Shown: one piece after another, positions 1 to 64,000 of the stretch | How positions within the stretch are numbered: position 1 is the first letter of the stretch | Layout: each line of letters opens with the position of its first letter | Assembly (NCBI RefSeq): GCF_900103475.1 | Contig: NZ_FNHG01000001.1 | Coordinates: forward strand, 248,001-312,000 | From: Maricaulis salignorans | Lineage (GTDB): Bacteria; Pseudomonadota; Alphaproteobacteria; Caulobacterales; Maricaulaceae | Direction: 5' to 3' | Length of the DNA stretch: 64,000 nucleotides | Program-made: the position numbers and the translations under genes | The notes under the pieces: generated by a model | What the model saw: only the letters and a program-made list of their open reading frames with translations | Database searches by the model: none | Told to the model about the DNA's origin: nothing

Positions 1-145
1 CCGGACCGGGGCGGGTGAATCCGGTTCCGATCCAAGGGTCTGAAACTCAGGTCAGCGAGGGAATCCTGACGCGGCGAACTCCCGTCCAAAGATGCGCGCT
101 CCGTGACAATGCGTCTCATCGGCATTGTGGTGGTTTTGGCTAGGC

Positions 146-159
146 TTGAGAAATATCAA
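146..159 (+). promoter_or_regulatory. FNR/NNR-type box upstream of nnrS
   Basis: The sequence TTGAG-N4-ATCAA matches the FNR/DNR consensus TTGAT-N4-ATCAA at 9 of 10 positions. It lies 25 bases before the nnrS ATG at 185. A GATAAT hexamer at 181-186 is centred about 31 bases downstream of the box centre, which is the geometry of a class II FNR promoter. That would place transcription start near 193, after the chosen ATG, so either the start codon or the promoter reading needs revision. A Crp/Fnr regulator is encoded nearby at 1915-2613. Confidence 0.7.
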
Positions 160-184
160 GTTCACCTGGATCAGAGACACGATA

Positions 185-1375
185 ATGGAACGAACCGCCG
201 ACCGGGGCGCGCAACGGCGCGCCGCCCCGCCCTTGCTGCAAAACGCTTTCCGCCCCTTCTTCCTGGCCGGGGCGTTCTGGGCTGCAGCCCTGGTTCCCAT
301 CTGGGTCTGGGAATTTTCTGGCGGCGGATCAGGCCCCTTCGCATCGCTGGGGCTGACGGGGCACGCCCATGAAATGCTCTATGGCTATCTTGCCGCGATT
401 ATCTGCGGCTTCTCTCTGACGGCGATCCCGAACTGGACCGGCCGCGCACCTGTTGCCGGCAATGGGCTTGCGGCGCTCTTCGGGTTGTGGGTCGCCGGGC
501 GAATTGCGGTGTTGGCCGTTGACGGGATGATCGCCGCCTTGGTGGATATCGCCTTCCTCTTCGTTCTCGCGGCGGTCGCCTTCCGGGAGGTCATGGCCGG
601 AAAGAACTGGCGCAATCTGCCCGTCGTTGCACTGCTCACCCTGTTCGCGCTGTCTCACCTTCTGTTTCACGCCCCCGAATACTATCTCGCCGCCATTCGC
701 GGGACATTTGCGGTCGCGGCCTTGTTGATCGCCCTGATCGGTGGCCGCATCGTTCCGAGCTTTACCCGTAACTGGCTCGCATCGGTCACCAGCCCCCACA
801 CGGCCACGATGCCTGGCCCGATGAAGGCCTATGACAAAGCCTCCATTGGCGTGCTGGCTCTCGCGCTGCTGGGATGGGTTATCGCGCCGGCCCATCTGTT
901 GACGGGCGGTTTGCTGGTGTTCGCCGGGTTGACGCAGCTGGTGCGGCTGGCCCGGTGGAAAGGGCAGGCCACCCTGGCCGAACCGCTCGTCTGGTCGCTG
1001 CATGCCGGATATGCCTGGCTCGGGATTTCGGTTGTCCTGATCGGGGCGGCGATTGCCTGGCCCGCAGCCATTACGGCTTCCGCCGGTCTGCATGCCATGG
1101 CGGCCGGCCTGATCGGCACCATGACGCTGGCAGTGATGACCCGTGCGAGCCTGGGCCATACCGGACGCGCCCGGAAGGCCGACACGGTGACGACGCTGAT
1201 CTATATCCTCGCCCATCTCGGGGCGATTATTCGCGTATGTGCCGCATTGCACGCAAATGACACGCTCCTGCTGGCCGCCGGTGCGACGCTGTGGAGCGGG
1301 GCCTTCCTGCTGTTCTGTATCGGCTATGCGCCGATGTTGTTCGGATCGAAGCCGACCAGCCCGGTCAGCGGCTGA
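185..1375 (+). CDS. nnrS: NnrS family membrane protein
   Basis: This 396-residue polytopic membrane protein belongs to the NnrS family, haem- and copper-containing proteins of the inner membrane linked to nitric oxide stress in denitrifiers. Family features visible are the early FRPFFLAGAFWAA segment, HAHEMLYGY near residue 62, and about ten to twelve hydrophobic segments with the LTAIPNWTGR motif following the second. The reading frame stays open back to 125, but ATG 185 fits the family N-terminus better; a TTG at 233 is possible if the promoter at 146-186 is real. Its last 11 bases overlap the 3' end of the convergent mobA. The link to NO metabolism fits the nar genes downstream, although no nitrite or NO reductase is in the window. 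Confidence 0.88.
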   Translation: MERTADRGAQRRAAPPLLQNAFRPFFLAGAFWAAALVPIWVWEFSGGGSGPFASLGLTGHAHEMLYGYLAAIICGFSLTAIPNWTGRAPVAGNGLAALFGLWVAGRIAVLAVDGMIAALVDIAFLFVLAAVAFREVMAGKNWRNLPVVALLTLFALSHLLFHAPEYYLAAIRGTFAVAALLIALIGGRIVPSFTRNWLASVTSPHTATMPGPMKAYDKASIGVLALALLGWVIAPAHLLTGGLLVFAGLTQLVRLARWKGQATLAEPLVWSLHAGYAWLGISVVLIGAAIAWPAAITASAGLHAMAAGLIGTMTLAVMTRASLGHTGRARKADTVTTLIYILAHLGAIIRVCAALHANDTLLLAAGATLWSGAFLLFCIGYAPMLFGSKPTSPVSG

Positions 1376-1913
1376 TCGCGTCCAGGCTGGCGAGGGCCTC
1401 CGGTGTGTTGATATTGCTGAACGGGTCGGGCTGGCCAGCGAGTATGGGCGCGACGGCAAGGGGGTTTGCGTCGAGCGTGGTGAGCAAGCGCTTGATGGAA
1501 TAAATGGCATCGTTCGCCAGGCCATCGCAGGCCGCGACAGGGATTAACGCCGGCAAGGGGTGGCCCTGCCAGCAGTGCGCCCGGCCCGGATGACCTCCGA
1601 GCAGCGGGCTGAGCTGGTCCGGGCCCAGGAGTGGCATGTCGACCGGGATGACCAGCATCTGATCGCACCGGTCTCGCAACAGGCCGGCCGCATCGAGAAT
1701 GGCGCGTGCCGGCCCGGCATGGGGCTCGCTGTCGGGCAGGCCGTCGGGCTGATCCGGGCGGCCGCCGACAAAGATCATATCGACCCCGGCATTGCGCAGC
1801 AGGGTGCGTGCGCGAGACAGAAGGGTTTCGCCCTGCCATGTGAGCAGGGCCTTGTCCCGGCCCATCCGACTCGACTGGCCGCCGGCGAGGATCAATCCGG
1901 CGATCCGTCCCAT
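1365..1913 (-). CDS. mobA: Molybdenum cofactor guanylyltransferase MobA
   Basis: MobA transfers GMP to molybdopterin to make the bis-MGD cofactor that NarG needs. The N-terminus GLILAGGQSSRMGRDKALL is the family nucleotide-binding loop, and VIPVDMPLL near residue 87 holds the metal-binding Asp. About 182 residues is normal for MobA. The frame extends to ATG 1934, but ATG 1913 lies one base after the stop of the upstream regulator gene and gives the usual N-terminus, so translational coupling is likely. The 3' end overlaps convergent nnrS by 11 bases. Pairing with a Crp/Fnr regulator in a nitrate reductase island makes a dedicated cofactor supply role plausible. Confidence 0.92.
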   Translation of the reverse strand: MGRIAGLILAGGQSSRMGRDKALLTWQGETLLSRARTLLRNAGVDMIFVGGRPDQPDGLPDSEPHAGPARAILDAAGLLRDRCDQMLVIPVDMPLLGPDQLSPLLGGHPGRAHCWQGHPLPALIPVAACDGLANDAIYSIKRLLTTLDANPLAVAPILAGQPDPFSNINTPEALASLDAISR

Positions 1914-1914
1914 A

Positions 1915-2613
1915 TCAACAGCTTGGATCATCAATCAGCGGGGATGGTTTGGCGTAGCGGATGAGGCGTTCCGTGTCTTCAATCGTGATCTGGCGGCCAT
2001 CAACCGTCACACCATGCGCCTGCAAGGCCCCGAACGCCCGGGACAGATTTTCAGGTGTCATGCCGAGCATGGAGGCCAGATGACGTTTGCCGATCTGCAA
2101 TTCCATGACATGGGTGCCGCCGGCGCGCGATTGCATGCGCAGGAGGTAGTTGGCGACGCGCTCGACCGAGGTGCGAAGCTTGAGATTCTTCATCGACTTG
2201 ACGACAGCGCGGTAGCAGCTCGCCAGCTCGGTGACGATGGCGCGCGCGAACTTGTCATCCTCTGCGAACGCCCGGCGGACGTCGTCCGATGGCACCAGCA
2301 ATATCTGGCTGGCCTCAAGCGTCCGGCCCGACATGAGGTAGGGCGCGTCCTTGATGGTGGCAGCCAGAATGAAAGTCGAGACCGGGCGCACCAGGGCCAT
2401 GGTCGTCTCGCGGCCATTGGCGGTTGAGAAAAGTTCAACGCAGCCCGCAACGACAATATAGAGGAAATCGGCCGACTCGCCCTCCGTGATCAATTCGATC
2501 TGTGCGGGAAAGCGCTGCAGATAGGCGGCGCTGATCAGGCGTTCGAAGACCGCAGCATCCATGTCCTGGAACAGGGATAGTGCCCGCACTGATTCGCAAT
2601 CTTGTGGTCTCAT
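1915..2613 (-). CDS. Crp/Fnr family regulator, NarR/NnrR-like
   Basis: This protein of about 232 residues has an N-terminal cyclic-nucleotide-binding-like beta-roll and a C-terminal winged helix. The recognition region is QIGKRHLASMLGMTPENLSRA, with Glu and Arg placed as in proteins that read TTGAT half-sites. The N-terminus has a single Cys rather than the four needed for an FNR [4Fe-4S] cluster, so it is not a classical oxygen sensor; NarR of Paracoccus and NnrR/DNR proteins share this trait. ATG 2613 follows a CCGGAG ribosome site, while an in-frame TTG at 2661 falls inside the FNR box and is unlikely. It is divergent from narK1 and probably controls the nar genes, nnrS and itself in response to nitrate, nitrite or NO. 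The exact signal is unknown. Confidence 0.88.
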   Translation of the reverse strand: MRPQDCESVRALSLFQDMDAAVFERLISAAYLQRFPAQIELITEGESADFLYIVVAGCVELFSTANGRETTMALVRPVSTFILAATIKDAPYLMSGRTLEASQILLVPSDDVRRAFAEDDKFARAIVTELASCYRAVVKSMKNLKLRTSVERVANYLLRMQSRAGGTHVMELQIGKRHLASMLGMTPENLSRAFGALQAHGVTVDGRQITIEDTERLIRYAKPSPLIDDPSC

Positions 2614-2654
2614 GGAGGCTCCGGAGCTATGCCCGCAAATCCTATAATGTTTCT

Positions 2655-2668
2655 TTGACAAACATCAA
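2655..2668. promoter_or_regulatory. FNR/NNR-type box between regulator and narK1
   Basis: The sequence TTGAC-N4-ATCAA matches the FNR/DNR consensus at 9 of 10 positions. Its centre is about 48 bases upstream of the regulator's ATG and about 197 bases before narK1. It could serve autoregulation, activation of narK1 with a leader of roughly 150 bases, or both. A perfect TATAAT lies just beside it at 2643-2648 on the plus strand. No second FNR box is apparent closer to narK1. Confidence 0.7.
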
Positions 2669-2858
2669 CTGGGGTGTCCGATTCCGGTAAGTCGTCAGTC
2701 AATGAATGTTTGGTTGGGTGAGTAATTTTGCTATTTTATTTCAATTAGTTGCGGCGTTGTGACGCGCGTCGCGCTGTCCGGTTGTGGCGAGGTCCTGGCC
2801 CCTTTATTGACAGTCCTGCAGTGCAACCACACGGGTTGTGTGAGACGGGGACTGAGAC

Positions 2859-4184
2859 ATGAATTCGCTTGAAGGCGTAACGCGCGGCCAGCAAAATCAG
2901 GCATTGGGCATGACCACGATCGCCTTTACCGCCTGTTTCGCGGTCTGGACGATTTTCTCCATTATCGGCATCAGCATCAAGCAGGAGCTTGGCCTGTCCG
3001 AGACCGAATTTGGCCTGCTGGTCGCCACGCCAGTGCTGACCGGTTCGATCAGCCGGGTCTTTCTCGGCATTCTGACCGAGCAATATGGTGGCCGGCTGAT
3101 CTTCCCGATCCAGATGCTGACCACAGCCTTCGCGACCGTGCTGTTGTCGCAAGCCAATACCTATCCGCTCTTTCTCCTCGCAGCGCTCGGTGTCGGCCTG
3201 GCCGGTGGCTCATTCATCATTGGTGTCGCCTATGTCTCTCGCTGGTATGAGGCGAAGAACCAGGGCACGGCGCTGGGCATTTTCGGCGCCGGCAATGTTG
3301 GCGCGGCGGTCACCAATTTTGGCGCCCCCTTTCTGGTGGTCGCGTTCGGCTGGCAACAGACCGCATTGATCTACGCGGCCGTGCTCACGGTCCTCGCAAT
3401 CCTGTTCTGGATTTTTGCGAAGGATGACCCGGCCCTGGTGGAGCGGCGCAAGACCGGTGCGAAGCCGGTTTCGGCCCTGATGCAGCTGGAGCCCCTGCGC
3501 GACCCGCGGGTCTGGCGTTTCGCTACTTATTATTTCTTCGTCTTCGGCGCTTTCGTCGCGCTCGCTTCCTGGCTGCCCCGCTATTATGTGGGTGCCTACG
3601 GGCTGGAGTTGCAGACCGCCGGCATGCTGGCTGCGGCCTACTCGCTGCCTGGCTCGGTCTTCCGGGCACTCGGCGGCTGGATGTCCGACAAATACGGTGC
3701 CCGCGCGGTGATGTATCTCACCTTCATCGTCTCGCTCATCTGCCTCTTTATCCTGAGTTATCCGGCGACCCACTACATCGTTGACGGGATCCAGGGGCCG
3801 ATTGAATTCAGCCTCGCGACCAGCGTGCCGGTATTCGCGGTCCTCACGATCGCCCTCGGCTTCGTCATGTCGCTCGGAAAGGCCGCCGTCTACAAGCACA
3901 TCCCGGTCTACTACCCCCACCATGTTGGTGGCGTCGGTGGTCTGGTCGGCATGATCGGTGGACTGGGCGGTTTCGTCCTCCCGATTTCCTTCGGCATCGT
4001 CAATGACCTGACCGGGATCTGGACCAGCTGCTTCATGCTGATGTTCGTGCTCGTCGCTGTCTCGCTGGTCTGGATGCATGTCGCCATTCGCCGGCAGGAG
4101 CATCGCAAATTCCCGGCGCTGGCCGGGGAGACCTCCCTGTCCGACTTGCCATCATCCCCCATTCCCGCCTCGGCCCAGCGCTGA
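2859..4184 (+). CDS. narK1: NarK1-type nitrate/nitrite transporter (MFS)
   Basis: A 441-residue, 12-segment major facilitator protein of the nitrate/nitrite porter family. It shows the loop motif FLGILTEQYGGRLIF between segments 2 and 3, a Gly-rich segment 4/5 region (GVGLAGGSFIIGVAYVSRWY), and a second Gly-rich stretch late in the protein (HHVGGVGGLVGMIGGLGGFVLP), both typical of NarK nitrate signatures. It lacks the 14-segment layout of its neighbour. Proteins of this NarK1 type are thought to be proton-coupled nitrate importers. The start follows GGGGACTGAGAC. It is first in the apparent narK1-narK2-narGHJI transcript and divergent from the Crp/Fnr regulator. In some denitrifiers the two NarK halves are fused; here they are separate genes. 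Confidence 0.9.
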   Translation: MNSLEGVTRGQQNQALGMTTIAFTACFAVWTIFSIIGISIKQELGLSETEFGLLVATPVLTGSISRVFLGILTEQYGGRLIFPIQMLTTAFATVLLSQANTYPLFLLAALGVGLAGGSFIIGVAYVSRWYEAKNQGTALGIFGAGNVGAAVTNFGAPFLVVAFGWQQTALIYAAVLTVLAILFWIFAKDDPALVERRKTGAKPVSALMQLEPLRDPRVWRFATYYFFVFGAFVALASWLPRYYVGAYGLELQTAGMLAAAYSLPGSVFRALGGWMSDKYGARAVMYLTFIVSLICLFILSYPATHYIVDGIQGPIEFSLATSVPVFAVLTIALGFVMSLGKAAVYKHIPVYYPHHVGGVGGLVGMIGGLGGFVLPISFGIVNDLTGIWTSCFMLMFVLVAVSLVWMHVAIRRQEHRKFPALAGETSLSDLPSSPIPASAQR

Positions 4185-4190
4185 GACGGG

Positions 4191-4246
4191 ACCGGACTTC
4201 ACCGCGTCCATTTCTCTCCCCGGGAATACAGGCGGTGAAGTCCGGT
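4191..4246 (+). repeat. 15-bp perfect inverted repeat in the narK1-narK2 gap
   Basis: ACCGGACTTCACCGC (4191-4205) is exactly complementary to 4232-4246, with a 26-base loop. The stem starts 6 bases after the narK1 stop and ends 31 bases before the narK2 start. No U-run follows, so it is not a typical intrinsic terminator. It could be an mRNA-processing or stabilising hairpin, or a protein-binding site. Confidence 0.85.
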
Positions 4247-4277
4247 ACCAACCACAAGACCAATCAAGGAGCCCCTT

Positions 4278-5885
4278 ATGGGCAAGGACCTGAAGAACTG
4301 GAACCCGGAAGATCCCGTGCAATGGGAAGCAACCGGCAAGGTCATCGCCGCTCGCAATTTGTGGATTTCGATCCCGGCCTTGCTGTGTGGCTTCGCTGTC
4401 TGGCTCTACTGGGGCATCATCACGGTCCAGATGATCAATCTGGACTATGGTTTCACCCAGGCCGAGCTGTTCACGCTGACGGCGATCGCGGGCCTGTCCG
4501 GTGCGACCCTGAGAATTCCATCGACCTTTTTCATACGTCTGGCAGGTGGCCGTAACACCATCTTTCTGACAACGGCACTCCTGCTGATCCCCTCCGCTGG
4601 GACTGCTGTAATCCTGCAGAACCCCGAGGCCCCCCTCTGGCAGTTCCAGCTGATGGCGCTGCTGTCCGGGTTTGGCGGCGGAAATTTCGCCAGCTCGATG
4701 TCCAATATCAGTTTCTTCTTCCCGAAAAAGGTCCAGGGCTATTCCCTGGGCATGAATGCCGGGCTCGGCAATTTCGGCGTCACCACGATGCAGATCCTGA
4801 TCCCGCTGGTGATGACGGTCGGCATGTTCGGCGGCACCTCGCTGGTGTTGCAAAACACTTCGGGAACCCTGATCGGCCGCATCCCGGCCGGGACCGAGAC
4901 CTTCCTGCACAATGCCGGATTCATCTGGGTGGCAATCCTCATCCCGGTCGTGATCGCGACCTGGGTGGGCATGAATAATATCCGCGATGAATATGTATCG
5001 CCGAATATCGGTTCCCCGATCGCAGCCTTCGCCAAGATCATTGGCATGCTGGCGATCGGCCTGGTGATGGCGGCGGCGGGCCTGTGGCTGATGCTGCCGG
5101 AGAATGCCGGTGGTTCAGGCTGGAATGTGTCGAAATGGCTGGTCCTGCCGGGCGTGGTCGCGGCGACAGTGTTTGCGCTGAAGCTCATCCCCGGACCGAT
5201 CCACGACAGCCTCGAGCGTCAGTACAAGATCTTCAAAAACAAGCACACCTGGGCGATGACGGTCATCTATACGATGACCTTCGGCTCTTTCATCGGCTTC
5301 AGCGCCGCCTTTGGCCTGGCGATCAAGGTCATTTTCGGCTTCCAGCACATCCTGGTCGACGGGGTGATGACCCACACCACAGTCAATGCGGACGGGCCCA
5401 GCGCCCTGATGTTCGCCTGGACGGGCCCGTTCATCGGCGCCCTGATCCGGCCGGTTGGCGGCATGATCGCTGACAAGCTCGGCGGCGCCCTGGTGACCCA
5501 GATCATCTCCGTCGTGATGGTTGTCGCGGCCATTGGCGTCGCCCTGTGCATGAAGCTCGCCTATGGCTCGGAGACGCCTGAAGAGTTTTTCGTGCCCTTC
5601 CTGATCCTCTTCCTGATCCTGTTTGCGGCCACCGGTATCGGTAATGGCTCGACCTTCCGCACCATCGCGGTCGTGTTTGATCGCGAACAAACCGGACCGG
5701 TTCTCGGCTGGGCCTCGGCCATTGCCGCCTACGGCGCCTTTATCATCCCGCAAGTGCTGGGCGAACAGATCCGCGCCACCACGCCGGAAATTGCCCTGTA
5801 CGGATTTGCCGTCTTCTACGGTGTCTGCATTGTTCTCAACTGGTGGTTCTATCTGCGCCCCGGCGCTTACGTGAAAAACCCATAG
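4278..5885 (+). CDS. narK2: NarK2-type nitrate/nitrite transporter (MFS)
   Basis: A 535-residue transporter longer than NarK1, with the NarK2 nitrate signature GGGNFASSMSNISFFFPKK around residues 134-152 followed by a Gly/Asn-rich stretch (LGMNAGLGNFGV), and the N-terminal WNPEDPVQWE typical of the family. NarK2-type proteins are generally regarded as nitrate/nitrite antiporters supplying periplasm-inserted NarG while exporting nitrite. The gene starts after an AAGGAG site and ends 9 bases before narG. An extra stretch with two hydrophobic segments (about residues 245-300) accounts for the 14-segment length. Having both NarK types beside narG suggests separate start-up and steady-state import routes. 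Confidence 0.92.
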   Translation: MGKDLKNWNPEDPVQWEATGKVIAARNLWISIPALLCGFAVWLYWGIITVQMINLDYGFTQAELFTLTAIAGLSGATLRIPSTFFIRLAGGRNTIFLTTALLLIPSAGTAVILQNPEAPLWQFQLMALLSGFGGGNFASSMSNISFFFPKKVQGYSLGMNAGLGNFGVTTMQILIPLVMTVGMFGGTSLVLQNTSGTLIGRIPAGTETFLHNAGFIWVAILIPVVIATWVGMNNIRDEYVSPNIGSPIAAFAKIIGMLAIGLVMAAAGLWLMLPENAGGSGWNVSKWLVLPGVVAATVFALKLIPGPIHDSLERQYKIFKNKHTWAMTVIYTMTFGSFIGFSAAFGLAIKVIFGFQHILVDGVMTHTTVNADGPSALMFAWTGPFIGALIRPVGGMIADKLGGALVTQIISVVMVVAAIGVALCMKLAYGSETPEEFFVPFLILFLILFAATGIGNGSTFRTIAVVFDREQTGPVLGWASAIAAYGAFIIPQVLGEQIRATTPEIALYGFAVFYGVCIVLNWWFYLRPGAYVKNP

Positions 5886-5894
5886 GAGGCCCTG

Positions 5895-8800
5895 ATGAGC
5901 CATTTTCTCGACCGTCTTACCTTTTTCACGCGGCCATCGGAGAGTTTTTCCGACGGGCATGGCATCACCACGACCGAAGGTCGGGGCTGGGAGGATTCCT
6001 ACAGAAAGCGCTGGCAACACGACAAAATCGTGCGCTCCACCCATGGCGTGAACTGTACCGGCTCGTGCAGCTGGAAGATCTACGTCAAGGGCGGCCTGGT
6101 GACCTGGGAGACCCAGCAGACCGACTATCCGCGCACACGGCCCGACCTGCCCAATCACGAGCCTCGTGGCTGCGCCCGTGGTGCCAGCTACTCCTGGTAC
6201 ATGTACTCGGCCAACCGGGTGAAATATCCGCTGATCCGGTCGCGCCTGCTCAAGGCCTGGCGCGCGGCGCGCAAGACCCTGCCACCGATCGCCGCCTGGC
6301 GCTCCATCCAGCAGGATGATGCGGTGCGCCAGTCCTATGTTTCCAAGCGTGGCGCGGGCGGTCTGGTGCGCGGTGACTGGGATGAAGTCACCGAAATCAT
6401 CGCCGCCGCCAACGCCTATACCGCCAAGACCTATGGTCCGGACCGGGTGTTCGGCTTTTCGCCAATCCCGGCCATGTCGATGGTCTCCTATGCGGCGGGC
6501 TCACGCTATCTGTCGCTGCTCGGCGGCGTCTGCATGTCGTTCTACGACTGGTATTGCGACCTGCCGCCTGCCAGCCCGATGACCTGGGGCGAACAGACCG
6601 ATGTTCCTGAATCCGCAGACTGGTTCAATGCCGGCTATCTGCTGATCTGGGGTTCGAACGTGCCGCAGACGCGCACGCCCGACGCCCATTTCTATACCGA
6701 GGCCCGCTATCGCGGTGCCAAGAGTGCGGTGATCTGTCCGGACTATTCGGAAGCCTCCAAATTCGGCGATGTCTGGCTCAATCCGAAACAGGGTACCGAT
6801 GCCGCCCTGGCCATGGCCTTCGGCCATGTCGTGCTGCGCGAATACCATCTTGACCGCCAGGCTGAGTATTTCGACAAATATGTGCGCGAAAACTCCGACT
6901 TCCCCAATCTGGTTCGCCTTGAAAAACAGGGCGACCGCTATGTTGCGGGGCGCCTCGTCCGGGCCTCTGACTTCAGCGATGATCTCGGCGAGGATAATAA
7001 TCCCGACTGGAAGACCGTCGCCTGGGACCGCAAGAGCGGCAAGATCGTCACGCCGCTGGGTTCGATCGGTTTCCGCTGGGGCCAGTCGGGCAAGTGGAAT
7101 ATCGAGCAGAAGGACAGCCAGGGCGAAGAGATAGACCTGGAAACCACCTTCATCCTTGATGAGAACCAGGACGATGTTGTCGATGTCGGCTTCCCCTATT
7201 TCGCCAATAAGGGTCATGATGCCTTCACCGGCACCGACCACCCCGATGTGCTGGTGCACAAGATCCCGGTCAAAAAGCTGAAGCTCAAGGACGGCGAGAC
7301 GATGGTCGCCACCGTGTTTGACCTGTTCTGCGCCAATTACGGGCTGGATCGCGGGCTCGGCGGTGATTTCGTCGCCACTTCCTATGACGACATGATGCCC
7401 TATACGCCGGCCTGGGCCGAGGCCATTACCGGTGTGCCGCGTGACCGCATCATCGCCGTGGCGCGTGAATTCGCCAGCAATGCCGAGCAGACCAAGGGCA
7501 AGTCGATGGTCATCCTCGGCGCTGGCCTGAACCACTGGTATAATATGGACATGAATTACCGGGGGATCATCAATCTCCTGGTGATGTGTGGCTGTATCGG
7601 CCAGTCCGGCGGCGGCTGGGCTCACTATGTCGGCCAGGAAAAACTGCGACCGCAGACCGGCTGGCAACCGCTCGCCTTCGGCCTCGACTGGAACCGTCCG
7701 CCTCGCCACCAGAATTCGACCTCCTGCTGGTATGCCCACACCGATCAGTGGCGCTATGAGACGCTCAGCGTTGACCAGATTCTGTCACCCACCGCGCCGG
7801 AAGGCTCGTGGGACGGGACGATGATCGACTACAATGTCCGCGCCGAACGCATGGGCTGGTTACCCTCGGCGCCGCAGCTCCAGACCAATCCGCTCTCCAT
7901 TGCCGCCAGCGCCAAGGCGCAAGGGCTGGAGCCGGCTGATTATGTGATCAAATCGCTCAAGAGCGGCGAGCTGGAAATGTCCTGTCACGACCCGGACAAT
8001 CCGGCGAACTGGCCGCGCAATCTCTTCGTCTGGCGCTCCAACCTGCTGGGCTCGTCCGGCAAGGGGCATGAGTATTTCATCAAGCATCTGGTTGGCGGCA
8101 ATAATGGCGTCATGGGCGAGGAAGCCCCTGAGGAGATGCGGCCGAGCGAAGTCAAATGGGTCGCTGAAGCGCCACGCGGCAAGCTCGACCTTCTCGTGAC
8201 GATCGACTTCCGCATGTCGACCACCTGCGTCTATTCCGACATCGTCCTGCCGACGGCGACCTGGTATGAGAAGGACGATCTCAATACCTCTGACATGCAC
8301 CCCTTCATCCACCCGCTGACTGCGGCCGTTGATCCGGCCTGGGAAGCGCGCAGTGACTGGGAAATCTTCAAGGGTCTGGCGAAAAAATTCTCCGAAATCG
8401 CCCCTGAAGAACTCGGCGTGGAAACCGATGTCGTGCTGACACCGATCCTGCACGATACCCCGGGCGAAATGGCCCAGGGGCTCGACGTCAAGGATTGGAG
8501 CAAGGGCGAGATCGAGGCGATCCCTGGCAAGACGATGCCGAATATCACCGTCGTGACCCGCGATTATCCCAATCTGCACAAGCAATTCACCTCGCTCGGG
8601 CCATTGATGGGCAAGCTGGGTAATGGCGGCAAGGGGATCGGCTGGAATACCGAGCACGAGGTCCATCTGCTGGGCGAGCTCAATGGTGTCGTCCTCGAGG
8701 AGGGTATCAGCAAGGGGCAGCCCAGGATCGATACTGCGATCGATGCCTGCGAGACCTTGATGATGCTGGCGCCTGAAACCAATGGCGAAGTCGCCGTCAA

Positions 8801-9632
8801 GGCGTGGAACGCCCTGTCGAAGGCGACCGGGCGCGAACATGCGCACCTGGCCTTGCCGAAGGAAGACGAGAAGATCCGCTTCCGCGATGTCGTTGCTCAG
8901 CCGCGCAAGATCATTTCCTCACCAACCTGGTCGGGGATCGAGAGCGAGGACGTCTGCTATAATGCCGGCTGGACCAATATCAATGAGCGGATTCCATGGC
9001 GTACGCTGAGTGGCCGCCAACAGCTCTACCAGGACCATAAATGGATGCTCGCATTCGGTGAGGGCCTGTGCGTCTACCGGCCTCCAATCGATACCAAGGC
9101 CGTGGCGCCGGTGATCAATTCCAAGTCGAATGGTGAGCCGCAGATCGTGCTCAACTTCATCACGCCGCACCAGAAATGGGGCATTCACTCCACCTATACA
9201 GACAATCTGCTGATGCTGACCCTGTCACGCGGCGGCCCGATCGTCTGGATGTCCGAGACCGATGCCGCCAAGGCGGGTCTCGAGGATAATGACTGGGTGG
9301 AAGCCTATAACGCCAATGGTGCCCTGGTTGCCCGGGTCGTGGTTTCGCAGCGGATCAAGGAGGGTACGCTCTTCATGTATCACGCCCAGGAAAAGACGGT
9401 GAATGTGCCCGGTTCGCAAATGACCGGTCAGCGCGGCGGTATCCATAACTCCGTCACGCGGACAACACTCAAACCGACCCACATGATTGGTGGCTATGCC
9501 CAGCAATCCTATGGATTCAACTATTACGGCACTGTCGGATCCAATCGCGACGAGTTCGTGATCGTCCGGAAAATGACCAAGATCGACTGGCTCGAAGGTC
9601 CGGCCGCAGACGCCATGGAGGCAGCGGAATGA
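5895..9632 (+). CDS. narG: Respiratory nitrate reductase alpha subunit NarG
   Basis: The 1245-residue molybdopterin subunit reduces nitrate to nitrite on the cytoplasmic face of the inner membrane. The N-terminal FS0 [4Fe-4S] ligands are His50, Cys54, Cys58 and Cys93, in the His/Cys arrangement specific to NarG. The molybdenum-ligating Asp falls at residue 222 in YDWYCDLPPASP, the same number as in E. coli. There is no twin-arginine signal, as expected for the cytoplasm-facing enzyme. Length is normal. The start follows AGGAGG. It overlaps narH by 4 bases (ATGA), and the maturation chaperone NarJ is encoded downstream. Confidence 0.97.
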   Translation: MSHFLDRLTFFTRPSESFSDGHGITTTEGRGWEDSYRKRWQHDKIVRSTHGVNCTGSCSWKIYVKGGLVTWETQQTDYPRTRPDLPNHEPRGCARGASYSWYMYSANRVKYPLIRSRLLKAWRAARKTLPPIAAWRSIQQDDAVRQSYVSKRGAGGLVRGDWDEVTEIIAAANAYTAKTYGPDRVFGFSPIPAMSMVSYAAGSRYLSLLGGVCMSFYDWYCDLPPASPMTWGEQTDVPESADWFNAGYLLIWGSNVPQTRTPDAHFYTEARYRGAKSAVICPDYSEASKFGDVWLNPKQGTDAALAMAFGHVVLREYHLDRQAEYFDKYVRENSDFPNLVRLEKQGDRYVAGRLVRASDFSDDLGEDNNPDWKTVAWDRKSGKIVTPLGSIGFRWGQSGKWNIEQKDSQGEEIDLETTFILDENQDDVVDVGFPYFANKGHDAFTGTDHPDVLVHKIPVKKLKLKDGETMVATVFDLFCANYGLDRGLGGDFVATSYDDMMPYTPAWAEAITGVPRDRIIAVAREFASNAEQTKGKSMVILGAGLNHWYNMDMNYRGIINLLVMCGCIGQSGGGWAHYVGQEKLRPQTGWQPLAFGLDWNRPPRHQNSTSCWYAHTDQWRYETLSVDQILSPTAPEGSWDGTMIDYNVRAERMGWLPSAPQLQTNPLSIAASAKAQGLEPADYVIKSLKSGELEMSCHDPDNPANWPRNLFVWRSNLLGSSGKGHEYFIKHLVGGNNGVMGEEAPEEMRPSEVKWVAEAPRGKLDLLVTIDFRMSTTCVYSDIVLPTATWYEKDDLNTSDMHPFIHPLTAAVDPAWEARSDWEIFKGLAKKFSEIAPEELGVETDVVLTPILHDTPGEMAQGLDVKDWSKGEIEAIPGKTMPNITVVTRDYPNLHKQFTSLGPLMGKLGNGGKGIGWNTEHEVHLLGELNGVVLEEGISKGQPRIDTAIDACETLMMLAPETNGEVAVKAWNALSKATGREHAHLALPKEDEKIRFRDVVAQPRKIISSPTWSGIESEDVCYNAGWTNINERIPWRTLSGRQQLYQDHKWMLAFGEGLCVYRPPIDTKAVAPVINSKSNGEPQIVLNFITPHQKWGIHSTYTDNLLMLTLSRGGPIVWMSETDAAKAGLEDNDWVEAYNANGALVARVVVSQRIKEGTLFMYHAQEKTVNVPGSQMTGQRGGIHNSVTRTTLKPTHMIGGYAQQSYGFNYYGTVGSNRDEFVIVRKMTKIDWLEGPAADAMEAAE

Positions 9633-11155
9633 AGATTCGTGCGCAAATCGGCAAAGTCCTCAATCTGGACAAATGCATCGGCTGCCACACCTGCTCGGTG
9701 ACGTGCAAGAATGTGTGGACCAATCGCGAAGGCGTTGAATACGCCTGGTTCAACAATGTCGAGACCAAGCCCGGCATTGGCTATCCCAAGGATTGGGAGA
9801 ACCAGAAGCGCTGGAATGGCGGCTGGACCCGCGCCAGCAATGGTTCGCTGCGGCCGAAAATGGGTTCCAAATGGCGGATTCTGGCGAAGATTTTCGCCAA
9901 TCCGGACCTGCCCGAAATCGACGATTACTACGAACCCTTCACCTTCGATTACCAGCACCTCCAGCGTGCCGGCGAGAGCGAGGCTTTCCCGACAGCACGG
10001 CCACGTTCGCTGATCTCCGGCGAGCGTATGGAGAAGATCGAATGGGGTCCCAACTGGGAGGAAATTCTCGGCGGTGAATTCTCCAAGCGCTCCAAGGATG
10101 CCAATTTCGAAGGCATTCAGAAAGCCATGTATGGCGAGTTCGAGAACACCTTCATGATGTATCTGCCGCGGCTGTGTGAGCATTGCCTCAACCCGGCCTG
10201 TGCGGCAGCCTGTCCATCGGGTGCGATCTACAAGCGCGAGGAAGACGGCATTGTCCTGATCGATCAGGAAAAATGCCGCGGCTGGCGCATGTGTGTCTCC
10301 GGCTGCCCCTACAAGAAGATCTATTTCAACTGGTCGAGCGGCAAGTCGGAGAAATGCACCTTCTGCTATCCGCGCATCGAGGCTGGTCAGCCGACCGTCT
10401 GCTCGGAAACCTGCGTCGGGCGGATCCGCTATCTCGGTGTCGTCCTCTATGACGCCGACCAGATCGAGGCCGCCGCTTCGGTGCCGGACGAGAAGGATCT
10501 CTATCCGGCCCAGCTCAACATGTTCCTCGATCCACATGATCCGGACGTGCAGGCCCAGGCTCGTCTCGACGGCGTGCCCGAAGCCTGGCTGGAAGCGGCC
10601 AAACGCTCGCCCGTCTACAAGATGGCGATCGACTGGAAGATTGCTTTCCCGCTCCACCCCGAATACCGCACCCTGCCGATGGTCTGGTATGTGCCGCCGC
10701 TCTCGCCGATCAATGCGGCGGCCGAGGCCGGCTCGATCAATATCCAGGACGGCATGCCGGATGTGCGCTCCCTGCGCATTCCGCTGCGCTATCTCGCCAA
10801 TCTGCTCACCGCCGGTGACGAGGCCCCGATCGCGTCCGGTCTGGAACGCATGCTCGCCATGCGCGCCTATATGCGGGCCAAGACGGTTGATGGCGTGATC
10901 GATGAAAGCATTCCTCAGCGCGTCGGCCTGACCAAGGATCTGATTGAGGACATGTATCAGATCATGGCGATCGCCAATTACGAGGATCGTTTCGTGATCC
11001 CGACGACGCACCGGGAATGGGCTGAAGACGCCTATGACCTGCGCGGCGAGTGCGGCTTCAGCTTCGGCAATGGCTGTTCGGACGGTTCCACCGTCGGCTC
11101 GCTGTTCGGCAAGGGCAAAGCCAACAAACCGATGACACCGATGGAGAAGGCATGA
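9629..11155 (+). CDS. narH: Respiratory nitrate reductase beta subunit NarH
   Basis: The 508-residue ferredoxin-like subunit carries electrons from the NarI haems to NarG. Four cysteine clusters are visible: CIGCHTCSVTC at residues 16-26, CEHCLNPACAAACP near 184, CRGWRMCVSGCP with the Trp that makes one centre a [3Fe-4S] cluster, and CTFCYPR...CSETCVGR. All ligands appear intact and the length is standard. It is translationally coupled to narG and narJ by overlapping start and stop codons. Confidence 0.97.
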   Translation: MKIRAQIGKVLNLDKCIGCHTCSVTCKNVWTNREGVEYAWFNNVETKPGIGYPKDWENQKRWNGGWTRASNGSLRPKMGSKWRILAKIFANPDLPEIDDYYEPFTFDYQHLQRAGESEAFPTARPRSLISGERMEKIEWGPNWEEILGGEFSKRSKDANFEGIQKAMYGEFENTFMMYLPRLCEHCLNPACAAACPSGAIYKREEDGIVLIDQEKCRGWRMCVSGCPYKKIYFNWSSGKSEKCTFCYPRIEAGQPTVCSETCVGRIRYLGVVLYDADQIEAAASVPDEKDLYPAQLNMFLDPHDPDVQAQARLDGVPEAWLEAAKRSPVYKMAIDWKIAFPLHPEYRTLPMVWYVPPLSPINAAAEAGSINIQDGMPDVRSLRIPLRYLANLLTAGDEAPIASGLERMLAMRAYMRAKTVDGVIDESIPQRVGLTKDLIEDMYQIMAIANYEDRFVIPTTHREWAEDAYDLRGECGFSFGNGCSDGSTVGSLFGKGKANKPMTPMEKA

Positions 11156-11862
11156 TGGCCAAGACATTCAAGGTGATGGCGGCTTTGTTGAGCTATCCGA
11201 CGGCCGATATCCAGGGTGCCGGACCGGAACTCAAGGCCGTGCTGGCCGAGGAGGGGCTCTTGTCCGTCGGACAGCAGACCCGTCTCGGGCATTTGATCGA
11301 CCAGCTGGAGAGCCGCGATCTCTATGATCTGCAGGAACGCTATGTCAGCCTGTTTGATCGCTCGCGGACCCTGTCGCTGCACCTGTTCGAGCATGTTCAC
11401 GGCGAAAGCCGCGCGCGCGGCCAGGCGATGGTCGACCTTCAGAACGTCTATGGCGAGAAGGGGCTTGAGATCAACGCCAAGGAATTGCCGGATTTCCTGC
11501 CGCTCTTCCTGGAGTTTCTCTCGACCCTGCCTCTGGCTGAGGCCTCCGACCTGCTCGGTGAGACCTCGCACGTGCTCGAGGCGCTGCGTGATCGTCTGCG
11601 CAAACGCAAGAGCATCTATGCCGCCGTCTTTCGCTCCTTGCTGACGCTGGCGACGATGGATGCCGAGGCCGCTCCGGTCGAGATCCAGACCGAGGATGAG
11701 GAGGCCGACGATCTGGAGGCTCTCGACAAGGCCTGGGCTGAAGAGCCGGTCACATTCGGTCCCGGCGAAGCAGGCTGCAATGTCGCCGAGAAAATGCTCG
11801 AGAAAATGAAATTGCCGACCGCGCCGGCGGTATCGGTGCGTAGCCAGGGAGAGCAAAGATGA
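11152..11862 (+). CDS. narJ: Nitrate reductase assembly chaperone NarJ
   Basis: NarJ binds apo-NarG and guides molybdenum cofactor and FS0 cluster insertion. The 236-residue product has the family core LLSYPTADI near the N-terminus, LYDLQERYVSLFDRSRTLSLHLFEHVHGESRARG and a following LPDFLPLFLEFLS motif. The reading frame is open further upstream inside narH, but ATG 11152 overlaps the narH stop as ATGATGG and gives the family N-terminus; ATG 11155 is also possible. The C-terminal third is acidic and less conserved, as usual. The start of narI overlaps its stop by 4 bases. Confidence 0.95.
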   Translation: MMAKTFKVMAALLSYPTADIQGAGPELKAVLAEEGLLSVGQQTRLGHLIDQLESRDLYDLQERYVSLFDRSRTLSLHLFEHVHGESRARGQAMVDLQNVYGEKGLEINAKELPDFLPLFLEFLSTLPLAEASDLLGETSHVLEALRDRLRKRKSIYAAVFRSLLTLATMDAEAAPVEIQTEDEEADDLEALDKAWAEEPVTFGPGEAGCNVAEKMLEKMKLPTAPAVSVRSQGEQR

Positions 11863-12563
11863 GTGAATACCTCAACACGGCCCTGTTCGGCATCTACCCC
11901 TATATCGCGCTGTCTGTCCTCGCGATTGGCTCCATCATCCGCTATGATCGCGAGCCCTATTCCTGGAAGGCGGGGTCCAGCCAATTGCTGCGCCGTCGCC
12001 AATTGGTGATGGGTTCGGTCCTGTTCCATATCGGTGTGCTGGTGGTCTTCTTCGGCCATCTGGTCGGGCTTCTGACACCGATCGCGGTGTTTGACGCGCT
12101 CGGCATTTCGCATGGCGCCAAACAGATCCTCGCCATTGTCGCCGGCGGCGTCGCCGGCACGCTCGCCCTGATCGGTGCGACCCTGCTGATGCATCGCCGC
12201 TTCGCCGATCCGCGGATCCGCAAGCATTCCAGCTTTGCCGACAATGCGATCCTGATCCTGCTCTATGTCCAGCTTCTGCTCGGTCTCGGGACGATCTTCA
12301 TCTCGGTCCAGCATCTCGACGGCCATGAGATGACGACCTTTATGAGCTGGGCCCAGGGTATTTTCACCCTCGATTTCCGGGCCGCCAGCTACATCATGGG
12401 CGCGCACTGGATCTTCAAGGCACACCTCGTGCTCGGGCTGACGATCTTCCTCGTCTTCCCCTTCACCCGGCTGGTGCACATGTTCAGCGCGCCGCTGCGT
12501 TACATCTTCCGCCAGGGCTATCAGGTCGTGCGCCGCAAGCCCGTTCCCGGAGCTGAAAAATGA
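11859..12563 (+). CDS. narI: Respiratory nitrate reductase gamma subunit NarI
   Basis: The 234-residue membrane cytochrome b oxidises quinol at the periplasmic side. Five hydrophobic segments are visible. Candidate haem ligands are His57 (FHIGV), His67 (FFGHLVG), His189 (FKAHLVLG) and His207 (RLVHMFSAP), matching the spacing of His56/66/187/205 in E. coli. The C-terminal RQGYQVVRRK tail is typical. ATGA overlaps link it to narJ before and the PpiC gene after. Confidence 0.96.
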   Translation: MSEYLNTALFGIYPYIALSVLAIGSIIRYDREPYSWKAGSSQLLRRRQLVMGSVLFHIGVLVVFFGHLVGLLTPIAVFDALGISHGAKQILAIVAGGVAGTLALIGATLLMHRRFADPRIRKHSSFADNAILILLYVQLLLGLGTIFISVQHLDGHEMTTFMSWAQGIFTLDFRAASYIMGAHWIFKAHLVLGLTIFLVFPFTRLVHMFSAPLRYIFRQGYQVVRRKPVPGAEK

Positions 12564-13390
12564 CCGGACATTCCATCATCACACCCAAGCCACCGACGCC
12601 GGAAGTTTCGGTCAATGGTGTCGTCATCCCGGCCAAGGCCATAGCGGCCGAGACCCAGCATCACCCCGCCCGCCGGCCTGAGGCGGCCTGGCAGGCTGCA
12701 GCGGAGGCGCTCGTCATTCGCGAGGCCTTGCTGCAGGCCGCCCGGGCGCGCGGCATCGAGGCGCCTGTCGCTTCGGATGCCGATGCGGTCAAGGAGGTCG
12801 AGGAAGACGCGCTGATCCAGGCTTTCGTGGATCGCGAGGTGACGACGCCGGATCCGGACGAGGAGTCCTGCCGGCGCTATTTCACCAATAATGCCGACAA
12901 GCTGCGTGCGCCCGATCTCTACGAGCCGGTCCATATCCTGCTGCAGGCCAGCAAGGACGATCCCGACAGCTATGAACGGGCCCGGCAGGAAGCACAGACT
13001 CTGGTTGAGCACCTGCAAAACCGCCCCGATGATTTCGAACGTATTGCCCGTGACCGCTCCGACTGTTCATCATCAACCGATGGTGGCCGGCTGGGACAGG
13101 TGACGCGGGGCCAGACGACGCCGGCTTTCGAGACGGCGATGATGAAGCTGCGCCAGGGCGAAATGACGCGCGAGGCGATCGAGACGCCCTATGGCTTCCA
13201 CATTATCCGGCTGGATCAGCTGGTGCGTGGCCAGGTGCCCGAATTCGAACTTGCACGGCCCCTGGTCGAAGAGTTCCTGCGCGATGCCAGCTGGCGGCGG
13301 GCGGTGGCTCAATTTGTCTCACTGGTTGTCGGTGAGGCGAAAATTTCCGGTGTTGAACTGCACGGCGCGACATCGCCGCTCGTGCAGTGA
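12560..13390 (+). CDS. PpiC/NifM-type parvulin prolyl isomerase
   Basis: The 276-residue protein contains a parvulin domain at about residues 120-230. Visible motifs are EPVHILLQAS, FERIARDRSDCSSSTDGGRLG and PYGFHIIRLDQLV. There is no signal peptide or membrane segment, so it should be cytoplasmic, unlike SurA or PrsA. Its start overlaps the narI stop by 4 bases. A PpiC-type gene directly after narI is also known in Pseudomonas nar operons and is presumed to help NarGHI folding. The specific substrate is not known. Confidence 0.88.
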   Translation: MTGHSIITPKPPTPEVSVNGVVIPAKAIAAETQHHPARRPEAAWQAAAEALVIREALLQAARARGIEAPVASDADAVKEVEEDALIQAFVDREVTTPDPDEESCRRYFTNNADKLRAPDLYEPVHILLQASKDDPDSYERARQEAQTLVEHLQNRPDDFERIARDRSDCSSSTDGGRLGQVTRGQTTPAFETAMMKLRQGEMTREAIETPYGFHIIRLDQLVRGQVPEFELARPLVEEFLRDASWRRAVAQFVSLVVGEAKISGVELHGATSPLVQ

Positions 13391-13405
13391 CCCAAACCGG
13401 TCAAA

Positions 13406-13424
13406 CGGGCTCCTGACGAGCCCG
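13406..13424 (+). repeat. Small hairpin in the leader of the porin gene
   Basis: CGGGCTC and GAGCCCG form a perfect 7-bp stem with a 5-base loop, 15 bases after the PpiC stop and just before the GAGG ribosome site of the porin gene. With no U-run it is more likely a partial terminator or a processing site than a strong terminator. Confidence 0.5.
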
Positions 13425-13441
13425 CGAAAGAGGAAAACGAG

Positions 13442-14650
13442 ATGAGTATGAGCAAACTTGGCCGCGCTGCCCTGTCAGGGGCGGCTGGCCTGATCGTGGG
13501 AGTGTGCGCGGTTGCACCTGCCCATGCCGAGGGTCAATTCCTTGTCAACGCACGCCTCCGGACCGAGCTGGTCGACCAGGCCGGCCTGGCCAATGACGCC
13601 ACGGCGATCACCCTGCGGACCCGCCTGGGTTATGAAAGCGGGGACTTGTCGGGCTTCACCTTCCTGATTGAGGGCGAGCATGTTCTCCATCTGGTCGATG
13701 ACTTCAACGACACGATCAATGGCCGCCCCGGCTATCCGGTGGTGGCCGATCCGGAAGCGGCGGAACTGAACCGGGTGCAGCTGGCCTTTACCGGCTTTGA
13801 GGATACGCGCCTGACGCTGGGGCGTCAGCGCATCATCCTGGGCGATGCCCGCTATGTCGGGAATGTCGGCTTCCGGCAGAACGAGCAGACCTTTGATGCC
13901 TTTGTCGCTTCCACGACGGCGATCGAGAATCTCAACCTGACCTATGCCTATCTGGACCGCGCTCACCGGATTTTTGGCGATGATCACCCTGCCGGCGAGC
14001 TTGACTTGGATGCCCACGCGATCACCGCGGCGGTAACAGCACCGCTCGGCACCGTGACGGCCTTCGCCATCCTCGCTGACGTGCAGGATGCGGCAGCGCT
14101 CTCGAGCGCCACCTACGGGCTGAACTGGAGTGGCTCGGTCGCCCGCGAGGGCCAGGCGACCTTTGGTTACAAGCTCGAATATGCCGTGCAGAGCGATTAC
14201 GGCAATGCCCCGGCCAGCTTCGATCTGAACATGTTCCGCGCCGAGGCCAGTCTCAGCCAGAACGGGCTCAGCGGTGCCATCGGCATTGAATCACTGGAAG
14301 GCAATGGCGTCCGCGGTTTCAGCACGCCTTTGGCGACCCTGCACGGGTATCAAGGCTGGGCCGATGTCTTCCTGACAACGCCGGCCAATGGCATCCGGGA
14401 TGTTTATGGCCGCGCCGGTTACGCCTTCCCCAACCCGCCACTGGGATCGGCGATGCGCGCGATGGTCGTCTATCATGATTTCGAGACGGAGAATGGCAGT
14501 CTCGATCTGGGGTCGGAATTCGATGCCGTGTTGAGTTCGCAGCTGAGCGAGCATGTCGGGCTTGAGTTCAAGGCTGCCTTCTATGACGGCGGCGACAGCG
14601 CGATTGCCGACCGGACCAAGCTCTGGTTTGCGATCACCTATAGCCGGTAA
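13442..14650 (+). CDS. Alginate-export-like outer membrane channel
   Basis: The 402-residue protein has a clear Sec signal peptide ending APAHA|EG near residue 29, then alternating beta-strand sequence of an 18-stranded-type barrel. The run TRLTLGRQRIILGD followed by RQNEQTFDAF resembles the alginate_export family, whose members carry anionic or small substrates. Ribosome site AGAGGAAA lies 8 bases upstream. Its position directly after narGHJI-ppiC suggests a nitrate or nitrite conduit across the outer membrane, but that is inference from context only. The last residue is Arg rather than the usual Phe. Confidence 0.75.
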   Translation: MSMSKLGRAALSGAAGLIVGVCAVAPAHAEGQFLVNARLRTELVDQAGLANDATAITLRTRLGYESGDLSGFTFLIEGEHVLHLVDDFNDTINGRPGYPVVADPEAAELNRVQLAFTGFEDTRLTLGRQRIILGDARYVGNVGFRQNEQTFDAFVASTTAIENLNLTYAYLDRAHRIFGDDHPAGELDLDAHAITAAVTAPLGTVTAFAILADVQDAAALSSATYGLNWSGSVAREGQATFGYKLEYAVQSDYGNAPASFDLNMFRAEASLSQNGLSGAIGIESLEGNGVRGFSTPLATLHGYQGWADVFLTTPANGIRDVYGRAGYAFPNPPLGSAMRAMVVYHDFETENGSLDLGSEFDAVLSSQLSEHVGLEFKAAFYDGGDSAIADRTKLWFAITYSR

Positions 14651-14657
14651 AACCGGC
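14643..14657. terminator. Possible short bidirectional hairpin at converging ends
   Basis: GCCGGT-AAA-ACCGGC forms a 6-bp stem that includes the porin stop codon and sits 10 bases from the galE stop. Convergent genes meet here with only 16 bases between them. No U-run is present, so terminator function is tentative. Confidence 0.4.
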
Positions 14658-14666
14658 CAGATCCGC

Positions 14667-15650
14667 TCAGACCCGCCATTTTCTGGCATGGAAATTCCAG
14701 GCATCGGTGAGGATCTGATCAATGGATGAAAAGCGGGGCTGGAAGCCCAGTTGCGCCTTGGCCAGGCTTGTTTCGGCCAATAGCACGGCTGGGTCGCCGG
14801 GCCGTCGCGGGTGGATATCATAGGGTATCCGGGCCCCGGTGATGCGCTCGGCCGCCTGCAAAACCTCCAGCACCGTGGCGCCCTGACCGGTTCCGACATT
14901 GCAGAATAGCTGGCTCGGACCGGCCAGGACCCGGTCGAGTGCCGCCAGATGTGCGGCGGCCAGGTCGACCACATGGATATAGTCGCGCAGGCAGGTCCCG
15001 TCGCGCGTGTCATAATCCGATCCGAACAGTTTCAACCGGTCCGGACCAAGGCCGGCGGCGACCTTCAGCGCATTCGGGATCAGATGGGTCTCCGGCTCGT
15101 GTTCCTCACCGATCTCGCCATCCGGGCTGGCGCCGGCCGCATTGAAGTATCGTAGCGCGACAAATCGGGCATCATCATTCAAGGCCATGTCCGCCAGCAG
15201 CAATTCCGCGGCATGCTTGGTCTGGCCGTAGACGCTGACCGGTGCGCGGGTTTCGCTCTCCCGGATCGGGATGCTGGAGGGGGCGCCATACACGGCGCAG
15301 GAGGATGAAAACACGATTGGCTTGACCCCCGCGCGGCCCATGGCACCGAGCAGGCTGATCAGTCCGCCGACATTGTTGTCCCAGTATTGCTGGGGTTTTT
15401 GCTGGCCCTCACCGACTTCGATACTGGCGGCGAAATGCATGACCGCATCTGGTTTGTATTCTTGAAAAGCCTGGTCCAGCGCGGCCGGCGAGCGAATGTC
15501 CCCTGTGACAAGCGGTCCCCATTGCACGGCATGCTGATGGCCGCTGGAGAGATTGTCGAAGGCGACAGGCTGGTCGCCTCGCGCGGCGAGGGCACGGCAG
15601 ACATGCGCGCCGATATAGCCTGCGCCGCCTGTAACCAGAATCCGTGCCAT
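14667..15650 (-). CDS. galE: UDP-glucose 4-epimerase
   Basis: The 327-residue extended short-chain dehydrogenase interconverts UDP-glucose and UDP-galactose. It has the NAD-binding TGGAGYIGAH motif at residues 7-16, the catalytic VFSSSCAVYG and YGQTKHAAE (Tyr/Lys pair), and the GalE-type SDYDTRDGTCLRDYIHV substrate segment. Length is standard. It faces the nar island and is transcribed away from the secretion genes. It probably supplies UDP-galactose for the polysaccharide locus at 20-33 kb; ExoB is an equivalent name in rhizobial systems. Confidence 0.93.
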   Translation of the reverse strand: MARILVTGGAGYIGAHVCRALAARGDQPVAFDNLSSGHQHAVQWGPLVTGDIRSPAALDQAFQEYKPDAVMHFAASIEVGEGQQKPQQYWDNNVGGLISLLGAMGRAGVKPIVFSSSCAVYGAPSSIPIRESETRAPVSVYGQTKHAAELLLADMALNDDARFVALRYFNAAGASPDGEIGEEHEPETHLIPNALKVAAGLGPDRLKLFGSDYDTRDGTCLRDYIHVVDLAAAHLAALDRVLAGPSQLFCNVGTGQGATVLEVLQAAERITGARIPYDIHPRRPGDPAVLLAETSLAKAQLGFQPRFSSIDQILTDAWNFHARKWRV

Positions 15651-15756
15651 GCCCGCGCCCTCGTCCGGGTGTTCCCACAGCCTTCAGTCTAGGTTGAAAT
15701 CCGGAGAAAATACAATGAGTACCGGCTATTCAAGCGGGTGTCGCCAGAGACGTGGC

Positions 15757-16647
15757 TCAGAAGAGCGCGTAATCGAAGCCGAATGTATCCATCACATCCT
15801 GCGACAGCCAATCCAGGCCGGTGAACTCGGCAGCCGACGGAATTTCGAGGCCGTCATGCAGGGCCGCAGCGCCGTAATCCGGCAAGCTGGCTGCGTGTCC
15901 CGGCGCATCGAGCAGCAAAGTCAGCTGTACGGAATAATCGTCTGCCGGTGTGAGCATGGCATCCTTGGCCGCAAACCGGTCCATGCCTTCGGCCTGTGCC
16001 AGTGCGCCCAGGCATTGGTTGGACATTTCGAGATAGCCGCCAAAATCGATTGGCGCCCCGTCATTGGCAAGCCCGCCCAATTCTACCCCTTCAGGCGCAA
16101 ATTCGCGGCTGAGGGCGACCGCGTTGTCGCCGGGCGAGTTGGCCTCGACATGTTCCAGCAACAGGGCGAGCGGGACGGAATGCCCGTTGGCATCGATTGC
16201 GGTTGCGGTGTCACCGGCAAACAGGTCGGGACCATCCACGCGTCCGATCGCCTCGATGCGTTGCTCGTGGCGTTCCAGATAATCACTGAAATCGAATAAT
16301 GCTCCATCATCCACCAGGCCAGCCAGGCCGAGGTCAATTCCAGTCAGCTCGACGCCATCGATGTCGGGTGCGGGAGTGTGTAGCGGCGATGGTTCGGCTA
16401 TCATAGCAAACGAAGCGTCGTTGTCCGCAGCCAGGGAAGCGTCGCCGCGCTCTTGCCAGAGGCGTCGAACTTCCTGTGCCAGTTCTGGCATGGGCGCGAA
16501 AAGTGGCAAATCGGATGCGACCAGGTTGGCGGCGACGGGATCGGCTGCAACCGGTTGCGGCGCGTCCCACGGGAAGACGTCGAGGCCTCCCGGCCACAAG
16601 CCGGGCTGGCCGTCGTCCAAACCTGCTCTGGATCCCCGCTGCAACAA
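15757..16647 (-). CDS. Unrecognised acidic repeat protein, possible type I secretion substrate
   Basis: I do not recognise a family. The 296-residue product is strongly acidic and has no signal peptide or membrane segment. It contains an internal duplication: a unit of about 65 residues beginning GVELTGID and ending VPLALLLEH recurs as GVELGGLA to VQLTLLLDA. It ends in GFDYALF, and the RTX protein at 33171-37019 ends in PDYYTF, both Asp-Tyr-x-x-Phe. Type I secretion signals lie at the extreme C-terminus and often end with an acid followed by hydrophobics. The gene is divergent from the type I ABC exporter. The start is uncertain: TTG 16647 follows GGGGA, and the first in-frame ATG is 16491. 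Secretion is inference. Confidence 0.6.
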   Translation of the reverse strand: MLQRGSRAGLDDGQPGLWPGGLDVFPWDAPQPVAADPVAANLVASDLPLFAPMPELAQEVRRLWQERGDASLAADNDASFAMIAEPSPLHTPAPDIDGVELTGIDLGLAGLVDDGALFDFSDYLERHEQRIEAIGRVDGPDLFAGDTATAIDANGHSVPLALLLEHVEANSPGDNAVALSREFAPEGVELGGLANDGAPIDFGGYLEMSNQCLGALAQAEGMDRFAAKDAMLTPADDYSVQLTLLLDAPGHAASLPDYGAAALHDGLEIPSAAEFTGLDWLSQDVMDTFGFDYALF

Positions 16648-16804
16648 ACCATCCCCACTTTGACCGGAACCCGGCGAACCGCGCTGGATTGTCCGCTAAA
16701 GTTAAATGAATATTAGGCAATCCAAGCTTCGGGCACAACTGTAATCAACGTTAACGGAGAGATAATGTTATTGCCTCTCTCTATAGGCCAGTCAGGCACA
16801 CGCC

Positions 16805-16838
16805 AGGAGCGAAGAGGTTTTCAAGGCCTCTCGCTCCT
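16805..16838 (+). repeat. Bulged 12-bp hairpin in the leader of the type I secretion operon
   Basis: AGGAGCG, a bulged A, then AGAGG pairs with CCTCT and CGCTCCT across a 9-base loop. It ends 39 bases before the ABC transporter start, in the 230-base gap 16648-16877 between divergent genes. The hairpin arms are purine- and pyrimidine-rich, so it could occlude or present ribosome-binding sequence or act as an attenuator. Nothing else is recognisable in that gap. Confidence 0.6.
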
Positions 16839-16877
16839 GACGCGAATCTCGCGCTGAAAGCAAGGGGCCAATCCAAT

Positions 16878-18617
16878 ATGTCCAGCAAATCGGCGCAGGC
16901 TTCGGCCTCATCGTCCCGCAAGGAACTCCGGGACAATGACATCGTCAAGGCGGCGTTGGGTGCGGCGCGTGGGAGCGTGATCAATCTCACGATTTTCTCC
17001 TTTGGCCTCAATCTGCTCGTCCTGACGGGCCCGATCTATATGCTGCAGGTCTATGACCGGGTGCTCTCATCGCGCTCCATTGATACCTTGCTGGCCGTGT
17101 CGCTGCTGGCTGCCGTGATGTATGTCGCCTATGGCGGTCTGGAATTTGTCAGGTCGGCGCTGTTCAGCCGGATTGGTACCGCCGCGGAACGCAAGATGGG
17201 GCCGCGTCTGATCGATGCGGTCATGCGGGCCAATCTCGCGGCCGGCAGCCGTTCCAATCAGGCGCTGCAGGATATGCGCACCCTGCGCAATTTCATTTCC
17301 AGCCCGGCGCCCGGCGTCATCTTCGATGTGCCCTGGTCGCCACTCTTCATCATCGTGATGGCGTTGATTCACCCGATCCTCGGCGTGTTCTGCGTCGCCT
17401 CCATCGTCTTGCTCGGCGGCCTTGCTCTCGCGAACCAGGCGCGTTCGAGAGGCAAGCTGAAGGATGCTGGCCAGGCATCGGCTGCCGCGGACCTGACGGC
17501 TGACGCGGCCTTCTCGAGTCTTGAGTCCATCGAGGCGATGGGTATGCGCGGCGAGCTTGAGCGGCGCTGGCTTGAGCGCAATGAAAAATCGCTCGATCTG
17601 AACAGTGGCGCCAGCGAGAGCATTGCCCAGTACAGCTCGGCGACCAAGGCATTGCGGGTCGGTCTGCAATCCGCCGTGCTGGGCGTTGGCGCATGGCTCG
17701 CCGTTCTGGGCGATATCACGCCCGGCATGATGATCGCCGGGTCCATCCTGTTGGGGCGGGCTCTGGCACCGATCGAACAGGCAATCGGTCAGTGGCGGCC
17801 GGCTCTGATGGCCTACCAGTCCTACAACCGTCTCAGCGAATTGCTCGAGGTGGCCCAGGTTCCGAAAGACAAGATGTCGCTGCCAGCTGCCACCGGGATC
17901 CTGCGGGTCGAGAAAGTCTATGCTGGCCCGCCCACCGGGCAAACCCATATCCTCAAGGGCGTGAGCTTCGGGCTTGAGCCGGGTGACGGGCTGGGTGTCA
18001 TCGGGCCGTCGGGCGGCGGAAAATCGACCCTCGCAAAAGTCCTGCTCGGACTCTGGCCCCCACTCAGCGGCGCTGTGCGGCTTGATGGGGCGTCTCTCGA
18101 AGACTGGAGTCGGGATGAATTGGGGCCCCAGGTCGGGTATTTGTCGCAGACGGTCGATCTTCTGCCGGGCACGGTCGCGGACAATATCAGCCGTTTTCGC
18201 CCGCGCGCCGAGCCGGCGACCATCGTGGAAGCGGCGCGAAAGGCTGGCGCGCATGATCTGATCCTGCGCCTTGCGGATGGTTATGACACCAATGTCGGGG
18301 AGGGTGGTCGCAATCTGTCGGCCGGACAGCGGCAGCGCGTTGGGCTGGCCAGGGCCCTGTATGGCAATCCGGTCTTCGTCGTCCTCGACGAGCCCAACTC
18401 CAATCTCGACAAGGAGGGCGAGGATGCCCTCCTCAAGGCCCTCGTCGAGCTTCGGAAATCCAAAACAACCCTGGTCGTGATCGCCCACCGCCCCAGCATT
18501 CTGGGATCCTGCAACAAGGTGATGGTGCTGGCCGACGGTCAGGTGCGCGGGTTTGGGCCCCGCGACGAAGTGCTTTCCGGTCTGGCAGCAGCAAGCAAGG
18601 AAAAGCAGAATGGCTGA
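16878..18617 (+). CDS. Type I secretion ABC transporter (PrtD/HlyB class)
   Basis: The 579-residue fused permease/ATPase has six hydrophobic segments (about residues 35-320) with the PrtD-like GPIYMLQVYDRVLSSRS stretch, then an ATPase with Walker A GPSGGGKST, signature LSAGQRQR and Walker B VFVVLDEPNSNLD. It lacks an N-terminal C39 peptidase domain, as in exporters of RTX proteins, proteases and lipases. It overlaps the adaptor gene by 8 bases. A TolC-type partner is not in the window. Likely cargoes are the RTX protein at 33171-37019 and the divergent protein at 15757-16647. Confidence 0.93.
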   Translation: MSSKSAQASASSSRKELRDNDIVKAALGAARGSVINLTIFSFGLNLLVLTGPIYMLQVYDRVLSSRSIDTLLAVSLLAAVMYVAYGGLEFVRSALFSRIGTAAERKMGPRLIDAVMRANLAAGSRSNQALQDMRTLRNFISSPAPGVIFDVPWSPLFIIVMALIHPILGVFCVASIVLLGGLALANQARSRGKLKDAGQASAAADLTADAAFSSLESIEAMGMRGELERRWLERNEKSLDLNSGASESIAQYSSATKALRVGLQSAVLGVGAWLAVLGDITPGMMIAGSILLGRALAPIEQAIGQWRPALMAYQSYNRLSELLEVAQVPKDKMSLPAATGILRVEKVYAGPPTGQTHILKGVSFGLEPGDGLGVIGPSGGGKSTLAKVLLGLWPPLSGAVRLDGASLEDWSRDELGPQVGYLSQTVDLLPGTVADNISRFRPRAEPATIVEAARKAGAHDLILRLADGYDTNVGEGGRNLSAGQRQRVGLARALYGNPVFVVLDEPNSNLDKEGEDALLKALVELRKSKTTLVVIAHRPSILGSCNKVMVLADGQVRGFGPRDEVLSGLAAASKEKQNG

Positions 18618-19920
18618 TGCGACAAGTGCGAATTCCGGAGCCGGCGGGGATCCCAGAATTCAGAACGCAAACCGGCTCGGCTATACAATTATCATCCTGG
18701 TCTTTGGCGGTCTGATCGGGTGGTCTGTCTTCGCCCCGATCTCCAGCGCTGTCATTGCGGCCGGTGAGGTTCGCGGACAGACGGAGGTGCAATCTATCCA
18801 GCACCTTGAGGGCGGGATCATTTCCGAGATTCTGGTGAGCGAGGGCGATCGTGTCGAAGAAGGCCAGATACTGATCCGGCTGGACGATACCGGCCCGCGT
18901 GCCGAGATGGCTCAAATCGAATCTCGCCTGACGGAATTGACGGCCCGGCGCGCGCGCCTCGCAGCCGAGCGCGAGGGCCTGGAGGATATCGACTTCGATC
19001 GATATTTTCGTTCCATGACGACCTCTGACGACACTGAGGACATCATTGCAGCCCAGCGCACCGTCTTCATGACGCGGCGGGAAACGCGGGAAACCGAAAT
19101 CGAGGTGATGCGCAATCGGATCGGTCAGTATCATGACCGGATTGCCGGGCTTCAGGCGCAATACGATTCTGAAACCCGCCAGTTGGCCCTGATTGAAGAG
19201 GAGCTGGTCGGTCTGCGGTCCCTCTATGAGCGCGGCCTGACGCCCCGTACGCGTGTCCTGGCCCTCGAGCGAGAGGGCGAGGCGCTGCGCGGGTCACGTG
19301 GCTCACGCATCGCGGAGATCGCCGGCACGCAATCAGCGATCGGCCAGACCGAGGTCGAGATTGCTCAGCTGTATAACGCCTTCATCGAGGAGGTCGCGTC
19401 CAACGAAGCCGATGTCGGGGCGCAGATCGCGGAGTTGCGCGAACGGCGCGTCGCCGTCGCCGATGCGCTGGAACGTACCGAGGTCGCGTCGCCGAGCTCG
19501 GGCTATGTCCTGGGTCTGGATGTGCACACGCTGGGCGGCGTGGTCCGGCCGGGCTTCCCTCTCATGCAGGTCTCTCCGGCGAACCAGCCCATGGTGATTT
19601 CTGCCAGGATTCCGCCGACAGAGATTGACCGGATCGCACCGGGCGCTGAGGCCCGCATTCGGTTCTCGACTTTTCAGGGACGTCAGACTCCGGAATGGCC
19701 CGGTTCAGTGCTGACGATTTCCGCCGACCGTCTCGTGGAACCCGAAACCGGCATCTCCTATTATCTGGCGCTGATCGCGATGGAGGGCGAGGGGCCGGAT
19801 ATCGAAATCGTCCCGGGCATGCCGGTCGAGGTCTTCATCACCTCCGGCTCACAATCCGCAATCGAGTATCTTTTGCGGCCGATGACGGATCGCCTGGCGC
19901 GGGCTTTCCGCGAAGAATAG
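18610..19920 (+). CDS. HlyD-family membrane fusion protein (PrtE type)
   Basis: The 436-residue periplasmic adaptor bridges the ABC transporter and an outer-membrane TolC protein. One membrane anchor lies at about residues 23-45, followed by the lipoyl-type motif QSIQHLEGGIISEILVSEGD, a long coiled coil (about residues 95-290) and the C-terminal beta domain with PGMPVEVFI. ATG 18610 was chosen over a longer frame because it overlaps the ABC gene end and gives the family N-terminus. It abuts the convergent sugar transferase gene with a single base between the stops. Confidence 0.93.
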   Translation: MADATSANSGAGGDPRIQNANRLGYTIIILVFGGLIGWSVFAPISSAVIAAGEVRGQTEVQSIQHLEGGIISEILVSEGDRVEEGQILIRLDDTGPRAEMAQIESRLTELTARRARLAAEREGLEDIDFDRYFRSMTTSDDTEDIIAAQRTVFMTRRETRETEIEVMRNRIGQYHDRIAGLQAQYDSETRQLALIEEELVGLRSLYERGLTPRTRVLALEREGEALRGSRGSRIAEIAGTQSAIGQTEVEIAQLYNAFIEEVASNEADVGAQIAELRERRVAVADALERTEVASPSSGYVLGLDVHTLGGVVRPGFPLMQVSPANQPMVISARIPPTEIDRIAPGAEARIRFSTFQGRQTPEWPGSVLTISADRLVEPETGISYYLALIAMEGEGPDIEIVPGMPVEVFITSGSQSAIEYLLRPMTDRLARAFREE

Positions 19921-19921
19921 A

Positions 19922-20614
19922 TCAGGCCGAGCCGTCGCCGGTGAGGACCACACGGACCGTTTTGACCAGGATGGACAAATCCTTCGGCAGCGACTGGGTC
20001 TCGACATATTCCCGGTCCAGAGCCACGCGGCGGGCATAGCTGGTCTGGCTGCGGCCCGACACTTGCCAAAGCCCGGTCACGCCGGGGCGGACCGCCATGT
20101 AATAGGCGATGTCGGCCCCATAGCGATCGATTTCGTCCGCAATGATCGGCCGTGGGCCGACCAGGGACATGTCCCCCCGAAAAACATTGAGCAATTGGGG
20201 CAGTTCATCAAGGCTGGTTTTGCGCAGGAAGCGCCCGATCGGCGTCACGCGTGGGTCATGGCTGAGTTTTTGATGTTCACGCCATTGCCGGGCTGCGGCC
20301 GGGTCCTCGGCGAGAATTTGTTCGAGGCGGGCATCGGCATCGAGCCGCATGGTGCGAACCTTGATGCAGCGAAACGGTTGTCCGCGGCGTCCGATCCGTG
20401 TCTGGACGTAGAAAACGGGCTGACGATCAAAGATCATCACGGCCAGAACAATCACGCCCAGCAGAAGACCGACCGGAACAACAAGGATAACAGACAGTAA
20501 AAGGTCAGCGAAACGCTTAACCTTTTGGCTCACCGCCGAGTGGCCGATCGGCGTAGCGGCGGCCTGTGCCTCAACATCCGCGAAGCTCTGATCGTACCGG
20601 CTATTGAATAGCAT
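19922..20614 (-). CDS. Undecaprenyl-phosphate sugar phosphotransferase (ExoY-like)
   Basis: The 230-residue enzyme starts polysaccharide assembly by moving a hexose-1-phosphate onto undecaprenyl phosphate. It has one hydrophobic segment (about residues 37-62) and the bacterial sugar-transferase core: QTRIGRRGQPF, CIKVRTM, GRFLRKTSLDELPQL, DMSLVGPRP and RPGVTGLWQVSGRS. The short form, without the extra N-terminal membrane domain of WbaP, is like ExoY and PglC-type enzymes. It is the last gene of the minus-strand polysaccharide locus. The sugar specificity (galactose or glucose) cannot be read from sequence, though galE is close. Confidence 0.92.
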   Translation of the reverse strand: MLFNSRYDQSFADVEAQAAATPIGHSAVSQKVKRFADLLLSVILVVPVGLLLGVIVLAVMIFDRQPVFYVQTRIGRRGQPFRCIKVRTMRLDADARLEQILAEDPAAARQWREHQKLSHDPRVTPIGRFLRKTSLDELPQLLNVFRGDMSLVGPRPIIADEIDRYGADIAYYMAVRPGVTGLWQVSGRSQTSYARRVALDREYVETQSLPKDLSILVKTVRVVLTGDGSA

Positions 20615-20733
20615 GCTACCCCCCCCAAGCCTTTACAGGCCATGACTCCCGGTTCGTCCGCTTCAATTCAGGACAATTAACGACAGTCCCGCAAATTGGG
20701 GGCCAAAATTGAGTTCAGGGCAAGCCCTAATCG

Positions 20734-22977
20734 TTAATTTGTGTAGTATTTCTGATAGGATCCGTAATAGGTGTAGTACGCCCCATAGCCATATCTCGCC
20801 TGACGGTTGATATCGACGCCGTTCAGAACCACTCCGACGATATTGCCTTTTGCGCGATGCAGCGCATCGATGGAGAGGCGTGCGGCCCCGACCGGACTAC
20901 GGCCCCATTCCACGGAAAACACGATGCCATCCACCAGGCCCGCGATGGCGCGTGTGTCGGCAACGGCCATGACCGGTGCGGTGTCCAGCAACACCAGATC
21001 ATAGCGGTCCCGCACGCTTGCCAGTAGCGATTTGAAGGCTTCCGACCGGAACAAATCCTTCGGCGTGAAGGCGCGAACGGTCAGCGGCAGGACGTGAAGC
21101 CCCGAGCGCTCGTCGACGATGATGGCATCATCCAGAGAGGCCTCGTTCGCCAGCACTTCCAGCATTCCCGCTGATGCATTGGGAGCGAGTGCGGTGCTCA
21201 AGCCGCGGCGTCTCAGGTCACAATCAATGGCGAGCACCCGGTCGGCGGCCTGCGCGGCGATGCGCCCCAATGCGATGGTGGTTGTGGTCTTTCCTTCACC
21301 CGGCAGGGCCGAGGTGACGGCAATCACGGTCAACGGCTTGTCGAGTCCGGCGACCTTGAGCCCGGAACGCAGCGTGCGATAGCTCTCGGCGCTGCTCGAC
21401 AGCGGTTTGCTCAATACATATTCACCGGGATCATGACGCTTTCGCAGAACCCGTCCGAACAGGCCGGTGTTCAGCTTCGGTACCGAGGCGATGTGCGGCA
21501 CGCCCAGCTTGCGCTCGACTTCCGCCTCGGTTCTCAGGCCCGACTCCAGGATTTCGCGGATCAGGGCGATCATGACAGCCCCGAGGCCGGCGAGCGCCAG
21601 GCCAAGTGCAAGATTCAGGATAAGCCGGGGTGAGCTGGGTTCAAGCGGCAGGGTCGCATTGGCAACAACGCGGGCATCTGCCTCGTTGAACTGATCGGCT
21701 TCGCCGGTCTGCCGGAAACGGCTGAGGAAGGATTCAAACATCGCGCGGCTGGCATTGGCCTCGCGCTCAAGGGCGCGCAGATTGACGAGGGCGGCATTGT
21801 TGGAGCCGAGCTCGTTGCGCAGCTCCTGGAGACTTCTGGAGAGCGAGTTGACGCGTTCGGACGCGATATTCACTTCGCTCTCGAGATTGCTGACAATCCG
21901 ACTGACTTCCTGGTCGATCTGGACGCGGATATCGGCCAGTTCCCGCTCGACAGTCTGGATTTCGGGGTGACGCGCGCCATAGCGCGACATCAGCTCGCCC
22001 CTCTGACGGCTGACCATGGCTTCCTGCGAGCGCAATTCCCGGATCACTTCGGAATTGAGGACTTCAGCAATGGATTCAGGCCCCACGCCCTGTTCCAGCC
22101 GCGACCGCACATTGCGCAGGCGCGCCCGTGCTTCTGTCAGTTCGGCGCGTTGGACGATCAGCTGGGCGTTGGTGTCGGAAATCTGTTGTTCTGTGAGGGT
22201 GGCGCCTTCGGCATCGAGCAGCCCGTTGGCCTCGCGGTATTGTGCGACGGCCTGTTCGGCGGCCTGAACCTCTTCGCGAAGCGCGGCGACGCGTTCGAAC
22301 AGCCATTCATTGGCCCGCTCCGTCGCGCGGAACTTGGCTTCAAGCTGCGCCAGGAGATATTCCTCCGCATAGGCATTCGCCAGGTCCTGGGCGAGCTCCG
22401 GGCTCTGGGATGTCGCCGAAACCTCAATCACGAAAGTGCCGCCGAGCCGTCGCGCCGAAGTCCGCTGCAGCAATTCCTCGGCGACGCGGTCCATCATCAT
22501 CTCTGGCGTTTCCCCGCCAGCGGCAGCCGGGTTCGAGGTCGCTACAGAGGTGCCGCCCAGTGCCGTAAACTGGCGCAATAGACGGTCTGCCCAGCTGTCC
22601 TCAAGCAATTCGGTGTTGAATTCGGGGATGGTCGCAAGATCAGTGCGCGCGACCACGGCCTGGGCCAGGGAGCGGCTGCGCAGGACCTCGACCTCGGTAT
22701 CAATGGCGGCGGAGTTTGGCGGCAGACCGGACAGGACTGCCTCGAAATCCACCACGCGGGATTCACGGGTTTCGATCAAGATGCGTGCGCTGGCCGTATA
22801 GAGTGGAGTCTGCTGGAAGGTGTATAGTACAACCGCGCTGAAGATCAGAGCCGCAACGAATAACATGCTCCACATGCGTCGGCGGATGATAACGAGAATC
22901 AGGCGTAGATCGGCGACATCATTGCCCGGTCCGTCGGGATTTTGATTGTCGAATTCGTCAATTTCCAGTCTTGCCAT
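20734..22977 (-). CDS. Wzc-like polysaccharide co-polymerase and tyrosine autokinase
   Basis: The 747-residue inner-membrane protein controls polymer length and export. Order: N-terminal Wzz domain with a membrane helix at about residues 35-55, a long periplasmic coiled coil (about 180-440), a second membrane helix after PSSPRLILNL, then a cytoplasmic BY-kinase with Walker A SALPGEGKTTTT, Walker A' VLAIDCDLRR and Walker B LVLLDTAPV. The C-terminus is a tyrosine cluster (YGYGAYYTYYGSYQKYY) where autophosphorylation is expected. It pairs with the Wza-like export protein at 26753-27331. Length is typical of fused proteobacterial Wzc proteins. Confidence 0.94.
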   Translation of the reverse strand: MARLEIDEFDNQNPDGPGNDVADLRLILVIIRRRMWSMLFVAALIFSAVVLYTFQQTPLYTASARILIETRESRVVDFEAVLSGLPPNSAAIDTEVEVLRSRSLAQAVVARTDLATIPEFNTELLEDSWADRLLRQFTALGGTSVATSNPAAAGGETPEMMMDRVAEELLQRTSARRLGGTFVIEVSATSQSPELAQDLANAYAEEYLLAQLEAKFRATERANEWLFERVAALREEVQAAEQAVAQYREANGLLDAEGATLTEQQISDTNAQLIVQRAELTEARARLRNVRSRLEQGVGPESIAEVLNSEVIRELRSQEAMVSRQRGELMSRYGARHPEIQTVERELADIRVQIDQEVSRIVSNLESEVNIASERVNSLSRSLQELRNELGSNNAALVNLRALEREANASRAMFESFLSRFRQTGEADQFNEADARVVANATLPLEPSSPRLILNLALGLALAGLGAVMIALIREILESGLRTEAEVERKLGVPHIASVPKLNTGLFGRVLRKRHDPGEYVLSKPLSSSAESYRTLRSGLKVAGLDKPLTVIAVTSALPGEGKTTTTIALGRIAAQAADRVLAIDCDLRRRGLSTALAPNASAGMLEVLANEASLDDAIIVDERSGLHVLPLTVRAFTPKDLFRSEAFKSLLASVRDRYDLVLLDTAPVMAVADTRAIAGLVDGIVFSVEWGRSPVGAARLSIDALHRAKGNIVGVVLNGVDINRQARYGYGAYYTYYGSYQKYYTN

Positions 22978-23043
22978 GGGCCACTCTCGTCATGTGTCGG
23001 TTTGGAGATTTCACATGCACGTTCGGGGCCAGAACTCGCAGGA

Positions 23044-24315
23044 TTACATCCGCAGGCTGACAGAGATGCGGGCGACATTACTATCGAAATCGCCTCGGGC
23101 TGCAGCTCCGCTGGAATCGACATCGAGGCGGGTCAGGGAGGCCTGCACACCGACGCGCCGGTTCATCAACCAGGTGGCAGAAGCGACCAGTTCAAACCGC
23201 TCATCGCTCCGGTCGATGCCCGAATAATCGTCATCCCCAAACGAAGCGCGACCGGACAGGATCAGATTGCGCAGGAGTTCATGATCGACCTGCCCGGATA
23301 TCTGGGTTTCGGTATAACCGGCGCTGGCTGCGATCGCGGATTCGCGCGGTGCGCGGGTGGCCGAAACCGTAACGGTCGTGAGCTCGGTCGGAAACCATTC
23401 CACTTCTGCATTGTAACTCGCGCCGTCGATATCGGCGAAGGATGGATCGTCGTATTTCTGCTCGAGAACACCAGCGGCGACGGAGCCGCGGGCCTGTCCG
23501 CCAAGGTCAAAATCAACGCCGACCTCGACGACAATCCCGTCTGAATCACGGTTCGCCAGGCCTGCGGCCGGAGCGTCATAGTCGCGCTGATTGCTGGAAG
23601 CGCGGGCGAACACCGCGACAGCCGGGCTCACCGCTCCATCGACACGGGCGCTGATGCGGGTTTCTGTGTAGTCGCGGAAATCCTGGTCAGCGACGCCGCC
23701 GCCGGCCAGCGCTGCGTCTTCAAAGTCGGAGGTGTGCACATCAATGGCGCCGTTCACGCGAACGCGGCCCGTCGTGTAGGTCACGCCGGCGGCAATACTG
23801 GCCGTGTCGTATTCGATGGGTTCGGCGGACAGCGCCGCTGCGCCGGCACTCGAGCGGTTTTCGGTCAGCATTTCTGCTGATGCCGCGACATCGACAAAGA
23901 AGCCGCGCTGGATATCAAGCCGTCCGATAACACCGGCTTCGGCGTTCCAGACGCTTTCCGAGGTGTTGTCGAGATATTCGCGGCGTGTTGCCGAGGCGCT
24001 GGCCGTCAACGAATGGCGCGACCAGGTGCTTTCCGCGCCGAAGGAGGGGCGAAAAGAGGCGATCACGTCGGCCTCTTCATTACTGGTTGTCGCGAAAATA
24101 TTACTGTCCGAGGCGAGGCCCAATTCCGCCTCTGCCTTTACGTGGAATGCGCCGTGCCGGGCTGGTGGGGCGATGAATTCATTTCGCGAGCGCTCAAGGA
24201 CAGCCGTGTTGCGATCGCGTTGAAAAAACTCACCCTGATTCTGGGCTGAGGCCATGCCGCCGATGAGTGCTGGCACAAGCGTGAGCGCCACAATTAAGGT
24301 TTGTATTCCCCGCAT
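23044..24315 (-). CDS. Outer-membrane beta-barrel protein of the exopolysaccharide locus
   Basis: The product of about 423 residues has a Sec signal peptide (cleavage after GGMASA) followed by repeated amphipathic strands with the GLASDSNIFAT motif. This matches the BBP2-type barrel family found in many Wzc/Wza loci (VpsM-like), and the C-terminus RISVSLRM suits barrel assembly. ATG 24315 lies 9 bases after AGGTGG; in-frame ATGs at 24321 and 24351 fit the ribosome site less well. The barrel may provide an export channel or polymer tether. It follows a small exported protein gene by 41 bases and precedes the kinase gene. Confidence 0.82.
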   Translation of the reverse strand: MRGIQTLIVALTLVPALIGGMASAQNQGEFFQRDRNTAVLERSRNEFIAPPARHGAFHVKAEAELGLASDSNIFATTSNEEADVIASFRPSFGAESTWSRHSLTASASATRREYLDNTSESVWNAEAGVIGRLDIQRGFFVDVAASAEMLTENRSSAGAAALSAEPIEYDTASIAAGVTYTTGRVRVNGAIDVHTSDFEDAALAGGGVADQDFRDYTETRISARVDGAVSPAVAVFARASSNQRDYDAPAAGLANRDSDGIVVEVGVDFDLGGQARGSVAAGVLEQKYDDPSFADIDGASYNAEVEWFPTELTTVTVSATRAPRESAIAASAGYTETQISGQVDHELLRNLILSGRASFGDDDYSGIDRSDERFELVASATWLMNRRVGVQASLTRLDVDSSGAAARGDFDSNVARISVSLRM

Positions 24316-24356
24316 TTCCATTCCCCACCTGCCGGCATTTTTGCCGTGCAATAATA

Positions 24357-24809
24357 CTAATAATCAGACCCGCCCCCGCGAGCCAAAGGTGGCGAACCCG
24401 GAATAACGAGATCGCCTACGCCGGCTGGCAAGCCGCCGGTATACTCGGCCGTCGCCACATAGCCTTCTTCGGACTCTGGTTGGCGCGACAGGACTGATTC
24501 AGCGGCAGCACGGAATGCGCCGGTATCGGTCTCGGCGATCACGAGGCGAAGCGCTTCAGCTTCGACCAGAACGCTCTGGTCCGATGAAACCAGGGCGTTG
24601 ATCAGCGCTGTCTCCAGCGCCGCCGCGTCCGCATCTTCACCGAATGTTGCAAGAATGGCCAGGAGCTGATCGGCCAGGGCGCGAGCGCCTATGGACGGAG
24701 CAGGAGCTTCGCTGTTGGCGGTCGCGTCTGACTGAATTGCGGTCGCCGGCGCGCCGAATACCGCCCCCGACAAGATTGCCGCGACAAACACAGAACGTAA
24801 TTGTTTCAT
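24357..24809 (-). CDS. Small exported protein of unknown function in the polysaccharide locus
   Basis: The 150-residue product has a plausible Sec signal peptide ending GAPATA near residue 24. The mature part is Ala/Glu-rich and predicted helical, followed by a Gly/Pro-rich tail ending GGGSDY. I recognise no family. It precedes the outer-membrane barrel gene by 41 bases and probably shares its transcript. A CTCAATTGAG palindrome at 24853-24862 lies 44 bases upstream of its start and may be regulatory. Confidence 0.7.
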   Translation of the reverse strand: MKQLRSVFVAAILSGAVFGAPATAIQSDATANSEAPAPSIGARALADQLLAILATFGEDADAAALETALINALVSSDQSVLVEAEALRLVIAETDTGAFRAAAESVLSRQPESEEGYVATAEYTGGLPAGVGDLVIPGSPPLARGGGSDY

Positions 24810-24934
24810 GAGACACGCACCCCCACTCTCTAAGTGTATGATACGACACTACCTCAATTGAGTAAAGCATGCGCGCGGGCCGGACGAGTCCAGATCGCGC
24901 GCAGGAGACGAGCCGGCGCGGGGGCGTGAGGGGG

Positions 24935-26722
24935 TCAGTCTTCGCCCAGGCCTATGCACGCCGGCTGGCCACCAAGCTCGCAGGCCCGGGTTTGCTCCAG
25001 CCATGGGCGGCGCCACTCCGGACGAACCTGACGGAGCTCACGGAGCGCTGCGCGCCGTTCCTCTTCCCCCAAACGATTCCATAGCGAGGCAGAGAGCTGA
25101 AGGCGCCAGGTCCGGAAGTCCGGATGGGCATAGGGCCACAGCTGGAAGCTTCGGCTCAAATGATTGGCCGCGGCTTGACTGTCTCCCGCCAATAAAAGCG
25201 CGTAGGCCAGGCGTGCCTCGGCGCGACCATCGCGAGGCTCCAGAGCGAGGACGCGATCAAGGGCCGCACGTGCATGGCCCGGGTTGGCCGGCGTGCTGCT
25301 GAGCGCGAGATCCGCATGGGCGCGGGCGAGCGCCAGGCCTGACATTTGCGGGAAGGGGGCGGCGAGTATGGCGGCCGCGGGATCCCCGGTTGCGGCCCTC
25401 ACAGCGTTCGCCCGAAGTGTGTCCACCAGACCAAGCACTGCCCCGGCGGCGAGCAGAAGCATCGCTACCCCCACCGCATGTCGTACGAAAGACGATTGAG
25501 CTTTGCCCCTGGGGGCTGAAACTCCGACCGCCAGGCCGGCCAGCCAGGCGGTCATCCAGGCGATTGCGGGGATCTCCAAGGCATAGTCGACCAGGCCGTG
25601 CGCGAGAACGAACAGGCCGATACAAACGAGAGTCCGGATCAGCCAGCGGGGTCTGCCCGATTGCTCAAGGCCGGACAGGATTCTTCGGCCCGCCCAGAGC
25701 CAGAAACCTGCCAATGTCAGAAGGCCGATGAGGCCAGTTTGAAGTTGCCATTGCAGGACAATATTGTGAGCGGCACGCTGGAAAACGAGGATGGATGCGT
25801 TCTCGGCATTTGTGGAGGCCGCGTTGACGTATTCAAACCCGCCGGGACCGGCCCCGAACCAGAATTGCTCGAGCGCGGCACGGCTATAGGCCGTCCACAG
25901 CTCGCTGCGCGACCCGGCACCGACACCGACATCTGCGATACGGCTGCCAAAGGTTTCGCCAGAGAGCAAAGCAATGCCGGTCGCTGTGAGCGCGAGTCCC
26001 AAACCGGCGGCAGCAAGCGCCCAGAGCGACTGCCGTTCGCCGCGCCGGAATCGCTGTGCCATCTCCCAGAGCAGCAGCAGGCAGGTCACGCTGCCGGTCA
26101 GCAGGATCCCGGCGCGCGATGCTGTCAGGACGAGACATGAGAGGCAAAAGAGCAGGGTTGTCAGTGGCAGGATCAAATGTTTCGACCGGGCGCCACCCAT
26201 AGGCCCCGCCGTTGCGCGCAGCAGTCTTCCGACAGACAGGATAACGCCTATTCCGAAGAAGGTTGCGGCCGTGTTGGCGGAGAGGAAGGGGGAAGACAGC
26301 CGCCCGAGATGGTAGGGTCGTTCAAACAGGAAAATTCGATCTGGTGACCAGATGTGATCAAGAAAGGCTATGATCGATGCGAGCAGGAAGAAGCCCAGGA
26401 GGACAGCGCAAATTTCAGTCGCTTTTCTGGCCCTGAACGCCAGCGCCCGCGCTGAAATGAATACCGCTGCACAGGCCCCCAGTGCGACAAATTCAGGCGC
26501 CCCGCTCAGCAATTGGCCGCGTAGAGCGGCGATCCCGAGAAACAGCGCCATGATCGCGAGCAGAACGGCGGCACCGGTGCCGAGTTCCCGATCTCGCCAC
26601 GCGACCCATCCACCAATCAATAGAAGCGGGGCGCCGTAAAAATAGCTGGCCATTTCGCTGTCAGCGCCGAGCGCGGTGAAAGCGGCCAGCCCGATCAGGC
26701 CGAGGGAGATATAGGCAAACAC
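24935..26722 (-). CDS. O-antigen ligase/Wzy polymerase-like membrane protein with TPR-like tail
   Basis: The 595-residue polytopic protein has about ten to eleven hydrophobic segments. The Wzy_C region holds the conserved HNIVLQWQLQTGLIG at about residue 322, preceded by GAGPGGFEYVNAAS. Residues after about 470 form an Ala-rich helical region resembling tetratricopeptide repeats (AALDRVLALEPRDGRAEARL). It probably polymerises or ligates lipid-linked repeat units on the periplasmic side. The start is GTG 26722 with a weak ribosome site, 30 bases after the Wza-like gene stops. Polymerase versus ligase cannot be decided from sequence. Confidence 0.86.
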   Translation of the reverse strand: MFAYISLGLIGLAAFTALGADSEMASYFYGAPLLLIGGWVAWRDRELGTGAAVLLAIMALFLGIAALRGQLLSGAPEFVALGACAAVFISARALAFRARKATEICAVLLGFFLLASIIAFLDHIWSPDRIFLFERPYHLGRLSSPFLSANTAATFFGIGVILSVGRLLRATAGPMGGARSKHLILPLTTLLFCLSCLVLTASRAGILLTGSVTCLLLLWEMAQRFRRGERQSLWALAAAGLGLALTATGIALLSGETFGSRIADVGVGAGSRSELWTAYSRAALEQFWFGAGPGGFEYVNAASTNAENASILVFQRAAHNIVLQWQLQTGLIGLLTLAGFWLWAGRRILSGLEQSGRPRWLIRTLVCIGLFVLAHGLVDYALEIPAIAWMTAWLAGLAVGVSAPRGKAQSSFVRHAVGVAMLLLAAGAVLGLVDTLRANAVRAATGDPAAAILAAPFPQMSGLALARAHADLALSSTPANPGHARAALDRVLALEPRDGRAEARLAYALLLAGDSQAAANHLSRSFQLWPYAHPDFRTWRLQLSASLWNRLGEEERRAALRELRQVRPEWRRPWLEQTRACELGGQPACIGLGED

Positions 26723-26752
26723 CGAACTGGCCGGATCAGCTCATCTGCCGCC

Positions 26753-27331
26753 TCAGAAGAAGCGCTCGCCGATGCGGATGGTATCGCCGGGCTGAACTTC
26801 GGTGACGGCCAGCAGCGGCACTTCGATTTCCTGATCGCTGCCGGCGTGCCGGATGAAGACGACGCGACGGTTGGCTCGATAGGTGAACCCGCCAGCTGTT
26901 GCCACGGCATTCATCACCGTAAGCCCGTCGGAAAATGGATACTCGCCCGCAGCCTCGACTTCGCCGAGGATATAGTAGGGCCGGAAATTGATGACTTCGA
27001 CGCTGACCCGTGGATCATTGAGATAGCCATCGCGAAGCGCAGCGGCGAAGGCCTGCTGGAACTCCCGCGGTGTCAATCCACCGGCATCGATTTCGCCAAT
27101 CAGTGGCAAGGATACCGTGCCGCGGCCGTCGACGACAAACTCGCCCGACAGGTCATCCTCGCCGAACACGATAATTCTCAGCTGATCGCCAGCGCCCAGC
27201 CGGTATTCGACCCGATCGAACATGTTCGCGGCTGCATCGGCGGGTGCCGGGCCGGGCGATGTTGACGCGCAAGCCGCAATCAACAGAACACTGAGGAAAG
27301 AAACCAGGCGGAACACAGATATCGGTTGCAT
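26753..27331 (-). CDS. Wza/GumB-like polysaccharide export lipoprotein
   Basis: The 192-residue lipoprotein has the lipobox LIAACAS (Cys21) and then the Poly_export domain (YRLGAGDQLRIIVFGEDDL, VDGRGTVSLPLIGEI) and an SLBB-like domain (YYILGEVEAAGEYPF). It is shorter than E. coli Wza and close to GumB-type or HfsD-like proteins. It should form the outer-membrane or periplasmic part of the export channel with the Wzc-like kinase. It lies between the pyruvyl transferase and Wzy-like genes on the same strand, with short gaps. Confidence 0.93.
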   Translation of the reverse strand: MQPISVFRLVSFLSVLLIAACASTSPGPAPADAAANMFDRVEYRLGAGDQLRIIVFGEDDLSGEFVVDGRGTVSLPLIGEIDAGGLTPREFQQAFAAALRDGYLNDPRVSVEVINFRPYYILGEVEAAGEYPFSDGLTVMNAVATAGGFTYRANRRVVFIRHAGSDQEIEVPLLAVTEVQPGDTIRIGERFF

Positions 27332-27381
27332 CTCAGCGACTCCCTATGTGGCACGCGTGTGCCGACTTCCTGTCAGTGTGG

Positions 27382-28599
27382 CTAGCACACACTATTCAGA
27401 CTCTCCAGCACACCCGAACGGGCGGCCTGCGATAACTCCCGGGCGCGCTGTCTCATATCGGTGCGCCGTTTCAACCCGTCCTGCAAACTTTTGACCGCCC
27501 GTGAGGCATCCGGACTTGCGCCCTGCTGCAACAAGCCGGTTTCTCCGATTAGGCCGAAGAACCCGTGCATCTTGGCGTCCCAGGCGAGGCCGACCGGGAC
27601 CCCGCCCAGAGCATAGGACAGGATATTGGCATGCAGGCGATGAGCAATGACCCCGTCAAACCCTGCGATAGATTGTGCGAGCATCCGTGGGGAGGTCGGG
27701 GCTGGTGCCACCTCAACCCGGCCCTCCAGCGCTTCAAAGGCCGTAGCGTTGAGGGCTTTTGCGAGGAAGGCCTCATCTTCGAAGGCGCCATTCGTGAACA
27801 GAACCGGGCAGAAGCCGCAGGCGATGAGGTTTGATGCCAGTTCGGCCAGGGAAAGGATAGCGTCGCGTTCGGAAACTCTTGCGTAATCTCCATGGGCATG
27901 GAGCGCAGCAGGATGGGTGACACCGAGCCCGATACGCCCGGTCTCATTCCCGGCAGCATTCAGTCCAAATGTCTCCGCCGCCATGAAGGCGGGGTCCGGA
28001 GCCACCCGGATGTCGACGGTGGAGCGCCGCAACCCGTGATCCTTGACGAGCCGTTCGAGATTGTCGCGGGACGCGGTGTCACGCACACAGATCGACATCA
28101 ATTGTGAGCTGTCGAGGAGATCGGAAAACAGGACGGCCGCTCGACGTCGCCAGTTCTTCGCGACGCCGACGCCGTGAATTGCCATCGGTATCTGACGAGC
28201 GCCGGCCTGCGTGCCCAGTTCAGCCAGCTTCACCGGGAAGTTCATATGGGCGTCCGAGAAAAGCTGGCCACCTCCTACCAGTATCGCGCTGGTCGCTGGC
28301 AAGATGTGCTCAAGGCGTGGCTTCAGCCGCGCGCGGACTTGATGGCGGATGATTTGTTCGCCGGCGAGCTGGTCAACTGGCGGGGGCAGCAAGTCCAGCA
28401 ATTGCAGCAGGTTATGCCGGAGGGGCGAATAGGTTCGAGGAATGTCGGCGCGGCCGGCAAGGTCAATCCAGGCGGGCTCGGTCGATGGGTCATGCTGGCG
28501 AACAGCCTGGTCCATGCACACCGCAATCGCTCCGTCCCCGAGATTGGGACTGTACATAACCGCGGCGATGGCCAGTCGAGATCGCGTGCTCATGGGCAT
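27382..28599 (-). CDS. Polysaccharide pyruvyl transferase family protein
   Basis: The 405-residue protein matches the family that adds ketal-linked pyruvate from phosphoenolpyruvate to sugars (CsaB, WcaK, ExoV types). Visible features are the N-terminal YSPNLGDGAIAVCMDQ, ILVGGGQLFSDAHMNFP near residue 105, and the C-terminal DGVIAHRLHANILSYALGGVPVGLAWD. The family's conserved His is in AHRLHA. Pyruvate ketals would add negative charge to the exopolysaccharide. It begins 120 bases from the divergent membrane-protein gene, and the Wza-like gene starts 50 bases upstream of its stop on the same strand. Confidence 0.85.
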   Translation of the reverse strand: MPMSTRSRLAIAAVMYSPNLGDGAIAVCMDQAVRQHDPSTEPAWIDLAGRADIPRTYSPLRHNLLQLLDLLPPPVDQLAGEQIIRHQVRARLKPRLEHILPATSAILVGGGQLFSDAHMNFPVKLAELGTQAGARQIPMAIHGVGVAKNWRRRAAVLFSDLLDSSQLMSICVRDTASRDNLERLVKDHGLRRSTVDIRVAPDPAFMAAETFGLNAAGNETGRIGLGVTHPAALHAHGDYARVSERDAILSLAELASNLIACGFCPVLFTNGAFEDEAFLAKALNATAFEALEGRVEVAPAPTSPRMLAQSIAGFDGVIAHRLHANILSYALGGVPVGLAWDAKMHGFFGLIGETGLLQQGASPDASRAVKSLQDGLKRRTDMRQRARELSQAARSGVLESLNSVC

Positions 28600-28719
28600 A
28601 TCATTTCGGTCGCAACCCGCTCCGCCTTCGCTGACATCCGAGAAGGACAGGATGTAATCAGCCCGTGTAAATTAGGCATTAAGTCTATTGCGACACACAA
28701 GGGCTGGGGAAACAAAGAC

Positions 28720-29709
28720 ATGAACCAACCAGTCCTGAGCCCAAGGCCTGACGAGGTGCGCGATGTTTTCATCGTGACCGCGCTGTGTCTCCTGATCCAG
28801 ATCGCCTTGCAGACCACATTTATTGTCACCGACTTGCGGCCTGACGAGTATAAATACATCGGCGCATTCAATGAGTTTTTCTTCGGGACCGATGCCGCTG
28901 GGCAGGTTTCGACGGCGCTGGTCAGGCTCATTCTTCTATCGATTTGCGTGGTGCTGAGTCTTGTTTTCTACCGCCTTGGCCTGATCGACAAAAACACGCT
29001 GGTGCTGGCCTTGGTCTGGCCGATGACGACCTTCCTCTTCAGCCGGATCCACATCGAATTTCTGGTGTTCCCGTTTTGCCTGATGGCGCTGAATGCCCGG
29101 ATCTGGGTGGATGTGGCGGTCATTCTGGTTCTGGTCGGGTTGGGTTTGTTCCTGAGAGAAAACAATTTCTTCGTGATCGCCATATTCCGATCGATCATCG
29201 TCGCGCAAAAAGTTCGCTTCACCTGGCTGGCGCCATCGGTCTTTCTGGCATTTGCGGTGAGCCTCAATCACTTGCTCAATATGGGAATCGCTCAACGAAT
29301 TCCCTTGCTGGGTCCCGAGTTGCAGCGGTTCAACTGGACCCGGACAGTCGTCAATCCGGAATATAATCCGCTGGAAACGCTGGTCGTGTTCTTCTCGTCC
29401 ATGCATTTCTTCACTCGCCATGATCTCGCCTGGTATGTGGATGCCGTATTCACGGCCATGGTCCTGGCAGTCCTCGCTGCAGACCCGGAATCGCGGCGGC
29501 GCCTTTTCAAGGTGCGCCACTATGTTTTCGCATTTGCGGTTACACTGATCGGAATGGGTGAAATCACGCACGCCTTTCAGAATGCGCGATATTATTTCTT
29601 CTTCATCCCCTTGCTTGCGGTCATGCTGACGCGGCGAAATTTTATCGCGATTGCCTTGCTGGGGTTGGCGCATACGGCGATCAAATCCGTTGAGGCGGCG
29701 ATCTATTGA
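28720..29709 (+). CDS. Unknown polytopic membrane protein in the polysaccharide locus
   Basis: The 330-residue protein has about eight to nine hydrophobic segments, with LRPDEYKYIGAFNEFFFG in the first periplasmic loop and NARYYFFFIPLLAVML near the end. I do not recognise a family with confidence; the layout resembles Wzy- or EpsG-type polymerases. The frame is open much further upstream, antisense to the pyruvyl transferase gene, but ATG 28720 follows GGGGA and gives a clean start. It is the only plus-strand gene between 20 and 37 kb, and its end overlaps the convergent sulfotransferase gene by 7 bases. A second polymerase is one hypothesis. Confidence 0.7.
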   Translation: MNQPVLSPRPDEVRDVFIVTALCLLIQIALQTTFIVTDLRPDEYKYIGAFNEFFFGTDAAGQVSTALVRLILLSICVVLSLVFYRLGLIDKNTLVLALVWPMTTFLFSRIHIEFLVFPFCLMALNARIWVDVAVILVLVGLGLFLRENNFFVIAIFRSIIVAQKVRFTWLAPSVFLAFAVSLNHLLNMGIAQRIPLLGPELQRFNWTRTVVNPEYNPLETLVVFFSSMHFFTRHDLAWYVDAVFTAMVLAVLAADPESRRRLFKVRHYVFAFAVTLIGMGEITHAFQNARYYFFFIPLLAVMLTRRNFIAIALLGLAHTAIKSVEAAIY

Positions 29710-30566
29710 TTGTCGGGTGCTGCGACACTTTCGAGTGTTTCGCGCCAATCCGAAAAATCCAGGCCGCAGACCTCTTCCAGGCCGATCACCTCGTCATGGA
29801 ATTGCCGGACCAGATCGGCAATGCGCGGTGTCATACGGGCATCCTGGGATGACGTGCGCGCGCTGCCGCCCTGGAACAGTAGACGCTCAACCAGCGGATG
29901 GGATTTGACCGAGCCGACCAGGCTCTGAAGACCGGCATCGCGCAGGCGCCAACCGGCTGATCGCAATATACGCACCAGACCGGCAGACCGCGCAGAGCTT
30001 CCTTCAAGGACTCTGTCTTGATAGGGAAGGTCGGCGATGAAGCGGATGCCGAGCGCGTCGGATACGCTCTGGCCAAACTGAAGCGGGTCACTGGCAAGGT
30101 CTTCAAATTTCAAAATCTTTATTCGATCCCGGCCCAGCAAGTTGATCGCTTGCTGCACGGGGCGCAGGTAAAGACTATGGGAGGTGAGCCCGGTATGGGT
30201 TTCCAGCGCCGCGTCAAGCGAGCGTGTGGTTTTGCCGATGCGCTGCAAATAGCGGTGATGGGAGATCGTTCTCAAATACGGATTGCGCAGGAAAATCAGA
30301 AAAACGGCATCATCTTCAAAAAAGTTCGCAATGCGCTCCAATGCCACGGGACTGTAAAGATAGTCGTGACAGATCTCCCCCACTCTCGGCGCATCGAGCC
30401 CCTCAAACTGGCGCGTGTACCAGTCGGTTCCGCGCTCAAAATAGCGATCGAAAAAGAAAAGCTCCTTGGAGGTTGGCAGCCCTGTATCGGGGTGAAGTGA
30501 CAGGAGGCGGTGCAGCCAGGTCGAGCCGCATTTGTCTCCTCCAAGGTAAAGAAAATTCGGCTTCAT
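29703..30566 (-). CDS. Sulfotransferase family protein of the polysaccharide locus
   Basis: The 287-residue protein has the PAPS 5'-phosphosulfate loop GGDKCGSTWLHRLLSLHP at residues 9-26 and the 3'-phosphate segment FLRNPYLRTISHHRYL near residue 92, both typical of carbohydrate sulfotransferases. It is cytoplasmic, with no signal peptide. Between the flippase gene (12 bases upstream) and the export genes, it probably sulfates a sugar of the repeat unit before flipping. Sulfated polymers are common in marine bacteria and algae. No PAPS-synthesis gene (cysNDC) is in the window. Confidence 0.86.
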   Translation of the reverse strand: MKPNFLYLGGDKCGSTWLHRLLSLHPDTGLPTSKELFFFDRYFERGTDWYTRQFEGLDAPRVGEICHDYLYSPVALERIANFFEDDAVFLIFLRNPYLRTISHHRYLQRIGKTTRSLDAALETHTGLTSHSLYLRPVQQAINLLGRDRIKILKFEDLASDPLQFGQSVSDALGIRFIADLPYQDRVLEGSSARSAGLVRILRSAGWRLRDAGLQSLVGSVKSHPLVERLLFQGGSARTSSQDARMTPRIADLVRQFHDEVIGLEEVCGLDFSDWRETLESVAAPDNQ

Positions 30567-30578
30567 CGACCCACCCGA

Positions 30579-31889
30579 TCAGATCAACCCGACCCGGATG
30601 CCATGGCGTTGCCATATCCGGATATAGGCTGCGAGATTCCACATGATGCTGTGCAAGGAGACGGCCACGGCCACCCCCAGCACGCCGAAAGCGAAACCGA
30701 GGATGAATATCAGGATTGTGGAAATGGCCGCCGAAGCGGCGAGAATCACGAAAAGGCTACGCTCATCATGGAGGGATTCCATCATTTGCGCAGTTGGCCC
30801 GCAGACGGCATTGGCCGAAAAACCCAGCGCCAGGATCAGCAATACTGGTCCGGAACCGGCATGCTCCTGCCCGAAAATTGACATCACCCAACCGCCCGCC
30901 AGTGCAAAAATGACAAGCAGGCCTGCCAATGGTAGGGCGGCGAGCAGAGTGACAAGGCGACTTTCGGTCTGAAGTCGGTCGAGATGGTTTTCGGCCTTCA
31001 GCCGGGAGATGGACGGGGCAATGACAAGATTGGCAGCCATCTGGAATATCTGCAGCAACATGGCCGTGCGCAGCGCGGCGAACAGACGCCCGGCCGTATC
31101 GACATCAAGGATAAACCCTGCGGCAAGGACCGAGAGGTTGGGGATCAGGGCTTGTATGATCGCAACGCCCCACAGGCCGGTTGAGGCTGTCAGCCAGACA
31201 CGGGCGCGATCCTCCGCCGCCGGTGTGGCAAATCCCGGTCGCAGGTGCGGGAGCCAGACCTGCTGTGCCAGGAGCAAGCCTGCCAGCGACAGAACGAGAG
31301 CGGCAAATATGCTTTGAGCGGACATCCATGTGGCGCCGGCTGCCCCGACGGCAAAGGCGATCACGAGAATCCGCCAGATCAGGTCCCGGGGCGCCAGGGC
31401 GCGAATGAAGATCCCGGCCGAGCGTGCTGTGCTTTGCTGATATTCGGCGAGTGCGAACAACCCCGCAGCGGCGGTCGCCCATAGCCATAACCCGGCTGGA
31501 AGGGTGGTCGGCCAGACGGAGGTGGCGAGAAAGCCGAGGGCGCCGATCAGGCTTGTCACGAGGGCAAACAGCAGGAGGGCGCGCCGATTCAGGGCTCCGA
31601 CCGCTGCCTGCTTCCCCGCCGCGAACAGAACGGGCGCGCGTCGGAGGATATAGGCCTTCTGCCCAAATCCGATAATTACGGCGGCCAGTGTTGCGGCGGA
31701 AAATGCCAGGCCGAAACTGCCGAACGCCTGGGCGTCCAGTGCGCGGGCGATCGCGATGAACATCGCATAGGACAGCCCGGCTGCGCCCAGCTTGATGAGG
31801 AGCACGATAGCGGTGCGACCGATCAATTCAGGTTGGGCGCGGACGCGTTCGCGCAAGGATCTCAGCCGGCCCAGCAACATTATTGCCAA
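30579..31889 (-). CDS. Wzx-type polysaccharide flippase
   Basis: The 436-residue membrane protein has about twelve hydrophobic segments and the polysaccharide_synt layout: GAAGLSYAMFIAIARALDAQAFGSFG at the N-terminus and late paired helices (LGFAFGVLGVAVAVSLHSIMWN). It should flip undecaprenyl-linked repeat units to the periplasm. Its start overlaps the GT4 gene's end by 10 bases, indicating translational coupling. Confidence 0.9.
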   Translation of the reverse strand: MAIMLLGRLRSLRERVRAQPELIGRTAIVLLIKLGAAGLSYAMFIAIARALDAQAFGSFGLAFSAATLAAVIIGFGQKAYILRRAPVLFAAGKQAAVGALNRRALLLFALVTSLIGALGFLATSVWPTTLPAGLWLWATAAAGLFALAEYQQSTARSAGIFIRALAPRDLIWRILVIAFAVGAAGATWMSAQSIFAALVLSLAGLLLAQQVWLPHLRPGFATPAAEDRARVWLTASTGLWGVAIIQALIPNLSVLAAGFILDVDTAGRLFAALRTAMLLQIFQMAANLVIAPSISRLKAENHLDRLQTESRLVTLLAALPLAGLLVIFALAGGWVMSIFGQEHAGSGPVLLILALGFSANAVCGPTAQMMESLHDERSLFVILAASAAISTILIFILGFAFGVLGVAVAVSLHSIMWNLAAYIRIWQRHGIRVGLI

Positions 31890-33019
31890 TCAGCCCCGTG
31901 CGGCAAAGTTTGCGATCTGACGATTGACCACATTTCCTTCGTGAAACGGTCTTCGGTGAAGTTCGCCGCGGCGTCCGTGAATGCCGCTGTGTCGCAGGAG
32001 TCGAGACCGCTGGTCTCGAACCGGTCGATCGCGGCATTCAGTCCGGCTGCACTGGGGTCATCATAGAGAATTCCGGTCTGACCGTCGGTCACCGTATCGC
32101 GGACCCCACCGCGATTGAAGCCAATCACCGGCCGGCCCGACGCCAGGGCTTCAACCGGCACAATGCCGAAATCTTCTTCGCCCGGGAAGATCAGCGCCTT
32201 GCAGCGTGAGAGATGATGTCTGAGCGTGTCAAAATCGGTCTTGCCAAGAAATTCGACCGTTGTTCCGGCTGATTTCTGCAAGTGTGCGACCGCTTTGTCC
32301 GGGCCACCGATGACTTTGAGTTTGCGGCCGGACTGCCGGAATGCATCGATGGCGATGTCGGGCCGTTTGTAAGGGGCGAGCTCGCCGAGCCAGAGATAGT
32401 AATCGCCACGCTCCTGAGGTTCGACGGGCGAGAATGCGGCTATATCGACGGGCGGGTGAATGACTGAGGCGTCACGACGCCAGTATTTGCTGACCCGATT
32501 GGCGACATGGTTTGAATTGGCCACGAAATGATCAACCCGCGCCGCGCTCGTAACATCCCATTGGCGCAGGCGGTGGGCGATGTGGGGCATTGCGATTCCG
32601 GCCAGCAGGCCAGCCGATGACTTATAGGCGTGATACTGGTCCCAAATATAGCGCATCGGCGAATGGCAATAGCAGATATGCGGCGTGTCGGGCGGAACGA
32701 TGACCCCTTTGGCCGGCCCGGACTCGCTGGAAATCACCAGGTCGTAGCCGGTCAGATCGCAGGCCTCGAGCGCTTGCGGCATGAAGGGCAGGTATTTCTG
32801 GTAATGACGCTTCGCCCAGGGAAGCCGGCTTATGGATGTCGTCAGAATGCGGTGTTGCTTCAAAAGGGGTGACAATTGCTCGCGGTCCACGACATGGGTG
32901 AGGATGTCAGCCTCGGGAAACATCCGGCACAGGGCCTCGAGTACTTTCTCGCCACCGCGCATGCCCACGAGCCAGTAGTGAACCAGGAGGACGCGTGGCT
33001 TTCGGCTTGCTGCAGCCAT
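31880..33019 (-). CDS. GT4-family glycosyltransferase
   Basis: The 379-residue enzyme has two Rossmann-like halves: an N-terminal VLLVHYWLVGMRGGEKVLEAL motif and the C-terminal GEEDFGIVPVEALASGRPVIGF with the EX7E glutamates of GT-B retaining transferases. The run HICYCHSPMRYIWDQYH near residue 113 is typical of WbaZ-type mannosyl or rhamnosyl transferases. It is the only clear glycosyltransferase in the locus, so other transferases for the repeat unit must lie elsewhere, or the unit is simple. It overlaps the flippase gene by 10 bases. Confidence 0.9.
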   Translation of the reverse strand: MAAASRKPRVLLVHYWLVGMRGGEKVLEALCRMFPEADILTHVVDREQLSPLLKQHRILTTSISRLPWAKRHYQKYLPFMPQALEACDLTGYDLVISSESGPAKGVIVPPDTPHICYCHSPMRYIWDQYHAYKSSAGLLAGIAMPHIAHRLRQWDVTSAARVDHFVANSNHVANRVSKYWRRDASVIHPPVDIAAFSPVEPQERGDYYLWLGELAPYKRPDIAIDAFRQSGRKLKVIGGPDKAVAHLQKSAGTTVEFLGKTDFDTLRHHLSRCKALIFPGEEDFGIVPVEALASGRPVIGFNRGGVRDTVTDGQTGILYDDPSAAGLNAAIDRFETSGLDSCDTAAFTDAAANFTEDRFTKEMWSIVRSQTLPHGADWQ

Positions 33020-33082
33020 TTGATTTCATCCCCTGAACTGGTGGCACCATCCCTGGACACCGGGGCCATCCACACAAGCGAA

Positions 33083-33107
33083 CGGCGGGTTCAAGGAGAA
33101 CCCGCCG
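33083..33107 (-). terminator. Strong hairpin downstream of the RTX gene (distal)
   Basis: CGGCGGGTTC and GAACCCGCCG form a perfect 10-bp stem with a 5-base loop, 64 bases past the RTX stop and 63 bases before the GT4 start. No T-run follows on the minus strand, so termination could be factor-dependent, or the hairpin could protect the 3' end of the RTX mRNA. Confidence 0.6.
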
Positions 33108-33134
33108 CACTTAAGTCCAGTTTGGAGCCAGCGT

Positions 33135-33159
33135 CCAGACCGGGCGGGGCCCGGTCTGG
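33135..33159 (-). terminator. Strong hairpin downstream of the RTX gene (proximal)
   Basis: CCAGACCGGGC and GCCCGGTCTGG form a perfect 11-bp stem with a 3-base loop, 11 bases past the RTX stop codon. A further 7-bp hairpin (CACCTTC/GAAGGTG, 33163-33180) covers the stop codon itself. Together with 33083-33107 there are three hairpins in under 100 bases. Confidence 0.65.
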
Positions 33160-33170
33160 AAACACCTTCA

Positions 33171-36100
33171 TCAGAAGGTGTAATAGTCTGGTCCATCATA
33201 ATCAGACGAGATCATGTCGCCAACTGAACCAAGGGTCTGGTTCAGTTGTTCGAACTCGATGAAGCCTTCCCCGATGCCCGACTTGAGGTCGAATATCATT
33301 GCAGGACTGCCTGCAGCACCGCCGGAAAGTTTGAGCTCAGCCGCTGCTGGCGCAGCAAACAGGAACTCCGACCCGTCCATCTCCGTCTGGTAGTTCCAGC
33401 CGGCGATGGTCAGGGTGTCTCCGCCGCCCAGATCGATGACCGTATCGGCACCGTTCAGCGATGCGCTGTTGAAGACGTCCACCGCGCTGGAGACACCGGC
33501 AACACCGGTCAGGTCAATCGTGTCGGTGCCATCCTCGAAGTCCAGGATGGTGTCGGCACCATAACCGTCAGCGAAGACGAATGTGTCTGCGTCTGCGCCG
33601 CCACTCAGTGTGTCATTGCCGGTTCCGCCATCAAGCGTGTCCGTGCCGGCACGACCATAGATGCTGTCGTCACCTGCGCCGCCGACAAGGACATTGTTAC
33701 CGCTCAGGCCATCGATGAAGTCATTGCCGGCACCGCCGTCCAAATTTACATCGACACCGTTCCGGCCTTGCAGCACATCGTCGAAGTCGGAGCCGATCAC
33801 CGCCTCGATATCGCGCAGCTTGTCGCCCTGGGCATCGCCGCCGGAGTTCGCACCCCCGCGCCACAGACGTACATCGATACCTGCGCTGGAGCCGGAATAA
33901 TCCACCGTGTCGAAACCGGCATGGCCTTGCAGGCTATCGGCACCGGCGCCGCCAATCAGGGTATCGTCACCGTCACCGCCGAGGAGGATGTCATCGCCAT
34001 CGCCGCCGGACAGTGAGTCAGCGCCTCTGTCGCCCCGGAGCTTGTCAGCGCCGTCGCCGCCGATCAGCCTGTCATTGCCGTTATAGCCCCAGATCTCGTC
34101 ATTGCCGTCACCGCCATCCAGGGTCACGTCAACGCCATTCTTGCCTTGCAGGAAGTCGTCGAAATCCGAGCCAATCACGGCCTCAATGTCGCGCAGCTTG
34201 TCGCCATGGGCATCGCCACCGGAGTTGGTGCCGCCGCGCCACAGACGCACATCAATGCCGGCACCCGAGGCGGAGTAATCCGCTGTATCAAAGCCGCCAT
34301 GACCCTGCAGGCTATCGGCACCGGCACCACCAATCAGGGTGTCATCGCCGTCACCGCCAAGGAGGATGTCATCGCCTTCGCCGCCAGACAGTGAGTCATT
34401 GCCGTCATAGCCCCGGAGCTTGTCGGCTCCGTCGCCGCCGATCAGCGTATCATCGCCGTCATAGCCCCAGATCTCGTCATTGCCGGCACCGCCATCCATG
34501 GTGACGTTGATACCATTCTTGCCCTGCAAGAAGTCGTCGAAGGCCGACCCGGTCAGGGATTCAACATCGCGGATGATGTCGCCCTGGGCATGGCCGCCCG
34601 AGTTTTCGCCCCCGCGCCACAGACGAACGTCAATGCCCGCATCGGAACCGGAATAATCGATCATGTCGACTTGGGTGCCGCCGCGGATGATTTGTCCGCC
34701 AGCGACGGATTCGAAGGTCCGCTCACCGGTGTCGGTGATGTAGGTATTGCCTTCGATCGTGCCGGGCAACGGCGTGTCGACATAGATGGCGCCAGTGTTT
34801 GGGCTACCGGCAGTTTCGCCGTCGAAGACGTTGTTGCGGATATCCGTATTGTCTTCACGGGCGCGCAGTGCGGTCGCATAACGGGCGGTGAAGCCGGTGA
34901 AGAGGTTATCCTCGATCACTGAGTTTTCGGCATCAATGGTGACCAGGGTATTGCCCTGTTCGCCGCCTGCATTGGTGCCACCGGCCGTACCGGACACCGT
35001 ATTATTGGTGAAGGTGATGTCGGAAGCATTCTGTCCATTGCCGCCAATCGTGACCAGCTGGCGTGGGACATTATTGCCAACGTCAAACTGCGTCGCAAAA
35101 CCATTGTCGCTCGGCTGGGCACCTTCAAAGGTCTGACCGGTGAACTCATTATTGTCGATCAGCAGATTGGTGACGGCTGCCGCGTATTCCGACAGCAGGG
35201 CCGCATCGCCGCGCGCTTCAATGATATTGCCCTGGATGGTGATGCCATCCTGGTCGCCTTGCAGATAGATGGCTGCATTCTCGATGGCGCCATTGCCGTT
35301 ATTGCCCTGGACGGTGAAGCCCTGGCCGGTGGCACCGATCTGGACGGCGCCGGCGTTCGGATCAACTTCGATTGCACCGAGCGCACCATTCTGGCCATTG
35401 ATGATCGTTGTCGCGGCACCATCGGACGACAGCAGGGTGATCGCTTTGTCGATCACGATGTCTTCGTCATACGTGCCCGGGCCCACGATGATGGTGGCAC
35501 CGGCATCGGCCGCATCGACGGCAGCCTGGATCGACATGCCGGCGTAGACGTAGAATGTGTCGCCCACCGCGCTGGAATCGACATTGTCCGGCGTTGTATC
35601 GGTGTAGATGACCGATGATTCAGGATTTGTCAGGGCCAGAGCGAAGGCTTCCGCGTCGGCCGCATTTCCGAACATGAAGTGGAAGTGATCGCCGGTTTCA
35701 CGGTGGTCTGGATTGAACACCATGTAGACCGTGTCGTAGATCGCGCTGAGGTCGATATTGGTAACCGTGGTGGGAACGCCTTCAAGGAGCTCCTCTTCCA
35801 TATAGATGCCGGGGGCATCGTCGGTGGTGAATGTGCCGGCGAAGGTGACGTCATCAGTGCCAGGCTCGTAGGAGCGACCGGCAGAATAGAGGCCCACAGC
35901 GCCCCAGTTATTCCCCGTCGTGGTGATGTCGGTGAATGTGATGCCGGTGGAATCGGTGACGCCGAAGCCGACGCCGCTGGTGGCGAGGCCATCAGCGGTC
36001 ACATTGGTGAATGTACCGCCATCGAGGCTGTTCATGTCCACTTCCGAACGGCCAGCGCCGGAAACCGTCATATTCTCCATCGAGAAGTTGACAATCGCAT

Positions 36101-37019
36101 CTTCAAAGACGCCCGAACCCGGGTCGATCTTCACGCCGTAATGGGTTGTGTTGCTGGCATCGATCGACATCTCGGAGAGCGAGACATTATCGGCCGTGAC
36201 GTGGAGGCCATAGCCCGCGACACCGGTTTCAATAATGGTCGCGCCATCGCCCGCACCGATGATGGAAATCTCCTTGTTGACGTTGAGAACGCCGGTCTGG
36301 ACATAGGTGCCGGCACCGATGGTCACGGTATCGCCGTCCACCGACGCGTCGATGGCTTCCTGGATGGTAGCGTATGTCGTGATCACGCCGCCCGATACCA
36401 GGTTGATTTCGCCAGCGATGTGGGCAAGGCGGCCCAGATCAAGGTCGGCCGGGGAGATGCCTGGAATATTGGCCAGGTCCCATTCAATACTCGCCTTGAT
36501 GTTGGCGGTGGAATTGCCATCCGGCAGCGGGCGCGCGCCGTAGGCCTGTGCGTCGACCGAGCGGGGTTCGGCGTTCAGATCGCCAATGCCGTCACCTGTG
36601 ACGTCGACATTGTTGGCAGGGTCATCGCTGCCGAAGCGCCAGGCGATGGGACCATCGCCGAGATTGCCGAGAATGTTGTCGTGGTAGGTTTGGCCAGGCT
36701 TTGGAGGGCCGCCGCGATCCTTGGCGATATCCATGATCGGCGGGTTGCCCGCTTCCAGATAGTCGACATAGGCATTGGCCAGCTCAACAAAGAGGGTGTT
36801 CACGGCCAGCGCGAGCTGACCCATTGTGGTCGCGCCACTCTGGAGCGTCGCGAAATAGCCGGGAAATTGCGAAAGGACATTGATGAACTCACCGGAAGTT
36901 GAGACCGGTGTGTCGTCTTGGTAATTGCCGCCGGTGCTCGCAAGCGACGGAAACGTCACATACGCCGCATCGAGTTCAGCCCACGCGTCAATGAAATCCT
37001 GAGATGTTGTGAAAGCCAT
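33171..37019 (-). CDS. Large beta-helix/RTX calcium-binding secreted protein
   Basis: The 1282-residue acidic protein has no signal peptide. Order: a unique N-terminus (1-200), two parallel beta-helix regions of the pectate-lyase/NosD type (about 205-440 and 490-770; motifs SVDGDTVTIGAGTYV and ADAGATIIVGPGTYDEDIV), then hemolysin-type nonapeptides (GGDGDDTLIGGAGADSL) in three near-identical blocks (about 790-1160), and a C-terminal domain ending SSDYDGPDYYTF. RTX repeats bind calcium and mark type I secretion, for which an ABC/HlyD pair is encoded at 16878-19920. It could be a polysaccharide-modifying enzyme (the beta-helix fold is shared by lyases and epimerases) or a matrix protein; no catalytic residues can be assigned. 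ATG 37019 follows AGGGGA at a 7-base spacing. Confidence 0.9.
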   Translation of the reverse strand: MAFTTSQDFIDAWAELDAAYVTFPSLASTGGNYQDDTPVSTSGEFINVLSQFPGYFATLQSGATTMGQLALAVNTLFVELANAYVDYLEAGNPPIMDIAKDRGGPPKPGQTYHDNILGNLGDGPIAWRFGSDDPANNVDVTGDGIGDLNAEPRSVDAQAYGARPLPDGNSTANIKASIEWDLANIPGISPADLDLGRLAHIAGEINLVSGGVITTYATIQEAIDASVDGDTVTIGAGTYVQTGVLNVNKEISIIGAGDGATIIETGVAGYGLHVTADNVSLSEMSIDASNTTHYGVKIDPGSGVFEDAIVNFSMENMTVSGAGRSEVDMNSLDGGTFTNVTADGLATSGVGFGVTDSTGITFTDITTTGNNWGAVGLYSAGRSYEPGTDDVTFAGTFTTDDAPGIYMEEELLEGVPTTVTNIDLSAIYDTVYMVFNPDHRETGDHFHFMFGNAADAEAFALALTNPESSVIYTDTTPDNVDSSAVGDTFYVYAGMSIQAAVDAADAGATIIVGPGTYDEDIVIDKAITLLSSDGAATTIINGQNGALGAIEVDPNAGAVQIGATGQGFTVQGNNGNGAIENAAIYLQGDQDGITIQGNIIEARGDAALLSEYAAAVTNLLIDNNEFTGQTFEGAQPSDNGFATQFDVGNNVPRQLVTIGGNGQNASDITFTNNTVSGTAGGTNAGGEQGNTLVTIDAENSVIEDNLFTGFTARYATALRAREDNTDIRNNVFDGETAGSPNTGAIYVDTPLPGTIEGNTYITDTGERTFESVAGGQIIRGGTQVDMIDYSGSDAGIDVRLWRGGENSGGHAQGDIIRDVESLTGSAFDDFLQGKNGINVTMDGGAGNDEIWGYDGDDTLIGGDGADKLRGYDGNDSLSGGEGDDILLGGDGDDTLIGGAGADSLQGHGGFDTADYSASGAGIDVRLWRGGTNSGGDAHGDKLRDIEAVIGSDFDDFLQGKNGVDVTLDGGDGNDEIWGYNGNDRLIGGDGADKLRGDRGADSLSGGDGDDILLGGDGDDTLIGGAGADSLQGHAGFDTVDYSGSSAGIDVRLWRGGANSGGDAQGDKLRDIEAVIGSDFDDVLQGRNGVDVNLDGGAGNDFIDGLSGNNVLVGGAGDDSIYGRAGTDTLDGGTGNDTLSGGADADTFVFADGYGADTILDFEDGTDTIDLTGVAGVSSAVDVFNSASLNGADTVIDLGGGDTLTIAGWNYQTEMDGSEFLFAAPAAAELKLSGGAAGSPAMIFDLKSGIGEGFIEFEQLNQTLGSVGDMISSDYDGPDYYTF
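33900..34680 (-). repeat. 378-bp tandem DNA repeat inside the RTX gene
   Basis: Corresponding positions recur exactly 378 bases apart; for example GTGAGTCA ends at 34020 and again at 34398. Each unit encodes about 126 residues running from DYSGS..GIDVRLWRGG to DSLQGH. A third, more diverged copy occupies about 33540-33900. Such near-identical copies can change number by recombination. Confidence 0.8.
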
Positions 37020-37601
37020 AACCAGTCCCCTACCCTACTTTTTTTGCATCTTTGCAGCGACAGACCCCCTGACGCTCGTTACTTTTCAGGGAACGGCAAC
37101 GCACTGCAAGAGTCAATGATTTATTAAGCAATTTCAGGGGCAAGAAAAGCGAATCAGCTTTTTTGGGGAGCTAAGTGGTTGATTTCCTGTCACTCCGGTG
37201 CGCAAGTCGAGCGCGCGTCTGGTTAAACCTTACCGGGTGCCAAGCTGATGTTTTGTGTTGACATTTCGCCGCGCAGGCGAGCCCGGGTTTCGGTGCTCGC
37301 GCATGGGGGTTGCGGGCATCATTTGCGCGCTAGGGTCGCGCAGGCGGCGTGCTGCCCTGGTGCGGGTGTGCCCGCTGCGGGGTCGCTGTTGAGGCTATAG
37401 AGGCGAAATTTTCGTGGGAGCTCGTCCGGGATCGAGCAATCGGACAAGCCGCCCCGACGTGTCGGCGGATGGTGCGGAGTTGTCTGCCGCAGGGGATCGC
37501 GACGTCTTGTGGTTTGGCTGAGGCGCCCAAGGTGGCGGTTCCACCAAAGGCGGGCGCCGGGCTTGGGCGATCCTGCGAGGCGGCCCCGGGTGGGCGCAGC
37601 C
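37020..37601. other. Intergenic region upstream of the RTX gene
   Basis: This 582-base stretch separates the RTX start from the end of the cysteine peptidase gene. The part next to the RTX gene (37030-37200) is AT-richer, with an A-run on the minus strand just before the ribosome site, so the RTX promoter probably lies there. No confident -35/-10 pair was found. The GC-rich remainder holds open frames without recognisable protein signatures, and I see no gene in it. Confidence 0.5.
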
Positions 37602-38399
37602 CTACGGCATCAGGGCCAGCGAGCGCCACTCCAGCAGGCTGGGTCCGGACTGCACGGCTCGCCAGGTATAGGGCGCTTCCGTCCACGGGAGGATCCAGGG
37701 TGTTTCATTGTCCAGCACCACATCTGCGCCATCCAGGCGGACGATCAGGACGGCGTGGTGGCCCGTGGCGTATGAATCGACAATGGCGATCGCGAGCGCC
37801 TCGGGTGGCAGGCCGGCGCGGATGAGGGCGGCCCGCTTTTCCAGCGCATAGTCCTCACAGTCTCCGTAAATCTGACCATCTATAGTGCCGGCCCCGTCGC
37901 TCAGCGGCATCGCCCAGCGCTCGGCTTCGCCGTAAATCTCCTGGTCGGAGCGCCAGCGCAGGGCCCGGTTGACCTGTCGGTTGACGCTCTCCAGCAGGGC
38001 CATTGTGTCGGCATCCGAGGATATGCGCCGGGTGTTCGAGCTGGCCGTTGAGGCCGGTGTCGCAAGGTCAATCACCGGTGGAGGGGGTGGGCTCGCAACC
38101 TGACTTGAATCAGAAAGGCTCTTTGCGTGCGACGGGTCTGAGGAGGCTCGCCCGCCTGTGGCCACTTGGGGCTGCTCCTCGCTGGCCGCAACGGCGATCC
38201 CGGAGGATGATCCGCAAACTTCCGGCTGCTCCTGGCAGAGGTGAAGTGCGCCTGCCGGTGGCGTGACGGGGCCTGCCAGCATCATCGGACCGGAGGTTGG
38301 GGTTGTGGTTGTGCACGCGGCGCCCAGGCCGGCCATGCTGCATACCGCTAAGGTCAGAAGCGCTTTTCGCCCGCTGGCAAGTATATTTGCAATAACCAC
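37602..38399 (-). CDS. Transglutaminase-like cysteine peptidase (BTLCP family)
   Basis: The product of about 265 residues has a hydrophobic N-terminal export segment (ALLTLAVCSMAGLGAAC), a Ser/Pro-rich linker, and a BTLCP domain over the last 150 residues. The putative triad is visible: Cys in GDCEDYALEKR, His in ATGHHAVLIVRL and Asp in VVLDNETPWILPW. LapG, which cleaves large biofilm adhesins in the periplasm, belongs to this family, and the RTX gene is next in line on the same strand. No LapD partner is present. GTG 38399 fits GGGAG upstream; TTG 38414 is possible. Cleavage of a surface protein is inference. Confidence 0.82.
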   Translation of the reverse strand: MVIANILASGRKALLTLAVCSMAGLGAACTTTTPTSGPMMLAGPVTPPAGALHLCQEQPEVCGSSSGIAVAASEEQPQVATGGRASSDPSHAKSLSDSSQVASPPPPPVIDLATPASTASSNTRRISSDADTMALLESVNRQVNRALRWRSDQEIYGEAERWAMPLSDGAGTIDGQIYGDCEDYALEKRAALIRAGLPPEALAIAIVDSYATGHHAVLIVRLDGADVVLDNETPWILPWTEAPYTWRAVQSGPSLLEWRSLALMP

Positions 38400-38633
38400 A
38401 GTCCACACTCCCAATATTCTTTGGGCTTGTTTGTGGCATGTCGGAATTTCAATATGTCTAAGCTACATGGTTAATTGATATTATCCTTATCGTTCAGTAT
38501 TCAAGTCGTCTGTAGTTTGTTTCAAATTTGACGAACGGGATAAAGAATTTGTTCAGAACTCAAAATTGGCGGGCGGCACTGGCTATTTCCCGGGAGGTCG
38601 CCTAGCTAGACGCGGACGTTCCGGAGCATCAGA

Positions 38634-39383
38634 GTGATTGGTTCATTTCTTAAGCGGTTTACTGGCGAGCGGGCGGGTCCTGCCTTGCCCGGCACGGTCT
38701 ACGCCGTTGGCGATATTCACGGGCGCCGGGACCTGTTGCTCGAGCTCCTGGCGATGATCGATAGCGATGACCCTGCGGGCACGGCGGATCTGATCTTCCT
38801 GGGCGACTACATCGACCGCGGGCCTGAATCGGCCGGCGTCGTGGAGGTGTTGTTGTCTGATCCCCGGGTCAGCCGGCGGCGCCCGGTATTCCTGAAGGGA
38901 AATCATGAGGCGACGTTACTGGCTTTCCTCGAGGATGCCCGGCACGGCGCTGCCTGGCAGCGGTTCGGGGGTACGGATACTTTGCTGTCATATGGGGTGA
39001 GGCCACCGCGTGGTGCATCGGACGACCCCGCAGCCTGGGAACACAGCCGCCGCCAGCTGGGTTCGCTGCTCCCCCCGTCGCATCTTGAATTCTTCCGTGA
39101 CCTTGTTCTGTTCGAGGAAAGGGGGGGCTATTTCTTCGTTCATGCGGGCATAGACCCGGCGCGTCCGGTTCTTGCCCAGAGTGAGGCAGAGTATCTCTGG
39201 ATCCGGGACGCTTTCCTGCAGGATGACCGCAAACTCAGCCATGTTATTGTCCATGGCCACACGCCTGAACCCAGTCCTGTCGCAGACCGGCGCCGGGTCG
39301 GAACCGACACAGGTGCCTACGCATCGGGGGTTCTGACCGCTGCCCGGATCGATAGCGCCGGGGTCCGGTTCATCTCCACATGA
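38634..39383 (+). CDS. Metallophosphoesterase, PPP-type protein phosphatase-like
   Basis: The 249-residue protein carries the full metal-binding set GDIHGRRD (27-34), GDYIDRGPES (57-66) and GNHEATL (89-95), with later histidines in FVHAG and VIVHGHTPEP. These match bacterial Ser/Thr or diadenosine-tetraphosphate phosphatases of the PPP group. The start is GTG 38634 after CGGAG at an 8-base spacing. It is divergent from the peptidase gene across a 219-base AT-rich gap with no assignable promoter. The substrate is unknown. Confidence 0.88.
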   Translation: MIGSFLKRFTGERAGPALPGTVYAVGDIHGRRDLLLELLAMIDSDDPAGTADLIFLGDYIDRGPESAGVVEVLLSDPRVSRRRPVFLKGNHEATLLAFLEDARHGAAWQRFGGTDTLLSYGVRPPRGASDDPAAWEHSRRQLGSLLPPSHLEFFRDLVLFEERGGYFFVHAGIDPARPVLAQSEAEYLWIRDAFLQDDRKLSHVIVHGHTPEPSPVADRRRVGTDTGAYASGVLTAARIDSAGVRFIST

Positions 39384-39623
39384 CCGGGCTCGAGCGGGGG
39401 ACGAAATCCCGGCCCGGTTCCGAGCGTGCGCAAGGCGCCCGTCCAGTGCCGGCCCCCGCGCTTCCCGGACGCATCCCATCTTGGGCAAAGAGCTGAAGCG
39501 TCGGCTATGTTGAGACCTCGAAGCTCACGCGCTACATCCCGCGCATCAGCCTGTCTTTTTGCCGGCAGGCCTGTCACGTTTGTGCGCCGATCGTCACTGA
39601 CGGTCCTCACCTTGCGGTAAGCT
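39384..39623. other. Gap before the MocR gene
   Basis: A 240-base region between the phosphatase stop and the MocR gene start. It presumably holds the MocR promoter, but I could not place -35/-10 elements, and the CTGG-type direct repeats seen elsewhere in this cluster are not obvious here. Confidence 0.4.
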
Positions 39624-41495
39624 ATGACGAGTTCAGCAAAATCCTATGCCCCGCTGTTCCGGATCGATCCGGGATTGAGCCTGTCCTTGCAGGAGCAGAT
39701 CCGACGGCGTGTGATGGAAGCGATTGCCGCGGACATATTCCCGGCCGGGCGCAAATTGCCGTCATCGCGCAAGCTCGCCAACGAACTGGGTGTGTCCCGC
39801 AATACGGTTTTCCTGGCCTATCAGCAATTGATCGCCGAGGGGCATCTGGAAGCGCGGCAACGTTCGGGTATTTATGTTGCCGAGGCGACCGCGCCGGACC
39901 GGAAAATGTCGCTGATCGCCGGTCCGGAGGACGCCGGGGAGGGGGCAGCGGCGACGCGCTTTCTGCGCGGTGTCCGGCCGCCGTCTCATGGTTATAAATG
40001 CCCCCCAGATTGGCAGAAATACCCCTTCCCCTTCATCGAGGGGCGCTATGACAAAACGCTGTTTCCGATCGCGGAGTGGCGGGAATCCAGCCGCCTAGCC
40101 CTGGCGGTCAATGAGGTTGAGGAGTGGTCGCTCGACAATGGCGAGGTCGATGATCCGGCCCTGATCGAGGAAATCCGCACCAAACTGTTGCCCCGCAGGG
40201 GCATTCGGGCGCGGCCGGATGAATTGCTGATTACCGTCGGCGAACAGCAGGCCTTCTTTCTCGTTGCCCAATTATTCGCCAATTCCAGAACCCGGGTTGC
40301 GCTGGAAGAGCCCGGCTTGCCTGATTTGCGCGAGATGTTCGCCATGCATGGCGCGCAATTGCATCACCAGCCGGTCGACGATGAGGGTCTGGTTGTTGAT
40401 GACCGTCTGCCAGGGAATGATATCGTCTATGTCTCGCCCAGCCGGCAACGCCCGACCGGGGTAACCATGTCCATGCGCCGGCGCGAGGCGCTGCTTGCCA
40501 TGGCCAGCGAACGCGATTTCCTCATTCTGGAAGACGATTTTGAGTGCGAGATGAATTATCTCGGCGACGCCTTGCCGGCCCTCCGCAGCCTCGATCAGGA
40601 GGGGCGGGTAATCTATATCGCGAGCTTGTCGAAAGTCCTCGCGCCGGGCGTCCGGCTTGGTTTCATGGTTGCGCCGGCGCGTATCATCAATGAAGCCCGG
40701 CGCTTGCGTGACCTGACGACGCGTCGTCCATCGCCAAACAACCAGCGCGCAGCGGCCTTCTTCCTGTCGCTGGGGCATTATGATGCGATGCTGCGCCGTC
40801 TTCGGCGGGTCAGCGAAGAACGGTTGATCGCGCTGCAAAATGCGTTGAACCATTACCGTCCGTCATCAATCGCTGTCGCGCCGGTAGAGGGCGGCACAAC
40901 ATATTGGGTCCGTGGTCCGGCGAATCTCGACGCCCGCGTGCTGGTTCATGCCGCAAAGGCGCGTGGCATACTGATCGAGCCTGCGGATGATTGGTTCGCC
41001 CTGCCCGACGGGGCGAAGAATATGTTCCGCCTCGGCGTGACAGGACTTCCGGCCAGCGAAATCCGGGCCGGAATTGAGGCCCTCTCCCAGGTGATGTTGG
41101 AGCTCGACTCTGCCGCGCCAGCCGCAATGGCCGAATCCGGAACGGGCTGGCTCGGGCCGGAAACGCTCGAGGCGGCGATGAGCAACGCTACGCTGCTCTA
41201 CAATACGGTCTATGGAGAACTCTGCACGATTATGCTCGCCGCGGATGGCAGCATGACCGGCCGGTCCGGCTATGGCGCCGAGGAGCAGGATAGCGGCCGC
41301 TGGTGGGTCGAGGGCGATAGATGGTTTCGCCAGTGGCGTAACTGGGCCTTTGGCGAAGCGATGGGGTTTCACGTCCGTATTTCAGGCGATCGCGTCTCCT
41401 GGCTCGACGAGCAGGGCCGCGTGGTCGATTCCGCCGTTCTCAGTCGAGATCCGGTCGAACCCGCCGATCCGGCCGGCCAGAAGACAAACCCCTGA
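39624..41495 (+). CDS. MocR-family (GntR plus aminotransferase) regulator with extra C-terminal domain
   Basis: The 623-residue protein starts with a GntR winged helix (QIRRRVMEAIAADIFPAGRKLPSSRKLANELGVSRNTVFLAYQQL, as three adjoining helices), then a fold-type I aminotransferase domain (about 130-490) with DDFECEMNY and the PLP-lysine region IASLSKVLAPGVRLG. MocR proteins such as GabR, PdxR and TauR are PLP-dependent regulators of amine and vitamin B6 genes. The last 130 residues are an addition not found in those: a Trp-rich segment (GRWWVEGDRWFRQWRNW) that looks like a small beta domain. It probably controls the following seven genes. Confidence 0.88.
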   Translation: MTSSAKSYAPLFRIDPGLSLSLQEQIRRRVMEAIAADIFPAGRKLPSSRKLANELGVSRNTVFLAYQQLIAEGHLEARQRSGIYVAEATAPDRKMSLIAGPEDAGEGAAATRFLRGVRPPSHGYKCPPDWQKYPFPFIEGRYDKTLFPIAEWRESSRLALAVNEVEEWSLDNGEVDDPALIEEIRTKLLPRRGIRARPDELLITVGEQQAFFLVAQLFANSRTRVALEEPGLPDLREMFAMHGAQLHHQPVDDEGLVVDDRLPGNDIVYVSPSRQRPTGVTMSMRRREALLAMASERDFLILEDDFECEMNYLGDALPALRSLDQEGRVIYIASLSKVLAPGVRLGFMVAPARIINEARRLRDLTTRRPSPNNQRAAAFFLSLGHYDAMLRRLRRVSEERLIALQNALNHYRPSSIAVAPVEGGTTYWVRGPANLDARVLVHAAKARGILIEPADDWFALPDGAKNMFRLGVTGLPASEIRAGIEALSQVMLELDSAAPAAMAESGTGWLGPETLEAAMSNATLLYNTVYGELCTIMLAADGSMTGRSGYGAEEQDSGRWWVEGDRWFRQWRNWAFGEAMGFHVRISGDRVSWLDEQGRVVDSAVLSRDPVEPADPAGQKTNP

Positions 41496-41503
41496 CCCCG
41501 TGA

Positions 41504-41538
41504 ACTGGCCCCATAGTTGGTCCCGATCTGGCTCTAAG
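41504..41538 (+). promoter_or_regulatory. Three tandem CTGG-type direct repeats, candidate MocR operator
   Basis: CTGGCCCCATA, TTGGTCCCGAT and CTGGCTCTAAG follow each other with TGG cores 12 and 11 bases apart, about one helical turn. Closely related units occur before gabD (49985-50050). TauR, a MocR protein of Rhodobacter, is reported to bind CTGGAC(C/T)TAA direct repeats, which are similar. The array lies between the MocR gene and the hydrolase gene. Confidence 0.65.
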
Positions 41539-41628
41539 TCAGCAAAGGCTTCGCTGCCATGGTCGGGAAAAGGCGAAGTGCGTGACCTTGAATGATCGCG
41601 CTGCGCAACCGCACTCAGGGGTAAGTTC

Positions 41629-42549
41629 ATGTCGTTGCTTTCGATTGCCGCCATTCAGCTCGACGCAGCCGTTGACGGCAATCTCGACCTTGTAGAACGC
41701 GAAGTCCGCGCGATCGCGAAGCGTTTTCCATGGATCATCATGGTGGCGATCAGCGAGCTGGCGATTAATGGTGCCAGCCTTGACCAGGCGGAGGCCGCGG
41801 GTGGTCCGACCGAGCGCCGCTTGCAGGCGCTCGCCCAGGAAACCGGCATGTGGCTGATTCCGGGCTCGCTCTATGAGCATCGCGACGGCAAGATCTATAA
41901 CACGACACCCGTCATCGATCCGCACGGCGAGATCATCGCCCGCTACGACAAGATTTTCCCCTTCCTGCCCTATGAGAGTGGCGTTGAGTCGGGAACTGAT
42001 TATGTCGTGTTTGACGTGCCCGGCATCGGCCGCGTGGGTATCGCGATCTGTTACGATATGTGGTTCCCGGAAGCGATCCGCACGATTTGCGCGATGGGTG
42101 CTGAAGTCATCATCCTGCCGACCATGACCAATACGGTCGATCGCGATGTCGAGCTGGCCATTGCCCGCGCCAATGCGGCGATCAACCAGTGCTATTTCGT
42201 TGATATCAATGGGGCCGGCCAGCAAGGCAATGGCCGCTCCGTGGTTTACGGGCCGGGTGGTGAATTACTGCATGAGGCCGGCACGGGCCGCGAGGTGATG
42301 GCGTTCGAGCTGGATCTCGAACAGGCCCGCCGGATGCGCGAGCGTGGCTGGAATGGCCTCGGCCAGGTTCTCAAGAGTTTCCGCGATGCACCGGTACAGT
42401 TCCCGTTGCACGCGGATCCGGCGGCGCGGCAGGCGGGGATGTCCGACCTGGGGCCGCTGATTAAGCCACAAAGGCAGAACGAGGGATCAGCCGATGATGG
42501 CAAGGGGGAAGGCCGGGCGTCAAGGCCCAGGCTTTCGATCATCGAGTGA
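41629..42549 (+). CDS. Carbon-nitrogen hydrolase (nitrilase superfamily)
   Basis: The 306-residue hydrolase shows the Glu-Lys-Cys triad: Glu43 in VAISELAING, Lys in RYDKIFPFLPYE, and Cys in VGIAICYDMWFPEA. Superfamily members hydrolyse amides, nitriles, carbamoyl groups or ureides; the substrate is not readable from sequence. It is cytoplasmic, with no signal peptide. It follows the repeat array at 41504-41538 and lies 63 bases before the TonB receptor gene. In a gab-linked cluster an amidase acting on an imported amide is a reasonable guess. The last 40 residues are low-complexity and probably disordered. Confidence 0.87.
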   Translation: MSLLSIAAIQLDAAVDGNLDLVEREVRAIAKRFPWIIMVAISELAINGASLDQAEAAGGPTERRLQALAQETGMWLIPGSLYEHRDGKIYNTTPVIDPHGEIIARYDKIFPFLPYESGVESGTDYVVFDVPGIGRVGIAICYDMWFPEAIRTICAMGAEVIILPTMTNTVDRDVELAIARANAAINQCYFVDINGAGQQGNGRSVVYGPGGELLHEAGTGREVMAFELDLEQARRMRERGWNGLGQVLKSFRDAPVQFPLHADPAARQAGMSDLGPLIKPQRQNEGSADDGKGEGRASRPRLSIIE

Positions 42550-42612
42550 GGGGACCGGCCTGGACCGGATCGATACAGGGGCCCGGATCAACGGGCAATA
42601 CAGGGTGATGTT

Positions 42613-45000
42613 ATGAGAAAATTTGCACATGAATTCGCTGGCCGGTCGACCATTATGGCCGTGTTGCTGGGCACAACGGCCCTGGCGGGCGGAGCCTTTA
42701 CGCCGGCCTACGCGCAGGACGAGCAAGCCGACAGCCGGCGCGAAACTATCACCGTGACGGCGACGCGCCGTGAAGAGAGCGTTTCGGACGTTCCCTACAA
42801 TATTTCCGCCGTCGGCGGTGGTGATATCGAGCGCGGCAATATCATTGATGAGGCCGAGCTTCTTCGCTCCATTCCGGGTATCGCCGTCGTTGATCGGGGC
42901 GCCCGCAATTCGGGTACGCTGAACGCTGCGCGTATCCGTGGCCTTGCCGTTGATGGTAACGGCCTGGGCGACTACGCCGTGTCGTCAGTGGCCTCGGTCT
43001 CGACCTATATCAACGACACGCCGGTCTTCGCCGGTTTCACGCTGCGTGATCTTGATCGCGTTGAAGTCCTGCGCGGCCCGCAAGGCACATTGTACGGCTC
43101 CGGTTCGTTGGGCGGCACGATCCGCTACATCACGCGCGACCCCGATTTCGGCGAAGTAAATGGCTATATCAGTGGCACGACTTCGAATGTTGAAGGCTCC
43201 GAGGACTGGGGCTATGGCCTCGACGGCGTGCTCAACGTCCCGCTCGGCGAGCGGGCCGCACTGCGCCTGGTCGGTAGCTTCGGCGATTATCCGGGCATCA
43301 CCGACTATGTGAATGTCTATGAGCTGGACGGCAATGGCGTGCCGGTTGCGCCTGGCGGGGTCCTCGATCCGGCCGCCTCCTATCGCTCTGTTGAGGATGC
43401 CGACACAGTCGAAACCTGGATGGGCCGGGCGACTTTCCTGTGGGAGCCAACCGATACCTTCTCCCTGCGTCTGGTGCATGCGCGGCAGTCCGACGATGTC
43501 GGTGGACGCCGGCAGCAGACTGTCGGTGTTGACGGTTTCGGCAATGCCTATGGCGATTACGAAAACGGGTCGATCCAGCTCGAGCCATCCTCGCGCGACA
43601 TCAATATGAGCTCGCTCGAGATGGAGATGGATCTGGGTTTTGCGACCCTGACCTCATCGACGTCGCACTATGATCACAATGGCGATAGTGCCAGCGAAAA
43701 CACGGGCTTCTATGCTCAGGCGGGTTGGCTCGGGCTTTATTATAACTACCCGCGTCCAATGGCGACCGCGATCCGGACCTATGCCGATGAGGCAGTGGTG
43801 CAGGAAATCCGCCTGGTGACCGATGATGGTGGCAATTTCGACTATGTCGTTGGCGGCTTCTACCGGCAGCAGCAAATGGAATCGACGCAGCAAAGCTATC
43901 TGGTCGGCTTCAAGCAGTGGTGGGACGCCTGGATTCCCTTCGCCGCGGGTGCGGTCACGGGCGATCAGGACTGGGATTATCGCCGGATCGAGAATTTCAC
44001 CGAAACGGCTCTGTTCGGTGAACTGACCTGGCATGCCAGCGACGATCTCGATCTGACCCTCGGCGCGCGCTACTTCAACAATGAGTCGGACAATGACACC
44101 TTCATGGCCTTGCCGCTCTGGGCGGGGCTCTTCCCGGAAGTGAATGCCGACCTGTCATCGTCCGAGAATGATGTCTTGTTCAAGTTCAACATGGCTTGGC
44201 GTTTCTCCGATGAGGACATGCTCTACGGCACGATTTCCGAGGGTTATCGCCGCGGTGGATCAAATGCCGTTCCGCTCACTGGCGTCTTCGCCGAGGATCC
44301 GCGCTGGCAGTTCTACACCTCCGATTCCGTGGTCAATTACGAGATTGGCTTCAAGGGTGATCGCGGCGATTTCCGCTATGATGTCAGCGTCTTTTACGTC
44401 GACTGGACTGACCCGCAGTTTAACACCGCCTCGACGTGGTGGGGTTTCTTCGCGGTGCAGAATGCCAGCGAGGCCAGCTCGATGGGCCTGGAAGCATCGA
44501 TCGACGGCTTCATCGGCAATGATTGGCACTACTCGCTGGGCTATGCCTATATCAATGCCGAGCTCGGGGCAGACTTCCATGCGCCGGACCGCCCGGCGCC
44601 AGCGGCCCCGATAGCCCTTGAGGGCGCCATGCTCCCGGGGACGCCGGAGCATCAGCTCAACTGGTCGCTTGATTACACGACACAGCTGGCGAACTGGTCG
44701 TCCTTCACCCGTCTGGATGGCTATTACCAGTCGGAAACGACCAATGCGGTCAGCACGTCGCCGACCTTCAATGTGCCGATCGACGGGTTCTCGATCTGGA
44801 ATCTGACGACGACCTTCTCGCGTGATGCGGTGGATCTGTCTTTCTGGGTGAAGAACATCACCAATGAGGAAGGCATCACCGGCATCTTCACCGAGGCCTA
44901 TATGGGAACGGCTCCGGCTGAGGGTTATTTCGGTAATGCCAACAAGCAGATGATCTCACTGCCCAGAACGATTGGCGCGACGCTGCGCTATAACTTCTGA
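42613..45000 (+). CDS. TonB-dependent outer-membrane receptor
   Basis: The 795-residue receptor has a signal peptide ending TPAYAQ, a TonB-box-like ETITVTATR, a plug domain (VPYNISAVGGGDIER, then VEVLRGPQGTLYGSGSLGGTIRYITRDP) and a 22-stranded-type barrel ending TLRYNF. The plug-barrel motif is complete. The ligand is unknown; many alphaproteobacterial receptors of this style take up sugars, peptides or aromatic compounds rather than siderophores. It lies between the hydrolase and a TPR-sulfotransferase gene that starts 17 bases after it, an adjacency seen repeatedly in Caulobacterales and sphingomonads from general knowledge. Confidence 0.93.
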   Translation: MRKFAHEFAGRSTIMAVLLGTTALAGGAFTPAYAQDEQADSRRETITVTATRREESVSDVPYNISAVGGGDIERGNIIDEAELLRSIPGIAVVDRGARNSGTLNAARIRGLAVDGNGLGDYAVSSVASVSTYINDTPVFAGFTLRDLDRVEVLRGPQGTLYGSGSLGGTIRYITRDPDFGEVNGYISGTTSNVEGSEDWGYGLDGVLNVPLGERAALRLVGSFGDYPGITDYVNVYELDGNGVPVAPGGVLDPAASYRSVEDADTVETWMGRATFLWEPTDTFSLRLVHARQSDDVGGRRQQTVGVDGFGNAYGDYENGSIQLEPSSRDINMSSLEMEMDLGFATLTSSTSHYDHNGDSASENTGFYAQAGWLGLYYNYPRPMATAIRTYADEAVVQEIRLVTDDGGNFDYVVGGFYRQQQMESTQQSYLVGFKQWWDAWIPFAAGAVTGDQDWDYRRIENFTETALFGELTWHASDDLDLTLGARYFNNESDNDTFMALPLWAGLFPEVNADLSSSENDVLFKFNMAWRFSDEDMLYGTISEGYRRGGSNAVPLTGVFAEDPRWQFYTSDSVVNYEIGFKGDRGDFRYDVSVFYVDWTDPQFNTASTWWGFFAVQNASEASSMGLEASIDGFIGNDWHYSLGYAYINAELGADFHAPDRPAPAAPIALEGAMLPGTPEHQLNWSLDYTTQLANWSSFTRLDGYYQSETTNAVSTSPTFNVPIDGFSIWNLTTTFSRDAVDLSFWVKNITNEEGITGIFTEAYMGTAPAEGYFGNANKQMISLPRTIGATLRYNF

Positions 45001-45017
45001 TCGGATAGGATGACGGG

Positions 45018-46622
45018 GTGGCCGACCGAGACGGTCACCCCGTCGCTGCTTCCATGGATAGTCTGATCGCCAATCCCGCACCCAAGACCCGAATGGCCGA
45101 GATCGACCGCGCCCTGCGTGCCCGGCAGCTCGGGCCGGCGCGGTCCATGCTCACGGCGCTGCTGCGTGACGAGCCGGGATATGTCGAGGCCTGGATTGCG
45201 GCCGCGCGGCTGGAACAGATGGGCGGTGACCATGCCGCCATGCGCCAGCATTTGTCGCAAGCGCTTGTACTGGCGCCCAATTCCCCCCTCGTTCGCCTGC
45301 TCGATGTTGAGGCCCTGGTGCATCTTGGAGCGATCCGGGAGGCTATGGATAATCTGGGTGTGATGGAGGCCGAGGCGGGTCAGGATTCGGCCTGGATGAG
45401 CCGGCTCAGTGAGTCCTATACCCAGTGCGGAGCCTTCGAGGCGGCGGAGCGGTGTGCGCGGCAGGCGGTGGCGCTTGATCCGGAGCAGCCGGCGATCCGG
45501 TATAATTTTGCCTCGAGCTTGATCGCGACCGGCAAGCTTGAAGAATCCGAACGTGAATTCAATCAATTACTGGCCCGGACGCCGCATGATTATGACGCGT
45601 ATTACAACCGCGCGACGCTGCGAAAGCAGACGGTGGAGGATAATCATCTCGCCGAGATCCAGCGCATGCTCAAGGCGCCGAAACGGACCCGGCTGGGCGA
45701 GGTTCAGTTGAACTATGCCCTTGCTTTGGAACTGGAAAATCTCGGTCAGTTTGAGGAAAGCTTTGTCGCGCTGAAGCGGGGCGCCGAGGCCCGGCGGGCG
45801 ATGATGGCCTATCGGGTCGAGGGCGATGTCGCGACAATGGCGCGGATTGCCGAGGTTTTTGATGCCGGGTTTTTCGCCCGGCAACGCCCGTGCGATAATG
45901 CCCAAAGCCCTGTTTTCGTACTGGGTTTGCCGCGAAGTGGCACAACCCTGGTCGACCGGATTCTCAGCGCCCATCCCTTGATCGAAAGCTTGGGCGAGCT
46001 CAATGACTGGCCGCTGGCGCTGACCGGTCTGACCCGTGGCAGCCGCGATAAATCGGACATGGTTTCAAGGTCTGGCGCCCTGGACATGCGCAAGCTTGCT
46101 GCTGACTACCTGTTACGCGTCAGCGAGCGTCGGGCTGACCTGCCATTCTTCATCGACAAGGCCCCGGCTAATTTTCTCTATATTGGTCTGATCGCCGCGG
46201 CGCTGCCGAATGCGCGCATCATCCACCTCAATCGCGATCCGATGGACAATGCCCTGGGGATGTACAAGGCGCTTTTCCGGATGGGTTATCCCTTCTCCTA
46301 CGACTTCTCGGATCTGGCCCAATACATGCGCGCCAAGGACCGGTTGATGGATCACTGGCGCCGCGTGCTGCCGGGTCGGATCCTCGATGTGAATTACGAG
46401 GACATCATCACCGACCAGGAGGGCGAGACGCGTCGCCTGCTGGATCATGTCGGTGTCGACTGGGACCCGGCCTGTCTCGACTTCCACAAGAATGCGAGCC
46501 CGACAGCGACGGCGAGCGCGGCACAGGTGCGCCAGCCGCTGTATGGCAGCGCGGTGGGGCGCTGGCGCCGCTATGAGCGCGAACTGGCGCCGCTGGCCGA
46601 GATGCTTGGAGTGACATCATGA
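45018..46622 (+). CDS. TPR-containing sulfotransferase family protein
   Basis: The 534-residue protein has N-terminal tetratricopeptide repeats (about residues 20-230; ARSMLTALLRDEPGYVEAW is one unit) and a C-terminal sulfotransferase domain with the PAPS loop VFVLGLPRSGTTLVDRILSAHP at about residue 300 and HLNRDPMDNALGMYKALF. GTG 45018 follows AGGA; ATG 45054 is an alternative. It could sulfate a peptide, lipid or small molecule. Why this gene type so often follows TonB receptors is not established. It overlaps the serine hydrolase gene by 4 bases. Confidence 0.88.
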   Translation: MADRDGHPVAASMDSLIANPAPKTRMAEIDRALRARQLGPARSMLTALLRDEPGYVEAWIAAARLEQMGGDHAAMRQHLSQALVLAPNSPLVRLLDVEALVHLGAIREAMDNLGVMEAEAGQDSAWMSRLSESYTQCGAFEAAERCARQAVALDPEQPAIRYNFASSLIATGKLEESEREFNQLLARTPHDYDAYYNRATLRKQTVEDNHLAEIQRMLKAPKRTRLGEVQLNYALALELENLGQFEESFVALKRGAEARRAMMAYRVEGDVATMARIAEVFDAGFFARQRPCDNAQSPVFVLGLPRSGTTLVDRILSAHPLIESLGELNDWPLALTGLTRGSRDKSDMVSRSGALDMRKLAADYLLRVSERRADLPFFIDKAPANFLYIGLIAAALPNARIIHLNRDPMDNALGMYKALFRMGYPFSYDFSDLAQYMRAKDRLMDHWRRVLPGRILDVNYEDIITDQEGETRRLLDHVGVDWDPACLDFHKNASPTATASAAQVRQPLYGSAVGRWRRYERELAPLAEMLGVTS

Positions 46623-48790
46623 TACGGACCGCGATTGTGACCCTGGGGCTGCTGGCCGGGCTGAATGCGCCGGCCATGGCCCAGACCCTGATGTCCGAGG
46701 ACTTCCAGGACGGCAATGCTGAGGGCTGGCGCGGCGATGCCGGGCGGGGCGAGATCCGGATCACGGAGTATGCGGGCAATTTCTCGCTGCGGCTGCAGCG
46801 CAATGCCTGGGTTGCGGCGGCGGTGCAGATCCCGGCCGGGCAGGCGATCCGGATCTCCGCCGACTTCGCCGCCGAAGGGCTGGAGGGCGATGATGCCTGC
46901 CAGCTCGAAACCAGTTTCGACGGCCAGGACTGGACCGGGATCGGCCGTATTGAAGACGGGCAGGATGACGGCGTCACCCTGACATCAGTCGGCGGCGACC
47001 TGCCGGCGGCAGAGATGGAGCGCGCCATGCTGGTGCGCCTGCGCGCTGCGGGCAATGCAGCCAATGACACATGCTGGGTGGATAATATTCGCGTCACCGG
47101 ACAAACCCCGCTCGCGGCGCTGACACCGGCGCTGGCGGCGCAGACCCTGTTCGCGGTGGCACCGCTGTCAGGGCCCTATTCGACGTCCGCTTTCGCGGCG
47201 CCGGACGACGTGGCGTCCTCATCGGCGAGCCTCAATGGGCGGCTGGTGCTGGCGACGGCCCACCGCGCCGACCGGTTCGCGCTCTTGCTTGATGAATTCG
47301 ACGCCGCATCGCGCGCCGACCGGCTTGACGAATTGCCTGCCTTCGCGATCGACCTGCTCAGTGACGGGCAGGACCTGATCCCGGTTCAGCGCGGGCCGCA
47401 GCAAGGTGATCATCCGGAGTGGGAATGGATTTTCCAGCCGGGCCGGATCTGGGATGGTGGTGATGGCGAGGGCTGGATGCGCGCAGCCCTGCCGGTGGCG
47501 CTGCAGGAACGCAATGCCAATTGCGTCCAGAACGGGTTGATGAGTTTCCTGTATCGCGAGAGTGGCGAGATCTCGCAGGCGGTTGTGCAGTTCGGTGCCC
47601 AGACCTGCGCCTACCTGCAGTTCGATCTTCTGGCGCGTCTGCCCGTCAGCTTCGAGCCGGGTGAAGCCGCTGCTGTCGTCGCGGGGGCTGTACGACAGGC
47701 CTGGCGCAGCGAGCGCGCGGCGCGCCTGCCGCGTTCGCCGCTTGGTGATCTGGCGCTGGCCCATCCCCAGGTCGACCTCGCCGAAATCGGCTCGCCGCTT
47801 GAAGTGACACCGGAAAACATGACCGCCTTTGCCCTGGTTGCCGATGGCCGTTTCTTTGCGGGCGACTGCCCGACTCGTCAGGGGCCGGACCCGTATTGCG
47901 ATGTGACGCCCTTGCCCTCCTATTCCGTGGCGAAGTCCGTGGTTGGCGGGATTGGCCTGATGCGGCTGGAGCAGCTCTATCCGGGGGCGCGTCAGGCGCT
48001 GATCGCTGATTATGTGCCGCAATGCACGGCCGCGCGCTGGGGTGATGTCACCTTCGAACAGGCGCTCGACATGGCGACCGGGAATTATACCTCGGACGTC
48101 TATGATCTCGACGAGGCCTCGGCCCCGACCTGGGATTTCCTGACGGTCGAAACCCATGCCGAAAAAGTCGCGCGCGCCTGTGCCATGCACCCCCGCCAGG
48201 CCGAGCCCGGCAGCACATGGGTTTATCACACCACCGACACTTATCTGCTCGGCACCGCCATGCAGGCCTATCTGCGCCAGCAGAGCGGCGTGGCCGATGC
48301 CGATGTCTACGACACGCTGCTGGTGCCGATCTGGCAGGCGCTGTCGCTTTCGCCGCTGGCGATGCAGACCCGCCGCACCCGCGATGCCGAGGCCCAGGCC
48401 TTCACCGGCTGGGGTCTGACCCTGTCGGCGGATGACATGGCCCGGATGGCGCTCTTTCTTCAGGCCGACGGCGTGATTGATGGCGAGGCCTGGCTCGACC
48501 AGGGCCTGCTCGCCGCCGCCCTGCAACGCAATCCCGATGATCGCGGCCTGCCGTCGATCGAGGACAATCTGCGTTATCGGGCCGGTTTCTGGGCCTATAA
48601 TGCGGGCCATTATCTCGGCTGTGACCATGATGTCTGGATCCCGACCATGTCGGGCTATGGCGGCATATCCGTCACCCTGATCCCCAATGGTCATGTCTAT
48701 CTCTATGCCAGTGACGGGCGCGAATTCTCCTGGCGCCGGGCCGTGGCCCAATCGAATGCCATCCAACCCTTTTGTGAGGCCGTGCCATGA
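46619..48790 (+). CDS. Exported serine hydrolase, beta-lactamase/DD-peptidase fold
   Basis: The 723-residue protein has a signal peptide ending APAMAQ (about residue 22). Residues 23-165 look like a carbohydrate-binding-type beta sandwich (SEDFQDGNAEGWRGDAGRG to CWVDNIRVTG). The catalytic domain from about 380 has the Ser-x-x-Lys motif in PSYSVAKSVVGGIG and a tyrosine motif VYHTTDTYLLG, as in class C beta-lactamase relatives and esterases. It probably acts in the periplasm on an ester, amide or peptide that arrives through the TonB receptor. It overlaps the sulfotransferase and MFS genes by 4 bases on each side, so all three are coupled. Confidence 0.86.
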   Translation: MIRTAIVTLGLLAGLNAPAMAQTLMSEDFQDGNAEGWRGDAGRGEIRITEYAGNFSLRLQRNAWVAAAVQIPAGQAIRISADFAAEGLEGDDACQLETSFDGQDWTGIGRIEDGQDDGVTLTSVGGDLPAAEMERAMLVRLRAAGNAANDTCWVDNIRVTGQTPLAALTPALAAQTLFAVAPLSGPYSTSAFAAPDDVASSSASLNGRLVLATAHRADRFALLLDEFDAASRADRLDELPAFAIDLLSDGQDLIPVQRGPQQGDHPEWEWIFQPGRIWDGGDGEGWMRAALPVALQERNANCVQNGLMSFLYRESGEISQAVVQFGAQTCAYLQFDLLARLPVSFEPGEAAAVVAGAVRQAWRSERAARLPRSPLGDLALAHPQVDLAEIGSPLEVTPENMTAFALVADGRFFAGDCPTRQGPDPYCDVTPLPSYSVAKSVVGGIGLMRLEQLYPGARQALIADYVPQCTAARWGDVTFEQALDMATGNYTSDVYDLDEASAPTWDFLTVETHAEKVARACAMHPRQAEPGSTWVYHTTDTYLLGTAMQAYLRQQSGVADADVYDTLLVPIWQALSLSPLAMQTRRTRDAEAQAFTGWGLTLSADDMARMALFLQADGVIDGEAWLDQGLLAAALQRNPDDRGLPSIEDNLRYRAGFWAYNAGHYLGCDHDVWIPTMSGYGGISVTLIPNGHVYLYASDGREFSWRRAVAQSNAIQPFCEAVP

Positions 48791-49983
48791 GTGAAGCCAA
48801 TGAAGCCGTCACCGGGCCGCGCGGTCTGCCCAAGGCGCCCCCCAACGGGCTGATCGCCGCCGTCATGCTGGCATTCCTCGCCACAGCCGGCCTGTTCTAC
48901 GTCAATATCATGGCCGCCATCGTCGATGGCCTGGTCAGCGGGCTGGGCTTTACCGAAGGCCAGGCCGGACAGATTGGCTCGGTCAATATCTATGGCGCCG
49001 CTGCCGGTGCGCTGCTCTCGGTCTTCCTGGTCAAACGCCTGCCCTGGAAAGCGCTGGCGCTGGGCTGCCTGATCGTGTTGATCGCGATCGATCTCGCCTC
49101 GATCAGCATTGCCAGTTATGACGTCATGTTCCCGGTGCGCCTGATCCATGGCGTTTTCGGCGGCGTGCTCACGGGAACCGGTTTTGCCGTCATCGCCCGC
49201 ACCGCCAATCCCGACCGCAGTTTCGGCATGTTGCTCTTCGTACAATTCGGTCTCGGCGGTCTGGCGGTGATGGTCTTGCCACCCCTGGCGCCGCTCTACG
49301 GCACCCAGGCGCTGTTTATCGCCCTGGCCCTGTTCAGTGCTGTCACCCTGGCCATGCTGCCCTTCCTCTCGGCCTATCCGGCCCGGATCAAGGACCCCGC
49401 CGCCGACGGCAAGGTGCAATGGACGCCGCTTCTGTTGACCCTGCTGGCGATTTTCCTGTTCCAGGCCGCCAATATGGGCCTGCTCGCCTATATCATCCGG
49501 CTTGGCCTCGATTACGGGCTTGAGCGCGGCTATGTCTCGCTGGCGCTCGGGCTGGCGACCTGGGTCGCCCTGGCCGGGCCTCTACTGGTGATGGTGTTCG
49601 GCCTGCGTTTCGGGCGTTTGCGTCTGCTGGCGGCCGCGATGGCGCTGACCCTCGTGGGGACCGCCATCTTCCATTACAGCGGCAGCCCGATCGCCTATAT
49701 GGTCGCCAATTGCGGCACCGGCATCACCTGGGGATTTGTCATCGCCTATCTGCTCGGCATGACGGCCGAGTTCGACAAGGCGGGCCAGGCCTCGGCCTTT
49801 GGCGGATTCATCTCCAAGCTCGGACTGGCCTCCGGCCCCATGGTCGCCGGCTGGGCGCTCTCGACCGATGGCGGTTTCCCCGGCCTGATCAATCTGGCCC
49901 TGATCGGGCTGGGCGTGAGCGGTCTGGTCATGCTGTTGCCGGCGCGAATACTCGATCGCAAGCGCGCCGAGGCCACCCTCTGA
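48787..49983 (+). CDS. Major facilitator superfamily transporter
   Basis: The 398-residue protein has twelve hydrophobic segments. The loop-2 region is degenerate (LVKRLPWKALALG), and the RTANPDRSFGMLLFVQFGLGG stretch lies in the fifth segment area. No substrate can be inferred from sequence. Context suggests import of the compound or fragment handled by the serine hydrolase before cytoplasmic breakdown by the C-N hydrolase and GabT/GabD. It starts inside the hydrolase stop (ATGA). Confidence 0.85.
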   Translation: MSEANEAVTGPRGLPKAPPNGLIAAVMLAFLATAGLFYVNIMAAIVDGLVSGLGFTEGQAGQIGSVNIYGAAAGALLSVFLVKRLPWKALALGCLIVLIAIDLASISIASYDVMFPVRLIHGVFGGVLTGTGFAVIARTANPDRSFGMLLFVQFGLGGLAVMVLPPLAPLYGTQALFIALALFSAVTLAMLPFLSAYPARIKDPAADGKVQWTPLLLTLLAIFLFQAANMGLLAYIIRLGLDYGLERGYVSLALGLATWVALAGPLLVMVFGLRFGRLRLLAAAMALTLVGTAIFHYSGSPIAYMVANCGTGITWGFVIAYLLGMTAEFDKAGQASAFGGFISKLGLASGPMVAGWALSTDGGFPGLINLALIGLGVSGLVMLLPARILDRKRAEATL

Positions 49984-49984
49984 T

Positions 49985-50050
49985 CTGGTTCGATCCGCTG
50001 GCCCAAACTGGCCCTATGGCGGCCGGCACGAAGCCGTAAACTGGCCCCGG
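49985..50050 (+). promoter_or_regulatory. CTGG-type direct repeats before gabD, candidate MocR operator
   Basis: CTGGTTCGAT (49985), CTGGCCCAAA (49998), CTGGCCCTAT (50008) and CTGGCCCCGG (50041) lie in the 105-base gap before gabD, with starts 13, 10 and 33 bases apart. AACTGGCCC(C/T)AT is shared with the array at 41504. The repeats suggest that gabDT has its own MocR-controlled promoter within the cluster. Confidence 0.65.
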
Positions 50051-50088
50051 ATTTCATTTGACGCCTTATCATGTCGAGAGGGACTGCC

Positions 50089-51546
50089 ATGTTGGCCACA
50101 CTACCGGCTTGCCCAACCCAGGCTTATATCGGCGGCCATTGGTGCGACGCGGAGGATGGACGCCGTTTCGACGTCACCAATCCGGCGACCGGTGCCGTCA
50201 TCGCTTCAGTCGCCGATTGCGGCGTCACCGAGACGCGCGCCGCGATTGCCGCGGCCAAGGCGGCGCAGGCCGGCTGGGCGGCCTTGCCGGCTGGTCCGCG
50301 CGGCGCGATCCTGCGGCGCTGGCGCGATCTGATGGTCGAGCGCGCCGACGAACTGGCCCTGATCCTGACCCGAGAGAATGGCAAACCGCTCACCGAGGCG
50401 CGCGGCGAAATCCTTTATGGCGCCTCCTATCTGGAATGGTTCGCCGAGGAAGCGAAGCGTATCTATGGCGAAATCATTCCCTCTGCCTCGGCCAATAATC
50501 GCATTCTTGTGACCAAACAGCCGGTCGGGGTCTGTGCCGCGATCACGCCGTGGAATTTTCCCAATGCGATGCTGATGCGCAAGGCCGCCGCGGCGCTCGC
50601 CGCCGGTTGCACCATGGTCGCCAAACCAGCCGCCGAGACCCCGCTCTCGGCGCTGATCGCGGCCCAACTCGGCATTGAGGCCGGTGTACCCGCCGGTGTG
50701 TTCAATATCGTCACCTCGACGCGGGCCGCCGAGGTTGGCGGTGAGCTGACCGCCAGCCCGGACGTGCGCAAGATCACCTTCACCGGCTCGACCGCTGTTG
50801 GCCGCCTGCTATTGCAGCAATCGGCTGCGACGGTGAAAAAGGCGTCGATGGAGCTCGGCGGCAATGCGCCCTTCATCGTGTTTGACGATGCCGATCTCGA
50901 TGCGGCGATCGAGGGCGCGATGGCGTCGAAATTTCGCAATGCCGGCCAGACCTGCGTTTGCGCCAACCGGATGTTCGTCCAGTCGGGCATCATGCCGGAA
51001 TTCGCCAGGCGGCTGGCTGCGCGCGTTGCGGCCCTCAAAGTCGGCGATGGTGAGATGGCGGGCTGCGAAGTCGGCCCGTTGATCAATGAGGCCGGCTTTG
51101 CCAAGACCGAGCGCCTTGTCGCCGAGGCCCGGGAGGCGGGCGCCAGGGTCCTGGCCGGCGGTGCCAGGCACGCCGCTGGCGAGCTGTTCTACCAGCCGAC
51201 CGTGATCGAAGGCGTCACGCCGGAGATGAGCGTCGCCCAGGAAGAGATTTTCGGACCGGTCGCGCCATTGATCGGCTTTAAGACCGAGGCCGAGGTGATC
51301 GCCCTGGCCAATGACACGATTTACGGCCTCGCCGCCTATCTCTTCACCCGTGATCTCGGCCGCGCCTGGCGCGTCGGTGAGGCGCTGGAATACGGCATGG
51401 TCGGTATCAATGAGGGCATCATGTCCTCGGCCGCCGCGCCGTTCGGCGGCGTCAAGCAATCGGGCTTTGGCCGCGAAGGTTCGCGCCAGGGTCTCGAGGA
51501 TTATCTCGACACCAAATACATGTTGATGGGAGGCCTGTCGGCCTGA
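50089..51546 (+). CDS. gabD: NAD(P)-dependent succinate-semialdehyde dehydrogenase
   Basis: The 485-residue aldehyde dehydrogenase has the GabD-type sequence ITPWNFPNAMLMRKAAAALAAG, FTGSTAVGR, the catalytic Glu in MELGGNAPFIVF and the catalytic Cys in NAGQTCVCANR. It oxidises succinate semialdehyde to succinate. ATG 50089 follows AGAGGGA; the frame opens at 50071 without a good ribosome site. It is paired with gabT, 20 bases on. Related semialdehydes (glutarate, malonate) cannot be excluded. Confidence 0.92.
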   Translation: MLATLPACPTQAYIGGHWCDAEDGRRFDVTNPATGAVIASVADCGVTETRAAIAAAKAAQAGWAALPAGPRGAILRRWRDLMVERADELALILTRENGKPLTEARGEILYGASYLEWFAEEAKRIYGEIIPSASANNRILVTKQPVGVCAAITPWNFPNAMLMRKAAAALAAGCTMVAKPAAETPLSALIAAQLGIEAGVPAGVFNIVTSTRAAEVGGELTASPDVRKITFTGSTAVGRLLLQQSAATVKKASMELGGNAPFIVFDDADLDAAIEGAMASKFRNAGQTCVCANRMFVQSGIMPEFARRLAARVAALKVGDGEMAGCEVGPLINEAGFAKTERLVAEAREAGARVLAGGARHAAGELFYQPTVIEGVTPEMSVAQEEIFGPVAPLIGFKTEAEVIALANDTIYGLAAYLFTRDLGRAWRVGEALEYGMVGINEGIMSSAAAPFGGVKQSGFGREGSRQGLEDYLDTKYMLMGGLSA

Positions 51547-51566
51547 GCGCCGGGGGAGATCAGACA

Positions 51567-52841
51567 ATGACAAATTCAACACTCTGGGCCGAACGTCAGG
51601 CCGCCACTCCGCGTGGTGTCGGCGTCATGCATCCGGTCTTCGCCAAACGCGCGCTCAATGCCGAAATCTGGGATATCGAGGATAATCGCTATATCGATTT
51701 CGCGGCCGGGATCGCCGTCACCAATACCGGCCATAATCACCCCAGGGTGAAGGCCGCCGTCGCCGCCCAGCTCGATAATTTCTCGCATGTCTGTTTCCAG
51801 GTCACGCCTTATGAGAGCTATGTCCGGCTGGCCGAGAAGCTCAACAAGCTGGCACCGGGACCGACGCCGAAGAAGACGATCTTCCTGAGCACCGGCGCCG
51901 AAGCGGTCGAGAATGCCGTCAAGATCGCCCGCGCGGCCACAGGCCGTCCGGCGGTCATCGCCTTTGCCGGCGGATTCCATGGGCGCACGATGATGGGTAT
52001 GGCGCTGACCGGCAAGGTCGCGCCCTACAAGCTTGGTTTCGGGCCTTTCCCCGGCGAGGTCTTCCACGCGCCATTCCCCGCGCCCTATATCGGTATTGAG
52101 GAAGCGGACTCGCTCAAGGCGCTGCACCAGCTCTTCAAGGCCGATGTCGATCCGGCCCGCGTCGCCGCCATCATCATCGAGCCCGTCCAGGGCGAGGGCG
52201 GTTTCTATGCCGCATCCCCGGCCTTCATGCAGGCCCTGCGCGCGATCTGTGACGAGCACGGTATTCTCATGATCGTCGACGAGATCCAGACCGGCTTTGC
52301 CCGCACCGGCCGCATGTTTGCGACCGAATATGCCGATATCGAGCCGGACCTGATGACCATCGCCAAGGCCATGGCCGGCGGTTTCCCGATCTCCGGTGTC
52401 ATCGGCAAGGCCGAGATCATGGACGCACCCGCGCCCGGCGGTCTGGGCGGTACCTATGGCGGCTCACCGCTCGGCTGTGCGGCCGGCCTGGCTGTACTCG
52501 ATGTCATCGCTGAGGAAGGCCTGTGCGAACGCGCCGTCGAAATCGGCGACCGCATTGTGCGCCGCTGTGAAGCGATCCGTCAGTCCGATACCGGCATTGG
52601 CGATATCCGCACGCTCGGCGCCATGACGGCGATTGAGATGGTCGAGGATGGCGATGCCACACGCCCCGATCCGGGCCGCACCGCCCGCATTGTCGCGCAG
52701 GCCCGCCAGCGCGGTCTGCTGCTCCTGTCCTGCGGCGTGCGCGGCAATGTCATCCGCTTCCTCACCCCGCTGACGATTGGTTTCGACACGCTCGATGAAG
52801 GCCTCGACGCGCTCGAAGCCGCGATCAAGGCGTCCAGCTAG
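51567..52841 (+). CDS. gabT: 4-aminobutyrate--2-oxoglutarate aminotransferase
   Basis: The 424-residue class III aminotransferase removes the amine from GABA or a similar omega-amino acid. Visible are the PLP-binding GAEAVENAVKIARAATGR, IVDEIQTGFARTGRMFA with the conserved Asp, and the PLP-lysine motif TIAKAMAGGFP. The start follows GGGGGAGAT. With gabD it forms the GABA shunt exit to succinate. The MocR regulator at the head of the cluster resembles GabR, which controls gabTD in Bacillus. Confidence 0.92.
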   Translation: MTNSTLWAERQAATPRGVGVMHPVFAKRALNAEIWDIEDNRYIDFAAGIAVTNTGHNHPRVKAAVAAQLDNFSHVCFQVTPYESYVRLAEKLNKLAPGPTPKKTIFLSTGAEAVENAVKIARAATGRPAVIAFAGGFHGRTMMGMALTGKVAPYKLGFGPFPGEVFHAPFPAPYIGIEEADSLKALHQLFKADVDPARVAAIIIEPVQGEGGFYAASPAFMQALRAICDEHGILMIVDEIQTGFARTGRMFATEYADIEPDLMTIAKAMAGGFPISGVIGKAEIMDAPAPGGLGGTYGGSPLGCAAGLAVLDVIAEEGLCERAVEIGDRIVRRCEAIRQSDTGIGDIRTLGAMTAIEMVEDGDATRPDPGRTARIVAQARQRGLLLLSCGVRGNVIRFLTPLTIGFDTLDEGLDALEAAIKASS

Positions 52842-52860
52842 CGCCATTGCCGACGGCAAG

Positions 52861-52902
52861 GTTCAAGCGCCCTGACGGCGAAACTCCCGTCAGGGCGCGA
52901 AC
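52861..52902. terminator. Bidirectional terminator hairpin between gabT and the oxygenase gene
   Basis: GCGCCCTGACGG pairs perfectly with CCGTCAGGGCGC (12 bp, 8-base loop), extended by GTTC/GAAC across an AA bulge. It lies between the converging stops at 52841 and 52917. There is no U-run, so it is a strong hairpin of uncertain termination mechanism. Confidence 0.75.
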
Positions 52903-52916
52903 CTGTGTGCAGGCCG

Positions 52917-54395
52917 TCAGCCAGCCTGTGCGGCGCGCAGGCGCGGGCCATCGGCCCAGGCGGCATGGGTGCCACTGGATATCCGGTGTGGCAGGATGAT
53001 GCGGCAGACCGGTCCGGCCTCGAAATTTTTGGCGTCGATCAGCACGCATTCCGACCGGTCTTCAACCATGTCGGTGATGAAGGAGACGAGATAGCCGTCA
53101 TCCTCGTCCACTGCTCCGATGCGCGGTGCAAACGGGGCTTCGCTGCCATAGCGCCCTTCACCGAAGGACAGGCTTTGCGACTGGCCGGTCTCGTCATCAT
53201 GCTTGACCGCGCCCGTGAAGAGGAACCAGCCCGGCTTGGTCGTGGTCGAATAGGCATAGCGGGTCTTGGTGCCGGCACGCTCCTGATTGAACGTTCCGAA
53301 TTCCAGGATGCGGTCGTCGAGATGGCCTTCCGTGCAGGCCCCGGTCTTCATGTTGAAGCGCCAGCGATGCAGTTTCGGCTTGAAGGAATTCTCGTCGACG
53401 AAGGCCATCAAATGCCCCATGCGCGGATCGGGATGATTGATCTCCAGCGCGCCGGGGACGGGCTGTTCCTGGAAATAGCCGTCGAGGACGATTTCATCGC
53501 CCTCTTCCCAGGCATTCATCCAGTGCAGGACATAGGTCGGGTCGGCCTCGAACCATTTGATCTGCTCGGGTGAGCCATAGCGCGGGACGATCGCGAACCG
53601 GGTCGGCATATCGCGGTGGAAACGGGTCGCATGGCGCCCCTTTGCCAGCGCCTCGGGATCCCAGAAGAGCGGCAGGTCGGCGAAGATCGAATATTTCCTG
53701 GTAAAGGCCATATCGTGCGGCAGGCGCGGCCCCGGCAGCGGGATCGGGATGTAATGCTTGAGCTTGTTGTCCGGCCCGACGACGCCGTAATGCATGTAGG
53801 GCGCGTGGGTGGAATAGTTGAAGAACAGCAATTCGCCGGTCTCTTCATCGACCTTGGGATGGGCCGAGATACCGTCCAGCGGCACCCAGCTTTCCGTGCC
53901 GAATTGCTCCAGCGTGTACGGGTCGAGCCGGTAGCCCTCGCCGCACTGGTAGAAGGTCGACAATATCTTGCCGGCATGGACCACGACATCGGTCGAGGAA
54001 CTGTCCTTGACCGAGCCATGCGCGCCCCAGCCCGGGCGGGTGGAGAGGCGTGGATTCTCGGCGATGCCGGCCCAGAGCGCCTTGCCCGCCTCGGCCTCGG
54101 CGGCGAAGGCCTTGGTGCGGACCAGACGGTTATGATAGGCGGCCTGGCCGTCGCGGAAGGAGATCGCATGGATCATCCCGTCGCCGTCAAAGGGATGGTA
54201 GAGCCCGATCGAGCCATGCACCGGGTTTTCCGTATTGCGCACATAGACCCCGTCAATATCGCTCGGGATCTCGCCGATCACCTCCATCTTGTCGGCATCA
54301 TACTCGTCGAAATTCGGCGTCCAGGCGCCCGACATATAGGGATGGCGCGGATCGGGCGGCGTGTGGGCAATCGTGTTGATCTTGATAGCGCTCAT
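52917..54395 (-). CDS. Carotenoid oxygenase/lignostilbene dioxygenase family enzyme
   Basis: The 492-residue enzyme belongs to the iron-dependent carotenoid-cleavage family. Visible pieces are the N-terminal GEIPSDIDGVYVRN, YHPFDGDGMIHAISF, and four spaced candidate iron histidines in SAHPKVDEETGEL, PHDMAFTRKYS, VLHWMNAWEEGDE and the C-terminal SSGTHAAWADG. It is 492 residues, in the family range. Substrate (apocarotenoid or stilbene-like) is not deducible. Its start overlaps the DUF1295 gene stop by one base, so the two are co-translated. Confidence 0.9.
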   Translation of the reverse strand: MSAIKINTIAHTPPDPRHPYMSGAWTPNFDEYDADKMEVIGEIPSDIDGVYVRNTENPVHGSIGLYHPFDGDGMIHAISFRDGQAAYHNRLVRTKAFAAEAEAGKALWAGIAENPRLSTRPGWGAHGSVKDSSSTDVVVHAGKILSTFYQCGEGYRLDPYTLEQFGTESWVPLDGISAHPKVDEETGELLFFNYSTHAPYMHYGVVGPDNKLKHYIPIPLPGPRLPHDMAFTRKYSIFADLPLFWDPEALAKGRHATRFHRDMPTRFAIVPRYGSPEQIKWFEADPTYVLHWMNAWEEGDEIVLDGYFQEQPVPGALEINHPDPRMGHLMAFVDENSFKPKLHRWRFNMKTGACTEGHLDDRILEFGTFNQERAGTKTRYAYSTTTKPGWFLFTGAVKHDDETGQSQSLSFGEGRYGSEAPFAPRIGAVDEDDGYLVSFITDMVEDRSECVLIDAKNFEAGPVCRIILPHRISSGTHAAWADGPRLRAAQAG

Positions 54396-55198
54396 CAGGA
54401 CGGGTCTCCGGATTTCGGGGGCATCGGGATAAAGCCGCTGGTGCGGGCGATATAGGCGTCATAATCGGGGCGCGAACGCTTCAGCCCGCGCTCCAGCAGA
54501 GCGGCGCCGCTCCATTTCACCAGCAGGACTGTCATCAGGATCGGACCGATAATGGCGGCCCAGCCGATCCCGGTCTCGGCTGCGATCAGGAAGAGACCCC
54601 ACCAGACACAGGCATCGCCGAAATAATTCGGATGGCGGGTATAGCGCCACAGACCGCGATCCATCACCTTGCCGGCGCTTTCAGGGCCAGCCTTGAACTT
54701 CGCCATCTGCCAGTCGCCGACGCTTTCGAAGAAGATCCCGATCACGGCGAGGGCCGCACCGGCGAAGGCCAGCGGGCCGAGCGCAGCGGGGGTCGCCGAG
54801 ACCTGTCCCAGCTGCACCGGCAGCGAGACGATCCACAACAGGACGGCCTGCAGCATGAAGACGAATTTGAAGCTGTGCCAGTGCTTCTGCTCCGGTTTGA
54901 CGTGCTTGAACATGGCGGCATAGCGCTTGTCGGGACCTTCCTTGCGCCAGCGCCAGAACAGATACCCGCCCAGACGCAGCCCCCAGATCGCGGTCAGGCC
55001 CAGCAGGAGCAGGCGCCGGCCGGGAGCACTGTCCGGGGTCAGGAGGAAGCTCAACCCGACGACCAGAACGAAGCCGAAGGCCCAGAAGGAATCGATAAAG
55101 CTGACATCCTTCAACGGGATACTGATCGCCCAGAGTATGAGCATCATGCCGATCAGCAGGATGAGATTACTCCCCAACAGCATCATCACATCGCCCAT
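54395..55198 (-). CDS. DUF1295 membrane protein (steroid 5-alpha-reductase-like)
   Basis: The 267-residue protein has about seven hydrophobic segments and ends with the family hallmark GLWRYTRHPNYFGDACVWWG, which DUF1295 and 5-alpha-reductase/isoprenylcysteine methyltransferase C-termini share; this region binds a nicotinamide or methyl donor cofactor in relatives. The frame extends to 55339 but ATG 55198 follows ACGGAGA and starts at MGDVMMLLGSN. It is coupled to the carotenoid oxygenase gene; a reductase acting on its terpenoid product is a guess. Confidence 0.87.
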   Translation of the reverse strand: MGDVMMLLGSNLILLIGMMLILWAISIPLKDVSFIDSFWAFGFVLVVGLSFLLTPDSAPGRRLLLLGLTAIWGLRLGGYLFWRWRKEGPDKRYAAMFKHVKPEQKHWHSFKFVFMLQAVLLWIVSLPVQLGQVSATPAALGPLAFAGAALAVIGIFFESVGDWQMAKFKAGPESAGKVMDRGLWRYTRHPNYFGDACVWWGLFLIAAETGIGWAAIIGPILMTVLLVKWSGAALLERGLKRSRPDYDAYIARTSGFIPMPPKSGDPS

Positions 55199-55546
55199 TT
55201 TTCGTCTCCGTTCGCCTGGTCTGCCACTGGTTGTGCAGGAAAATCGATCATGCCGGTACCGGGATTGTCGGGATGAACCGCGCGACCGGGCGTTTTTGTG
55301 CGGGACGGGCATATCGCCCGAGTGGGTCTTGTTATGCAATTCGGCTGTGAGCCTATATTGCGGGTCGCGGCGCTGTCAATTCCGGCCGGCGTCCCGGACC
55401 GCAGCGGCCCGCCGGCCCGATACTGATGAAGCGGGGCGCAGGTCGTGGGTTGTGTGGTAATACCGATGGCAGAGTCAGTCTGTGGGGCGCGGGCCCGATC
55501 CGCAATCTTGCGTTCGGTTGTGGCGGGCGCATTCGACGAGGCGCCA
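55199..55546. other. Divergent intergenic region between DUF1295 and HxlR genes
   Basis: A 348-base stretch separating divergent genes, likely to hold both promoters. A TATATT hexamer near 55353 with a TTGTTA about 19 bases before it is a weak plus-strand candidate. I cannot place a convincing operator. A longer frame for the HxlR gene begins with GTG 55445, but it lacks a ribosome site. Confidence 0.4.
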
Positions 55547-56503
55547 ATGGCCAGGAAGTTTATTCGCACCTGCTCGATCTGGCGCAGCCTCGAGGTGATC
55601 GGCGATACCTCGACCCTGCTCATCCTGGAGGCCAGCTGGCTGGGCGCGCGGCGCTTCCAGGACCTGCGGACCCGGACCGGCCTGCTCAAACCCCTGCTCA
55701 GCGACCGGCTCAAGCGGCTCGTCGCGGCCGATATCTTCGAGAAACATCTCTACTCCCAGGCTCCGCGCCGGTTCGAATATCATCTCACCAAAAAGGGCCG
55801 TGACCTGTATTGGACATCGCTGATGATGTTGCGGTGGGAGCGCAAATGGGCCCCGCCCGAGGGGAAGATCGAGATCATCCTGCGCCACAGGACCTGCGGC
55901 GCCGTGTTCGACCCGACCCCGATCTGCTCGGCCTGCCAGCAGGAAGTGACGGCGCGTGATGTGGCCTGGGCCGAAGGGCCCGGCGTTGGTCTGATGTCGG
56001 CAACCTATAGCCGCCGCCGGCGCTATCGGGACATGGCCGCTGATCGGCCGGCCGAATCCACCCTGCTGGACCATGTCGCCCAGATCACCGGGGATCGCTG
56101 GGCCAGCCTGGTCCTGCGTTCGATCTTCACCGGCCTGCGCAAGTTCGACGAGATCTGCGAGGACACGGCGATCGCGACCAATATCCTGTCGGAACGTCTC
56201 AGCTGGCTGTGCACGATCGGTGTTCTCGCCCTGCATCCCTACAGCGAACGGCCGGCCCGGTTCGAATACCGGCTGACCGCCAAGGGCATCGACTATTACT
56301 CAATCCTGCTCATGCTCCTGCAATGGGGCGATACCTATTATGTGTCGCCGGAGGGGCCGCCGCTTCAGCTGACGCACACACCCTGTGGCCATGAACTGGA
56401 CGCGATCGTCGCCTGCTCGGCCTGCCAGGAGGCGGTGCAGCCGGAGAGCGTGAGCTATGAGGTTGTCGAGGGCCGCCCGCACAGCGCGCCAGCTGCACCA
56501 TAA
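55547..56503 (+). CDS. Tandem HxlR-type transcriptional regulator
   Basis: The 318-residue protein contains two complete HxlR winged-helix domains in series. The first runs SLEVIGDTSTLLILEASWLGARRF to LTKKGRDLYW, and the second GDRWASLVLRSIFTGLRKFDE to LTAKGIDYYS. Each is followed by a Cys-rich tail (RTCG...ICSACQ and TPCGHE...ACSACQ) that could bind zinc. One polypeptide therefore carries what is usually a homodimer. ATG 55547 follows GAGG; upstream starts (55466, 55445) lack ribosome sites. It probably regulates the divergent oxygenase genes or the thiolases downstream. Confidence 0.88.
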   Translation: MARKFIRTCSIWRSLEVIGDTSTLLILEASWLGARRFQDLRTRTGLLKPLLSDRLKRLVAADIFEKHLYSQAPRRFEYHLTKKGRDLYWTSLMMLRWERKWAPPEGKIEIILRHRTCGAVFDPTPICSACQQEVTARDVAWAEGPGVGLMSATYSRRRRYRDMAADRPAESTLLDHVAQITGDRWASLVLRSIFTGLRKFDEICEDTAIATNILSERLSWLCTIGVLALHPYSERPARFEYRLTAKGIDYYSILLMLLQWGDTYYVSPEGPPLQLTHTPCGHELDAIVACSACQEAVQPESVSYEVVEGRPHSAPAAP

Positions 56504-56527
56504 TTGGCGCCGGATCGGGTTTTGGAC

Positions 56528-56547
56528 GGGCTGAACCGCTCAGGCCC
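56528..56547. terminator. Weak hairpin between HxlR and thiolase genes
   Basis: GGGCTGA pairs with TCAGGCCC with one bulged G across a 5-base loop, in the 58-base gap between converging stops. Function as a terminator is only suggested by position. Confidence 0.35.
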
Positions 56548-56561
56548 GCCCCTTGCCGGTT

Positions 56562-57770
56562 TCAGACGCGCTCGATGATGATCGCGGCGCCGACGCCGGA
56601 ACCGCCATGCAGAACGGCCAGTCCCAGCTTGCCGCCATCGCGTTCGAGGCCAGCGAGCAGCGTCGTCAGCAGGATTGCCCCGCTGGCCCCCATCGGATGG
56701 CCCATGGCGAGATGACCGCCTTCCGGATTGACCTTGGCCGGGTCCGGGGCGTAGTCGCGCTCGGACTTGACCGGGGTCGCGGCGAAGGCCTCCATGAATT
56801 CAATCCGGTCGATGTCTTCAAGCCTCAGCCCGCTCTCCTTCAGAGCGGCGTCCATGGCGGCGAAACCGGCGGTGAGCTGCAGCACCGGATCGGCGCTGGC
56901 CTCGGTCGCGGCGCGGAAAATGGCGCGCGGCTTGAGCCCGGCCGCCGCGCCGGCGCGGGCGCTGCCGAGCAGGACGAGGGCCGCGCCATCGGCGATCGGG
57001 GGGCAATGCGCCAGGGTGTGCAGGTGTTCGATTGCCGCGAGTTCGGGCCGGGCGGCCAGCATCACATCATCAAAGCCCTGCGCCCCCATCTCCACGAAGG
57101 CCGGGGCGAGGCGGGCCAGTGATGCCATGGACGTGTCGGGCCTGACCGATTCATCCTGCGCCAGCAGGACGGTGCCATCGGGGCCGTGCACCGGGATGAC
57201 CTCATCCAGCCCGCCCCGGGCCCAGGCCTGAGCGGCGCGCTGGTGCGAGCGGACGGTGATCGCGTCGAGCGCCTCACGCGATATCCCCTCCATCGTCGCC
57301 ATCAGATCGGCCGAGAGCGGAACCGGCACATAGCGCAGGGCGCGCGCCGTGTCGGGGTCGTCGTAATAGTGTGCGTGGTCGGCGAGGAATGGCACGAGAG
57401 ACATCATCTCGACGCCGCCGGCCAGACGCAGCCGGTCATCGCCGGTCGCTGCCGCCTCCAGGGCCGCCAGGCGCGTCGCCGTCAGGCCGGAGACGCAATA
57501 ATTATTGACCGTCCGGCTGGTCATCCCGGGCGGTAAATCTGCGTGCAGCTTGCTGACCAGTGCCAATTGCCCGCCCTGGGCGCCGATCTGGCCGACACAG
57601 CCCAGTGTCAGGGAGGTGACCTGATCAAGCGCAGTCTCGCCCAGGCGTGAGCGCAGGGCACCCGCCAGCTGGCTGACCAGCTCGTGTGGCGTCAGGCCGG
57701 AGAGGGCGCCGCCCGGCTTGCCCTTGCCGCGCGGTGTGCGCACAGCCTCAAAGAGGAAAATCCCCGCCAT
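56562..57770 (-). CDS. Thiolase-family protein with altered catalytic residues
   Basis: The 402-residue protein aligns with acetyl-CoA acyltransferases: acyl-accepting Cys92 in VNNYCVSGLTATR and His in GGHLAMGHPMGASGA. However, the second catalytic Cys of the C-terminal CxGGG motif is His388 (AVLHGGSGVGAA), and the conserved Asn-Glu-Ala-Phe is MEAFAATP, so the Asn is Met. The protein may therefore have lost Claisen/thiolysis activity or do a different acyl chemistry. It lies 4 bases downstream of the SCP2-type thiolase gene, so the two probably act together on acyl-CoA degradation. Confidence 0.88.
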   Translation of the reverse strand: MAGIFLFEAVRTPRGKGKPGGALSGLTPHELVSQLAGALRSRLGETALDQVTSLTLGCVGQIGAQGGQLALVSKLHADLPPGMTSRTVNNYCVSGLTATRLAALEAAATGDDRLRLAGGVEMMSLVPFLADHAHYYDDPDTARALRYVPVPLSADLMATMEGISREALDAITVRSHQRAAQAWARGGLDEVIPVHGPDGTVLLAQDESVRPDTSMASLARLAPAFVEMGAQGFDDVMLAARPELAAIEHLHTLAHCPPIADGAALVLLGSARAGAAAGLKPRAIFRAATEASADPVLQLTAGFAAMDAALKESGLRLEDIDRIEFMEAFAATPVKSERDYAPDPAKVNPEGGHLAMGHPMGASGAILLTTLLAGLERDGGKLGLAVLHGGSGVGAAIIIERV

Positions 57771-57774
57771 CGGC

Positions 57775-59007
57775 TCAGACCCCGATCACGAAACAGGCGC
57801 TGGCCGTGGTCGAGCCGCCGACATTATAGGTCGCCACCGTGCGGGCGCCCTCGACCTGGGTGTCGCCGCTGCGGCCCGAGGTCTGGCGCCAGGCATCGAG
57901 CGCCATGCGCACCCCGGTTGCACCGACCGGATGCCCCAGCCCGATCAGCCCGCCGGATGGGTTGACCGGCAGCGCGCCGCCGGGCGCGATAATGCCGGCT
58001 TCAATGGCCTTCCAGGCCTCGCCCGGCGCCGTGAGGCCGAAATGCTCGATCGCCATGTATTCGGTGATCGAGAAGCAGTCATGGGTTTCGATGGCATCAA
58101 GCTGGCGGGTCTCGGTGATCCCGGCCCGGCCGCAAGCATCGGTAATGGCCTTGCGCACCCAGGGAAACATGTAGCCGCCGCTCTCACGGCTCTTCGCCAG
58201 CTTGGTTTCCATCATCAGCGGCGCCGTTGTATGGCCCCAGCCCTTGAAACGGGGGATGTCGGCCAGATCGAGGCCGCGCCGGGTCGCATATTCCTGCGCC
58301 ACGGCCCCGGAGGCCAGGAAGATCGTTGCTGCGCCATCCGTCACCTGGCCGCAATCGCTGCGCCGCATCCAGCCTTCAACCACCGGATTGGCGTCATCAT
58401 CGGCCTCAAAACTGGCTTCGGTGAAGCTCCAGGCGCGCGACTGGGCGGCCGGATTGCGCTTGGCATTGTCAAAATTGATGCGCGAGATCTCGGCCAGGTG
58501 CCGCCGGTCGAGCCCGTAGCGCTGGTCATATTCCTCGGCGAGGTCGGAGAACATGGCCGGCCAGAGATAGCGTGCACCCAGCGCTTCGCGATCAGCCCAG
58601 GCCGCGGCGCCGAGAATTTCGGCGGCGCGCTGACCGGGCACATTGCGCATCAGTTCGACGCCAACCACTGCCGCCAGTCCATAGCGGCCAGCCTCGATAT
58701 CCGCCATCGCCGCCATGATCGCCATCGAGCCGGAGGCGCAGGCCGCCTCATGGCGGCTGGTTGGCTTGCCCTCAAAATCCGGATCGACATGGGCCATCAT
58801 GCCGCCGATCAGGCCCTGGCCGCAGAAGAGCTCGCCGGCGAAATTGCCGATATGGATGACATCGACATCGCGCGCCGCCAAATCCGCAGCCTCAAGCCCG
58901 GCCTGCGTGGTTTCCGAGATCAACTCGAACAGACCCTTATTGTCGCGCGTCCAGTTGCGGGCAAAATCGCTTTGCGCTCCGCCGAGAATGAAAACGGGTT
59001 CGGGCAT
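57775..59007 (-). CDS. SCP2-type thiolase (acetyl-CoA acetyltransferase family)
   Basis: The 410-residue protein is a sterol-carrier-protein-type thiolase: nucleophile Cys in HEAACASGSMAI, the HDCF motif in ETHDCFSITEYMAIE, and His in GLIGLGHPVGATG. The C-terminal CxGGG is replaced by NVGGSTTAS, as expected in this class. ATG 59007 follows AGGAGG; the longer frame to 59166 has no family similarity. These enzymes shorten branched or bulky acyl chains such as sterol side chains. With the DUF1295 and oxygenase genes it hints at breakdown of an isoprenoid compound, which is inference. Confidence 0.9.
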   Translation of the reverse strand: MPEPVFILGGAQSDFARNWTRDNKGLFELISETTQAGLEAADLAARDVDVIHIGNFAGELFCGQGLIGGMMAHVDPDFEGKPTSRHEAACASGSMAIMAAMADIEAGRYGLAAVVGVELMRNVPGQRAAEILGAAAWADREALGARYLWPAMFSDLAEEYDQRYGLDRRHLAEISRINFDNAKRNPAAQSRAWSFTEASFEADDDANPVVEGWMRRSDCGQVTDGAATIFLASGAVAQEYATRRGLDLADIPRFKGWGHTTAPLMMETKLAKSRESGGYMFPWVRKAITDACGRAGITETRQLDAIETHDCFSITEYMAIEHFGLTAPGEAWKAIEAGIIAPGGALPVNPSGGLIGLGHPVGATGVRMALDAWRQTSGRSGDTQVEGARTVATYNVGGSTTASACFVIGV

Positions 59008-59386
59008 CGTGTTCAGGCCTCCTGGGTGGGTGTGTCCCGCTTTCCCTGTTGGGTCAGATTGCTGCTCAGCAGGGCGGGTCGCGAACCGGGGCAGGGGATT
59101 GTTTGCGATCCAACTCGATTTCGCCAGGCTCGGGATATTAGTCACTTTCTTATTAAAACCTACCACGTCATTGTCAATCGGAGACGGGTTGCAGGCGTGG
59201 CCGCTGATGCCGCAGGCGTCGCCACAATCAAAGGTCGTGCGTCAGCGGCGCCGGCCCGCGAAGACCAGCCTGTCGGCGATCCTTCTCACAGACAGCGCAG
59301 AAAAATGCGTCATGACGCCCCAGCTCCGCTATATTATGTGAACCGAACCTGCTAGAGTGAATGAAATCAGGGGTGAAGGGGGTAGC
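59008..59386. other. Divergent intergenic region before the Ig-repeat protein
   Basis: A 379-base region between the SCP2-type thiolase start and the giant repeat protein start. It has AT-rich patches at about 59138-59157 and 59329-59340 (CGCTATATTATG), the latter a possible -10 area for the plus-strand gene. No confident paired -35 element, operator or small gene is visible. Confidence 0.4.
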
Positions 59387-62300
59387 ATGGCCAATCTCGA
59401 ACGAGTCAAATCACGTGTGTTCGCTTGCAAAACGGGCATTTCGAATGGTTTGAAGCGCCTCGGCGCCGGCGTTGGCGCTGCAGTGCTGGCGCTCGCGGGC
59501 GGGCTCGCGCTCTCGGTTCCGGCCCAAGCCGCCAGCGGCACCATCAATGGTGGTGCCAGCCTCGGGACAAATGGCCAGTGCACCGCGGCAAGTCCCTCAA
59601 GCTTCGGTGTCAGTTTTACCGCCACGTTTCAGAGCGCCGATACGGGCTCGCTCGATACATATTCCCTCTTTCTGCTTGATGGCACCGGTACGATCATCGG
59701 GTCGTCCAGCCAGAGTATTTCAGCGTCCGCTGCCAGCACGACGACGGTAATTACCGCGCCGACGACCCAGACCCCTACTGATGGTTCGGCCTATACCCTT
59801 GTCGCCTACAATCAGAATACCGGTTCGCCAATCTATACTGTCGGCGATCTCTATGAGAGCGATGGCTTCCAGATGGCGAGCCTCGCCTTTGACGCCAGTG
59901 CTCTCGATAATAGCTGTCCCGGCCCGAACTCGGCCCGTCCAACGCCGACGATCACGACCGCGGCCAACCCGACCAATGCCCCCTTTGTGGCGACGATCAC
60001 ATTCGATGCGTCGGTCACCGGTTTCGATAGCAGCGACCTGGTCGTCGGCAATGGTGCGGCTTCCGCCTTTGCCGGTTCCGGCGCCAGCTATTCCGTGACC
60101 ATCACGCCGGTCGTTGATGGTGATGTCACCGTCAGTATTCCTGCCGCTGCTGCGGTCAATGGTGTGGGTACCGAAAGCAATGCGGCCCCCACACTGACTG
60201 TGCTGTACGATGAGACCTCCCCCCAGCCGGAATTCATCGATGGCGAACCGGACACCACGATTGAGGGACCGATCACCGTCTATCTGCAATTTGATGAAAT
60301 TGTATCGGGCGTTGCCTCCGGCCAGATCGGGGTCACCAATGCCGCTATCTCCAGTTTCGTCCAGGTTTCGAACCAGCTCTACAGCTTCACTCTGACGCCG
60401 GATCTGGGGCAGACTAACGGCGCGGTCGTCCTCACTTATGATGCCGCACAGGTTTCGGATATTGCCGGAAATACGAATGTGGCGGCGTCGCAATTCTATA
60501 GCGCCAACACGGATGCTCCCTCTGTCGTTGTTTCGACCAGTGCGGTCGAGCCGGTCAGCGGTCCCTTCACTGTCGATGTCGTCTTCAATGAGGCTGTCAC
60601 CGGATTTGATGTCGGTGATTTCCTTGCTGCGGGGAACTTCACCGTCGACAGTGTCGCGGGTTCGGGGACAACCTACACGGCGATCCTGACCCCGACGGGT
60701 TCGGGGACGTTGTCGATTCGCGTTTCGGCCGCCGCGGTGATCGATGTAGACACGAATGCCAACACGATCTCCAACCTCCTCCAGGTTGAGGCCGACATCA
60801 CCGCCCCGAGTGTTGCTATCACGACTGCGGAGGTCTCCCCGGTCGGTGCGAGCTTTGCCGCGACCATCACCTTCTCCAAGCCGGTCGTCGACTTCGTCGT
60901 CGGGGACCTGGTGCTGACGAACGCCACCGCGACCGATTTTTCAGGTTCGGACGGCGTCTATCTTGTGACGATTCTGCCGGTTGCAACGGGCACGGTCAAA
61001 GTCGACATTCCTGCTGCTGTGGCCCAGGATGCCGGCGGGCGCGACAATAGTGCCGCGGCGACCCTGACCCTCCAGGCCGATGTGGTTGCGCCGACCCTGA
61101 CGATGACCAGTGCGGCTGTCGGTCCGGTCAGCGCGCCGTTCACGCTTCTGCTCGATTTTTCTGAAACCGCCGTCGGATTCACGCTCAGTGACCTGACCGT
61201 GGTCAATGGTGTCGCCTCCAATCTCCAGCGCTCGGGAGATGACCTGACCGCCACGATCACGCCCACCGCTGTCGGCACGCTGACTGTGGACGTTGCCGAT
61301 GGTGCCTTCCAGGATACTGCGGGCAATGACAATACGGCCGTGACCCAGTTCTCGATCGCGTCGACCGCCAATGGTGCGCCAACCGTGGTGATCGCATCGA
61401 GCACCGCCGCCGGTCTCGTCAGCGGGGCAGCCTTTCCGGTGACGGTCACTTTCTCCGAGCCGGTCACAGGTTTCCTGTTCGACGAAATCGTTATCGTCAA
61501 TGGCACGCGCTCGAGCGAGTCGATTTCCGGCAATGTCTATAGCTTCACCGTGACGCCGATTGCCGATGGTGTGGTGTCAGTCGACGTGCCGGCCGGAGTC
61601 GCGCAGGACGTCGACCTCAATGCCAACACGGCTGCGACGCAGTTTTCCGTGACCGCCGATACTGGCGCTCCGACCGTCGCCATTACCAGCGCCGCTGTAG
61701 CCCCCCTCGCCGGTGCCTTCAATGTCACCCTGACCTTTTCCGAGCCCATGAGCAGCGTTGTCGGGTCGACCTTGACGGTCGGCAATGGCAGCGTCACCGC
61801 GATGAGCGGCTCGGGTGCTGTCTACACCGCCACCATCCTGCCGACCGCTGACGGAACGGTGACCGTTGATGTGCTCGCTGGTGCAGCCAATGATCTGGCC
61901 GGCAATGGCAATACCGCGGCGACGCAATACTCGATCGCCGCCGTGCTCGGTTCGCCGACCCTGGCGATTACCGGTCCGGCCGGCCCGCTCGCGGACGCCT
62001 TCACAGCCACATTCACCTTCTCTGAAAATGTCACGGGCTTTACCATCGATGACATTGTCGTCAGCAATGGTGTGGCCTCTTCATTTGCGGGCACCGGTGC
62101 TGTCTATACCGTCACGATTGTACCGGTTGCCGCGGGGCCGATCACGGTCGACGTCGCCTCCGGGGCCGCTCAAAACGGTGGTGCCATCAATAACAGCGCC
62201 GCGCCCCAATACTCCGTTACGGCCGCCTCACTCGGGCCGATTGCCACGATCACGAGTACCACGCCGTCGATTACAGGCGCAGGCTTCATCCCGATTTCGG

Positions 62301-64000
62301 TTGCGTTCGACGAGGACGTAGCGGGGCTCGCCGGCCCAGATTTTGTCGTAACCGGCGGAGGGGCCCCAGTCGCCTTCGGCGGTGCGGGTTCGACCTATAG
62401 TTTCTTTGTCAGTGCGACAGGCGGCGTGGATCTCGTTATCGGCCTTCCCGCTTCATCCGCGACCGCAGTGGCCGGCGGCGCCCCGAATCGTCTGGGCCCC
62501 GATCTGGTCATCCCGGTCGCCGTGGTGCCATCAATCCCGACAGTCGTGATCGCATCTGCGGCCGCCGATCCCGTCACCGCGTCGACTTTCGACCTGACCG
62601 TGACATTTTCGGAGGATGTGACGGGCTTCACCATCGCGGACCTGTCGGTCTCTGGCGGTGAAGTTTCGACATTCAGCGGGTCGGGCGCGGTCTATGCCGT
62701 AACCATCGCGCCCACGCGTGATGGAACCCTGACGGTGGACATCGCCGGCTCCGCGGCCACCAGCAGCACCGGCGGCGGGAATACGGCCGCGGCCCAGTTC
62801 TCGATCACCGTGAACCAGCAATTGCCGCAACCCGTCATCACCAGCGCCCTGTCCGGAACGGTTTCGGGTGCCTTCGATATCGTGGTCAATTTCAACGAGC
62901 CGGTGACCGGCTTCGACATTACCGATCTGACGGTCGGAAATGGTGCGGCGAGCAATTTCGCCGGCAGCGGCACCGCCTATACAGCCACGATCACGCCTGC
63001 CGCCGATGGCGCCGTCACGGTTGACATCGCTGCGGCTGCAGCTGTGGACGTCAGTGCGGGCGCCAGCCTGGTTGCGGCCCAGTATTCGATCACCAACGAT
63101 GAAACCGGAGCGACGCCGACCCTCGCCTCGGCCGCCGCCGATCCCTTCTCCGGGTCGTTCGTGCTGAATGTAACCTTCGATGAAGCGGTGACGGGTTTCG
63201 CCGCCAGCGATCTGACCGTCGGCAATGGCACAGCTTCCGGCCTGGCCGGCTCCGGCGCGGCCTATACCGTCACCATCACGCCGTCGGCTTCGGGTGTCGT
63301 GACTGTCGATATGGCCCCCGGCAAGGTCGGCGATGCGGCCGGTAACCCCAATCTGGTTGCCGCCCAATTCTCCATCACGGCCGATATTACAGCGCCATCC
63401 GGCTATGCTGTCTCCCTCGACCAGGATCCGATCAACTCCGGCAATGAGACGGCGCTGTCGTTCAGCTATACCGGCTTCGAGGTCGGTGCGACGCTCGATT
63501 ACACCATCTCCAGCGATGGTGGCGGCGCCTCGATTTCCGACAGCGTCCTTGTGTCCGCGGCCGCAGGCACGATCTCCGGCCTTGATGGCTCCGGCCTTGG
63601 CGACGGGACCGTCACCCTGACGGCCGCCCTGACCGATGTGCTCGGCAATATTGGTGCCGACGAGACCGATACGGCGACCAAGGATACGGCCGCACCGTCT
63701 GTGGTCCTGTCGAGCGTCGCCACTGACCCGGTCTCCGGGGGCTTCACGCTTGACATCGTCTTCTCCGAATCCGTCACCGGCTTTGCTATTGGTGACCTGA
63801 CGGTCGGGAATGGTGCAGCCTCGGCCTTCGCCGGTGCGGGCACCACCTATTCGGCCACGATCACGCCGGCTGCCGATGGCGCGGTGACTGTCGATGTCGC
63901 CGCCGCTGCCGCCCAGGACGCGGCGGGCAATGACAATACAGCTGCAACCCAGTTCTCGATCACCAATGACGAAACCGCTCCGAGCGTGGTGCTGTCGACA
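59387..64000 (+). CDS. Giant exported Ig-like repeat protein, 5' part only
   Basis: The frame from ATG 59387 is open to the last base of the window, 1538 codons, so the gene is incomplete at its 3' end. An extended signal peptide (about 49 residues, ending VPAQAASG) is followed by a unique domain of about 130 residues and then about 14 Ig-like units of 94-98 residues from 59941 on. The unit consensus is APTVxITSAAVxPVSGxF, VTFSEPVTGF, LTVGNGxAS, GSGAxYTVTITPxADG, VTVDVAAxAAxDxAGN and NTAATQFSI. Unit 13 (about 63395-63690) is of a different Ig-like type. Such proteins are surface adhesins or biofilm matrix proteins; the C-terminal anchor is beyond the window. ATG 59387 follows AAGGGGGT. Confidence 0.9.
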   Translation, partial: MANLERVKSRVFACKTGISNGLKRLGAGVGAAVLALAGGLALSVPAQAASGTINGGASLGTNGQCTAASPSSFGVSFTATFQSADTGSLDTYSLFLLDGTGTIIGSSSQSISASAASTTTVITAPTTQTPTDGSAYTLVAYNQNTGSPIYTVGDLYESDGFQMASLAFDASALDNSCPGPNSARPTPTITTAANPTNAPFVATITFDASVTGFDSSDLVVGNGAASAFAGSGASYSVTITPVVDGDVTVSIPAAAAVNGVGTESNAAPTLTVLYDETSPQPEFIDGEPDTTIEGPITVYLQFDEIVSGVASGQIGVTNAAISSFVQVSNQLYSFTLTPDLGQTNGAVVLTYDAAQVSDIAGNTNVAASQFYSANTDAPSVVVSTSAVEPVSGPFTVDVVFNEAVTGFDVGDFLAAGNFTVDSVAGSGTTYTAILTPTGSGTLSIRVSAAAVIDVDTNANTISNLLQVEADITAPSVAITTAEVSPVGASFAATITFSKPVVDFVVGDLVLTNATATDFSGSDGVYLVTILPVATGTVKVDIPAAVAQDAGGRDNSAAATLTLQADVVAPTLTMTSAAVGPVSAPFTLLLDFSETAVGFTLSDLTVVNGVASNLQRSGDDLTATITPTAVGTLTVDVADGAFQDTAGNDNTAVTQFSIASTANGAPTVVIASSTAAGLVSGAAFPVTVTFSEPVTGFLFDEIVIVNGTRSSESISGNVYSFTVTPIADGVVSVDVPAGVAQDVDLNANTAATQFSVTADTGAPTVAITSAAVAPLAGAFNVTLTFSEPMSSVVGSTLTVGNGSVTAMSGSGAVYTATILPTADGTVTVDVLAGAANDLAGNGNTAATQYSIAAVLGSPTLAITGPAGPLADAFTATFTFSENVTGFTIDDIVVSNGVASSFAGTGAVYTVTIVPVAAGPITVDVASGAAQNGGAINNSAAPQYSVTAASLGPIATITSTTPSITGAGFIPISVAFDEDVAGLAGPDFVVTGGGAPVAFGGAGSTYSFFVSATGGVDLVIGLPASSATAVAGGAPNRLGPDLVIPVAVVPSIPTVVIASAAADPVTASTFDLTVTFSEDVTGFTIADLSVSGGEVSTFSGSGAVYAVTIAPTRDGTLTVDIAGSAATSSTGGGNTAAAQFSITVNQQLPQPVITSALSGTVSGAFDIVVNFNEPVTGFDITDLTVGNGAASNFAGSGTAYTATITPAADGAVTVDIAAAAAVDVSAGASLVAAQYSITNDETGATPTLASAAADPFSGSFVLNVTFDEAVTGFAASDLTVGNGTASGLAGSGAAYTVTITPSASGVVTVDMAPGKVGDAAGNPNLVAAQFSITADITAPSGYAVSLDQDPINSGNETALSFSYTGFEVGATLDYTISSDGGGASISDSVLVSAAAGTISGLDGSGLGDGTVTLTAALTDVLGNIGADETDTATKDTAAPSVVLSSVATDPVSGGFTLDIVFSESVTGFAIGDLTVGNGAASAFAGAGTTYSATITPAADGAVTVDVAAAAAQDAAGNDNTAATQFSITNDETAPSVVLST
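61088..63980 (+). repeat. Tandem repeats of about 290 bp coding Ig-like domains
   Basis: Unit starts read from the Ala/Ser-Pro-(Thr/Ser) codons at about 61088, 61376, 61667, 61952, 62234, 62528, 62825, 63112, 63396, 63691 and 63978 recur every 282-297 bases. Copies are similar but not identical at DNA level, with the closest pair being the units at about 62825 and 63691. The array starts earlier, at about 59941, and continues past the window. Confidence 0.85.

Follow-up and report, generated by a model that had tools for sequence, protein, structure and literature searches.

Which compound is served by a run of eight genes in the marine bacterium Maricaulis salignorans that combines a MocR-type regulator, two hydrolases, a TonB-dependent receptor, a sulfotransferase and a transporter with gabD and gabT? 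The first-pass annotation of the window (the whole analysed stretch of 64,000 nucleotides) had read these functions from eight plus-strand genes, and the open reading frames agree with it, as do the Pfam and NCBIfam matches by which the domains of the eight proteins were assigned. All eight open reading frames are present on the plus strand within 39624-52841, interspersed with two putative operators:

39624..41495, + strand: MocR-type regulator, 623 aa; GntR wHTH, aminotransferase-like domain and C-terminal beta-barrel-like domain (about residues 492-610)
41505..41536, + strand: putative operator 1, CTGGCCCCA-N14-CTGGCTCTA, 5' of the C-N hydrolase gene
41629..42549, + strand: C-N hydrolase (P0002), nitrilase superfamily; proposed cytoplasmic GABA-oligomer/amide hydrolase
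42613..45000, + strand: TonB-dependent outer-membrane receptor with plug; proposed GABA-oligomer importer
45018..46622, + strand: TPR-sulfotransferase (TPR and Sulfotransfer_3), kin of protein-tyrosine sulfotransferases
46619..48790, + strand: exported serine hydrolase (P0005), beta-lactamase-fold match; predicted Nyl4A (polyamide-4 hydrolase) group
48787..49983, + strand: MFS transporter (MFS_1); proposed inner-membrane importer
49985..50016, + strand: putative operator 2 (one mismatch), CTGGTTCGA-N14-CTGGCCCTA, 5' of gabD
50071..51546, + strand: GabD, succinate-semialdehyde dehydrogenase (TIGR01780)
51567..52841, + strand: GabT, 4-aminobutyrate transaminase (TIGR00700)

The 4-base overlaps and short gaps that had been pointed out between the genes are indeed there. 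The serine hydrolase gene overlaps both the sulfotransferase gene and the MFS gene by 4 bp, and the gaps measure 133 bp (mocR to the C-N hydrolase gene), 63 bp (C-N hydrolase to TonB receptor), 17 bp (TonB receptor to sulfotransferase), 87 bp (MFS to gabD) and 20 bp (gabD to gabT). The two putative operators suggest that there are perhaps two transcripts, one running from the C-N hydrolase gene to the MFS gene and one covering gabD-gabT. Scans for promoters (4, compared with 2.9, sd 1.6, in shuffles) and terminators (7, compared with 9.2, sd 2.9) gave no clear excess, and a PHROGs search with two proteins of the locus gave no match.

The last two genes encode GABA catabolism. GabD exceeds the cut-off of TIGR01780 (666.8 bits against 646.35) and GabT that of the GABA transaminase model TIGR00700 (603.9 bits against 506.65), so that both activities of the GABA shunt are represented by models over cut-off. 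GabT is the only close homolog in its own genome (next best 38%); a second GabD-like copy, 52% identical, lies elsewhere in that genome.

The serine hydrolase is the most telling of the remaining genes. P0005 begins with what appears by eye to be a signal sequence, followed by an N-terminal beta sandwich, a beta barrel and a catalytic domain of beta-lactamase fold; in its AlphaFold model (mean pLDDT 88.8) strands occupy residues 23-162 and 207-347, and the catalytic domain follows after about 350. This is the domain order given for Nyl4A in the available text of PMC13269358, where Nyl4Apx is described as a proven, secreted polyamide-4 (poly-GABA) hydrolase. A locus of Pseudoxanthomonas sp. 3HH-4 (L061) carries, inside the same cassette, a serine hydrolase of 841 aa with Y553, S554, K557 and Y655, a choice-of-anchor D match at 172-261, a mature start QTTTLF and an end APMCS. 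The published Nyl4Apx likewise has 841 aa, S554/K557/Y655 and an anchor D domain at N158-D261; the ends encoded by its primers are QTTTIF and APMCP (PMC13269358, available text). The signal-peptide primer fits L061 poorly, with 7/21 mismatches. From the published numbers, the primer-encoded ends and the domain calls, we infer that the L061 protein is the Nyl4Apx orthologue.

P0005 residues S436, K439 and Y536 align with S554, K557 and Y655 of the L061 protein, with the Ser in an S-x-x-K motif and the Ser and Tyr ~100 residues apart, and all three are conserved in 37/37 aligned serine hydrolases, reference included. Pairwise identity between P0005 and the L061 protein is 34% in the N-terminal part, 43% in the catalytic part and 39% overall (32% and 41% for the two parts in the multiple alignment). 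The values reported for Nyl4Apa against Nyl4Apx are 34%, 48% and 39% (PMC13269358, available text), so that P0005 lies in the same range overall and somewhat lower in the catalytic domain. Like Nyl4Apa, it has no counterpart of the Ig-like domain in the middle of Nyl4Apx. Foldseek places PIB-1, EstG and the nylon-oligomer hydrolases NylB among the neighbours of the P0005 model, and that text names these as relatives of Nyl4Apx. Because Lsa45 is the best match, and esterases and AmpC enzymes match too, amide chains cannot be read from the fold alone. Among the serine hydrolases listed, 9/31 have only 533-584 aa and no N-terminal binding domain. Taken together, sequence and predicted structure place P0005 in the Nyl4A polyamide-4 hydrolase group, which it resembles in domain order, Ser-Lys-Tyr residues, export and ~39% identity to the presumed orthologue.

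An absence of synteny beyond gabDT had been named in the first pass as the outcome that would speak against a functional unit. We observed the opposite: across at least 41 loci, the remaining six genes stay together more constantly than gabDT does, and a similar gene content recurs in many distantly related bacteria. These loci, each with a C-N hydrolase, a TonB receptor and most other genes of the eight, comprise 37/80 loci (the best 80 of at least 569 relatives) and 4/11 further regions, and 41 is a lower bound, since L097 (MocR-CN-TonB-sulfotransferase) is absent from the set. TonB receptor and C-N hydrolase are present in all 41, the serine hydrolase in 39, the MFS transporter and the sulfotransferase in 38 each, MocR in 35, GabD in 28 and GabT in 26, two of the last (L037 and L046) being weak matches of 27-30%. 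GabD is thus missing from 13/41 and GabT from 15/41 within the stretches examined, some of which end early. Adjacency is also kept (C-N hydrolase and TonB receptor, 37/41; MocR and C-N hydrolase, 32 of the 35 loci with both; serine hydrolase and MFS transporter, 30/38). Moreover, the C-N hydrolase and the serine hydrolase are confined to exactly the same 14/137 genomes of the family and are patchy inside the genus (4/19). The eight genes are a conserved unit, beyond chance.

On actinobacterial plasmids the two hydrolase genes (C-N hydrolase 38-40%) adjoin in 4/4 cases examined, with LysR and an APC permease beside them in 3/3 annotated cases and with no TonB receptor and no sulfotransferase. 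Among the loci are records with the titles Caulobacter, Brevundimonas, Phenylobacterium, Streptomyces and Rhodococcus from apple rhizosphere, a distribution that suggests an old and widespread substrate other than plastic. We also take Stenotrophomonas, Aestuariibacter and Agromyces to be in or near groups with loci found here. These three are named as nylon-4 degraders, together with Pseudomonas and Fusarium, in the available part of a review (PMC13215870); its Pseudomonas and Fusarium degraders have no counterpart among the groups found here. Extra genes near related loci include M20, LysR-like, LuxR, TetR-like and others, the M20 peptidase-family gene being an addition in L101. No extra gene was seen to recur as a substrate clue in the 13/41 loci read by eye or the single proteins scanned.

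MocR control, also proposed in the first pass, is likely in view of direct-repeat operators before the C-N hydrolase gene and gabD. The putative operator is the repeat CTGGNNCYA-N14-CTGGNNCYA with 23-bp spacing; the copy 5' of the C-N hydrolase gene is the sole perfect match in the 3.1-Mb genome, and the copy before gabD has one mismatch. One-mismatch sites by themselves are at background level in this genome; such a site also stands just 5' of gabD in 4/5 other loci scanned (L127, L031, L036 and L129, not L033), L036 being the copy of the locus in Maricaulis maris DSM 4734. Among half-site pairs less than 60 bp apart, 39/51 have the 23-bp spacing, a pair type that occurred in none of 19/20 shuffles and once in the other. 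Perfect sites number 41 in 740 kb of cassette loci, the overlapping repeats of L045 being scored as two, against 2 in 818 kb of 43 other loci; at least one is found in 28/41 loci and none in 13/41. A first operator guess with different spacing gave counts at chance level and was dropped.

The regulator has the GntR and Aminotran_1_2 domains (Pfam) of a MocR / GabR-like protein and scores 195.4 bits against a cut-off of 600 for Bacillus-type GabR (NF052285). Its conserved extra C-terminal domain of about 120 residues has no Pfam or NCBIfam match and no sequence family, one match in its own genome, and weak beta-barrel matches only by Foldseek (best E 3.3e-3). GabR regulons of Proteobacteria resemble the locus in having a MocR regulator above gabT/gabD and repeat-type motifs (Suvorova and Rodionov 2016, PMC5320631, main text). 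According to that text, most MocR motifs are repeats that contain a TGT or TGG group, and the proteobacterial GabR motif has two direct repeats and one inverted repeat; the operators here consist of two direct repeats, and the extra C-terminal domain also sets the present regulator apart. The same main text contains no TonB, sulfotransferase, amidase or nitrilase.

Residues E43, K108 and C141 (Glu-Lys-Cys) of the C-N hydrolase are invariant in 21 aligned sequences, L051 left out. Its family also occurs in other settings in Accumulibacter, Halomonas and Marinobacter; loci of Rhodocyclaceae, Accumulibacter and Halomonas show it near a gene for an Orn/Lys/Arg decarboxylase-like protein (seen with Pfam in L081 and L104). 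Two settings were read for a substrate clue, an ATP-grasp gene with a decarboxylase gene in Rhodocyclaceae including Accumulibacter, and this pair next to doeB, an ectoine gene, in Halomonas; neither gave one.

The first-pass annotation had left the sulfotransferase without an obvious place, a view that no longer holds, as its gene adjoins the TonB receptor gene in 38/38 loci having both. The protein matches eukaryotic TPST over the catalytic domain (E 2.3e-9), has a PRSGTT loop, and conserves R306, E327 and K381, aligned with TPST residues, in at least 95% of 33 sequences; we take this Arg, Glu and Lys to have catalytic roles. Unlike TPST1/2, the eukaryotic protein-tyrosine sulfotransferases, it has N-terminal TPR repeats, no export signal by eye, and a gene tied to TonB receptors. 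It is a neighbor, and would be a functional partner, of the receptor. A search for a sulfated tyrosine found 14 Tyr columns conserved in 35 aligned receptors with a sulfotransferase neighbour; the same 14 occur in three loci without the sulfotransferase (Y545 is Phe in one), and thus no acceptor stands out.

We conclude that the locus probably serves specifically in the utilization of amide-linked GABA chains (oligo- or poly-GABA) or closely similar gamma-aminobutyryl amides; an amide-linked GABA chain is the chemistry of nylon-4. The exported Nyl4A-type hydrolase would cut the chain, outside the cell or in the periplasm, into short GABA oligomers, which would cross the outer membrane via the TonB receptor and be carried into the cytoplasm by the MFS protein. 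There the C-N hydrolase would split the remaining amide bonds to GABA, a step beside which stands the strict co-occurrence of the two hydrolases, and GabT and GabD, assigned by curated models, would convert GABA to succinate. With a logic like that of GabR, the MocR protein is likely to work through the two operators found by footprinting, its binding and inducer being predicted, and the TPR-sulfotransferase perhaps modifies the TonB receptor before export. The flow first proposed fits as regards an amide-linked substrate, cleavage, import, amide hydrolysis and GabT/GabD. Its order, TonB uptake and then periplasmic cleavage, is unproven, because Nyl4Apx is described as secreted in the available text and would cut outside.

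Two other readings start from model matches. The C-N hydrolase could be an amidase of the N-carbamoylputrescine type that supplies putrescine and GABA catabolism, N-carbamoylputrescine amidase (AguB) being the best NCBIfam match of P0002 and the family occurring by decarboxylase-like genes as described above. However, this match amounts to 72.3 bits against a cut-off of 410.25, Pfam and NCBIfam matches revealed no putrescine aminotransferase or deiminase among the eight genes, and the Nyl4A-type hydrolase would be left without a role, which makes the polyamine route very improbable. Similarly, the regulator exceeds the PdxR equivalog cut-off (343.1 bits, cut-off 320), as would be expected of a PdxR over vitamin B6 genes placed here by accident. 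We find this scarcely credible, given the conserved operators 5' of the C-N hydrolase gene and gabD, the MocR-C-N hydrolase adjacency and the conserved extra domain. Among the eight genes, no B6 gene model (Pfam/NCBIfam) matched.

A gamma-aminobutyryl conjugate (N-acyl-GABA, or GABA in amide linkage to a lipid, a phenolic or a peptide) deserves more weight, although we consider it unlikely to be the true substrate. Poly-GABA is synthetic and we know of no natural GABA polymer, so that the enzyme may cut polyamide-4 as a side activity. The best PDB match of the C-N hydrolase is NIT2, models for small-amide amidases match it weakly, and the added M20 gene of L101 would also suit a conjugate. Conversely, a chain fits two successive amidases, and the available text of PMC13269358 reports that Nyl4Apx and Nyl4Apa release GABA 2-4-mers and 2-3-mers, respectively, and that Nyl4Apa cuts neither polyamide 6 nor the 6-aminohexanoate-dimer and has no beta-lactamase activity. 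The oligomer products and the lack of these other activities indicate GABA-GABA bonds.

With GABA chains as the preferred substrate, the findings hint that a so far undescribed natural GABA polymer or conjugate may exist. A bolder and, as a whole, rather doubtful extension is that amide-joined GABA chains are a natural widespread nutrient, with this locus as its Proteobacteria system and a permease version on actinobacterial plasmids, that the TPR-sulfotransferase is receptor-specific and modifies the TonB receptor while it is still in the cytoplasm, and that the extra MocR domain senses the oligomer. If natural GABA chains do exist, polyamide-4 would be biodegradable because it copies a natural polymer.

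A related known route is the nylon-6 oligomer pathway, in which an aminotransferase and a semialdehyde dehydrogenase come after the amidases; we know of no TonB receptor or sulfotransferase in it. P0005 has NylB structures among its top Foldseek matches, at 14-16% sequence identity to those listed. With the roles of NylA/B/C given in the available part of PMC13215870, the two systems share a beta-lactamase-fold amidase, further amidases, an aminotransferase and an aldehyde dehydrogenase, and differ in the unit, which is six-carbon in nylon-6 and GABA in our reading. No title or abstract opening among the literature matches listed describes the eight-gene set; these matches do not extend to the Nyl4 papers of 2022-2024 to which PMC13269358 refers. 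The Nyl4Apx/Nyl4Apa account, in its available text, concerns the enzyme only and mentions neither a gene cluster or regulator nor uptake or the pathway downstream (PMC13269358). If our reading is true, a plastic-degradation enzyme would be tied to a whole conserved pathway, with the missing steps after the first cut proposed, and the genes would together serve as markers of the ability to use polyamide-4. A bacterial TPR-sulfotransferase would also become testable, since its likely partner is encoded by the neighbouring gene in all 38 loci with both.

All eight genes proposed in the first-pass annotation are present as it described them, judging by ORF coordinates and Pfam/NCBIfam matches, in a host genome of 3.1 Mb. 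Genes overlap by 4 bp at the sulfotransferase/serine hydrolase and serine hydrolase/MFS junctions. Immediately downstream of the locus, on the opposite strand (52917-54395, minus), lies a gene resembling RPE65-family carotenoid- or stilbene-cleaving dioxygenases.

Conserved synteny, which that annotation had named as a check on its proposal, was found. A search of 84,980 species genomes with the C-N hydrolase (P0002) gave at least 569 related places; the best 80 were retained and compared with all eight proteins by tblastn, and a frame-based recount added 4 regions from family genomes. Within this set, at least 41 loci encode both the C-N hydrolase and the TonB receptor; 39 of them also hold the serine hydrolase, 38 the MFS transporter, 38 the sulfotransferase, 35 MocR, 28 GabD and 26 GabT (two of these matches being weak), absences being partly artefacts because many stretches stop at contig or flank borders. 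Genera named in the record titles are, among others, Maricaulis, Citromicrobium, Algimonas, Euryhalocaulis, Caulobacter, Brevundimonas, Phenylobacterium, Novosphingobium, Pseudoxanthomonas, Arenimonas, Dokdonella, Simiduia, Alteromonas and Salinimonas. The order of the genes differs by lineage, being for example GabT-MocR-CN-TonB-ST-MFS-GabD-SerH in Dokdonella and Pseudoxanthomonas, and this variation at largely constant content argues for a functional link between the cassette genes. Among the literature matches listed, none describes a gene set of this composition. In one Simiduia locus (L063, 1211-19342), a single MocR is surrounded by two hydrolases of the Nyl4A type and by two pairs of TonB receptor and sulfotransferase.

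A direct repeat with the half-site CTGGNNCYA, located upstream of the C-N hydrolase gene, is common to the loci. Together, the window region and 37 loci contain 51 half-site pairs less than 60 bp apart, and 39 of these have a spacing of exactly 23 bp; shuffling produced 0 such pairs in 19 of 20 shuffles and 1 in the other. The 41 cassette loci (740 kb) contain 41 perfect sites, compared with 2 in the 43 other loci (818 kb). Of these 41 sites, 28 directly precede the C-N hydrolase gene, in 26 loci, and 7 precede GabD or GabT; 13 of the cassette loci have none. The sole perfect site of the window's own genome is at window position 41505, and one of its four one-mismatch sites precedes gabD at 49985. 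Because the reversed control pattern gives 9 matches in this genome, one-mismatch sites alone mean nothing; the second putative operator draws its support from similar sites that precede gabD in 4 of the 5 further loci scanned. Both putative operators fall inside the largest intergenic gaps of the locus, 133 bp before the C-N hydrolase gene and 87 bp before gabD.

Beyond its core, MocR has a conserved C-terminal domain (window 41097-41453; 54% mean column identity over 28 sequences) that is present in all 37 related regulators aligned. The domain is predicted to be a small beta barrel (pLDDT 85.5), Foldseek returned weak structural neighbours (best E 3.3e-3), and no Pfam, NCBIfam or other family match was found. 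A role as ligand sensor is possible, if unsupported. In one cassette (L060, 267-4663), LuxR-type and, by eye, TetR-like regulator genes are present without a MocR match.

The window's sulfotransferase matches protein-tyrosine sulfotransferases. Across 33 sequences, its PRSGTT loop and R306, E327 and K381, whose roles we presume from the TPST literature, are conserved in at least 95%. The sulfotransferase and TonB receptor genes are adjacent in 38 of 38 loci holding both, the sole such pair among the 14 highest of 28 pairs; in L054 and L131, which lack the sulfotransferase, the serine hydrolase gene directly follows the receptor gene. Six Sulfotransfer_3 genes lie in frames above 500 aa in the window's own genome, with TPR repeats in 4 of 4 scanned. 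Just upstream of the window (L122, 2440-8714), a TonB receptor, a TPR-sulfotransferase and a BCCT transporter stand in a row, presumably the window's layout for another nutrient. Elsewhere in this genome (L123, 268-7562) the row comprises a TPR-sulfotransferase, a TPR-2OG-Fe(II) oxygenase and a TonB receptor, the sulfotransferase upstream of the receptor, an arrangement which suggests that TPR-type modifying enzymes accompany receptors. No receptor gene appeared in the neighbour list of the remaining three sulfotransferase genes, and an alignment of receptors with and without the sulfotransferase revealed no tyrosine lost together with the enzyme. On the simplest reading of these sequences, the TPR-sulfotransferase would serve in receptor maturation, whatever the nutrient. 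A further sulfotransferase gene in the window (29703-30566, minus) is short and has no TPR match.

The C-N hydrolase was found in 14 of 137 family genomes at E 1.5e-100 or better, sharply split from the next best match (2.8e-22), and the serine hydrolase likewise in 14, with E values of 1e-30 or below. These are the same 14 genomes; random draw gives a chance of 2e-19 for such agreement, a figure that ignores shared ancestry. Only 4 of 19 genus members carry the pair, a distribution indicating gain and loss as one unit; the two hydrolases thus appear to come and go together. Partial homologues of the serine hydrolase also occur on plasmids, in seven records (five from Streptomyces and one each from Rhodococcus and Paracoccus); 0 of 7 cover 80% of the query, and both aligned actinobacterial proteins lack most of the N-terminal domain. 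All four plasmid stretches inspected also encode a C-N hydrolase that shares 38-40% identity with P0002, with no match to the other six query proteins. LysR and APC permease genes lie alongside in the three annotated stretches; in the Rhodococcus record, which is unannotated, ORFs were identified by eye as LysR-like and permease-like. The joint occurrence of the two hydrolases where no outer membrane exists sets this presumed catalytic core apart from the outer-membrane parts. In other settings (L081, L104, L056, L050), C-N hydrolase family members lie beside an ATP-grasp protein, which in L081 is PRK06524-type, and a protein resembling Orn/Lys/Arg decarboxylases. This group is close to GabT/GabD in Rhodocyclaceae and Accumulibacter, and in Halomonas it adjoins doeB.

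Polyamide-4 is poly-GABA, and we know of no natural GABA polymers. The window's serine hydrolase (P0005) has a single PDB sequence match at the limits used, PIB-1 (8RLJ). This entry is cited in a paper (PMC13269358) on Nyl4Apx, an enzyme from Pseudoxanthomonas sp. TN-N1 that degrades polyamide-4, and on Nyl4Apa, a relative of marine origin. The published Nyl4Apx and the serine hydrolase of L061, the locus as found in Pseudoxanthomonas sp. 3HH-4, are both 841 residues long with S554, K557 and Y655; the L061 protein also has Y553. Choice-of-anchor D ends at 261 in both, starting at 172 in L061 and at 158 in the paper. The mature ends of L061 differ from the primer-encoded Nyl4Apx ends by one residue each, with primer mismatches of 4/20 and 4/18; for the start primer, which lies within the signal peptide, the figure is 7/21. 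P0005 and the L061 protein are 39% identical overall (34% N-terminal, 43% catalytic), compared with a published 39% (34% and 48%) for Nyl4Apa and Nyl4Apx (PMC13269358); P0005 is thus apparently about as distant from L061 as Nyl4Apa is from Nyl4Apx, the Nyl4A enzymes being compared via published features.

Every sequence in the alignment of 37 serine hydrolases, among them the reference and two actinobacterial proteins, keeps the Ser, Lys and Tyr. In the P0005 model (mean pLDDT 88.8) the domains follow the published Nyl4A order, the optional middle domain being absent. Foldseek placed Lsa45 first, followed by PIB-1 and numerous NylB hydrolases of nylon-6 dimer; EstG, AmpC enzymes and esterases ranked further down, a mixture indicating that the fold alone is not specific. 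Taken together, the sequence link to Nyl4A and the presence of GABA transaminase and succinate-semialdehyde dehydrogenase in the locus make GABA chains the best candidate substrate.
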